Shown: positions 1-42,465, counted from the stretch's first letter. The stretch is 42,465 bases of DNA from Dehalococcoidales bacterium (GCA_002688105.1 NZBQ01000011.1:2754-45218); one strand, 5' to 3'. The notes: generated by a model from the sequence alone, not told the origin. Translations and numbers: made by a program.

Positions 1-219
1 TTTGTCCCCATCGTCTAATTTTAGAAGGATTGATAATTCGTCATCGGCGGCTACCTCAATTCTCATCTGGTTCATTTGCCACTCCGAGCCTAGTTCTGCT
101 TGCCTGAGTATCTCGGGACCGGTCGGGGATGACGTCTGGATTAGCTCGGCTATTTCTTGGCAGCCAGGGGTGAATACCAGTGATAACAATATGATTGCCG
201 TAAGAATATGCTTGGTCAT
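1..219 (-). CDS. Partial lipoprotein, N-terminal 73 aa, runs off the window start
   Basis: Minus-strand translation from ATG at 219 gives [47 protein letters not shown]..., with a signal peptide and lipobox-like LVFTPGC. Open to the window edge, so absent from the ORF track. Confidence 0.6.
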
Positions 220-359
220 CGGGAAGTCCTCACTTGATTTAATTTAATCGAGGAAGCGTTAATAGTCAAGTGCTGCTTAGCCTTAGTAAAACGTAGCCCT
301 CTCGCTTTGCTAGGCAATTGTACTCCGGGTATTAGTAATATATACTTGTGTTGGGGCTG

Positions 360-456
360 GGGAGCGGATGAGTCCCGGTGGGCTTCGCGGACTTCAAATC
401 CGTTGGGGGGCATTAAAAGTGTCTTCGGTGGGTTCGACCCCCATGCGCTCCCGCCA
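360..456 (+). tRNA. selC: tRNA-Sec (anticodon UCA)
   Basis: GGGAGCG...CGCTCCCGCCA acceptor stem with encoded CCA; anticodon loop CTTCAAA (TCA at 394-396); long variable arm; T-loop GGTTCGACC; about 97 nt; next to selB/selA/selD. Confidence 0.95.
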
Positions 457-529
457 ATGTTCTACTTAATTTTTCTCATTTCTTACCCCCTTAGCGATGC
501 CCAGGGGCAGAATAGCGAGAATAACTATT

Positions 530-961
530 TTACCTCTCTTCAATCTGGTCTGGAGTTTTGACTTCTATTTGAGGAATCCCATTATACTCTTCAATCAGCC
601 CGGTAACACAAATGGTTCTACCTAAATAATAAGTTTCTGGAGGTCGGGGGAAGTTAGCCCGATAGTCCATCCGGATGACCACTATAAATTGCTTTGGATG
701 TGGGAAAGGCGTGCCAAAGTATAGTAAAGTAGGTTTGCCCTCGCTGTCGCTATCCCACTTGGCGTGAACGACCGGCCCACATATCGTAGTCCTTTCGCCA
801 ATATGTCGGTCAGCCTCATCCCAGCCGACTGTCCCGTATGGGCTTGGGGCTGGTATAGGTGTCGGCGGCTGTTCTGGCTGACTACAACCGACAACTGAGC
901 TAACCAGCAAAAGAGCTAATCCCCTCATTAGCATTGAATACCATTTGGCTTTACCCTTCAT
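530..961 (-). CDS. Putative lipoprotein, OB-fold-like domain
   Basis: 143 aa with signal peptide and lipobox (LLLVSSVVGCSQPE), then DRHIGERTTICGPVV...YLGRTICVTGLIEEYNGIPQIEV, resembling OB-fold periplasmic domains. Confidence 0.65.
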   Translation of the reverse strand: MKGKAKWYSMLMRGLALLLVSSVVGCSQPEQPPTPIPAPSPYGTVGWDEADRHIGERTTICGPVVHAKWDSDSEGKPTLLYFGTPFPHPKQFIVVIRMDYRANFPRPPETYYLGRTICVTGLIEEYNGIPQIEVKTPDQIEER

Positions 962-1369
962 TTAAACCCCCATTTAGCCTATTATTGTAGCCCAAATAGA
1001 CCCGAAAGCCAATTTTTACTTTACGAGTGTATTTTTACACCATTTCCAGGCTTTCCCACCTGCCCTGTGGGGTTCGTGGGGGTATCCCCGGGGGCACTAG
1101 CTTAACCTGAAGCCTAATCCCTGAAAGTTGGTCTCGTAGAGAAATTTCAATTTGTGATAACATTATAGCCGAATGGCATCACGGGGAAAGCCTGAATGAG
1201 AAATAGACATATCACCAGATTCGGTTCACCTTTAACTCGGTCTGGAGCACTCTACTTTGCAATCGACCAAGAAGGTCTTATTCAAATGGATATAGATATG
1301 CAACTTGAATAGCTACGGGCAAAGGGTAGATTTATCACTTCAGATATTAAGTCTCAAGTTAAGAGTGAT

Positions 1370-2083
1370 GTGCAACGGAGAAAGGCAGAATACTACGATA
1401 GAGTAAATCAGATAGGCGTTCCTGACAGACTTAAAGAACTATTCTTAACAACAAGGAAAGCCGAAGCCGAACAGTCTTCCAGAAAGATTGTGCTGTCAGA
1501 GCATGATTTGTTCTTGTTAATCCATAATTGCTCCCGAATCCGCTTTACACACCGTTGCAAGTTTAAGCAATATATTCCTGAGCATTTAATAGTGTCGGAT
1601 ACCGACAGAGATGTAATGAAAACAGGTAATCCAAAGAAAACTTTGAAAAAGATTAGCTCTGGTCTGTTAGAACGGAGATATATCCATGTATACTTATTTG
1701 AATATGGCTCAGATTGGCGTTGCTTCTATTTCACCCATCAAGATATTGAACCAACGAACAACCACTGGAAATATGGTTGCCACTTACACTACATAAGCCA
1801 TCTATGGGCAGGATTAAAGAAGAGGTGGATTTGGAATAAATTCAATCAACGGTCTACGGAAATATCGGGCAGCCTTCATATAAGATTTGAGCCATTTGAA
1901 TTTCCCAACTCAAACGAACCTATAGAGAACTATCTGAATGAAAGTAAGCTACCACCGTGGGCGGTCATCTTTGACCCCAATCTTGCTAACGGGTGTGGTT
2001 CTGTTCCATTACCAGTACCACACTTGGCAACCAGAGGATTATGGATAACAAAGGTATCTTTACGATCCAAATCAAATCAATAA
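1370..2083 (+). CDS. Hypothetical protein
   Basis: 237 aa ORF with no recognised domain; upstream in-frame reading continues past a TAG at 1310-1312 to ATG 1196. Confidence 0.4.
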   Translation: MQRRKAEYYDRVNQIGVPDRLKELFLTTRKAEAEQSSRKIVLSEHDLFLLIHNCSRIRFTHRCKFKQYIPEHLIVSDTDRDVMKTGNPKKTLKKISSGLLERRYIHVYLFEYGSDWRCFYFTHQDIEPTNNHWKYGCHLHYISHLWAGLKKRWIWNKFNQRSTEISGSLHIRFEPFEFPNSNEPIENYLNESKLPPWAVIFDPNLANGCGSVPLPVPHLATRGLWITKVSLRSKSNQ

Positions 2084-2175
2084 GAGTGACTGTAGTGAGA
2101 TTTTGTAGTGATAAATATATATTATATAAATATTTCATTACTTTTTTCACTACACCTATACTCCGCCTAAGCTTG

Positions 2176-4029
2176 CTATTGAAGGACTCGTTCGTCACCG
2201 ACACGGCGGGTTATCTTAGCTCGGTCTAGGTGTTCCAGGAAAGACAGGGCATATTTGCGGCTGGTGTTAAACATATCCCTCACTTCAGCTACGGTCACCC
2301 TGCCGTTTGCCTTTAAGTGGGCAGTAACCCTCTCCAGCATCTCATTGTAGGCTGAGGTAGAAAAAACTACCTCGTCGCTTACCTTGACCACACGGCGCTG
2401 CTCAATGAGCAAACTGAGCAAATCAGGCTCAGGAATGAGGTCGCCGGGTGGAGTGTAGGGATTTTGGGCTAGCGACTGCAGGAAGACGTCTATCTCTGAC
2501 TGCTGAGCCTGAGTTAGCTGGATGCGGTGAGTGGGCAGGCGAATGGCGGCACCATCCTCGATGACAGTACCTTCGTTGAGAAGCCCGGGTAAAACAGCCG
2601 AGAAGTGTGTTCTCATCTTCAATCGGCTACTTAGTTCCATTTTGGGCATCCCCGGACGAGCCGGGAACCTGTGGTGATAGTCCTGGAGTGCGGCGGTTAC
2701 TTTTTGGGTTAGACGCTCCCAGCCGGGTATAGTCAGGAAGAGGCGGTGTTCCCCCTGACCCATCTCCATTGCCTTCCCTTGCTGGATTAAGGATGCTATC
2801 ACCGGCTGGACTTCGGTGACAGGCAGGTCGCATTGAGCTGAGAGAGATGGTAACTCCAGGAGCTGTTTTGCCTCCAGTATTGCCATGATAATCTCTTCGG
2901 CCGTGCCTTGCTTCCTGACGCTAAGGCTCTGAATAACGGCGGGGCGAAAGCGACGATATCGTCGGGCATGTGATTCAACGACTTCGCCGCCCCCCAGGGT
3001 ACCCGTGGATGAATGGATAATGAAGTGGTCGCCCTTGACCAGCGCCACCGGTTTGCTCAGTGATAACTGAGCCCAGGTAGTTTCCCCGGGCTGAAGTTTC
3101 TCTTTCTCCAGCAAGCGGACTTTAGCCATCGTCTCAGTAGCGCCGGTATGAAAGCTGACGGTAGTATTATGGGGTAGGGGATGGTGGGCATATGAAAGCA
3201 GGCGAAGCTGTACAGTTGACATAACGGTTGATTTCAACCAGCCTGGCTTGGTAAGCACATCCCCGCGTTGTAGCTGGGAAGTAGCAATACCGACCAAATT
3301 GGCGGCAACTCTGCTTCCAGGAGTCGCCGTATTTATGCGGGCTTTATGCGTCTGCAACCCCCGTATACGCGACCTCAAGCCAGGGGGGACTATCTCTACC
3401 TCCTGCCCGGTGGTGAGTGAGCCATCTATCAACGTTCCGGTGACTATGGTGCCAGAGCCGGCTATAGTGAACACCCGGTCTATTGGGAGCCTCGCCCGTC
3501 CAGTATCCTTCCTGGGCTCGATAGCGTCTAAAAGTGTATCAATAGCTGAAGTTAAGTCGGGTAAGTCCTCCCCGGTTACTGCCGAGACGGCCACGACTGG
3601 AGCTTGGGAAAAGGTGGTCGGGGCAAGTAATTCCTCTACCTCCATCTTGACCAAGTTCAGCCACTCGTCATCTACTATGTCCTTTTTGGTTATGACCACG
3701 ATGCCTTTTTTTATTCCGAGCAGGTCCAGAATGGACAGGTGCTCTCTGGTCTGGGGCATCACTCCTTCATTGGCAGCGACGATAAGTAGAGCCAGGTCTA
3801 TCCCGCCCACTCCCGCCAGCATGTTCTTAATGAAACGCTCATGCCCGGGGACATCAACGATACCTACTTCCCGACCACTGGGCAGCTTTAGCCAGGCAAA
3901 GCCCAGGTCAATAGTCATGCCCCGCTCCTTCTCCTCACGCAATCGGTCAGGGTCAATTCCGGTCAAAGCATGCACTAAGACTGACTTACCATGGTCTATG
4001 TGTCCGGCAGTACCCAGCACGAACATCAT
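2176..4029 (-). CDS. selB: Selenocysteine-specific translation elongation factor SelB
   Basis: 617 aa; GTPase motifs GTAGHIDHGKS, DVPGHERFIKNM and TKKDIVD, with C-terminal winged-helix repeats; adjacent to selA. Confidence 0.95.
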   Translation of the reverse strand: MMFVLGTAGHIDHGKSVLVHALTGIDPDRLREEKERGMTIDLGFAWLKLPSGREVGIVDVPGHERFIKNMLAGVGGIDLALLIVAANEGVMPQTREHLSILDLLGIKKGIVVITKKDIVDDEWLNLVKMEVEELLAPTTFSQAPVVAVSAVTGEDLPDLTSAIDTLLDAIEPRKDTGRARLPIDRVFTIAGSGTIVTGTLIDGSLTTGQEVEIVPPGLRSRIRGLQTHKARINTATPGSRVAANLVGIATSQLQRGDVLTKPGWLKSTVMSTVQLRLLSYAHHPLPHNTTVSFHTGATETMAKVRLLEKEKLQPGETTWAQLSLSKPVALVKGDHFIIHSSTGTLGGGEVVESHARRYRRFRPAVIQSLSVRKQGTAEEIIMAILEAKQLLELPSLSAQCDLPVTEVQPVIASLIQQGKAMEMGQGEHRLFLTIPGWERLTQKVTAALQDYHHRFPARPGMPKMELSSRLKMRTHFSAVLPGLLNEGTVIEDGAAIRLPTHRIQLTQAQQSEIDVFLQSLAQNPYTPPGDLIPEPDLLSLLIEQRRVVKVSDEVVFSTSAYNEMLERVTAHLKANGRVTVAEVRDMFNTSRKYALSFLEHLDRAKITRRVGDERVLQ

Positions 4030-4057
4030 ATGCCCCCTTTGGTGGCTTTGACGACTA

Positions 4058-5449
4058 TCAGGTATGCTGCAGGTCAGTAGTTACCCTTTGGAGGGCTTGA
4101 AGCACGACCTCATCCTCTTCAGGAAACACGGAGCGTGGGTCGAGAAGCAAAACATTATCACTTATTCGTCCTACGACTGGTATCTCTTGACAACACAGCC
4201 TTTGGCTTAATGTTTGAGCTATATTTTGGTGTTTTCTTTTCTCGGCTTCTCCCACGGTGACGAGCCTGGTGGGCAGGGTATCTCCGGGCAAGCTGCCGCC
4301 CCCTATCATAGTCTCCCCCTCCACCACTCTGGCCAAGCCTTGGAGAGGTTGAGCCCATAATCTGGCTCTCCGGTCAATATCTTCCAGAGAAGCTGAAATC
4401 ATGCGCCATACCGGGATTTTGTTTACCGCTTCATCCTTCAGGTAGTGAATTAAAGTAGCGGCTAGGCCGGCCAGCCTTATCTTGTCAATTCGCACTGCCC
4501 GTGCCAGCGGGTGTTTCTTTAATTTATCAATAAGTTGTTTCCTGCCGACAATAATGCCGGCTTGAGGACCACCCATAAGCTTATCACCAGAGAAGAGGAC
4601 CAGCCCAGCGCCAATGGCAACGCTTTGTGGTACCATTGGCGCTGGGTCGAGTCCGAATCTGGTCGTGTCCAGGAAACTGCCGCTGCCCAGATCATCAAAT
4701 ACCGGTAGCTCATAGTGTTTGCCCAGCGTTACTAACTCGTCAAGGGTAACAAAGTGAGTGAAACCCATTAGCCTGAAGTTGCTGGAGTGAACACGCATTA
4801 AGGCTGCTGTCCGTGGGTTAATCGCCTGTTCGTAGTCAGTGATATAGGTGCAGTTGGTGGTTCCTACCTCAATTAGCTTCACTCCACTTTGGCGCATGAC
4901 ATCGGGGATGCGAAAACCGTCACCAATCTCCACGGCTTGACCCCGGGAAACAATTACCTCCTTCTTTTTAGCTAGTGCGGTAAGGACTAGCAGCACCGCT
5001 GAGGCATTGTTGTTTACTACCAGCGCTGCCTCAGCCCCGGTTAGCTGGCAAAGAACCGGCTCAAGGTGAGTATTGCGGGAACCCCGTTTTCTACTATCGA
5101 AGTCAAGCTCCAGGTTGCAGTAGCCCTTAGCCATCGCCTCCATAGCGGCTATGGCTTCTTGGCTGAGTGGAGCACGCCCCAGATTGGTGTGGAGTATGAC
5201 GCCGGTAGCATTAATTACGGGGCGCAGGGTGGGGCTTGCTAAGGCGCGTACCTGGGTACAAATAGATTCCGCTATTTCACTAACGGACGGGCACGGGTTG
5301 CTGGCAGCGATAGATAAGCGTACCTGTTGCAGATACCGGCGGATAAAATCCACTATCAAGGTATGAGGATAGTTCTGCTGAAGTTGCCTGATACGCTCTT
5401 CGGAGAGCAGTCTATCCACGCTGGGAAGGTTACGAAACTCTTTGTCCAT
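4058..5449 (-). CDS. selA: L-seryl-tRNA(Sec) selenium transferase
   Basis: 463 aa; RPVINATGVILHTNLGRAPLS...NNNASAVLL...GDKLMGGPQAGIIVG, typical SelA. Confidence 0.96.
   Translation of the reverse strand: MDKEFRNLPSVDRLLSEERIRQLQQNYPHTLIVDFIRRYLQQVRLSIAASNPCPSVSEIAESICTQVRALASPTLRPVINATGVILHTNLGRAPLSQEAIAAMEAMAKGYCNLELDFDSRKRGSRNTHLEPVLCQLTGAEAALVVNNNASAVLLVLTALAKKKEVIVSRGQAVEIGDGFRIPDVMRQSGVKLIEVGTTNCTYITDYEQAINPRTAALMRVHSSNFRLMGFTHFVTLDELVTLGKHYELPVFDDLGSGSFLDTTRFGLDPAPMVPQSVAIGAGLVLFSGDKLMGGPQAGIIVGRKQLIDKLKKHPLARAVRIDKIRLAGLAATLIHYLKDEAVNKIPVWRMISASLEDIDRRARLWAQPLQGLARVVEGETMIGGGSLPGDTLPTRLVTVGEAEKRKHQNIAQTLSQRLCCQEIPVVGRISDNVLLLDPRSVFPEEDEVVLQALQRVTTDLQHT
4604..4646. repeat. Perfect 14-bp inverted repeat inside selA
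   Basis: CCCAGCGCCAATGG (4604-4617), 15-nt spacer, CCATTGGCGCTGGG (4633-4646). Confidence 0.85.
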
Positions 5450-5514
5450 TGCGCTTACGGTATTTTAATATATCTAGGCTAACTTTAAAAGCTACCATAC
5501 CAGTCCGAAACGTG

Positions 5515-5554
5515 CCATTGTGAGAGATTACCATGCCTTCGGCTCGCAATGACG
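5515..5554. repeat. Degenerate copy of a REP/MITE-like intergenic repeat
   Basis: CCATTGTGAGAGATTACCATGCCTTCGGCTCGCAATGACG, near-palindromic CATTGtGAG/CTCGCAATG ends, in the selA-selD intergenic region. Resembles common 'cattgcgag...ctcgcaatgacg' dispersed repeats; only one copy noticed here. Confidence 0.4.
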
Positions 5555-5680
5555 AAGAGAGGAGGTCATGTGTTACTAATCATATGAACCAGTACGCGGC
5601 TTTGCCCTTTTAACCAGAGAATGCTAAAATACCAGATGGAACTGGAGTCTAATCTGCAGTTTCAGTAGTGGAGGCGTTAA

Positions 5681-6730
5681 ATGGATAAGAGGGTAAATCC
5701 TCGCTTGACTGAAACCGTTAGTGGGTCTGGCTGAGCTTCCAAGATAGGTCCGGGAGACCTAAACAAAGCCATGTGCGTCCTACCTGAGATGTCTGACCCC
5801 AATCTGCTTGTAGGATTAAGGAGTCCAGATGATGCCGGCGTCTACCAGCTAACCGATGACCTGGCTATCATCCAGACCATAGATTTCTTCACGCCTATAG
5901 TAGATGACCCTTACACTTTTGGTCAGATTGCTGCTGCTAATGCCTTGAGTGATGTCTATGCTATGGGTGGCAAGCCACTGACAGCTATGAATGTAGTCTG
6001 CTTTCCGATAAAGTCTATGGATATTTCCGTCTTGCAGGACATCCTTAAAGGTGGGGTGGATAAGATGCTTGAGACAGGGGTGTTACTGGTGGGGGGACAT
6101 AGTGTGGAGGATAACGAGCTCAAATATGGGCTTTCTGTTACCGGTACCGTGCATCCCAAACGGCTGGTAACTAAGTCCGGGGCTAAAGCAGGAGATAAAT
6201 TGATACTTACTAAACCGCTGGGAACCGGTATCATAAGCACTGCGGTGAAAGCTGAAATGGTTGACGAAGAGACGGTAGTCAGGCTTACAAAGTGTATGGC
6301 AACGCTGAATAACAAAGCCTCAGAGTTGATGCAGGAGGTAGGGATTCATGCCGGCACTGATATTACTGGTTTTGGATTTCTCGGGCACACCACCGAACTG
6401 GCTCAGAACAGCCAGGTTGGTATCAATATCTCCTCTACTTCAATTTCTTTCTTGCCGAGAACAGAAGAATTTGCCCAGCAAGGATTATGCCCGGGTGGGC
6501 TGCGCCGGAATAGAGAGTTCTACTCCACGGCGATAACAATTGCCAGCGAGGTGCCCCTTCATATAAAGGACATCCTGTTTGACCCCCAAACCTCCGGGGG
6601 ATTGCTAATCTGTCTGGCTCCCGGGAAAGCTGAACTTTTGCTAGACAGCTTGCGACAGGCAGGTGTGGAAGATGCCACTGTCGTTGGAGATGTGGTCAGC
6701 GAGCCAAAAGGGACGGTTACGGTAAAGTAG
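5681..6730 (+). CDS. selD: Selenide, water dikinase SelD, selenocysteine-containing (UGA at 5732-5734)
   Basis: ATG 5681: MDKRVNPRLTETVSGSG-U-ASKIGPGDLNKAMCVLPEMSDPNLLVG..., reading UGA through at the conserved Cys/Sec position (G-[C/U]-x-x-K). The rest is a canonical SelD. The track ORF starts downstream at 5771. Confidence 0.95.
5735..5772 (+). promoter_or_regulatory. Candidate bacterial SECIS hairpin of selD
   Basis: Just 3' of the UGA: AGGTC-CGGGA-GACCT perfect stem (5746-5760), with G in the short apical loop and possible outer GCTT/AAGC pairing. Confidence 0.6.
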
Positions 6731-6742
6731 CGCTACTCAATC

Positions 6743-7510
6743 TTATTCTAACTTCCCCCGGGGTACCGTCGGCTGAGACAGCCACTGGTCATTTCCTGGC
6801 TCACATTCTAATCCGAATGTCTCTGAGAAGGAATTGATTAAGCTATCAATAATGGTTTTGACCTCTATGGGACGTTCCAATAATTGTGAAAGTGATGTCA
6901 TCATTTCACTTCTCAAGCCACAGGGTCTTATATATTCAAAATACCGCAGGTCATTGCTTACATTCAAAGCAAAGCCGTGCATAGTAATGTAGCGATTGAC
7001 ATGTATACCTATTGAACAAACTTTCTTTTCGTGTACCCAGACACCGGGGTGCTTTAACACCCGCTGACCTTGGATACCGAGACCAAGCAGTAACTTGATA
7101 ATAACTGACTCCAGTTTCCAGATATACTCACGCACACTGAGGCCGTTCTCTTTGATGTTAAGTATGGGGTAGCCTACCAGCTGTCCCGGACCATGGTAAG
7201 TGATGCCACCCCCACGATTGGTAAGAAAGACGGCTATTTCCTCCCCGGTCAGTATCTCTGGAGGAACAATCAAGTCCTCTTCTCCCCTAAATCGTCCTAT
7301 GGTGACCACTGGTGGGTGCTCCAGTAGCAGTAATACATCGGGAACATCACCCTCAGCTCTCGCCTGCGTTAATCTTTGCTGCAGCTTTAAGGCAAGCTCG
7401 TATGGCATTATTCCCAGGTGACCGATGATACATACTTTCCGGTATGGTAAACGGCTTTTCTTAGAATCCGGGCAGTTAGCTTTTTTCTTCGTGGCAATGC
7501 TCATCGTCAA
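6743..7510 (-). CDS. lipB: Octanoyl-[acyl-carrier-protein]:protein octanoyltransferase
   Basis: 255 aa; RGGGITYHGPGQLVGYPILNIKE...GVWVHEKKVCSIGIHVNRYITMHGFALNV motifs of LipB. Confidence 0.95.
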   Translation of the reverse strand: MTMSIATKKKANCPDSKKSRLPYRKVCIIGHLGIMPYELALKLQQRLTQARAEGDVPDVLLLLEHPPVVTIGRFRGEEDLIVPPEILTGEEIAVFLTNRGGGITYHGPGQLVGYPILNIKENGLSVREYIWKLESVIIKLLLGLGIQGQRVLKHPGVWVHEKKVCSIGIHVNRYITMHGFALNVSNDLRYFEYIRPCGLRSEMMTSLSQLLERPIEVKTIIDSLINSFSETFGLECEPGNDQWLSQPTVPRGKLE

Positions 7511-7530
7511 AATCTATATCTATGTCACCT

Positions 7531-8958
7531 CTACCAGCGTAAGTCTAGTTTCCTGGCGGCGGTGGCCTCGTCCAGCCGCCTGATGGGTGTGTTGTGTGGG
7601 GCGGTGTGCAAGATTTCAGGATTTTCCTCCGCCTCTTTAGCTATTTTTTTCATAGCGTCAATGAAAGCATCCAGTGTCTCTTTACTCTCCGTCTCAGTAG
7701 GCTCTATCATGATAGCTTCCTCAACTACCAGCGGGAAATAGATGGTAGGAGGGTGGAAGCCATAATCAAGCAGACGCTTGGCGATGTCTAATGTCCTGAT
7801 CCCTTTGGCCTTTTGTCGCTTCCCAGAAAATACTACCTCGTGCAGGCAGGTGCGGTCATAGGGCAGGTAATAATATGCTTTCAGTTTCTCCTTAAGGTAG
7901 TTAGCATTTATGACCGCGTTCTCACTGACCTCCTTCAGTCCTTCCGCGCCTAAAGAGCGTATATAAGCATAAGCCTTAATCATCACCCCAAAGTTCCCGT
8001 AAGCTGCACCCAGACTGCCGATAGTCTTGGTTGATGAGGTAAATATGTACTTTCCCCTGTTCTTCGTCACTGATGGAGAGGGTAAAAAGTCGGTCAGAAT
8101 TGGTTTGACGCAGACGGGACCTGACCCCGGCCCACCGCCTCCGTGTGGAGTACTGAAGGTTTTATGAAGGTTCAACTGGACACAATCAAAGCCCAGGTCA
8201 CCAAATTTCACTCTTCCCAGCAGAGAATTCAGGTTAGCTCCGTCACCAAACAGGAGGCCTCCCCTTTCATGTACAAGCTGGCTTATCTCAGCTATTTGTG
8301 GGTCAAAGAGAGCCAAAGTAGTGGGTATGGTCAGTGCCAGAGCGGCTACCTCCTCGTTCATCATAGATTTCAGGCTCTTGATATCTAAGTTGCCTTTGTC
8401 GTTTGAGGGTATGGTGACGGCCTTAAACCCACACATAGCGGAAGTGGCCGGGTTTGTGCCATGAGCTGAGTCTGGTAACAGTATCTTCTGCCTGATCTTA
8501 TCCCCCCTGGACTGGTGATATGCTTTCACCATCAATATGTTGGCAAGTTCTCCCTGGGAGCCGGCCATGGGTGCCAGGCTGGTCGCGGCCATACCGGTAA
8601 TCTCAGTTAAAAGTTCCTGCAACTCGGACATAAGCCGTAGTGCTCCCTGGACAGAGTCTATCGGCTGGTAGGGATGGACTGAGGTAAAGCCGGGGAGTTT
8701 AGCCACCTCCTCATGCCATTTTGGATTGTATTTCATGGTGCAGCTTCCCAGGGGGTAAAATCCCGTGTCTACGCCATAGTTGAACTTGCTGAGAGAGGTG
8801 AAATACCTGACGAGTTCACCTTCGCTTACCTCAGGTAACCCAAGCTCTTGGCGGAGAAGCTCTTTGGGCGGTAGCTTTGACGGAGGTACCTCCAGAGGTG
8901 GAAGACTGCAACCAATCTTGTCCGGTTGGCTAATGCTGGGAAGTGACTTATGCTCCAT
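7531..8958 (-). CDS. gcvPB: Glycine dehydrogenase (aminomethyl-transferring) subunit 2
   Basis: 475 aa; NYGVDTGFYPLGSCTMKYNPK...NLHKTFSTPHGGGGPGSGPVCVK PLP-lysine region. Confidence 0.96.
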   Translation of the reverse strand: MEHKSLPSISQPDKIGCSLPPLEVPPSKLPPKELLRQELGLPEVSEGELVRYFTSLSKFNYGVDTGFYPLGSCTMKYNPKWHEEVAKLPGFTSVHPYQPIDSVQGALRLMSELQELLTEITGMAATSLAPMAGSQGELANILMVKAYHQSRGDKIRQKILLPDSAHGTNPATSAMCGFKAVTIPSNDKGNLDIKSLKSMMNEEVAALALTIPTTLALFDPQIAEISQLVHERGGLLFGDGANLNSLLGRVKFGDLGFDCVQLNLHKTFSTPHGGGGPGSGPVCVKPILTDFLPSPSVTKNRGKYIFTSSTKTIGSLGAAYGNFGVMIKAYAYIRSLGAEGLKEVSENAVINANYLKEKLKAYYYLPYDRTCLHEVVFSGKRQKAKGIRTLDIAKRLLDYGFHPPTIYFPLVVEEAIMIEPTETESKETLDAFIDAMKKIAKEAEENPEILHTAPHNTPIRRLDEATAARKLDLRW

Positions 8959-10264
8959 TTGCCAGTCCCTCCAGAATTTTTACTAACCTGTCTATCTCCT
9001 GTTTGGTGTTTACCTCGGTGATGCAGAACAGCATCCCATTGTCTATTAGGTGGCTCACCTCTAAGCCACCGATTATATTTTCGTTAAAAAGCGCTTGGTT
9101 AATCTGGCTGGGTGCCACCGGGCAGCGCACCACAAATTCTTTGAAGAAGGGCTGCTGAAAAGTGAGGGAATATCCCTTGAGTTTACCTATGACATCGGCG
9201 GCATAGTGGGCCTGGTGATAGCATAACTCAGCTACACGGCGGAGTCCGTTTTTCCCCAGGGTCGTTAGATAAACCGTTACCGCTAGTGTCACCAGAGCTT
9301 CATTGGTGCAGATATTGGAGGTAGCCTGTTCCCTCCTGATATGTTGTTCGCGGGTCGATAGAGTCAGGACATAGCCGGTTTGACCATCGACATCCACGGC
9401 CTTACCCACAATTCTACCCGGCATTTGACGCAGGTATTCCTTCCGGCAGGTAAAGATACCTAAACCCGGTCCCCCAAAGCTTATCGGGTTACCCAGTGAC
9501 TGTCCCTCAGCGACAACAATATCAGCTCCGTAATCTCCGGGTGGCTTAAATATTCCCAGAGAAATAGGGTCAACTATGACGATGAGCAGTGTCCCCACCT
9601 CGTGAGCCTTCTGGACATATGACTTTATAGCCTCGAAATAGCCAAAGAAATTGGGCTGTTGGACTATTAGACAAGCATAGTCTGGAGGCAGATTGACTGA
9701 ATCTGGCTCGACCTTATCCAGGGGGATATCGTGTCCCCTGGCATAAGTATCAATTACCTGGTAATACCTCGGGTTTACCGTGGACAGCACGGCGACCTTG
9801 TCTCTTCTTGTGATTCGGCATGCCATTAAGGCTGCCTCGGCTGCCGCTGTACTCCCATCATACATCCCGGCGTTGCTCACTTCCATTCTGGTAAGTTGGC
9901 AGATGAGCGACTGATAATCATAGATGGTTTGCAGCGTCCCTTGGCTGGCCTCAGCCTGATATGGGGTGTAAGCCGTATAGAACTCGCTTCGACCGGTGAT
10001 GTGCCCAATCACGCTGGGGATGAAGTGCCGGTAGAAGCCGGCTCCTAGAAAACAGGAGTAATCATCCAAATTCGCATTGAGGTTTGATAGCTGACGAAGT
10101 TCCTCTTTAAGTTCTAGCTCGGAGAGAGGCGGCGGTAGTTTGAATTGGGCATTGCGGAATTCTTTCGGTACATCCTTGAATAGCTCATCCGATGAGCTGA
10201 CCCCAATCTCTGACAACATAGTGCTGCGGTCAGCATCGGTATTCGGTAAATAGGGTGATGGCAT
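8948..10264 (-). CDS. gcvPA: Glycine dehydrogenase (aminomethyl-transferring) subunit 1
   Basis: 438 aa; CFLGAGFYRHFIPSVIGHITGRSEFYTAYTPYQAEASQGTLQ... typical GcvPA; overlaps gcvPB. Confidence 0.96.
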   Translation of the reverse strand: MPSPYLPNTDADRSTMLSEIGVSSSDELFKDVPKEFRNAQFKLPPPLSELELKEELRQLSNLNANLDDYSCFLGAGFYRHFIPSVIGHITGRSEFYTAYTPYQAEASQGTLQTIYDYQSLICQLTRMEVSNAGMYDGSTAAAEAALMACRITRRDKVAVLSTVNPRYYQVIDTYARGHDIPLDKVEPDSVNLPPDYACLIVQQPNFFGYFEAIKSYVQKAHEVGTLLIVIVDPISLGIFKPPGDYGADIVVAEGQSLGNPISFGGPGLGIFTCRKEYLRQMPGRIVGKAVDVDGQTGYVLTLSTREQHIRREQATSNICTNEALVTLAVTVYLTTLGKNGLRRVAELCYHQAHYAADVIGKLKGYSLTFQQPFFKEFVVRCPVAPSQINQALFNENIIGGLEVSHLIDNGMLFCITEVNTKQEIDRLVKILEGLANGA

Positions 10265-10284
10265 TTATATCGGTTCCCTTCCGC

Positions 10285-10686
10285 TTATTTTGAACCTTCT
10301 TGAGATAATTTAGCTTCAAATTTATTATATTCGTCGCTGTTCATCAATGCTTCAGGTTCTGAAGGCTGGCTCAATTCTAACCTGACCAGCCAGCCGTCTC
10401 CGTAGGGGTCTTCATTTACCAGGTTGGGCTCATCAATGGCAGTTTGGTTGACTTCCAATACCTGTCCGCTGACCGGTGCGAAGAGACCCGAAACTGCTTT
10501 CAGAGATTCTATCTCGCCCATCTTTTGGGACTTTTCCACTTGAGTGCCGGAGGTGGGCAAGTCAAGAAAAACTATATCTCCTAATTGAGATTGGGCATAA
10601 TTGGTAATACCTATCTTCCCCTTATCTCCGGACTCAGGACAAATCCATTCATGTTCCGATGTGTACTTGCATTCCTTTGGGTTCAT
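10285..10686 (-). CDS. gcvH: Glycine cleavage system protein H
   Basis: 133 aa; YTSEHEWI...GDIVFLDLPTSGTQVEKSQKMGEIESLKAVSGLFAPVSGQVLEVN lipoyl-lysine motif. Confidence 0.96.
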   Translation of the reverse strand: MNPKECKYTSEHEWICPESGDKGKIGITNYAQSQLGDIVFLDLPTSGTQVEKSQKMGEIESLKAVSGLFAPVSGQVLEVNQTAIDEPNLVNEDPYGDGWLVRLELSQPSEPEALMNSDEYNKFEAKLSQEGSK

Positions 10687-10769
10687 TTTATGCTCCTCTT
10701 TTATATAATTGCTTATTGACTATACTTCACCTTCCCCAAATAAAAAGAGGTTAACCTACACTAAGCAGG

Positions 10770-10972
10770 TTAACCCCTGTCCTTTTGCCTGAGAGATTGC
10801 CCGCCACTATGTTTGCGGCCTTACTCCTTCGGCGCCCTCATCTGGGGTCTCTCCAGAGGTTTTGCTTGCGGTAGTCCTTTTGCCTGAGAGTTTCAAGCCA
10901 CAGAGCCTGTACTCTATGTCTCTTTCACCTTCGGCTCCCTGTACAGGGTATCTCCTACCGTAAACCGTCTAT
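10770..10972 (-). promoter_or_regulatory. Tandem glycine riboswitch (two aptamers)
   Basis: On the minus strand, two copies of 'CTCTCAGGCAAAAGGAC...' elements plus 'CGCCGAAGGAG' / 'GAGCCGAAGGTGAAAGAG' cores, directly upstream of gcvH. Confidence 0.9.
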
Positions 10973-11245
10973 CTGCGAGCAAACTATATAGCATATTCTC
11001 TGTAGTTGTCAAGTCATCTCTGTTGCAGATTCTGGTCATTTTCAGTTGGCGGGCACTACCTGTGGTGCTGTTGCTATCTGTTATAGGGCTCTGGGGCGCT
11101 GCCGATTACCTTGTCAAGCCCCTGAGTTCAGCTAGCCTAAGCACGGCTGTTACCAGAGTTCTGAGCCGGAGAAAGTCATGATGACATGTCGTCTGGGTGG
11201 ACGGCAGGATTGATGACATTAAGCAACGAAAATTACCGGTGGTGA

Positions 11246-12085
11246 TTAATATTCTTGGGGTAACCGGCTTAATTTGGCTAAACTAAATACCGGACCGTCT
11301 CGGCAGACATACTGGCTGCCTATATTGCATCGACCACACATCCCCAGCCCACATTTCATTCTCATCTCCATGGAGAGGAGTGTTCTCTCCGGCGGAAACC
11401 CAAGCTCCTCGACAACGGGCAGGGTGAACTTTATCATCGCTGGCGGTCCACAGACCAGCGCATAGGCCTCCTCAGAACTGGGGGCGACTTCTTTAGTAAC
11501 GGCAGGGACGAACCCCACTTTACCTGCCCATTCCTCATCTCCGGTATCAACGGTGAGGTGTAGATGAATATCGCTTCTCTTCCCCCACTTCTCGAGGTCG
11601 TCCTTATAAAGCAGTAGCCCGGGTCTCCTGGCACCGTAGATGACGGTAATATCCTTGAAGTTGTCCCGGTTCGTCTCATCCAGCGCCAAGTTGGTAAGTG
11701 CTCTCAGAGTAGAGAAGCCAAAACCCCCGCCAATCATAACCATGTTCTTGCCTTTGAGTTCCTCTATGGGGTAGCCGTTACCCAAGGGTCCCCTTACCCC
11801 CACTGTCCTGCCTGCCTCCATGTTATGCAGAGCCGTGGTCACCACTCCTATTTTGCTAACGGTGAACTCAAGACGTCCTGGCTGTGTAGGGGAAGATGCC
11901 ATACCAAAGGGGGCTTCTCCTTTACCCAGGACAGATAGCTCGACAAACTGACCCGGTATATACTTAAAGTCTGCCTCATCCTCTTGATTAACAAAAGAGA
12001 GGGAGAAGGTCTTAATATCCCAATCGTCGGTTTCCACCGTGACCTTGTCTATTCTCATTGGTAAAGGTAAATACGGATTCTTCAC
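11246..12085 (-). CDS. FloxA-like FAD/NAD(P)-binding oxidoreductase subunit (sulfhydrogenase gamma-like)
   Basis: Likely GTG start at 12085 overlapping the upstream stop; KYIPGQFVELSVLGKGEAPFGMASSP...VRGPLGNGYP...MEMRMKCGLGMCGRCNIG...CRDGPVF (2Fe-2S site). Confidence 0.8.
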   Translation of the reverse strand: MKNPYLPLPMRIDKVTVETDDWDIKTFSLSFVNQEDEADFKYIPGQFVELSVLGKGEAPFGMASSPTQPGRLEFTVSKIGVVTTALHNMEAGRTVGVRGPLGNGYPIEELKGKNMVMIGGGFGFSTLRALTNLALDETNRDNFKDITVIYGARRPGLLLYKDDLEKWGKRSDIHLHLTVDTGDEEWAGKVGFVPAVTKEVAPSSEEAYALVCGPPAMIKFTLPVVEELGFPPERTLLSMEMRMKCGLGMCGRCNIGSQYVCRDGPVFSLAKLSRLPQEY

Positions 12086-13110
12086 TTGACACTCTCTAAC
12101 TGCGCTATGCTGTTCAGTACCTGGCGGATATCTAGGTTGACCGGACATTCGGTGATACAACGACCACAACCCACACAACCAATCTGGTCGCAGGAATCTA
12201 AAAGATAGCTGAATTTGTGCATCATCCTTTGTCTGAATCTCTCCTTACCCGTGGGCCGGGGATTGGCTCCGGACGCCTGTAGAGTAAACAGGGGGAACTG
12301 GCAGGAATCCCAGAGGCGGACTCTCTCTCCGCCTGAACCGATCGTCTCATCAACTATATCAAAGCAGTGACAGGTAGGGCAGAGATAGGTGCAAATCCCA
12401 CAGCCGAGGCACTTCTCAGTCAACTGCTGCCAGACCGGGTCGTCAAAGATGCTGTCCAACTTCTCTTTCAATCCCTCTGTCTTCACCCCCGGACCCATGG
12501 ACGCCTCTGCCGTCTTGATAACTCCGGCAGCCAAATCCAGTTTTTCCTTCCCGGTATCCTCAAACCCTTTCTTATCTAAGAGCTTTGCCCCCTTATCACT
12601 CACTATCTGAACTACATATTCATCACCAATATCTATCAGCAGGAGGTCCGAGCCTTCTGTGGAAAATGGTCCTCCGCCTACTGAGTTGCAAAAGCAGCTA
12701 GCTCTGGGTGTTGTGCAGCCTATGCTCACTAATACTGTGTTAGCTCTCCGGTTTAAGTAGTAAGGGTCCTTGAAATCTCCGCCGAAGACCTTGTCTAAAA
12801 GCGTGAAACTCATGGCATCACAGGGACGGATGCTAAAGATTAGCCGGGGCTTCTCTGGACCTGACGGTACCTCTAATTCACCGGTATCTTTGGTGGAGCT
12901 GTAGCTGAACAATGTTTCCGACTGAGGAAATAGTAGCTGTTTGGGTGGCATTTTGGAGTTCGGGTAATCGAGGAGTGCTTCACTGCTCGAGCTAACCTTC
13001 TCGAAACTGATAAGACCATCCATCTCTACCGGGGCAAACGCCTCGTAGTCCTCGATAAGCTTATCAAGGAAGCTGGCTATATCTGTTTTCTTGATAATCT
13101 TGGCTTTCAT
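12082..13110 (-). CDS. FloxB-like 4Fe-4S subunit (sulfhydrogenase beta-like)
   Basis: 342 aa; KCLGCGICTYLCPTCHCFDIVDE...QIGCVGCGRCITECPVNLDIR; N-terminal HydB-like region. Confidence 0.8.
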   Translation of the reverse strand: MKAKIIKKTDIASFLDKLIEDYEAFAPVEMDGLISFEKVSSSSEALLDYPNSKMPPKQLLFPQSETLFSYSSTKDTGELEVPSGPEKPRLIFSIRPCDAMSFTLLDKVFGGDFKDPYYLNRRANTVLVSIGCTTPRASCFCNSVGGGPFSTEGSDLLLIDIGDEYVVQIVSDKGAKLLDKKGFEDTGKEKLDLAAGVIKTAEASMGPGVKTEGLKEKLDSIFDDPVWQQLTEKCLGCGICTYLCPTCHCFDIVDETIGSGGERVRLWDSCQFPLFTLQASGANPRPTGKERFRQRMMHKFSYLLDSCDQIGCVGCGRCITECPVNLDIRQVLNSIAQLESVK

Positions 13111-13132
13111 ACTTCATATCCTGCATTCCGGC

Positions 13133-14086
13133 TTACGGGTGCAATATAAACTCCTCAGCGTCATCTGGTTTAAATGTAGATAAAGGAGCTACTTCCTCCA
13201 GGTTCAGCCCGGCTTCGTAGTCAAATCGCTCCTTTACATCCTTGGTCAGTTTTCGGTTTAGCTTCCTGATATCAACCCCCATCGGGCAGGCTCGCTCACA
13301 GGCTCCGCATTCAACACAGCGTCCCGCCAGATGGAAGGCACGCATAATGTGAAAGATAGCAGTGTCACTGGCCTCGGTCGTCTTGCCTATCCACTGCGGC
13401 TTGGAGCAGTCCACAAAGCATTCCTGGCAGTAACACAGGGGGCAAGCATTCCGGCAGGCGTAGCAGCGGATACATTTGGCAAACTCTTTGGAGAAATATT
13501 CCTCTCGCTCCTCGGGTGTGAGAGCTTCAAATTCGGCTACATCCAGGTATGGTTCAGTATCCAGCTCCTTTACCGTATCCCCCACTAAGATGTCGTATAT
13601 CACCGGGTTTCGATGAGTGCAGACCTTACAGGAAGGGTGGAGGAACTCATTCCGGTTCAGAACTTTTTCAAAATTTTTTCCCTTAATGATGAGTCTATCA
13701 TCCTTTTCCTCAACCTCCTGAATCTCATTGCCTTCGAGCGCCGACCTGACCATTCCTCTATCAACCATTCCCTGGCAGGGAACGCCGATTATTACTACCT
13801 GGTCTCGGCTAATCTGGTTTTCTTTGATAAGTTCGACCACAGCCCGCGCATCACAGCCTTTAGCTATGATGGCAATTTTATCTGACCTTTTCACCAGATA
13901 TTTAGCTAAATTGTTTTCGCAAAACGAGTCCCAAATCAACCCATTTACCTCCCCATCTTGTCTTACAAAACAGGGAGTGCTGCACATTGGCGTGGTGCCA
14001 CGTGCGAACCCGATGACCAGGTCAACCTTCTTCTGCTGCAGGAGGTCTCGGGCTACTTCTCGTATCTTATTCGTTAATTCTGGCAT
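13133..14086 (-). CDS. FloxC-like subunit (F420 hydrogenase beta-like / 4Fe-4S)
   Basis: 317 aa; CSTPCFV...KGCDARAVVELIKENQI...CIRCYACRNACPLCYCQECF...CVECGACERACPMGVDI. Confidence 0.75.
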   Translation of the reverse strand: MPELTNKIREVARDLLQQKKVDLVIGFARGTTPMCSTPCFVRQDGEVNGLIWDSFCENNLAKYLVKRSDKIAIIAKGCDARAVVELIKENQISRDQVVIIGVPCQGMVDRGMVRSALEGNEIQEVEEKDDRLIIKGKNFEKVLNRNEFLHPSCKVCTHRNPVIYDILVGDTVKELDTEPYLDVAEFEALTPEEREEYFSKEFAKCIRCYACRNACPLCYCQECFVDCSKPQWIGKTTEASDTAIFHIMRAFHLAGRCVECGACERACPMGVDIRKLNRKLTKDVKERFDYEAGLNLEEVAPLSTFKPDDAEEFILHP

Positions 14087-14097
14087 CTTAATTCATC

Positions 14098-14532
14098 TCA
14101 AGTTTTGGATTTGACCAGCTTTTTGGCTGGGCCTAGAGCCTTTACCTTTTCGGTAACCTCGGCTATCACTTTAGCGAACTTTACCCCTTCCGAGGCTGAT
14201 ACCCAACTGAACTGAATACGTCCTTCCTCAAGACCGGTATGCTCCAGAAGACTCTTTAGTAAAACGAACTTTCTCCTGGCGCTGTAGTTGCCGGTTAGGT
14301 AATGACACTCGCCGGGGTGGCATCCACTGATGAGTACCCCATCGACACCGTGCTGCAAGCTGGCTAGAATAAAGAATGGATTTATTCTCCCTGAGCAGGG
14401 AACTCGAATAACCCTGACAGTAGGTGGATACTGTATCCGGCTGGTGCCGGCCAGGTCAGCACCGGCATAGCTGCACCAGTTGCACAGAAAAGCGACTATC
14501 TTTGGTTTCCAGTCCTTAGATTCTACTATCAT
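14098..14532 (-). CDS. MvhD/FloxD-like delta subunit
   Basis: 144 aa; VAFLCNWCSYAGADLAGTSRIQYPPTVRVIRVPCSGRINPFFI...GCHPGECHYLTGNYSARRK, MvhD family. Confidence 0.92.
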   Translation of the reverse strand: MIVESKDWKPKIVAFLCNWCSYAGADLAGTSRIQYPPTVRVIRVPCSGRINPFFILASLQHGVDGVLISGCHPGECHYLTGNYSARRKFVLLKSLLEHTGLEEGRIQFSWVSASEGVKFAKVIAEVTEKVKALGPAKKLVKSKT

Positions 14533-14539
14533 TCACACC

Positions 14540-17500
14540 TTAAAGAGCTTGAATTAAAGTCAAGGTCTGCTGGTCACTGACTCCCCCTATATCCAGAGCA
14601 CTGCTTCGACAGGATGAAGCGCAGACCCCACATCCCTTACACAGGGCTTCATTGACCACTGCCACCTTCTCCTTGGCCTCTACCTCTATAGCGCTAAAAG
14701 GACAAACCTCCTGGCAGACTCCACAACCGGTGCACTTCCACTTATCGGTGACACAGATGGCACCACTGGCTTTCATCGTCTTTTGAGCCAGTATCGTAAT
14801 GGCTCGAGAAGCTGCTGCCTGGGCTTGGGTAATGCTTTCATCAATAAACTTGGGGCTGTGGGCTAGGCCGCACATGAAGATGCCATCGGTAGCAAAGTCC
14901 ACCGGACGAAGCTTCATATGGGCTTCCATGAAGAAGTTATCCTCATTCAAGGGCACTTTGAGAAGCTGGGATAATTCCTTATTATCGGTCGATGGAACGG
15001 AGGCTGTGCTCAGGGATACTATATCGGCATCTACCATAAGGCGCTGACCTAAGGTAGGGTCGGTTACAGTAACCCTCAGGATAGATTGGTCATTTTCCGT
15101 CACTACCTCTACCTCAGGCTTATCGTCTACATCATAACGAATAAACTTTACTTCTTTATCGGCGGCTTCTCGGTAGTAATCCTCCCGAAAGGCGTAAGTC
15201 CTCATATCTCGATAAAGAAGGTAGATTTCCATCTCCGGGTTTATCTCTTTTAGCTTGAGGGCATTCTTTATTGCCAGACTGCAGCATACTCGACTGCAAT
15301 AGGGTCGTTCGCTATCTCTCGAGCCGACGCATTGAATCATCACCAGGCTGTGGCAATCTTTAAACTTCTCGCTGTTCTTGGCTAACTCCTCTTCCAGTTC
15401 CAGTGAGGTTAATACCCTGGGGTCTTGTCCGTAGAGATACTCGGCAGGTTTAAATTCCTCAGCTCCAGTGGCAACAATGGTTACCCCGTGGGCTATCTCT
15501 TTAACTTTCCGTTCGGCTCCCTCCGCTATCTTGGTGGTAAAGTTGCCCACATAACCGGAGAAGTCAACGATGTTGGCTTCGGTATGTACCTCGATTAAAG
15601 GATTTTTATGAACCTTCTGGATAAGTTTCTGAAGGTAGGTTTGGACATCTCGTCCTTCAATAGTATTTTGAATTCTTCTGGCTATCCCACCCAGTTCTTT
15701 ATCTTTCTCAACCAGGTAAACCTTGAATCCTTGATTTGCCATGGTTAAAGCGCTTACCATGCCGGCGATGCCACTCCCAATAACCAGGCCGGCATAGGTT
15801 ATGTCATAGGGTAATTGGTACAGGGGCTTGAGGAGACTGGCCTTAGCCACTGCCATTCTCACCAGGTCTTGTGCCTTTCGGGTGGCTATCTCTCCGTCTC
15901 TCGTATGCACCCAGGAACACTGCTCACGAATATTAGCCATCTCGAATAAGTAAGGATTAATTCCGGCCGACCTGAGAGCATCCTGAAATAGCGGTTCATG
16001 TGTCCTCGGGGTGCAGGCAGAAACCACTACCCGGTTAAGCCCTTTCTCCCTGATGGTCTCGGCCATGTGGGTAACTGAGTCGATGGAACAGCTAAATAAG
16101 TTTTCCTCAGTATGAACAACCCCATCCAGTCTTTTGGCATACTCAACTACCTTTGGTATATCTACTACCCTGGCGATATTAGTGCCACAGTGGCAGATAA
16201 AGACGCCTACTCTCGGCGGTTCTCTGGTGACATTCCGCTCCGATGGGTACTCCTTCTCTTCAATTAATGTTCCTCGCTGGTCCGAAAGAAGTTGTGAGGC
16301 AAGCGATGCTGCCCCGCTGGCCATAGTAACTGAGTCAGGGATATCCATAGGGGCGTGAAATACACCACAAGCATAGATTCCGGAACGGGAGGTCTCAGTA
16401 GGGGAGAAACCAGGACTCTCACAGAATCCGTACTGATTAGTTCCAACGGACAGTTTATTTGCCAGCTGCCGGTGGCCGTCAGTTGAGGTCAGACCTATGG
16501 AGAGTACAACCAGGTCAAATTCTTCATCCTTCACCTCAGTCCCATTAACACGATACCTGAGCACCACATTTTTTGTCTCCGGTGTCTCTTTTAAAATTGA
16601 TACCTTGCTCCATATAAACCGGACTCCGGGGGTATTTTGTGCTCTCTCGTAGTATCGCTCGAATCCCTTACCGTAGGCACGGATGTCATTGTGGAGTATA
16701 ACCGCTTCAAGTTCGGAGTTATGTTCCTTGGACAATATCACCTGTTTTATGGCATACATACAGCACACCGCGGAGCAGTAGGTATTATCGCAGGTGGTGT
16801 CCCGGGAACCAACGCACTGAATCCAGGCTATCTTCTTGGGATGTTTTCTGTCTGAAGGACGCAATAACTCTCCGCGATAAGGTCCGGAAGCACTCAATAT
16901 ACGCTCGAACTCAAGGCTGGTAACTACATTGCTCAACTTGGGGTAACCATATTGGCTCTGTAGCTGTGGCTCGAAGGCTTCATAGCCCGGGGCTAAGATT
17001 ACGCTGCCAACCTCGACTTCCATTTTCCTCTCTTGCTGGTGGAAGTCTATCGCCTTATTTTTACAAACTAGTACGCAAATCTGGCACGCTTTTCTCTTGG
17101 TGAAGAGGCATTGGGCGGGGTCAACTACCGAGGCGGCTGGTACCGCCTGTGGCAGATGAATGTGAATACATTTGAGAGTGGCTAGCTTCTCATTATAGAC
17201 ATCAAGGATATTTACCGGACAATATTCAGCGCAGGTTCCGCAAGCGGTACATTTATCCACATCAACGTATCGAGGTTCCTGGAGTAGGGTTACCCTGAAA
17301 TTCCCTGCCTCACCATCAATACTATCAATTTGAGCACCGGTTATGATGGATATGTTCGGATTGGTAGCACATTCAATAAATTTGGGAGATAAGATGCACA
17401 TGGAGCAGTCATTAGTGGGAAAGGTTTTATCCAGCTGAGACATCTTGCCGCCAATGGCTGGTCCCTTGTCCACCAGATAGACCTTGAAGCCAGAATTGGC

Positions 17501-17611
17501 CAGGTCTAGCGAAGCCTGTATGCCACTGACCCCCGCCCCGACGACCATTACTGCTCCCACCTTACCTTCGGCAGGAATTGGAGTCAGATTTTCATTATCG
17601 CTATTGGTCAT
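14540..17611 (-). CDS. Double-length HdrA-like heterodisulfide reductase subunit A (two FAD domains)
   Basis: 1023 aa; N-terminal GAGVSGIQASLDLANSGFKVYLVDKGPAIGGKMSQLDKTFPTNDCSMCILSPK; second FAD fold GSGIAGMVSALTMANQGFKVYLVEKDKELGG; C-terminal CTGCGVCQEVCP and CKGCGVCASSCRS. Confidence 0.92.
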   Translation of the reverse strand: MTNSDNENLTPIPAEGKVGAVMVVGAGVSGIQASLDLANSGFKVYLVDKGPAIGGKMSQLDKTFPTNDCSMCILSPKFIECATNPNISIITGAQIDSIDGEAGNFRVTLLQEPRYVDVDKCTACGTCAEYCPVNILDVYNEKLATLKCIHIHLPQAVPAASVVDPAQCLFTKRKACQICVLVCKNKAIDFHQQERKMEVEVGSVILAPGYEAFEPQLQSQYGYPKLSNVVTSLEFERILSASGPYRGELLRPSDRKHPKKIAWIQCVGSRDTTCDNTYCSAVCCMYAIKQVILSKEHNSELEAVILHNDIRAYGKGFERYYERAQNTPGVRFIWSKVSILKETPETKNVVLRYRVNGTEVKDEEFDLVVLSIGLTSTDGHRQLANKLSVGTNQYGFCESPGFSPTETSRSGIYACGVFHAPMDIPDSVTMASGAASLASQLLSDQRGTLIEEKEYPSERNVTREPPRVGVFICHCGTNIARVVDIPKVVEYAKRLDGVVHTEENLFSCSIDSVTHMAETIREKGLNRVVVSACTPRTHEPLFQDALRSAGINPYLFEMANIREQCSWVHTRDGEIATRKAQDLVRMAVAKASLLKPLYQLPYDITYAGLVIGSGIAGMVSALTMANQGFKVYLVEKDKELGGIARRIQNTIEGRDVQTYLQKLIQKVHKNPLIEVHTEANIVDFSGYVGNFTTKIAEGAERKVKEIAHGVTIVATGAEEFKPAEYLYGQDPRVLTSLELEEELAKNSEKFKDCHSLVMIQCVGSRDSERPYCSRVCCSLAIKNALKLKEINPEMEIYLLYRDMRTYAFREDYYREAADKEVKFIRYDVDDKPEVEVVTENDQSILRVTVTDPTLGQRLMVDADIVSLSTASVPSTDNKELSQLLKVPLNEDNFFMEAHMKLRPVDFATDGIFMCGLAHSPKFIDESITQAQAAASRAITILAQKTMKASGAICVTDKWKCTGCGVCQEVCPFSAIEVEAKEKVAVVNEALCKGCGVCASSCRSSALDIGGVSDQQTLTLIQAL

Positions 17612-17677
17612 AATCTTCTTTGCTACTCGGTTTGACTTTCAACGGGTAACAATTCCGTAAACAATGTAATATGTCGG

Positions 17678-18820
17678 CTAAATTACCTCTTGAACTATTT
17701 CCGAAATATCTTTAATCTCGAGGGTATCACCCTTATTCACTGTCAACACACTGTCCTTAAAGTTGAGAATGCAGTAGGGACAGGCGGTAGCCAGCATCTC
17801 GGCTCCCATCTCGATCGCTTGTTCTACTAGGATATCGGAGAACCGCTCACCCTTCTTGGTTTCCATAAAGATTCTACTCCCACCACCGCCACAACAAAGG
17901 CTGTTTTCCCGTGAGTCAACCTCGTCCATTAACTCCAAGCCGGGGATATTTTTTAACACTTTTCGGGGTTCATCATATACGTCCTGGTGGCGCCCGAGGT
18001 AGCAGGGGTCATGGTAAATAACCTTTTTATTGAGCTTGTTTTTAAACTTGAGTTTACCTTTGTCAACGAGTTTAGCCAGATATTGAGTAAAGTGGGTTAC
18101 ATTAAAGTTGCCCTCAAGCTGGGGGTATTCATCCTTGAACGTGGTATAGCAGTGGGGAGAGCTGACCACTATATCCTTTACTCCGCTTTCATTGAAAGTC
18201 TCGATATTACTTTTCGCCAAATGCTCAAATACGCTGTCGTTGCCTGCCTTGCGGACACTCTCACCACAGCAGCTCTCTTTAGAACCTAGAATGCCAAAGT
18301 CTGCTTTCGTTTTTTGCAGTATGCTGGCGGTAGCTCGGGCTATGCTGCCGAGCTCAGGGTCATATGCCGGGACACATCCCGGGAAATACAATAACTTATT
18401 ATCCTTGGTGAAGGTCTTAACCTCGAGGTCACGTACCCAATTAGCGCGCTTCTCTCGTTCCTCTCCCCATGGATTGCCAACGCTGCCCAGGCTGGCCATG
18501 GTGACACGGAGGCTTTCGGGAGCCATGCGATATTCAATCATTATGGTACGTGCGGCTCGTATGATATCGGTTATGCCGACGCCGCGGGGACAGCGACTGA
18601 CACACATATTGCACGTAGTACATAGCCACCATTCTTCCTCCTCCAACTCAAGCAAGCCAAATTGTGCCTGGCGTATCATCTTGTGGGGTAGGAAAGTTCT
18701 GACTAGATTCCAGGGGCAGCTGGCAGTGCAAAGTCCGCACTGAAAGCACAGCTTTAGTTCTTCACCGCCGGCTTCCTTTATAGCATCGGCGGCTTCTTTA
18801 AATGGCGCTACGGTTTCCAC
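17678..18820 (-). CDS. HdrD/BamD-like protein (fused HdrC-type ferredoxin and HdrB-type CCG domains)
   Basis: 380 aa; CFQCGLCTASCPWN, CTTCNMCVSRCPRG; CCG-type motifs GSKESCCGESV and NSLCCGGGGSRIF. Confidence 0.88.
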   Translation of the reverse strand: METVAPFKEAADAIKEAGGEELKLCFQCGLCTASCPWNLVRTFLPHKMIRQAQFGLLELEEEEWWLCTTCNMCVSRCPRGVGITDIIRAARTIMIEYRMAPESLRVTMASLGSVGNPWGEEREKRANWVRDLEVKTFTKDNKLLYFPGCVPAYDPELGSIARATASILQKTKADFGILGSKESCCGESVRKAGNDSVFEHLAKSNIETFNESGVKDIVVSSPHCYTTFKDEYPQLEGNFNVTHFTQYLAKLVDKGKLKFKNKLNKKVIYHDPCYLGRHQDVYDEPRKVLKNIPGLELMDEVDSRENSLCCGGGGSRIFMETKKGERFSDILVEQAIEMGAEMLATACPYCILNFKDSVLTVNKGDTLEIKDISEIVQEVI

Positions 18821-19209
18821 GATATGCCTTCCTCTTCATCTACCAATGTTAAAGCGGCACTAGGACACACTTTTACACATTGAGGGTCTGGTGGCTCTCC
18901 ACAAAAATCACACTTTAACGGGGTATCAAGACCAGGTTCTTTGAAAATAGGTCTAGCCGGGCAGGAGGCACGACAAAAAATGCAGGCATCGTATTCGTGA
19001 CCGTCAATTATGGCGGTATGTTTTGAATTACACATCGCTTCGGTATACGGCCCAGCTATCATTGGCAAAATAAGGTCTCCTTCTCGAAAAACCCTTATTC
19101 GGGAAATTTGGGGGTTGACCTTACTTTCAGAGTGCTGGAGAGAGCAGGCTATCTCACACAAACGACAACCCACACACTTAGCAGCCTCTATTTTTATCCT
19201 TTTCATCAT
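18808..19209 (-). CDS. Multi-4Fe-4S ferredoxin subunit (AorB/BamC-like)
   Basis: 133 aa; CVGCRLCEIACSLQHSESKVNPQISRIRV...CIFCRASCPARPIF...CDFCGEPPDPQCVKVCPSAAL. Confidence 0.85.
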   Translation of the reverse strand: MMKRIKIEAAKCVGCRLCEIACSLQHSESKVNPQISRIRVFREGDLILPMIAGPYTEAMCNSKHTAIIDGHEYDACIFCRASCPARPIFKEPGLDTPLKCDFCGEPPDPQCVKVCPSAALTLVDEEEGISWKP

Positions 19210-19266
19210 TACCTCACTGAATGAAGTCTAATCTTCTTCATCCCCAGCAAGCTTTCTGTTCCCGTC

Positions 19267-19539
19267 TCATCCCCCACAAATCGTTTGCATTATATGAAGC
19301 TCATCTCCACTTTTCACTGGCTTATCCAGTTCCTCGTGGGAGATGCTGTTGGTATTAATGACAAGCCAAAAATGCTCACGCACCTTACCATTTTCATCAA
19401 ATAGCACTCCCTTAGCCCTGGGGTAATGATTAACAAAGTTGTTAAGACACTGACCCACCGTGTTACCATTTACCTTGGCGACGTTCACTATATCTGGGGA
19501 GGGAGCGATATAACCATGGAAGTATACCTTGGCACTCAT
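19267..19539 (-). CDS. MoaD/ThiS-family ubiquitin-like protein
   Basis: 90 aa beta-grasp-like protein ending in GG (LHIMQTICGG); start overlaps the AOR stop. Confidence 0.8.
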   Translation of the reverse strand: MSAKVYFHGYIAPSPDIVNVAKVNGNTVGQCLNNFVNHYPRAKGVLFDENGKVREHFWLVINTNSISHEELDKPVKSGDELHIMQTICGG

Positions 19540-21407
19540 TTTTTACTCCTGCTTTGTCGTGTGGGGGCTAACTTTAGGTTTTTTCCTTCTTCCTCCAGCC
19601 CCAGTTCAGTAAGTTTCTCCGGGGTGGGAACACCATTCTCATCCCATCCTCTCAGCTGGTAATACTCGGGTAACATCATCTCGAGTTCATGCACCTGTCC
19701 TTTAACCGGTCCGTTTGGCATTGGTTCTTTGAGCATCCTTGGGGGTAGAGTATCATCCTTTTTGGTGAGTCCGGCTCTTATATTGAACAGCCGTTCTAAG
19801 TTCCAGATTCTTTCTCCAGCACGCAGCATGCTCTCTTTATCATAGCCGGCACCGGTTACTGACTCCAGAGCGGCAAGTACCACCTCCGGCAACTTATCTG
19901 CGGATATGGCGCGGAAGTTGAAGAAACAGTGGCCTGCCGAATCGTGCACTGCCATCAGGTTTTGAAGACCTTTAAGTATCGTCGGTTTACCCTCTATGCT
20001 TGTAGGGTCAGAAAGCTCAACGAAGTGCATGATGCCTTTCATATGGCAAGCCCCTCGGTTAGAGGTAACATATCCCAGTCCCCTGCCCTTAAGTGCCCGG
20101 GGCTCGTAGGCAGAAAAGCTTTGTTTCTTCACCCCCATGAATAGCTCAGGGTGGCCGTGTTTTTCGGCTAATCCATACCCGCCCTCGGCGAGCGTATCTC
20201 CGAAACCCTGGCGCAGCCCGGTCTGTTTGGTAAGCTTAACCATAGCTCTGGCGTCACCGAAGTTTAATTTGAACCCTATATCTTTCTCGGGTAGAAATCC
20301 CTTCTCAAAAAGCTCCATGGCACAGGCAATGACGCCACCCATGTCTATGGTATCCATTCCCAATTCATTGCAGAGGTAATTAGCCTTAGTGATAGCGGAT
20401 AGATTGTTTACTCCACAACTGCCGCCGAGGAGCCCAATTGATTCATATTCTGGGCCTTCGCCTTCAAGCCCGTCAGCCTTGAGTTCAGTCCACCGGCCAC
20501 AGGCGATGGGGCAGGAATAGCAAGAGACCGGTCTTTTTAGAATGGTATCCCTGAGGGTTACTCCATTAATCTTGTCGACTCCCTCAAGGACTCCCTCCTG
20601 GAAATTTCTGACCGGGAAGATGCCCATTTTACTAAATGGGGCGACTCCGCGTGGTGTACCTTGCCAGGCGTAAGAACCCAGGTCATCAAAACTGGTTACC
20701 GGCGATTTTTTGTTAGCCTCCAGTACGGAAAGGAGTGCTTCTTGAAAGCCTTTGTTATCGGCTATGGTGACCTCTCCGGTTCCTCTGACCGCTATCGCCT
20801 TCAGGTTTTTAGAGCCCATTACCGCGCCGACGCCGGAGCGGGCAGCAGCTCGGTGCTTATCATTGATAATCGCGGCGAACCTCACCAGTTTTTCGCCAGC
20901 CGGACCGATACTGACTATTCTGGTTTCTCGCGCCGTCCAAGAATCTCCAATCTCGTCTCTGATAATATCCTCGGTCTGGTGGGTGGTTTTACCCCACAAA
21001 TGGCGTGCCGGGTGGAGCTCCACGGCATCATCTACGATTGATAAATAGACGGGCTTTTTAGCTCTGCCTTCGAAGATAATAAGGTCATAACCGGCGAATT
21101 TCAGCATAGGGCCAAAAAAGCCGCCGGCATTAGAGCAGGCCAGAAACCCGGTTAGAGGCGATTTGGTGACTGCCATATATCTGGCGCTGCCTAATCCCCC
21201 GGTTCCGGTGGATGGTCCGGTAGCGATGATTAATTTGTTCTCAGGGCTTAGTGGGTCAACTTTGGGGTCTATTTCATCGGAGAGAATTTTAGTGGCTAAA
21301 CCCCGCCCACCGATAAACTTCTTGGCTAAACCAGTGTCCAAATCTTCAACCGTGCAGATACCCTTGGTCAGGTCGACTCTTATAATCTTATCTACCCAGC
21401 CATCCAT
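19536..21407 (-). CDS. Aldehyde:ferredoxin oxidoreductase family (tungsten enzyme)
   Basis: 623 aa; FIGGRGLATKIL, TGPSTGTGGLGSARYMAVTKSPLTG, CYSCPIACGRW with later Cys in YLCNELGMDTI, C-terminal YYQLRGWDENGVPTPEKLTELGL. Confidence 0.94.
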   Translation of the reverse strand: MDGWVDKIIRVDLTKGICTVEDLDTGLAKKFIGGRGLATKILSDEIDPKVDPLSPENKLIIATGPSTGTGGLGSARYMAVTKSPLTGFLACSNAGGFFGPMLKFAGYDLIIFEGRAKKPVYLSIVDDAVELHPARHLWGKTTHQTEDIIRDEIGDSWTARETRIVSIGPAGEKLVRFAAIINDKHRAAARSGVGAVMGSKNLKAIAVRGTGEVTIADNKGFQEALLSVLEANKKSPVTSFDDLGSYAWQGTPRGVAPFSKMGIFPVRNFQEGVLEGVDKINGVTLRDTILKRPVSCYSCPIACGRWTELKADGLEGEGPEYESIGLLGGSCGVNNLSAITKANYLCNELGMDTIDMGGVIACAMELFEKGFLPEKDIGFKLNFGDARAMVKLTKQTGLRQGFGDTLAEGGYGLAEKHGHPELFMGVKKQSFSAYEPRALKGRGLGYVTSNRGACHMKGIMHFVELSDPTSIEGKPTILKGLQNLMAVHDSAGHCFFNFRAISADKLPEVVLAALESVTGAGYDKESMLRAGERIWNLERLFNIRAGLTKKDDTLPPRMLKEPMPNGPVKGQVHELEMMLPEYYQLRGWDENGVPTPEKLTELGLEEEGKNLKLAPTRQSRSKK

Positions 21408-21667
21408 CTAAGTTTGCCCCCTGAATCTGCTTTGCTCAATTCTACCTCAGGCTTGAGCCCATATTTAATCGTCCTTAGTGCCCCAGAGTTCTTGCCCAAC
21501 CTGTTTTGCACTCGTTAATTGCCGACTTAAAATATTAGCGGCACGCAAAAGAGAATACATTTCCAGGTAGGCTGTGTGAGGCTGGCTCAGTGGGGTTACC
21601 ATCGTTCAATTTTATTGTAACTTATCCCTTTCAAGTTGTCAAAGCTCTGAATTACCTTGAGATGTAG

Positions 21668-22537
21668 TTATTGGTTTGTATCCATCCCCAATATTTCCCC
21701 CATCTTCGCGTAAGGCTCAAACAATTTATAATCAGGCATTAACGTGAGCCCGGTGCCAAGTCTAAATCCGTGGTCATGTTGATGCCTGAGTGCGAGTATC
21801 AGTTTTTCCAGTTTTTCCTTCGGAGCCGTAAAGACTAATTCGTCATCTTGGGCCATGGCTCGGTGGCGGTCACCAGGACATGGCGGCGTGACTTGGTAAC
21901 CCCCACTTTGTATTACCGGGACAATGGCATGAACGCAAACGGCATTGGCGCTCAGTTTACAGGTAATCGCTTCTTGAGTACCGGTGTATTGTATTGATTT
22001 AAGTAGCAGTGTCAGTTGCGTGGAATCACAGTATATCATCACCAGGTCGGGTTTAAAATTGGTTGTTTTTAGTGGAGCCAGCGCTATGCCGAGGTACTTA
22101 CCGAATTCTAGATGTGGGAAATTATGTGCCTGAATCCGTCCTAATTCTAAGGTCTGGGTGCTTCGGAGGAAATAGCTGTGTCCTTCAAGGAAGTATGGAG
22201 GGGGTTCGGCAAATCCGTAACCTATGACCGGTAAAAAGCACCAGTTATCTTCCTTGAGCATGGCGATATGTGTTCCATCACGGCGTGCCATTGAAGAAGC
22301 CTGGCAGAGAGCCAGATGGTAGCCCCAGTCCTTTAGCGTCCTCTGCGTCCCCTCGGGGATATCATCTTCCTTTTCTAACAACTTCACGGCTAAAGGGAAG
22401 GTTTTAAGCCGCAACAGTCTCTCCATTTCCTCCCCATATTCCTGTAAAACGCTTGTCTTGGTCGTATCACTCCTTCCTAACCTCGACTTAATATCCACAA
22501 TTTGAGAATTATAATACTTTTTCGATAAACCGCTCAA
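21668..22537 (-). CDS. DUF169 family protein
   Basis: 289 aa; MERLLRLKTFPLAVKLLEKEDDIPEG...LALCQASSMARRDGTHIAMLKEDNWCFLPVIGYGFAEPP, typical DUF169. Confidence 0.8.
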   Translation of the reverse strand: MSGLSKKYYNSQIVDIKSRLGRSDTTKTSVLQEYGEEMERLLRLKTFPLAVKLLEKEDDIPEGTQRTLKDWGYHLALCQASSMARRDGTHIAMLKEDNWCFLPVIGYGFAEPPPYFLEGHSYFLRSTQTLELGRIQAHNFPHLEFGKYLGIALAPLKTTNFKPDLVMIYCDSTQLTLLLKSIQYTGTQEAITCKLSANAVCVHAIVPVIQSGGYQVTPPCPGDRHRAMAQDDELVFTAPKEKLEKLILALRHQHDHGFRLGTGLTLMPDYKLFEPYAKMGEILGMDTNQ

Positions 22538-22571
22538 CTTGGGTAAGTGCTAAGGTGTTGAATTGCCTCAG

Positions 22572-23546
22572 CTACATATGTAGCTCTATAACATCCCCAT
22601 CCTGCAGGAAGTGGTCTCTCTTGGCCATTATGCCGTCGTGCTTGCCTGAACCCCAGATGCGGGCATATTTCAGCTTGGCCAGGAAGTCTTTGTGGACTTG
22701 AGCCGCCGCATCCTCTAACCGGCTTCCCCTGTCCAGGATTATCGGGTCATTAAAGTCCGGCTTCTGACCCGGGGTCTTGGTGTATACCCGGAGAATATCC
22801 AGCATTTGATAGACTTTAAGCTTCAGTTCCTCCAATCCAGTCCCTTCTCTGGCGGAGATAGCGATAATAGGTAGCTGTTCCCCATATTTGTTCTGCAACT
22901 CTGAGTAATTCTCACCGGCATTCTCCAGGTCCAGCTTGTTGCCCACGATTAGTGCCTTCTTCTGGCTTAAAATAATCCCTTCCTGAACCGTGCCGGTGTC
23001 GATACTTACCCTCATCTCAGCCAGTTGCTTGGTGAGGGTTTCCATCTGAGCCAGCGGGGCATTGCTTAAGTCCACCACAACTAACAAGCCATCAGCCCGT
23101 CTAATCATGTGTGGCGTCCAGGACTCAATAGATTGGGGGACTAGGGGTGGGGTATCAATTAGCTGTATTTGTATATTCTCAAATTCCATCATTCCCGGGG
23201 TGGCTTGGTGGGTGGTAAAGGGGTATTCAGCTACTGTCGGCGAGGCGTTAGTAATACTGGCAACAAGCTGGGATTTTCCGGCATTAGGCAGACCGATTAC
23301 TACTATCTGGGCTGCCCCTTCTTTCTCAATAACCGTAGACGCTCGGTGGGCACCCGTTTTTTTGCCTAATGTCTGGCTTAGCTTGGCAATCTTTCCCCTT
23401 AAGTCAGCCCGGAGCTTATCCGTTCCCTTGTGTTTGGGCATAATCGCCAGCATTTCTTCCAGCGCTACTATCTTATCCGCTGGCTCTTTGGCTAGTCGGA
23501 ATCTCTTTTCCGCTTCAAAGTATTGTGGAGGTAAATTGGCTGGCAT
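22572..23546 (-). CDS. Obg/DRG-like GTPase with TGS domain
   Basis: 324 aa; VVIGLPNAGKSQLVASITNASPTVAEYPFTTHQATPGMMEFENIQIQLIDTPPL; C-terminal TGS-like KYARIWGSGKHDG...HFLQDGDVIELHM. Confidence 0.88.
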   Translation of the reverse strand: MPANLPPQYFEAEKRFRLAKEPADKIVALEEMLAIMPKHKGTDKLRADLRGKIAKLSQTLGKKTGAHRASTVIEKEGAAQIVVIGLPNAGKSQLVASITNASPTVAEYPFTTHQATPGMMEFENIQIQLIDTPPLVPQSIESWTPHMIRRADGLLVVVDLSNAPLAQMETLTKQLAEMRVSIDTGTVQEGIILSQKKALIVGNKLDLENAGENYSELQNKYGEQLPIIAISAREGTGLEELKLKVYQMLDILRVYTKTPGQKPDFNDPIILDRGSRLEDAAAQVHKDFLAKLKYARIWGSGKHDGIMAKRDHFLQDGDVIELHM

Positions 23547-23552
23547 GGCTGT

Positions 23553-25376
23553 TTACAAATACTCCTTTATTCTTCTGGCCAGGCTTTGGCTCATGCCTTT
23601 GGTGGCGGCTAGCTCTTCTTCAGAAGCTGTCCGGATGGATTGGACTGAGCCAAGCCGTTTTAGTAGGGCTCGCTTGCGCTTGGGTCCAATGCCCGGGATA
23701 GTATCCAGAGCCGAGGCAAAGGTTTCCCGCTTGCGCAGACGCTGATGATAGGTCATAGCGAAACGATGCGCTTCGTCTCTAAGGCGCTGGAGTAATTGAA
23801 GTCCCGGAGAACTGCGGGACAGAACAATAGGCTGCATCTTCCGGGGAACAAAGAGCTCTTCGTTCTCCTTGGCTAGACTGGCGGCAGGCACGGACTCGGC
23901 ACCAGCTTCACGCATTACTCCCCGGGCAGCGTTGAGTTGCCCCTTGCCGCCGTCAACGAGAACTAGGTCAGGCAGGACTGCCCATGTATCTGAGATAGAG
24001 ACCTCACTGATTCGCTTAAAGCGTCGCTTGAGCACCTCCCGCAGCATGGCATAGTCGTCAGCCCCTGCCACTGTTTTGATGCGGAAGCGTCTATAATGGG
24101 ACGGTTTTGTTTTTCCCTGCTCAAAGACGACCATACTGCCTACCGCTGTCTTTCCCTGAATATTGGAGATGTCATAGCCCTCTATTCGGTTGGGCAGGTG
24201 AGGTAGCTCAAGGGCTTCTTTTATTTCGGCTAAAGCCGTGGCTAGTGCTTTAGGCGCGGCTATCTGTTTAATTTTAAGTTGTTCTAAACCTTGCTGAGCA
24301 TTTTCGGCAACAATCTTCACCAGCTGTCTTTTATTGCCCCGGCAGGGCACTTGAATACGCACCTTGGTTCCTCGTTTGCTCTGCAGCCAGTCCTCAATAA
24401 TAGCCTTATCTGCTACCGGGTGCTGGAGTAGTAATAGCGGGGGGATATAGGGGGAGGAAACGTAGAACTGCTTAATAAAACTTGACATAATCTGTGACGC
24501 TTCTTCAGAGCGGGTGCCATGCAATATAAAGCTCTCCCGTCCCATCAGCTTGTCGCTACGAATAAAGAAAACCTGGACATAGGCCTGGTTGTTATCCTGG
24601 GTGAAGGCGATAACGTCCTGCTCGCCTTTCACGGTAGCGGCAATCCTTTGTCCTTCCACAACCCGGTTTAATGCCTGAACCTGGTCTCTAAGCAGGGCCG
24701 CCTTTTCAAAATCCAGGCTTGTGGAGGCTTCTTTCATCTGGCTCTCCAGCGTTCGGACTATCATCTCATGTTTGCCTTCTAGGAAAAGGATTACCTGTCT
24801 TATTACCTCATCGTATTCCGGCTTGCTTACGGCACCAATGCAGGGTCCGAGACAGCGATGGATATAATACTCAAGGCAGGGTCGGGGGTCGATGCCGGTG
24901 ATGGTTCTGGGGCAGGAGCGGAAGGGAAAAATTCCCTTTATCACCTTCAGGGTCTGGCGCACTGATTTAGCGCTGGCAAACGGACCAAAGTAGCGTCCCC
25001 CGTTCTCCTCTAACCGTCGGGTAGTATGTATCCTTGGCCAGTCTTGATCGAGGTCTATCTTGAGGTAAGGGAAGGTTTTATCGTCTTTGAGACTTACATT
25101 GTAGAGGGGGCGATGCCTCTTTATCAGGTTTAACTCAAGGATAAGGGCTTCCTGTTCCGAAGTGGTAATAAAGAAGTCGATGTCGTTTATCCGGGCTACC
25201 ATCCTTTGTATTTTGGGTGACAGCTTCTGCCCGGCACTGAAATATGACCTTACCCGGTGGCGAAGGTTAGCCGCCTTGCCTACATACAGGATATTCCCTT
25301 CGGCATCTTTCATCAGGTAAACGCCGGGGCTATCTGGTAGCTGTTTCAGTTGCTCGGCGATGAGGCTGCTGGCCAA
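23553..25376 (-). CDS. uvrC: Excinuclease ABC subunit C
   Basis: 607 aa; LPDSPGVYLMKDAEGNILYVGKAANLRHRVRSYF...YDISNIQGKTAVGSMVVFEQGKTKPSHYRRFRIK...LVDGGKGQLNAA; C-terminal HhH. Confidence 0.97.
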   Translation of the reverse strand: MASSLIAEQLKQLPDSPGVYLMKDAEGNILYVGKAANLRHRVRSYFSAGQKLSPKIQRMVARINDIDFFITTSEQEALILELNLIKRHRPLYNVSLKDDKTFPYLKIDLDQDWPRIHTTRRLEENGGRYFGPFASAKSVRQTLKVIKGIFPFRSCPRTITGIDPRPCLEYYIHRCLGPCIGAVSKPEYDEVIRQVILFLEGKHEMIVRTLESQMKEASTSLDFEKAALLRDQVQALNRVVEGQRIAATVKGEQDVIAFTQDNNQAYVQVFFIRSDKLMGRESFILHGTRSEEASQIMSSFIKQFYVSSPYIPPLLLLQHPVADKAIIEDWLQSKRGTKVRIQVPCRGNKRQLVKIVAENAQQGLEQLKIKQIAAPKALATALAEIKEALELPHLPNRIEGYDISNIQGKTAVGSMVVFEQGKTKPSHYRRFRIKTVAGADDYAMLREVLKRRFKRISEVSISDTWAVLPDLVLVDGGKGQLNAARGVMREAGAESVPAASLAKENEELFVPRKMQPIVLSRSSPGLQLLQRLRDEAHRFAMTYHQRLRKRETFASALDTIPGIGPKRKRALLKRLGSVQSIRTASEEELAATKGMSQSLARRIKEYL

Positions 25377-26041
25377 CTCTGTCTCCTTGCCTGTTTGAAA
25401 TTTATTGTAGCATAGCCTGTCGAATAGACAAAGTATTTGAGCTAGTTGCGAAACTCCCTAGAAGTGGTGGAATTGGGGTATGGGAGATTGGTTTTACAGA
25501 CGACTGGAAAGTGTTTTGGATAATGCGATTTTCGCTGGGGTGGCGGCCGTGATATTTGCGATATTGAGTTTCATAAAAACACTTCCAGCACCAAAATTAC
25601 TGACGATAATATTAGATATGAATGTAACAAAATAAGCCAAGCTGTGCGTGAATACAGGCGTATGGTGGACGAATGGATGAAATGCACGGAAGCCCTTGCT
25701 GAGAAAAAGGTATCTAAATTTTGAGAGAAGGCACCTTGGTCTGTGAGTAGCCATAAAAAATTAACAGATGACTACGATGGACTCATGAGCTTGGTAAAGA
25801 ACTTACGCAATGTAACCCCAAGAATGTTCCAGAATTTGCTGCCGAGGGATGACGAAATAGCGAAACTCCCCAGACAAACTTTATCCTCCTAACTATGAGT
25901 GCGTAAGTTCCTGATAAGGAAGTTCTCTGAGTGAATGAGCTTTAATAGGGTACCTCTAAACAGATATGGATTATCACGTATAGACGAATTGTCTAATAGG
26001 AAACACTTGATTACTAGTAGCGCCACCGGATTACCGGGGCG

Positions 26042-26854
26042 CTACTCTGTAAAGTGTCCCGCTATACCAGTGCCAGCGGATGGAGACCTTCTGACCTGTA
26101 TTATCTCCGCCAGGATGCTGATGGCTATCTCCTCGGTAGTTTGGGCGTGTATGTTAAGACCAATCGGGGCATGGACTCTGTCCAGCTGCTTCTGGGAGAT
26201 TCCTTGGGCTAGTAAGTTAGAGAAGACGATTTGATTTTTGGCTCGGCTGCCTATCATGCCGATATACTTCGCCTCGGTAGCCAGAGCCCCTTCCAGCACA
26301 GCTTCGTCACCCGCATGACCGTGGGTAACAATCACTATGTAGCTCAATTTATTTATCTTTAGTTTTTGGAACGATTTAGCAAAGTCTTCAGTCAGGGTTA
26401 GCTCTGCTTCGGGGAATCTCTCGGGGTGGGCGAATTCAGGTCGGTCGTCGATTACCGCTATTCCGAAGCCTATCATCTTTCCCATCTTTGCCAGGGTAAT
26501 AGCTATATGACCGCCGCCAAAGAGATACAGGGTGGGCGGTGATAGTATTGGTTCGATAAAAATCTCGGTGTCCCCGCCATATATCGTCCCCAGCTCCCCT
26601 CCCTCTTTTAAGCTAAAACATAGTCGCTGTGGTTCACCCTTTCTTATTACCTCCACCGCTTCCTCGATGACCTGCGCTTCTATTTTGCCACCACCAATGG
26701 TGCCCATTATACTGCCGTCAGCTCTGACTAGTATCTTGGCGTCTTCTTCTCTGTGAGTGGAGCCCTCGGCGGCGGCTACGGTAACCAGTGCCGCCTCTTC
26801 TCCCTCGGCTTTAATTCTGACTACTTCCTGGTCTATGTCGGTTATGTCTGTCAT
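26042..26854 (-). CDS. XdhC family protein
   Basis: 270 aa; VTVAAAEGSTHREEDAKILVRADGSIMGTIGGGKIEAQVIEEA; C-terminal Rossmann LYLFGGGHIAITLAKMGKMIGFGIAVIDDRPEFAHPERFP. Confidence 0.92.
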   Translation of the reverse strand: MTDITDIDQEVVRIKAEGEEAALVTVAAAEGSTHREEDAKILVRADGSIMGTIGGGKIEAQVIEEAVEVIRKGEPQRLCFSLKEGGELGTIYGGDTEIFIEPILSPPTLYLFGGGHIAITLAKMGKMIGFGIAVIDDRPEFAHPERFPEAELTLTEDFAKSFQKLKINKLSYIVIVTHGHAGDEAVLEGALATEAKYIGMIGSRAKNQIVFSNLLAQGISQKQLDRVHAPIGLNIHAQTTEEIAISILAEIIQVRRSPSAGTGIAGHFTE

Positions 26855-27645
26855 CTGACCTCCATTGAAATAACTTCAATCACCGGCTGTGGTAATTGAG
26901 CTTGCCCCAGTACAACCTGCTTAATCTGAGGGTGCTTTACGGCTAAAATCTTACTGGCTAAGTCCCTTGCCTTGGCTAAATCTTTGTCTATATCCACTTT
27001 ATTGATGAAGGGGACGATTCTCGCCCGGTCCGGGCTTCCCTTAATTATACCCTGGGGGTGAGTCATTAGAGTGGCGATGGACTCGGCTGAGATGACTTCA
27101 CCTAGCGGCAGCCCGAGCAATTTGGAGACGATCTGGGGGCGGAAAACATTTTCTTCGGTGAGACGGCTGCCCAGGGCGTCGAGGCCAACTATCGGTATGA
27201 CCAGAGACGTGTTAGATGGGATTACCGGCTCAGTGGGATTGGGTGCCTTCAAGGATTTGCGAGCCGCCCCATCGGCTTCTACGATAATATAAGATAGCCG
27301 GTTTACTTTGGCTAACCTGCTGACTAACTCTGGACTGATTCCATTCAACTTCCCTGAAGTTAATTTCTCACTGGCCAATGTGATATGCCGGTACCTGTTC
27401 ACATTCTCTAGCAGCAACCTTATCATCTCTTCCTCGTCTGCTTCTAGGAGGAGCAGTGGGGTTTGGGATGGTAACGGCTCAAAAATCTTGGTGGTGGTAG
27501 TAGTAATGACGGAGCTGCCAATTGAAGCTAATTCCTGAGCTAGAGCGAACATAAGGGTTGTCTTACCCCCGCCACCAACCAGGCTTATTACCTCTCTTTG
27601 ATGGATGCCAAAGGCTTGCCTGAGACTGTTAATAGTTTGTGCCAA
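26851..27645 (-). CDS. yqeC: Selenium-dependent hydroxylase accessory protein YqeC
   Basis: 264 aa; ISLVGGGGKTTLMFALAQELASIGSSVITTTTTKIFEP...YIIVEADGAARKSLKAPNPTEPVIP; 4-bp overlap with xdhC. Confidence 0.92.
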   Translation of the reverse strand: MAQTINSLRQAFGIHQREVISLVGGGGKTTLMFALAQELASIGSSVITTTTTKIFEPLPSQTPLLLLEADEEEMIRLLLENVNRYRHITLASEKLTSGKLNGISPELVSRLAKVNRLSYIIVEADGAARKSLKAPNPTEPVIPSNTSLVIPIVGLDALGSRLTEENVFRPQIVSKLLGLPLGEVISAESIATLMTHPQGIIKGSPDRARIVPFINKVDIDKDLAKARDLASKILAVKHPQIKQVVLGQAQLPQPVIEVISMEVR

Positions 27646-27665
27646 GTATTAACCTCTTGATACTC

Positions 27666-28265
27666 CTATTTTTCGATGTTTAACCATAATCCCCCATCTT
27701 CCACAATCTTGCCTTTGTCAGTTAATTCTGATTTCCTTATCATCTCCTCTAATTCCTCTATGCTGACCCACGGTCTACCTAACCTGTTGTTCAATTCGCG
27801 AGATTCATCAGCAATTTCATCGACCAGTTCCTGGGGAGTTCCTTTACCAAATCCACCGCCGATAAATGCCATGCCTTCATCTTTTAGTACCCGGAATACT
27901 TCCTGAAGAAGGTTTTCCTTGTCTTTCAAGAAGAAGACGGCTCCTCTAAATATCACCAGGTCAAATTGTGAGTCATCAAAAGCAAGGTGGTTTAAATCCG
28001 TTTTTTTAACCGCTATCTTTTGGGATAATCCAGAAGTTGATATCTCCTGCCTCAAATACTCCACCGCCGCCGGCGATTCATCGGCAATGGTAATATTGAG
28101 CTTGGGGTGTAACCTGATTAACTCCAGGGAGATACCGCCGGAAAATGGTCCTAATTCCAGAACCACCCCGGAGTCTCTCCTGTAGCCCTCCATTATTTGC
28201 GAAGCCAGGTAAGGATATATCTTGCTCCATAAACTGTTTATCCGTTTTAGGTCGTTAATGTCCAT
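27666..28265 (-). CDS. Class I SAM-dependent methyltransferase
   Basis: Likely start ATG 28265 (MDINDLKRINSLWSKIYP...); GVVLELGPFSGGISLELIRLHPKLNITIADES motif I; start overlaps the yqeB stop. Confidence 0.85.
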   Translation of the reverse strand: MDINDLKRINSLWSKIYPYLASQIMEGYRRDSGVVLELGPFSGGISLELIRLHPKLNITIADESPAAVEYLRQEISTSGLSQKIAVKKTDLNHLAFDDSQFDLVIFRGAVFFLKDKENLLQEVFRVLKDEGMAFIGGGFGKGTPQELVDEIADESRELNNRLGRPWVSIEELEEMIRKSELTDKGKIVEDGGLWLNIEK

Positions 28266-29073
28266 AGTTTTCCTCCCTGTTGAAATGGCATAATATCGCC
28301 TCCAGGACTCCTCCAGCAATGGCTCTAGCTTTGTCTGAGACGGTGAAACAGTGCCCTTCAATTCCCCGGGGGTCAACATCTCCTGTTTTCATTCCCTGGT
28401 GTACCTTGGTTCCATCTCTCAAAAGTCCTCGAATGACACCCTCCACCTGGGCTTCGACCGGAGAATCATCAACCAGAGCAACCGCTTCGCCGGCTTGAAC
28501 CCGGTCTCCAATTTTTTTCTTAGTTGAAAATCGACCAGCCTTGGGGGCACGAAACACCCTTTCCGCAGAAACCCCGGCGATTACTCCGGGAATGCCCGTA
28601 TTCGCCTCTGCCTCCCCCTTAAAAATTACTTTGCCCAGATTATGACCACGGTTAGTCTCGATTACCATATGAACATCTTTATCGGTTTGGAAGCCGGGGC
28701 CAAGCCCGATTACCAGAGAAGCATCGGATATTTTGGTTCCTAGATTCTTTTTGGCTAGTATGGCATCAACTAGAACATCGGGTTTCAGAATGTCTTTAAC
28801 CTTAGTCTCCGGGTCAATTAAGAGCGGCACCTTACCCTCTTTCCATACCTGAAAGATATCATCAGGAGAATAAATAAGCTTGGCTACCACTCCTTCAATC
28901 TCTTTTTCGCCATCATAAACTGCCTCGCAAAAGGCAACACCTCTCCTTACCGCTTGAGGATTGGGTATTTCGGTTATGCAGACCTTAAAGTGAGAACAGG
29001 CTAACCGGTGGGCAACTCCACTGGCCTGTTCTCCTCCGCCTTTGATGAGAACTACCAGCTCACTTAATTTCAT
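28255..29073 (-). CDS. yqeB: Selenium-dependent molybdenum hydroxylase system protein YqeB
   Basis: Likely start ATG 29073 (MKLSELVVLIKGGGEQASGVAHRLACSHFKVCITEIPNPQAVRRGVAFCEAVYDG); GLGPGFQTDKDVHMVIETNRGHNLG. Confidence 0.93.
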   Translation of the reverse strand: MKLSELVVLIKGGGEQASGVAHRLACSHFKVCITEIPNPQAVRRGVAFCEAVYDGEKEIEGVVAKLIYSPDDIFQVWKEGKVPLLIDPETKVKDILKPDVLVDAILAKKNLGTKISDASLVIGLGPGFQTDKDVHMVIETNRGHNLGKVIFKGEAEANTGIPGVIAGVSAERVFRAPKAGRFSTKKKIGDRVQAGEAVALVDDSPVEAQVEGVIRGLLRDGTKVHQGMKTGDVDPRGIEGHCFTVSDKARAIAGGVLEAILCHFNREENYGH

Positions 29074-29075
29074 AT

Positions 29076-29796
29076 TCACCTCTGCCTGACCATATTCAGT
29101 AGTTTTATCCCTTCCACCTGCCGGAGAATGGCGCCTTCGCTGATGGAACAAATCGTCTTCTCAGGTTCAAGCACCTTTACCCCGCTGATGACATCCACAC
29201 CCCAGTCAAACAAGACCGGCGACAGTGGACTGGTAGGTCCTGCTATAACGATAAAATTGCCCTTGCTTAACTCCAGTAGTTTTTCGGTGGTGTGATTTAT
29301 GAGGGAGGTCCCGGTAATGGCAACTACATCGGCTTGAGGCAGAATTTCTTCAGCGGCTTGAGCGGGCAGATCACCAGCCTGAGGTCTTTGCTCCAGGACC
29401 CAGAGTTTCCTGGCTATCTTTCTTATTTTTGGAATCCAGGGGAAGTGACCCACTATGGCAATGTTCTTATCCCTTCCCTTCTCTGCCAGGATATCAAGGG
29501 TATTTTTGGTGATGCACCTAGTTTCGTCAACATCGATTAGCGAGTTTATGGTTGCCATTCCGATAGATGCCTCAAGGAGCTTGTCCGATTGAGCATACCT
29601 GGTTAGCTCTAACGCCGACTTGTCCCTTAGTTTGCCTACTCCTCTCACTGTTCCGTGACTTGGGTGTTCTTCGCGGAAGGTAGATGACAGCCCGCAGTTC
29701 CTGCTGATTACCGTCGTCCAGAAGACGCAGGAATATACCCCCCCGCACCACACTATCCTCACCCAGACTGGAGATTAAGTCATCAATAATCTTCAT
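29076..29796 (-). CDS. DUF4213/DUF364 family protein with apparent frameshift near 29746
   Basis: Start MKIIDDLISSLGEDSVV (ATG 29796) lies in one frame; homology-like VYSCVFWTTVISRNCGLSST...GKLRDKSALELTRYAQSDKLLEASIGMATINSLI lies in another; the switch is at a 7-G run. Confidence 0.75.
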
Positions 29797-29931
29797 TATT
29801 ATATATTATACCCCCTAATGTCTGGAATAACAGAATAGGGATAAATTTTTCGTTATTTCTCCTTTTCCGTTTAGCTAGTCTTACCTTCAGTTAATTAAAA
29901 TTCCCTTTAACATATTAGCTTTTGGTTTCTT

Positions 29932-31002
29932 TCACCCACTATCTTGACCTTCAAAAACTCTTATCCTTCTCAGCTTTAATATTAAGAAGACTTCCTTACC
30001 TACCGTTAAGTCCATATCTTCAAAAATGTCACGGGGCATTTCTGCCTGTAGGGTATTCCCTCCTACCTTAACCTTAAGCCTTACTGTAGCGCCGGAGGTT
30101 TTAATATTGGTGATAGTTCCCTTAAATCGGTTAACCTGTGGCCCGGGTGGTTTAGTTTCAGAAATATAAATATCGCGTGGGAAAAGGGCAATTCGTCTAA
30201 CCGTATTTCCCTCATGGGGTATAATAATGGGCAACCCGCTACTTTTAACCTCTGTTAGTCCTTGCCCCAGTGTGCGGCAGTGTTCACACTCTAAGATATT
30301 TGGTGTGCCAATAAAATCAGAGACTATTTCACTCTGAGGGTAAAAGAATATCTCATCCGGTCTACCTACCTGTTCCAACCTACCCTTATCGAGAATACCA
30401 ATTCTGTCGGCCATTTCTTCAGCTTCTATCTGGTTATGGGTTATATGTAGAGTAGTAACCCCTAGCTCCTTATGGAGATGTCGTAAATCAGACCTTAAGT
30501 ATTTAGCTGTTTGTAAATCCAAGGCGCTTAGCGGTTCATCCAGAAGCAGAATCTTTGGAGTAAGAGCTAAGGATCGAGCTAGGGCTACCCTTTGTTTTTC
30601 TCCTCCGCTCAGGGAGCGTATGCCCCGATTTAGTAAATAGGAGACGCCCAGTAGATTGGCTAAATTTTTCACCCGCTCCTGAACTTCAGCTTTCGAGTAT
30701 TTTGTTTGTCTTAATCCGAAGGCAATATTCTCGGCTACATTTAGAAAAGGAAATAATACATAATCTTGAGGCACATATCCTATATTCCTTTCCTCTGGTG
30801 TCAGATGAGTAATCTGGTTTTTATCTACCCATATCTCTCCGTGTTTGATACGATGAAGCCCAGCAATGCACTCGATGAGGACGGTTTTCCCGGCTCCGTT
30901 TGGCCCCAAGATAACAAAGTATTCTCTATCATCAATAGTTAGGTTTATATCTTCTAGGCAGAAATCTCCTAAATTTGTGGAAAGATTTTTGATTTCAATC
31001 AT
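29932..31002 (-). CDS. modC: Molybdate/tungstate ABC transporter ATP-binding protein
   Basis: 356 aa; LGPNGAGKTVLIECIAG, LSGGEKQRVALARSLALTPKILLLDEPLSALD, C-terminal TOBE-like domain; operon with permease and binding protein. Confidence 0.88.
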   Translation of the reverse strand: MIEIKNLSTNLGDFCLEDINLTIDDREYFVILGPNGAGKTVLIECIAGLHRIKHGEIWVDKNQITHLTPEERNIGYVPQDYVLFPFLNVAENIAFGLRQTKYSKAEVQERVKNLANLLGVSYLLNRGIRSLSGGEKQRVALARSLALTPKILLLDEPLSALDLQTAKYLRSDLRHLHKELGVTTLHITHNQIEAEEMADRIGILDKGRLEQVGRPDEIFFYPQSEIVSDFIGTPNILECEHCRTLGQGLTEVKSSGLPIIIPHEGNTVRRIALFPRDIYISETKPPGPQVNRFKGTITNIKTSGATVRLKVKVGGNTLQAEMPRDIFEDMDLTVGKEVFLILKLRRIRVFEGQDSG

Positions 31003-31808
31003 AGCGGATACCTTCTACCGATGATTTTCCTGATAGCAAGTAAAGCAACTACAGCAATTATTATCAGCACCAAAATCACGGCTATTGCCTTTTCTATGTC
31101 AGCAGTAGCCAAGCTAAGAAAAATAGCAGTTGGTAAGGTCTCTGTCTTCATAGCAGTTGCCCCAGCCAGGGTAACGGTGGCACCAAATTCTCCTACGGCT
31201 CTGGCCCAGGTGAGAATGGCGGAGGCTATTAAACCATCTTTAGCTAAAGGTAAGGTAACTCTAAAAAATACCTCCGGTTTGCTACAGCCCAATGTTCTAC
31301 CTACCTGCTCATATCTGGGGTCAATACTATCAAAGGTAGACTTTAAGAGTCGGATAGCTAGAGCACTAATAACTATGATTTGAGCTAGGATTATACCCGG
31401 TACCGCAAAGACAAATTTCATTATATTATTATCAATCCCGCCACCTATTTGGGTATTGAAAAAGACCAGCAGTACCGCACCTAGCGCTATAGGAGATATG
31501 ACAATGGGCAAGTCAAGCATGCTATCAACTATATTCTTCCCGGGAAATTCTGTCTGAGAGATTGCGTAAGCTACTGGAACTGCAATTAGTATTGAAATAA
31601 TGGTAGCTACAGTAGCGGTGGAAAGACTTAGCCTGATGGCAAAGAGGATTTCCTCCGAAAGGATGGCAGACACAAAGGTATTCCAGTCAGTATAGGTGAG
31701 TACAGATACTACTATACCTACGAGGAATATGGTTAATAGGGCTAGAGCGCTGACGGTTGCTCCTTTAAATGCTCTCTCACCACCAACGCCTTTTAAAACT
31801 TTGAACAT
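30999..31808 (-). CDS. modB: Molybdate/tungstate ABC transporter permease
   Basis: 269 aa; multiple TM segments; RTLGCSKPEVFFRVTLPLAKDGLIASAILTWARAVGEFGATVTLAGATAMKTETLP. Confidence 0.88.
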   Translation of the reverse strand: MFKVLKGVGGERAFKGATVSALALLTIFLVGIVVSVLTYTDWNTFVSAILSEEILFAIRLSLSTATVATIISILIAVPVAYAISQTEFPGKNIVDSMLDLPIVISPIALGAVLLVFFNTQIGGGIDNNIMKFVFAVPGIILAQIIVISALAIRLLKSTFDSIDPRYEQVGRTLGCSKPEVFFRVTLPLAKDGLIASAILTWARAVGEFGATVTLAGATAMKTETLPTAIFLSLATADIEKAIAVILVLIIIAVVALLAIRKIIGRRYPL

Positions 31809-31831
31809 ATATTCTACCTTCGAATAGGTTT

Positions 31832-32683
31832 CTATTTGACCAGGGGTTCATATGTCTCAGGGAGTTTATACTCTCCGCCTATTTTAGCCTCGGGAGCAAA
31901 GTTTCGGGCTTCGTTTTCAGTAGCGATATATCCCCACTTACTGAAAATCTTTTGGCCTTGTGGTGAGGCTAAAAAGTCTAAGAATTTCTGTGTGCTCTCA
32001 TTGTCCTCGGTAAATGTAGATATTGCTCCCGGTATATAGGAAAGCCTTGGAATTTGCTCCGGCTTGAGGTAAGCTACGCCTAGTGTATCAGGGTCCCATT
32101 TGGAGAAAACTCGCCAGCCGATAATGACATCTACCGTTTTCAAGGCTACTAGACTGACAATCTTTGAATAACTTTCGCCATAGGTAACGATATTTTCTCC
32201 TACCTCCTCTAGAAGGTTATTATGCTTCAGTATTTCATAGGCATACAAGCCTATGCTAACTGATTCAGGGTCTGCTATCCCAACCTTGATTCCTGGTTTG
32301 GTCAGGTCAGACAGGCCCAGTATATTCTTGGGATTGCCTTCTTGAACCAGAATGGCTGGAACCAGGTAGGAAATTATCTTCAACGACTCAGGGTCAATCA
32401 CGCTATTCCTTTCTGCCATAGCCATATAATCAGGAGAACCGGGGATATATAAATCGCCACTCTTAGATAATTTCATTTGCGACAGCATGGTTCCCGAGCC
32501 ACCGAAATTAAGGTAAACTTTTATTCCAGTCTCTTCCTCAAATGTTTGAGCGGCTTCTTCCATGGCCGGCTTGCTGGCAGACCCACAAAAAGCAGTTATC
32601 GTTTTCTGTTCTCCATTGGTACATCCGCCAATAGGAATAAGCACCAGTAATCCTACTAAGAGTAAAGCGAATAACTTTTGCAA
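31832..32683 (-). CDS. modA: Molybdate/tungstate-binding lipoprotein
   Basis: 283 aa; lipobox LIPIGGC; ITAFCGSASKPAMEEAAQTFEEETGIKVYLNFGGSGTMLSQM...GDLYIPGSPDYM. Confidence 0.85.
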   Translation of the reverse strand: MQKLFALLLVGLLVLIPIGGCTNGEQKTITAFCGSASKPAMEEAAQTFEEETGIKVYLNFGGSGTMLSQMKLSKSGDLYIPGSPDYMAMAERNSVIDPESLKIISYLVPAILVQEGNPKNILGLSDLTKPGIKVGIADPESVSIGLYAYEILKHNNLLEEVGENIVTYGESYSKIVSLVALKTVDVIIGWRVFSKWDPDTLGVAYLKPEQIPRLSYIPGAISTFTEDNESTQKFLDFLASPQGQKIFSKWGYIATENEARNFAPEAKIGGEYKLPETYEPLVK

Positions 32684-32714
32684 TTTTGCCTTTTACCTGT
32701 CATGCTTAATAGGA

Positions 32715-32736
32715 GCTATATTGCATGAGATATAAC
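32715..32736. promoter_or_regulatory. Candidate ModE-like operator
   Basis: Imperfect palindrome GCTATAT-N8-ATATAAC between the modE-like stop and the modA start; resembles the E. coli ModE half-sites (TATAT-rich with CG/GC flanks). Confidence 0.45.
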
Positions 32737-32750
32737 ACCCCGCAAAAAAA

Positions 32751-33137
32751 TTATCCTATCGGCTGTAGAAATTCCTCGAATTTAGCACGCAGCTTCTTAT
32801 ACTGTCTAACCGCTTTTCGTCCCTCCTCGGTTAATCTGGCATATCCTCCCCCAGCCCCGCCAGCGGTTTTCTCAACCAGAGGAACCGGCGCCAGACGATT
32901 CATGGCTTCTATCCAAAGCCAGGCATTGCGGTAGCCTAACTTCATGGACCGGGCTGCCGCCGCTATCGAGCCAAACCTGTCAATGCGCTCTAGTAGCATG
33001 GCTCTCCCCCATCCCATGTACAGCTCGCCGTCCTTCTCCACCCATATTCTGCCTCTTAATGTGTAGCCTGGCTCTGGGTGGTGGGCAAAACGGGAGGGCT
33101 TCCCGGCTCTAAACCTTGGTATCTTTATCTCGGTCAC
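32751..33137 (-). CDS. ModE-like winged-helix regulator (DNA-binding domain only)
   Basis: 128 aa; MGWGRAMLLERIDRFGSIAAAARSMKLGYRNAWLWIEAMNRLAPVPLVEKTAGGAGGGYARLTEEGRKAV, typical ModE HTH; no molybdate-binding C-terminal domain. Confidence 0.88.
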   Translation of the reverse strand: MTEIKIPRFRAGKPSRFAHHPEPGYTLRGRIWVEKDGELYMGWGRAMLLERIDRFGSIAAAARSMKLGYRNAWLWIEAMNRLAPVPLVEKTAGGAGGGYARLTEEGRKAVRQYKKLRAKFEEFLQPIG

Positions 33138-33230
33138 TTGTCGCTTGCCCCGGCTGGAGTAGCCTGTGTTATATTACAAGCGATATGACGATTTTGTCAA
33201 GCCGCAACGTGAGTCTTTTGGTGTTTCGAT

Positions 33231-33809
33231 TCAGTCAAGGAGGGATTGATAATCATTTATAGTATCAATATCGGTGACAATGCTTTCAGAGTTAACGGTT
33301 ACCTCAAGAATGTCACCGGGATGGTCTTTTACTATCTGTCTTCCCCCGATATCACCCTTTAGCCCTAGTAGTTTCTCTCTATATTTGATAGTAAAGATGG
33401 TCGGGTGTCCTCTCCTACCCTGATATGTCGGGATGACGATGCCTTTATCGTGGTTGTAGAATGCCTCTATCAATCGGTTGATGGTCTGACTGTTTATAAG
33501 TGGCTGGTCACCTAAGATGAGCATCACCGCTTGGGTTCGGCTATCAATCAGGTTTAGCCCGGCTATTATAGAGGTGCTCATCCCCTGCTCGTAATCTGGA
33601 TTTACCACCAGCTTGACTGGTTTAGCGGCTATGGTCTTTATTACCTCTTCAGCTCTATATCCCAGCACTACGATAGTCTCATCCACTACGGAATTCAGCA
33701 GGTTATCAATGGCTTGTTCCACGATAGTGTTTTGGCCAAAGGGCATTAACTGTTTCAGCTTGCCCATTCGCTTTGACTCGCCGGCAGCTAGCAGTATGGC
33801 TGATATCAT
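33231..33809 (-). CDS. mocA: Molybdenum cofactor cytidylyltransferase / MobA-like NTP transferase
   Basis: 192 aa; ILLAAGESKRMGKLKQLMPFG...NPDYEQGMSTSIIAGL...LILGDQPLI...GRRGHPTIF. Confidence 0.88.
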   Translation of the reverse strand: MISAILLAAGESKRMGKLKQLMPFGQNTIVEQAIDNLLNSVVDETIVVLGYRAEEVIKTIAAKPVKLVVNPDYEQGMSTSIIAGLNLIDSRTQAVMLILGDQPLINSQTINRLIEAFYNHDKGIVIPTYQGRRGHPTIFTIKYREKLLGLKGDIGGRQIVKDHPGDILEVTVNSESIVTDIDTINDYQSLLD

Positions 33810-34121
33810 TATGGTTTTTCCCTTATTGGTGAATGCTCATATTAGCACTAGACTGCGTGTAAATCAAATTTACTTTCGTTCTTCCAGTCCTGAAGATAGG
33901 CAAGAGTCGGTAGCCAGAAGGAGGGGGTATGTCGCCAATTTTATGAACCCGTTTACCTATTTGACAGAGGGAGGGGCATTCGTTATAATCTCAGATTTAG
34001 AGGGTTGAAAAATTTAACGTCTCATAGGCGAAAGGGAGTAAGTTGGTATGATATGAGCTGAAGAGCATCTATCATAGAACAGAGGAGAACCGACGCTGAT
34101 ATCATTAGGAAGGAGGGAAGA

Positions 34122-34781
34122 ATGGACAGAGAACAGGGACTATTGAAGGCTCTACAGGAAGCGGTCATTAGTGGTGACCCTCGGAACACAGAACAAGTGG
34201 CGAAGAAGGCTGTCAAAGAAGGTATCGATCCATTGCTTGCCCTGGAAGAGGGATTGGGCAAAGGGATTAGTACTGTTGGAGACTGCTTCGGAGCAGGTAC
34301 GATGTTCCTACCTGAGCTGGCTACCGCTGCCGATGCCATGCAGGCGGGAACCAAGATTTTCGTGGAGGAGCTTAAAAAATCGGGGGTAGAGAGAAAAGTG
34401 GTGGGCAGGGTCGTGATAGGAACTGCTGCCGGGGATGTCCATGACATTGGCAAGACCCTCGTGGCTACTATGCTTGTGGTCAACGGTTTTGAGATATACG
34501 ACTTAGGAACTGATAACTCAGCGAAGAAGTTCGTAGAAGCAGTGCGGCAGTACCAGCCTGATATCGTGGGTATTTCAGCCTTAATAACCACTGCCATGGT
34601 CGGCCAGAGGGATGTACTGGAAGCCCTTGCCGAATATAACCTTCGTTCAAAGGTTAAGGTTATAGTAGGAGGCGGCCCGGTAACCGCTGAATGGGCTGAG
34701 CAGATTGGAGCCGACGGCTACGCAGTGAATGCTGTTGAAGCGGTCATAACAATCAAGGCTTTGATGGGAATTAATCAGTAG
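34122..34781 (+). CDS. Methyltransferase cognate corrinoid protein
   Basis: 219 aa; N-terminal helical cap, GDVHDIGKTLVATMLVVNGFEIYDLG cobalamin-binding motif. Confidence 0.95.
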   Translation: MDREQGLLKALQEAVISGDPRNTEQVAKKAVKEGIDPLLALEEGLGKGISTVGDCFGAGTMFLPELATAADAMQAGTKIFVEELKKSGVERKVVGRVVIGTAAGDVHDIGKTLVATMLVVNGFEIYDLGTDNSAKKFVEAVRQYQPDIVGISALITTAMVGQRDVLEALAEYNLRSKVKVIVGGGPVTAEWAEQIGADGYAVNAVEAVITIKALMGINQ

Positions 34782-34795
34782 GGAGGGAAATAGAA

Positions 34796-36226
34796 ATGAC
34801 ATTAGCCGGTTTTACTTGTAAAAACCCCATCGAATTACTTACCCAGGACGAAAAGGAGGCCATCCATGAGAAGACCCTGGAGATTCTCAAGAACACGGGC
34901 GTTGTGTTTAAGTGGGAACCAGCGCTTAAGGTTCTCAAAGGGGCTGGCTGCAATGTGGATTTTGAGAGCCAGAGAGTGAAGTTCCCCCGAGATGTCGTTG
35001 AGGGTGCTCTCAAGAGTTGTCCCAGCAGTTTTAGAATTAAGGCCAGAGATCCTAAGTATGACCAAGAATTCACGATGGATAGGGTCTATTTTGTTAACCA
35101 AACTGGCCCAGCTATATATGATTTCGATACTGGTGTTAGAAGAGGCGCAACAGTTAAGGATTTATCTGAAATAACCCGTATCTGCGACGCACTAGAAAAT
35201 ATACATGGTGTGAATCCGCCAAATTTGGGTGTCGCCGACCGACCCCCGGAAGTCGGTTTTGAATGGGCAACGGCGGCGATGATAAGAAATAGTACCAAAG
35301 GGGCGTGGACGGCTTCGGGCGTTTTTACAGTGCAATGGCTTATTGAGATGGCCAAAGCTGCTGGAATACAAATGTTAATTGCTACCACCTGTGAATCTCC
35401 ATTAACCTATCCGGCTGACCAATGCGATGCAATAATGCGCATTGCCAAAGAAGGATGGGGTATGTTTACCGACACCGGAGGGGAATGTGGTGCTAGCTCG
35501 CCAGCAACTCTGGCTGGTACTGTGTTGCAGGTAAATACTGAGCTTATGGCCGGTCTGGTCCTTCAACAGGTGGTGAATCCAGGTGTTGGTTTTTTGCGTG
35601 TCACCATGGCCACCCCTATGGATATGCGCAACGGGTATTATGCCATTGGAATAGAAGGATACATGCTTGCCGCAGCTAATGCCAGCATGTCAAGGTTCTA
35701 TAATATACCCAGCGCTAGTTTCGATAGCCTCACCGGAGGTAAATTGCCTACGGATCAGCAGGTCGGATATGAGAAAGCGATGTCTTACTTACTGCTGGCG
35801 CAAGCGGGGGTGGGTTATATCATTGGTGCCGGCGGAATTGATGATGAAGCGTGTGTATCCATTGAACAAATAGTTATTGATAATGAGATGTTCGGCATGA
35901 TTGGTCGATACCTGCAGGGGATTACGGTAAACGAGGAGACATTAGCCGCTGACATCATACAGAGGGTAGGTCCTATTCCAGGAAACTTCTTGAAGGAAGC
36001 ACACACCAAAAAGTGGTGGAGAGAGGAACAGTATTTACCGACTCTTAACTATCGGCTATCCTATAAAGAATGGATACGAGATGGATCGAAAGATGTTGCT
36101 GCCCGGGCCAGGGAAAGGGCCCAGGAGATACTCAGAATTCATGAGGTCCCGCCACTGCCTGAGGATGCGGACCGTGAGATTTCAAGGATACTTGAGGCTG
36201 CAGAGAAGGAGAAACTCGATAAATAG
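34796..36226 (+). CDS. MttB (trimethylamine methyltransferase) superfamily protein, non-pyrrolysine
   Basis: 476 aa; HEKTLEILKNTGVVF...GGKLPTDQQVGYEKAMSYLLLAQAGVGYIIGAGGIDDEACVSIEQIVIDNEMFGMI; no in-frame TAG. Confidence 0.93.
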   Translation: MTLAGFTCKNPIELLTQDEKEAIHEKTLEILKNTGVVFKWEPALKVLKGAGCNVDFESQRVKFPRDVVEGALKSCPSSFRIKARDPKYDQEFTMDRVYFVNQTGPAIYDFDTGVRRGATVKDLSEITRICDALENIHGVNPPNLGVADRPPEVGFEWATAAMIRNSTKGAWTASGVFTVQWLIEMAKAAGIQMLIATTCESPLTYPADQCDAIMRIAKEGWGMFTDTGGECGASSPATLAGTVLQVNTELMAGLVLQQVVNPGVGFLRVTMATPMDMRNGYYAIGIEGYMLAAANASMSRFYNIPSASFDSLTGGKLPTDQQVGYEKAMSYLLLAQAGVGYIIGAGGIDDEACVSIEQIVIDNEMFGMIGRYLQGITVNEETLAADIIQRVGPIPGNFLKEAHTKKWWREEQYLPTLNYRLSYKEWIRDGSKDVAARARERAQEILRIHEVPPLPEDADREISRILEAAEKEKLDK

Positions 36227-36292
36227 ATTGCTGAAGGAGGGTCGGCCCAATCCCGGTGGTGTACCTCTGGGAAAAGGCTTACCCTGCTTGAC

Positions 36293-36329
36293 AAGGGCGT
36301 TAAGAAACATTACACTATGTCTCGCCCTT
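36293..36329. repeat. Inverted repeat / hairpin
   Basis: AAGGGCG (36293-36299) and CGCCCTT (36323-36329), 23-nt loop, downstream of the mttB-family gene. Confidence 0.5.
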
Positions 36330-36396
36330 CTTGGTTTTCCAGCAAACGGTAGGTAAGTTTTTCAAGAGAGAAGACCGCTACCAGAGAACTACAAGT

Positions 36397-36426
36397 GAAA
36401 TCACCCCAAAGTATTTATGTGATTTC
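36397..36426. repeat. Inverted repeat
   Basis: GAAATCAC (36397-36404) and GTGATTTC (36419-36426), 14-nt spacer, intergenic. Confidence 0.5.
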
Positions 36427-36540
36427 GTGAGCTAGTGAAGGAACCTGTTTGGGTGAATCTTTCTGGAAATGAAAAGAGTTGCAGCGTCATATAGCTACCT
36501 TTAGTGCTGTAGCCCTGAATATAAGCCAAAAAATTTCTTT

Positions 36541-36587
36541 AAGGGGCTCAGATACCTGAAGTATCGGTGTATCGTTGAGCCCTTTAG
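36541..36587 (+). terminator. Hairpin, possible terminator or attenuator
   Basis: AAGGGGCTCAGATAC...GTATCGTTGAGCCCTTT long imperfect stem upstream of the Mo hydroxylase genes. Confidence 0.4.
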
Positions 36588-36659
36588 AGTTTATTAAGGC
36601 GGTTGGTCACGATTATTGGGTTAGCTGGTAGGGTAAATAATAGCAGGGAGATGACAAGT

Positions 36660-37529
36660 ATGGGATTTCAAACGCAACCAAAAGAGTTTGAATATATGGC
36701 TCCAGCGAATTTGGAGGATGCGTCTAAGTTATATTTGAGTTATGGTGAGAAGGCTTGTATCCTTGCTGGTGGCACTGATATCGTGCCATTAATGAAGCGT
36801 GGATTGCTGGCGCCGGAATGTGTGATTGATATCACTAAAATTCCTGATATGAGCTATATTCGCCTTGAGGACGGTGTATTGAAGTTAGGTGCTTTGACCA
36901 CTATCGAAGATTTCAGGGAATCGCCTCTGATAGAGCAGAATTACCCGGCTCTACATATGGCGTCAGAGGTAATGGGCTCGACTATAATTCGCAACCTGGC
37001 CACCGTTGGTGCCAATATATGCAGAGCTTCCCCGGCATCTGATATGGCGCCTCCTTTAGTGGTTCTGGGGGCTAATCTTAGAATATTTGGCCCCAAGGGG
37101 GTAAGGACTACGCCGATTGAAGATTTCTTCCTGGGTTTCGGAAGGTCAGAGATGGCGGCGGGTGAAATTTTGTGTGAGATTGAGGTTCCAGCATCACCTG
37201 ATAAGCAAGCGTTTATGAAACTGAAGAGGACAAAAGAGGACCTTGCTAAAATAAATATAAGCACCGCGTTTAATCTCTCTGATGATAAGTGTTCCGGTAT
37301 TAAGATAGCTCTGGGCAGTGTTGCCCCAAAGGTGGTGAGAGCTGAAAAAACTGAGAAATTCTTGGAAGGTAAAGAATTAAGTGAGGCCAACATAGAGGAA
37401 GCGAAGCGAATTATTTGCCGGGAAATAAACCCAATTGACGATGTTCGTTCCACAGCAGAGTATCGGATGGAGATGAGTAAAGTCTTATTGGGGCGAGTTA
37501 TCAGGTTAGCCTTGAAGGGAGGATGGTGA
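36660..37529 (+). CDS. Molybdenum hydroxylase FAD-binding subunit (XdhB/CoxM-like)
   Basis: Likely start 36660 (AGGGAG RBS); FEYMAPANLEDASKLYLSYGEKACILAGGTDIVPLMKRG...TIRNLATVGANICRASPASDMAPPLVVLGA. Confidence 0.93.
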   Translation: MGFQTQPKEFEYMAPANLEDASKLYLSYGEKACILAGGTDIVPLMKRGLLAPECVIDITKIPDMSYIRLEDGVLKLGALTTIEDFRESPLIEQNYPALHMASEVMGSTIIRNLATVGANICRASPASDMAPPLVVLGANLRIFGPKGVRTTPIEDFFLGFGRSEMAAGEILCEIEVPASPDKQAFMKLKRTKEDLAKINISTAFNLSDDKCSGIKIALGSVAPKVVRAEKTEKFLEGKELSEANIEEAKRIICREINPIDDVRSTAEYRMEMSKVLLGRVIRLALKGGW

Positions 37530-37533
37530 AAAA

Positions 37534-38013
37534 TTGGCTGGAAAATTTAGCACAGACATCACCTTGAAGGTAAATGGCAGGCAGCATGGTCTGGAGGTTA
37601 GGAATAATTGGACGTTACTCCAGGTTCTGCGGGAAACCCTTGACGTAACCGGGGTAAAGTGTGGCTGTAGCACTGGTGACTGTGGTGCTTGTACTGTGCT
37701 GATGGATGGGAAGGCCATTCCGTCCTGTCTTGTTTTAGCACCACAGTCTGACAGAAAAGAGATTATAACTGTGGAGGGGTTAGCTGAGGGGGGTATTCTT
37801 GATCCTTTGCAGGAAAAGTTTGTGGCAAAGGGGGCGTATCAATGTGGCTTCTGCACGCCTGGAATACTCATGTCGTTAAAAGCGCTGCTGTCTAAAAAAC
37901 CAGAGGCTACTCAGGATGACGTGAAGAGAGTACTGGATGGGAATTTATGTAGGTGTGGGGCTTATGTCAGGATATTAGAACTATTCCCTAGGGGGAAGAC
38001 TAATGAAAAGTGA
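37534..38013 (+). CDS. Molybdenum hydroxylase 2Fe-2S subunit (XdhC/CoxS-like)
   Basis: 159 aa; CGCSTGDCGACTVLMDGKAIPSCL and CGFCTPGILMSLKALL...GNLCRCGAY. Confidence 0.95.
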   Translation: MAGKFSTDITLKVNGRQHGLEVRNNWTLLQVLRETLDVTGVKCGCSTGDCGACTVLMDGKAIPSCLVLAPQSDRKEIITVEGLAEGGILDPLQEKFVAKGAYQCGFCTPGILMSLKALLSKKPEATQDDVKRVLDGNLCRCGAYVRILELFPRGKTNEK

Positions 38014-40282
38014 AAATATTATAGTAGGTAAGAGCATTCCCAAGCGTGAAGCTCTTGACAAGATAACCGGAAAGGCTGTCTTTATCGCCGATGTTAAGCT
38101 GCCCGGAATGCTATATGCCAAGATGCTGTACTCTCCCCATCCTCACGCCCTGGTGCAGGAGATAGACGTTAAAAGAGCTGAGAAAATGTCCGGCGTAAAG
38201 GCTATTATCACCGCCAAAGATGTACCTGATAAATTTTTTTATTCCCAAGATATGAGACCATGTTATCCTCTGAATGACCATGTTCGTTGTGTTGGTGATG
38301 CGATTGCGGTGGTAGCGGCGGATACCGAGGAAATAGCGGAGAAGGCGGTAGGGCAAATAGAGGTTAAGTATGAAGTTCTGCCGTCGGTAACCGATGCTGA
38401 GGAAGCGATGAAGCCCGATGCCCCTAAATTATATCCCGAAGGAAACATATGCGACCTTGAAGGGGAGCCTGAAATGCTGGAATGGGGTGATGTCGAGGAT
38501 GGCTTAAAGGAAGCGGACTTCATTGCTGAAGGCACCTTCCGGATGCCGAAGGTTCTACATGCGGCGATAGAGCCTAGGGGATGCGTGATTAAGTGGGACG
38601 AAGACAAGTTAAATGTCTGGGCGGCGTCTCAGGTGCCATTATTCCTTAGAAACGCCCTGGCTGATTATTTTGAGATTCCGGTTAATGATGTCATGGTAAA
38701 GGTAGGTAACTTGGGAGGTGGGTTTGGGGGCAAGAAAGACGAGCAATATTACGCCATCGTAAGTTTGGTAGCCAAGAAGTGTGGTTGTCCGGTGAAGTTT
38801 ATCTACACCAGGGACACCGACACTATGATGACGGCTCGCTGGGGGGTGGTAATTAGAGCCAAGGTTGGGGTTAAGAAAGACGGGACCATAACCGCCATTG
38901 ATTTATACCAGGTTTACGATGTGGGTGCTTATGGGAGTCCCGAGGGCGGAAGCGGCTCTACCATGGGATTAGTTAATGTTGCCCTTTATAAGACAGATAA
39001 CTGTCGGGTAAAGGCATACAATGTCAATACTAACACGGTTACAACACAAAAGCTTCGCTCGGTATATGTACCGACCTATCGGTTTTCGGTAGACCAGCTT
39101 ATGGATGAGGTTGAAGAGTGGCTGGGTATGGAGTCCGGGGAGCTCAGGCTGGATAAGAATACCAGGCCTGGCGAAAAGATACAACCTTACGGTAATATCA
39201 TGGATAATCATGCCATGGACATATGTTTGAAGAAGGCTAAAGAAGCGGTGGGGTGGTCTGAGAGATGGAAAGGGTGGGGTAAACCGATAGCTATTGAAGA
39301 GACAAAGCGTAGAGGGCTGGGTATCGGTTTTGGCACCGGATGGTGTGATTGGTACCGTGACCATCATAAAGGGACAATCGTGGAGTTTCATCCCGATGGA
39401 AAAGTGGTATTAACCACCGGAGTAACCGATATCGGGACGGGTAATCTGACGTCCATTTCCCAGATAATAGCTGAGGTGCTTGGTTTGTCTTCGGTGGAAA
39501 ACTTTGAAGTTAGATCCCCCAATACTACGGGAACAGTTGACGATATGCCTTATGACCGTGGCACCCTTGCCAGTAGAACCCTGTTTGTGGGGGGTTGGGC
39601 TGGTCGGCTGGCGGCTGAAGAAGTTAAGCGAGAATTGCTTAAACTAGCTGCGGCTGAACTCCATCTGGACCCCTCGGAACTGGACATCTATGATAATGTG
39701 ATTTTCAGCAAGAAGGACTCGATGAAGAAGGTTAATTTGAAAGGCTTGATAACCGAGCCGGTAGTGGGCAGGGCTGCTCCACCGCCGCCGAAGGTTATAG
39801 GCAGAGCGAAACGCTATGAATATTATGTGGCGCCGGTAGAAGTCCATATTGCCGAGGTTGAGGTAGATACTGAGACCGGGGAGACTAAGGTAGTCAACTT
39901 TGTGGCGGCACATGATATCGGTAAGGCGATAAACCCTCAGATTGTGGAGAATCAGATATGTGGTGGGGTAATTCAGGGGATAAGCTTTTCTCTATATGAA
40001 GAGTTAATATTTGATAGGGAACAGAATATTTATCTCAACCCTGATTTTATGGACTATAAAATAGCTAATATAGGTGATATACCTTCGATTAAAGTGATAC
40101 TTATTGAGGAGGCACCGGCGAGCTTTGGTCCGTTTGGGGCTAAAGGTATCGGGGAGCATCCGGTGCCAACGGCTTATGCTGCCATTGCCAATGCGGTATA
40201 TAATGCGGTAGGCATCAGGCCCAAGGAGACGCCGATAACACCGGAGAGAATGCTTAAGTGGCTGAAAGAGAAAAAGAAGTAG
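38003..40282 (+). CDS. Molybdenum hydroxylase molybdopterin-binding subunit (XdhA/CoxL-like)
   Basis: 759 aa; KITGKAVFIADVKLPGMLYAKMLYSPHPHALV, GNLGGGFGGKKDEQYY, C-terminal FGPFGAKGIGEHPVPTAYAAIANAV with the catalytic Glu region. Confidence 0.94.
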   Translation: MKSENIIVGKSIPKREALDKITGKAVFIADVKLPGMLYAKMLYSPHPHALVQEIDVKRAEKMSGVKAIITAKDVPDKFFYSQDMRPCYPLNDHVRCVGDAIAVVAADTEEIAEKAVGQIEVKYEVLPSVTDAEEAMKPDAPKLYPEGNICDLEGEPEMLEWGDVEDGLKEADFIAEGTFRMPKVLHAAIEPRGCVIKWDEDKLNVWAASQVPLFLRNALADYFEIPVNDVMVKVGNLGGGFGGKKDEQYYAIVSLVAKKCGCPVKFIYTRDTDTMMTARWGVVIRAKVGVKKDGTITAIDLYQVYDVGAYGSPEGGSGSTMGLVNVALYKTDNCRVKAYNVNTNTVTTQKLRSVYVPTYRFSVDQLMDEVEEWLGMESGELRLDKNTRPGEKIQPYGNIMDNHAMDICLKKAKEAVGWSERWKGWGKPIAIEETKRRGLGIGFGTGWCDWYRDHHKGTIVEFHPDGKVVLTTGVTDIGTGNLTSISQIIAEVLGLSSVENFEVRSPNTTGTVDDMPYDRGTLASRTLFVGGWAGRLAAEEVKRELLKLAAAELHLDPSELDIYDNVIFSKKDSMKKVNLKGLITEPVVGRAAPPPPKVIGRAKRYEYYVAPVEVHIAEVEVDTETGETKVVNFVAAHDIGKAINPQIVENQICGGVIQGISFSLYEELIFDREQNIYLNPDFMDYKIANIGDIPSIKVILIEEAPASFGPFGAKGIGEHPVPTAYAAIANAVYNAVGIRPKETPITPERMLKWLKEKKK

Positions 40283-40316
40283 ATGCCTTAAATATGATTT
40301 TATGAGGGAAGGTAAA

Positions 40317-41060
40317 ATGGCTGAGGAGAAAGATTTGTATCCATTTGGTTCCGCTCCACTGAATAAAAGGCGTGAGCTTCTCGTCGTACCGCTGGAAAGG
40401 AAGCTCGTTTATGAGGAGGTGGTTTTTCCCAAGACTGGTTTTGCTAGGATAGTTAAAAGGGGACAGTATTTTCGTATCGTAGATGTTATGGGGAAACAGG
40501 TGGCAGACCTGGTTCTCTTCAACGCGCATAATACTAAGGAAAAGCATAATAATGGAATATCCATGTCGCGGCAAATGAGACCGGAAGAGGTGAAACCGGG
40601 AGTGCCATACTCGCGGAAGAGTATACTGACTACCAGGGATATCATATTCTCAACCGGGGAACGTCCTATGGCAACCATTGTGGCTGACACCCCGGTTCCC
40701 GGAGGCACACATACACTGGTTGGTCATATGTGTAATCGGGCAATATATGAAATGTATGGTTTCTCTGATCATGATGGTTGCTGGGAAATACTATCTGGAG
40801 TACTGGCTCCATTTGGTATCTCCCCTGAGGAACTTCCGGATGCGTTCAATGTCTTTATGAATGTAGAGTATGAAGCTGTTTCTGGGGAGCGGCATATTAA
40901 AGAGCCGGTCAGTCGACCTGGGGATTACTTCGAGATTCGGCTGGAGATGGATTGTATTGTTGCCTTTTCTAACTGTCCGGAGGATGCGCTTACCCCTTGC
41001 AATGGCTGGAGATGCACGCCGCTTAAGGTAGAAATTTATGAGGCAATAGAAGGGAAATAG
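40317..41060 (+). CDS. DUF1989 (urea carboxylase-associated family) protein
   Basis: FPKTGFARIVKRGQYFRIVDVMGKQVADLVLFNAHNTKEK...PGGTHTLVGHMCNRAIYEMYG...HDGCWEIL...FMNVEYEAVSGERHIKEPVSRPGDYFEIRLEMDCIVAFSNCPED. Confidence 0.88.
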   Translation: MAEEKDLYPFGSAPLNKRRELLVVPLERKLVYEEVVFPKTGFARIVKRGQYFRIVDVMGKQVADLVLFNAHNTKEKHNNGISMSRQMRPEEVKPGVPYSRKSILTTRDIIFSTGERPMATIVADTPVPGGTHTLVGHMCNRAIYEMYGFSDHDGCWEILSGVLAPFGISPEELPDAFNVFMNVEYEAVSGERHIKEPVSRPGDYFEIRLEMDCIVAFSNCPEDALTPCNGWRCTPLKVEIYEAIEGK

Positions 41061-41122
41061 GTAGAGTTCCGAAGCTTTTAAAACTAAGCAGTCTTATCTT
41101 ATTATGAAGAAGGGGGAGACAA

Positions 41123-42465
41123 ATGGCAAAAGAAAAGAAGTTACCCAAACCCAGTGAAGTCCCACCGGTGCCCGGGGCGGAGGACTGGCGGGAAATGTAT
41201 CCCAGTTATTTTACCTTTGATAGCGGAGAGGATAGAAAGATGGCTGAGTGGGAAGGTGGGCAGTTCTGGTATCAGAATAGCCTTCATTTCCCACGGCCAA
41301 TACGTCCTCTGGATGAGACTGTCTGTGGGGGGGACGAGTTGTGGCTGGCGGTAAGTATGAGTCGGGTAGTTGTTTTTCCAGATAGTATGGGGATTCCCTA
41401 CCGGCTGGTGAACGGATATGCATATAACACTTCGATTGTAATTACTGATCCTAAGATAATTGAAGAGCGGCATAAAATCTTTGCGGAGAGGTGGCAGTAC
41501 TACCTTGAGCACTGGGAGGAGCTGGTAAAAAAGTGGGAAAAAAATATGAGGGCAACCATAAAAGAGTTAGAGCAAATACACTTCCCTGACCTTCCTGAAA
41601 TCGATGATATGTCGCGAGTCACTGACATCAATGCCAATACCGCCTATGATGTGCTGAGCACCAATCATAACCTCTGGCGGTTGACGGATAGAGTAGGGGC
41701 TCATCACTTTGAACTGTTTAATGTACCCTATGGTCAATTCTTGGAGCTATATCTATTTGGGCAGAAGCACGGTTTTGCCGAATTGTGTCGGGAGTTGACC
41801 AAAGGCTTGAAACCTCTGGTACTTGAGCCTGAGGAGAGGTTAAAAGATTTGGCCCGCCTGGCGGTCAAGCTTAGCCTTCAGGATGTTTTCAATGACCACA
41901 GGGGGAGCGAGGTTTTTACGGTGTTGGGCAAGAGTGATAAGGGTAGAGAGTGGATGAAGAAGTTTGATGAGTTCAAGTACCCCTACTTTCTGGCGCCTGA
42001 GTCTCAGGGCTTATATATTGATGAGAAACCCTGGATAGATGACCCGGTTACTCTTTTTGAAAACATAAGGAACTTCATAGATAAGCTTGATAAGGGTGAA
42101 AGCATTGAGAGAGATGTAGAAGGTCTGCTAAGAGAGCGGGATGAGATGACTGAAAAGTGCCGCCAAATGATAAAAACCGATGAAGATAGGAAGGAATTCG
42201 ATAAGCTTCTGGGAGAGACGAGGAAGGTTGCACATTTTTCAGAGGACCATAATTTCTTCATTGAATTCTGGGCTTATGGACTAGTGAGAAAGAAAGTAGT
42301 TGAGTTGGGCGAGTGGTTGTGCCGGCATAAAATTATAAATGAACCTGAAGACATATATTTTTTCGTGAGGTATGAATTAGATGAGGTAATATTTGATGTC
42401 TGTCAGGCGTGGGGTGTAGGCATACCGGTGAAGGATATTTACTGGAAGAAGAAGGTGGCCAAGAG
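41123..42465 (+). CDS. Partial PEP-utilizing-enzyme-like protein (rifampicin phosphotransferase / PEP synthase middle-region type), runs off the window end
   Basis: Open frame from ATG 41123 to the edge: ...QNSLHFPRPIRPLDET...GIPYRLVNGYAYNTS...RVTDINANTAYDVLS...AHFSEDHNFFIEFWAYGLVRKKVVELGEWLCRHKIINEPEDIYFFVRYELDEV. The EDHNF and EPEDIYFF-ELDEV pattern is typical of the region before the His swivel domain. Missing from the ORF track because it has no stop. Confidence 0.6.
   Translation, partial: MAKEKKLPKPSEVPPVPGAEDWREMYPSYFTFDSGEDRKMAEWEGGQFWYQNSLHFPRPIRPLDETVCGGDELWLAVSMSRVVVFPDSMGIPYRLVNGYAYNTSIVITDPKIIEERHKIFAERWQYYLEHWEELVKKWEKNMRATIKELEQIHFPDLPEIDDMSRVTDINANTAYDVLSTNHNLWRLTDRVGAHHFELFNVPYGQFLELYLFGQKHGFAELCRELTKGLKPLVLEPEERLKDLARLAVKLSLQDVFNDHRGSEVFTVLGKSDKGREWMKKFDEFKYPYFLAPESQGLYIDEKPWIDDPVTLFENIRNFIDKLDKGESIERDVEGLLRERDEMTEKCRQMIKTDEDRKEFDKLLGETRKVAHFSEDHNFFIEFWAYGLVRKKVVELGEWLCRHKIINEPEDIYFFVRYELDEVIFDVCQAWGVGIPVKDIYWKKKVAK

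Follow-up and report, generated by a model that had tools for sequence, protein, structure and literature searches.

The known substrates of corrinoid-dependent demethylation of the MttB type include methylamines and such quaternary amines as betaines, carnitine and choline; DUF1989 proteins have as relatives the carboxyguanidine deiminases and a domain of the TMAO demethylase; the characterised selenium-cofactor hydroxylases act on nicotinate, xanthine and purine. Co-occurrence of the genes yqeB, yqeC and selD is a marker of the selenium-cofactor trait (PMC2276186, PMC11448449). PpsAB, CreHI and HpeHI are two-component dikinases that phosphorylate aromatic hydroxyls, PpsA, CreH and HpeH acting on phenols; the PpsA-type protein is the substrate and swivel half of the enzyme (PMC12167813).

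The window (the whole stretch analysed, 42,465 nucleotides; G000:C11:2754-45218) belongs to a 1.33 Mb, 46-contig, 91% complete bacterial genome. A corrinoid protein, an MttB-family methyltransferase, a three-subunit Mo hydroxylase, a DUF1989 protein and a PEP-utilising protein are encoded at 34122-42465, all on the + strand, as the preliminary description had listed them; every reading frame is intact and the key residues are in place, and Pfam cut-offs were exceeded by wide margins. Intergenic gaps, from the corrinoid gene to the PEP-utiliser: 14, 376, 4, −11, 19 and 62 bases; the genes had been called closely spaced, which is true of the gaps of 62 bases or less and fails for the 376 bases between MttB and the FAD subunit. 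A promoter-like site (TTGACA-17-TATAAT, 12/12, consensus match only) was located at 33961..33989 (+), and the corrinoid gene starts ca. 130 bases after it; the 3' limit of the set in the window is the end of the contig, not of the operon. The G+C content is 0.47 in the cluster and 0.47–0.49 in the rest of the genome sampled; recent horizontal acquisition therefore finds no support in base composition.

Roles were assigned to the genes by homology, and we infer a single pathway, its order of steps and its substrate class: the set is tentatively read as one composite cluster for the anaerobic catabolism of an N-methylated nitrogen compound that is cyclic and probably heteroaromatic, a reading to which slightly less than an even chance is given. 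A Bmp-type ABC transporter would import the compound; MttB would take the methyl group from a cationic N-methyl nitrogen, the corrinoid protein would accept it, and from there it would pass to the folate/CODH-ACS pool; ring hydroxylation would fall to the Mo hydroxylase, which may have a labile selenium ligand; a PpsA/HpeH-type protein, charged by a PPDK-type ATP-grasp neighbour, would phosphorylate a ring hydroxyl or enol; a PreA-like protein would reduce a ring double bond, and a C-N hydrolase and the DUF1989 protein would release nitrogen. The reading draws on the gene content, the intact key residues, a unique 99-base contig overlap, the kinship with PpsA and the selenium-cofactor markers, as well as on partial associations that recur in genome G447, in Thermomicrobium and on contigs C12 and C6 of the window genome. 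If a methylated ring is the substrate, MttB chemistry would be extended to heteroaromatic N-methyl compounds and a defined gene set would be available for testing; trigonelline and methylated purines are named as candidates only. The more specific proposal of a new anaerobic pathway (corrinoid N-demethylation of a heteroaromatic cation, selenium-dependent Mo hydroxylation, PpsA-type/PPDK-type phosphorylation and reductive ring opening) is considered unlikely.

Corrinoid protein (34122..34781, +): MtbC/MtgC-like, TIGR02370 216.8 bits (cut-off 215.3), B12-binding 93.5 bits and B12-binding_2 59.7 bits (Pfam), with the cobalt-ligand motif D105-x-H107-x-x-G. Its gene adjoins that of MttB at 14 bases, as a cognate partner does in the MttB superfamily. 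The methyltransferase (34796..36226, +; PF06253 273 bits, cut-off 25) carries Leu312 at the pyrrolysine column and no in-frame amber codon, and a pyrrolysine enzyme is thereby ruled out, as had been stated earlier. The same Leu stands in MtgB (2qne, 9yce); MtgB and Pyl-MttB (7xcl) further share with the window protein the fold (AlphaFold model, TM 0.90 to both 7xcl and 2qne) and the adjacent corrinoid protein, but the window MttB is only ca. 30% identical to them and falls in a separate clade of 14 rows (support 100/100), of which it is the deepest member and in which no characterised enzyme stands. The expectation that it would not group with a characterised clade is borne out for the glycine betaine and Pyl enzymes, the tree being one built without carnitine or proline betaine references and with MtcB, MtpB and MtyB left out. 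The nearest relative in the class searches was 42% identical, plasmid relatives were at most 31% identical and thus uninformative, and the only locus detected when genome contigs were scanned for MttB was a distant one (28%).

One RACo (corrinoid reactivator) gene of the genome lies on contig C6. Contig C44 holds a CODH/ACS-type cluster with a Pterin_bind protein (the cluster was recognised by eye); with this methyltransferase it is a possible C1 sink for the methyl group, in agreement with the earlier suggestion that methyl removal feeds C1 metabolism.

The 376-base gap behind MttB contains a sigma70-like promoter-like site at 36288..36316 (+; 10/12, consensus match only), so that coupling of demethylase and hydroxylase is plausible at most; together with gaps of 196 and 301 bases around the transporter binding protein gene further downstream, it makes several transcripts possible. 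These gaps count against the composite cluster, and the first of them, with its site, favours the strongest rival explanation, in which two independent units lie side by side by chance or convenience: the corrinoid protein and MttB for an ordinary quaternary amine, the hydroxylase and the downstream genes for an unmethylated purine, pyrimidine or other nitrogen compound. This rival is a serious possibility, though on balance doubtful. The MttB relatives tell in the same direction: clade-mates adjoin corrinoid, RACo and methyl-THF transferase genes (judged from their sequences) and no ring-degradation genes, and four further full-length MttB genes of the window genome stand in varied contexts. 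Against two units speak the common strand and order of the genes and two other loci of the same genome. On contig C6 (L136 8701-14015), the gene of a Mo hydroxylase large subunit immediately precedes that of a URO-D protein, RACo follows, and the contig end cuts the locus; a second Mo hydroxylase thus stands beside corrinoid-system genes, and the association noted earlier between a corrinoid demethylase and a Mo hydroxylase gains support from this locus. On contig C12, MttB, a corrinoid protein, a C-N hydrolase and related Bmp permeases are found together.

The Mo hydroxylase has the composition of the xanthine dehydrogenase family, i.e., FAD, two [2Fe-2S] and a Mo subunit with catalytic Glu: FAD subunit, 36603..37529 (+; PF00941 159 bits, PF03450 89 bits; the true start is perhaps further downstream than 36603); [2Fe-2S] subunit, 37534..38013 (+; all eight ligand cysteines present); Mo subunit, 38003..40282 (+; catalytic Glu718 in GIGE, no clear substrate subfamily). 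The Mo subunit scored under every equivalog cut-off (XdhA 461 bits, cut-off 780) and its best relatives in the phylum were 37–38% identical, so its sequence does not reveal a substrate; the sub-equivalog score also weighs against the composite reading. Divergent from the operon, on the − strand, lie genes for a MocA/YgfJ Mo cofactor cytidylyltransferase (33231..33809; TIGR03310 203 bits, cut-off 186), a ModE-like regulator with a molybdate ABC transporter (29932..33137; ModA 83 bits, cut-off 62.5), the selenium-cofactor maturation marker YqeB (28288..29052; TIGR03309 364 bits, cut-off 220), YqeC (26851-27645; 194 bits, cut-off 73) and an XdhC family factor (26042-26854). tRNA-Sec was found at 360-452 of the same window, with SelB, SelA and SelD nearby (2176-6730), and the organism probably makes selenoproteins. 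The presence of yqeB, yqeC and selD in the window, all over cut-off, is the genomic mark of a selenium-dependent Mo hydroxylase; given the divergent cofactor genes and selD, selA, selB and tRNA-Sec, the window hydroxylase may be selenium-dependent. With the selenium-dependent enzymes for nicotinate, xanthine and purine it shares the three subunits and the accompanying yqeB, yqeC, selD and mocA; it is, however, not close in sequence to any characterised subfamily. A glycine riboswitch aptamer above the gathering score was located at 10767-10866 (−) of the window.

DUF1989 protein (40302..41060, +; DUF1989 130 bits): Cys144, Cys160, Cys225, His157 and Asp228 correspond to the zinc cysteines and proposed iron ligands of Tdm, and the Cys/His/Asp metal ligands of CgdAB and Tdm are thus conserved; in contrast to both systems, the gene is single and stands alone, without neighbouring urea amidolyase or guanidine carboxylase genes. 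The scores lie under both UAAP equivalog cut-offs (UAAP1, 102 bits vs 284.7; UAAP2, 76 vs 206), so that a deiminase activity is possible and no stronger assignment was made. A literature search gave no paper linking DUF1989 to a trimethylamine methyltransferase; in the literature naming trigonelline and corrinoid, neither term stood in title or abstract.

The PEP-utilising protein begins at 41123 (+) and runs to the end of the window at 42465 (first 447 of 607 residues); no Pfam domain was found in this part because the contig ends there. The last 99 bases of the window equal the end of contig C9 exactly and are unique in the genome at 100%; joining the contigs through this overlap gave an unbroken 607-residue protein, 88% identical end to end to a paralogue on contig C7, and contig C9 is accordingly a putative continuation of the operon, the join resting on the overlap. 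The C-terminal part on C9 carries PF00391; the earlier label of a PEP-utilizing-like enzyme is replaced by that of a PpsA/HpeH-type dikinase acceptor subunit. The swivel histidine, the phospho-acceptor, is present as His563 in GGNMCHAA; the residue before it is Cys, as in HpeH, and Ser in PpsA and CreH. Annotated plasmids yielded relatives of the PpsA type, the best being PpsA of Azoarcus sp. KH32C (35% identical over 99%), whose gene is followed there by PpsB, PpsC and phenylphosphate carboxylase genes; the Pps names were read from gene order, the record giving PEP-utilizing enzyme, PEP/pyruvate-binding and CBS domain protein.

Gene order on C9 after the PpsA-type gene: a 189-residue protein, a PPDK-type protein, UPF0261, a Bmp/PnrA-like binding protein (the gene flanked by the gaps of 196 and 301 bases), an ABC ATPase and two permeases; further 3', a PreA-like dehydrogenase, a C-N hydrolase and a weakly ATC-hydrolase-like protein. 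The 189-residue protein matched no family in Pfam or NCBIfam, and its structure prediction was poor (pLDDT 62). The PPDK-type protein (548 residues; TIGR01828 629 bits) comprises ATP-grasp and swivel (with its own His456) and no PEP barrel; it is only 21% identical to PpsB, which is a point against the composite reading, and the ATP-grasp neighbour is thus of PPDK type rather than of the PEP-synthase type of PpsB. With PpsAB, CreHI and HpeHI the window protein shares the 607-residue acceptor subunit and, with HpeH, the Cys-His site; the pair differs from them in its PPDK-type donor and in that no PpsC or carboxylase follows. The gene probably works like a PpsA subunit, but the pair that it forms on C9 is not a standard two-component dikinase; among the dikinases of this kind that were compared, a PPDK-type donor for a PpsA-type acceptor would be unusual. 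Since PpsC and carboxylase genes do not follow on C9, the reading as a true phenylphosphate pathway was discarded. On contig C10, a PpsB-like protein accompanies another PpsA, UPF0261, BKACE and a carboxylase-domain protein.

The phenols on which PpsA, CreH and HpeH act, and the 4-hydroxybenzoyl-CoA reductase that is the closest solved Mo subunit, would suit a lignin-type pathway for a methoxylated or hydroxylated aromatic, in which O-demethylation is followed by PpsA-type phosphorylation of the phenol and the Mo enzyme resembles 4-hydroxybenzoyl-CoA reductase or an aldehyde oxidoreductase. Such a pathway is improbable here: the MttB superfamily is known to act on methylamines and quaternary amines; the cluster showed neither a CoA ligase nor a phenylphosphate carboxylase or MtvB-type gene; and nitrogen compounds are suggested by the genes for DUF1989, the PreA-like protein and the C-N hydrolase. 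The PreA-like protein on C9 is dihydroorotate/dihydropyrimidine dehydrogenase-like with a ferredoxin domain, and E41, K109 and C149 are present in the C-N hydrolase. A nitrogen ring, as the preliminary description had proposed, is favoured by these two genes and the Bmp-type importer on C9 and by yqeB, yqeC, selD and mocA in the window.

Orthologues of the whole gene set were found in none of the sampled genomes of the class (393) or the phylum (331; the two sets overlap), nor were close relatives of the Mo subunit; the best identities in the class searches were 41% for DUF1989 and 35% for PpsA. The conserved five-gene order that had been expected is accordingly seen in no other genome, the orthologues being absent rather than the order broken. 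Flanks of up to ca. 9 kb, where contigs allowed, around 19 Mo-subunit matches in other genomes and one on contig C35 of the window genome contained none of the genes for MttB, the corrinoid protein, DUF1989 and PpsA. The combination of a demethylase with N-ring genes was thus not found in ca. 700 related genomes sampled; its failure to recur is in line with two independent units and, like the clade-mates of MttB, tells against the composite cluster. In favour of the latter, parts of the set recur: in G447, genes for a PreA-like protein and a C-N hydrolase accompany Mo hydroxylases, and Thermomicrobium roseum has PpsAB near a Mo hydroxylase trio.

Contig C7 (L020) carries a second DUF1989-PpsA-Bmp copy, of which ca. 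1.1 kb, within 40744-42420, is identical to the window; beyond this the identity drops to 65–87%, ambiguous bases mark the transition, and the copy is taken to reflect either gene conversion of recent date or chimerism of the scaffold. Isolated fragments of PpsA on contig C5 (L021:9620-10535) and of MttB, with stops, on contig C12 (L022:15507-15658) suggest that such clusters have been duplicated and have decayed in this genome. A decaying or mis-assembled patchwork, in which related PpsA, Bmp and MttB pieces on C5, C7 and C12 were duplicated and partly lost and C9 may have been joined wrongly, would account for these pieces; it is nevertheless very improbable for the window itself, where all genes are intact frames with key residues and the overlap with C9 is exact and unique.

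Contig C35 (L111) has, beside another Mo hydroxylase, hydantoinase-like, carbamoyltransferase, carbamate-kinase-like and allantoate/carbamoyl amidohydrolase genes, a set that resembles the yge/yqe purine region of E. coli. UPF0261 was met repeatedly beside PpsA-type or PPDK-type genes or in their vicinity (L019:11419-12651, L026:3140-4369, L140:4228-5436 and, by eye, L059:2740-3065); a third one on C9 adjoins a 599-residue protein that resembles PEP carboxykinase by eye.
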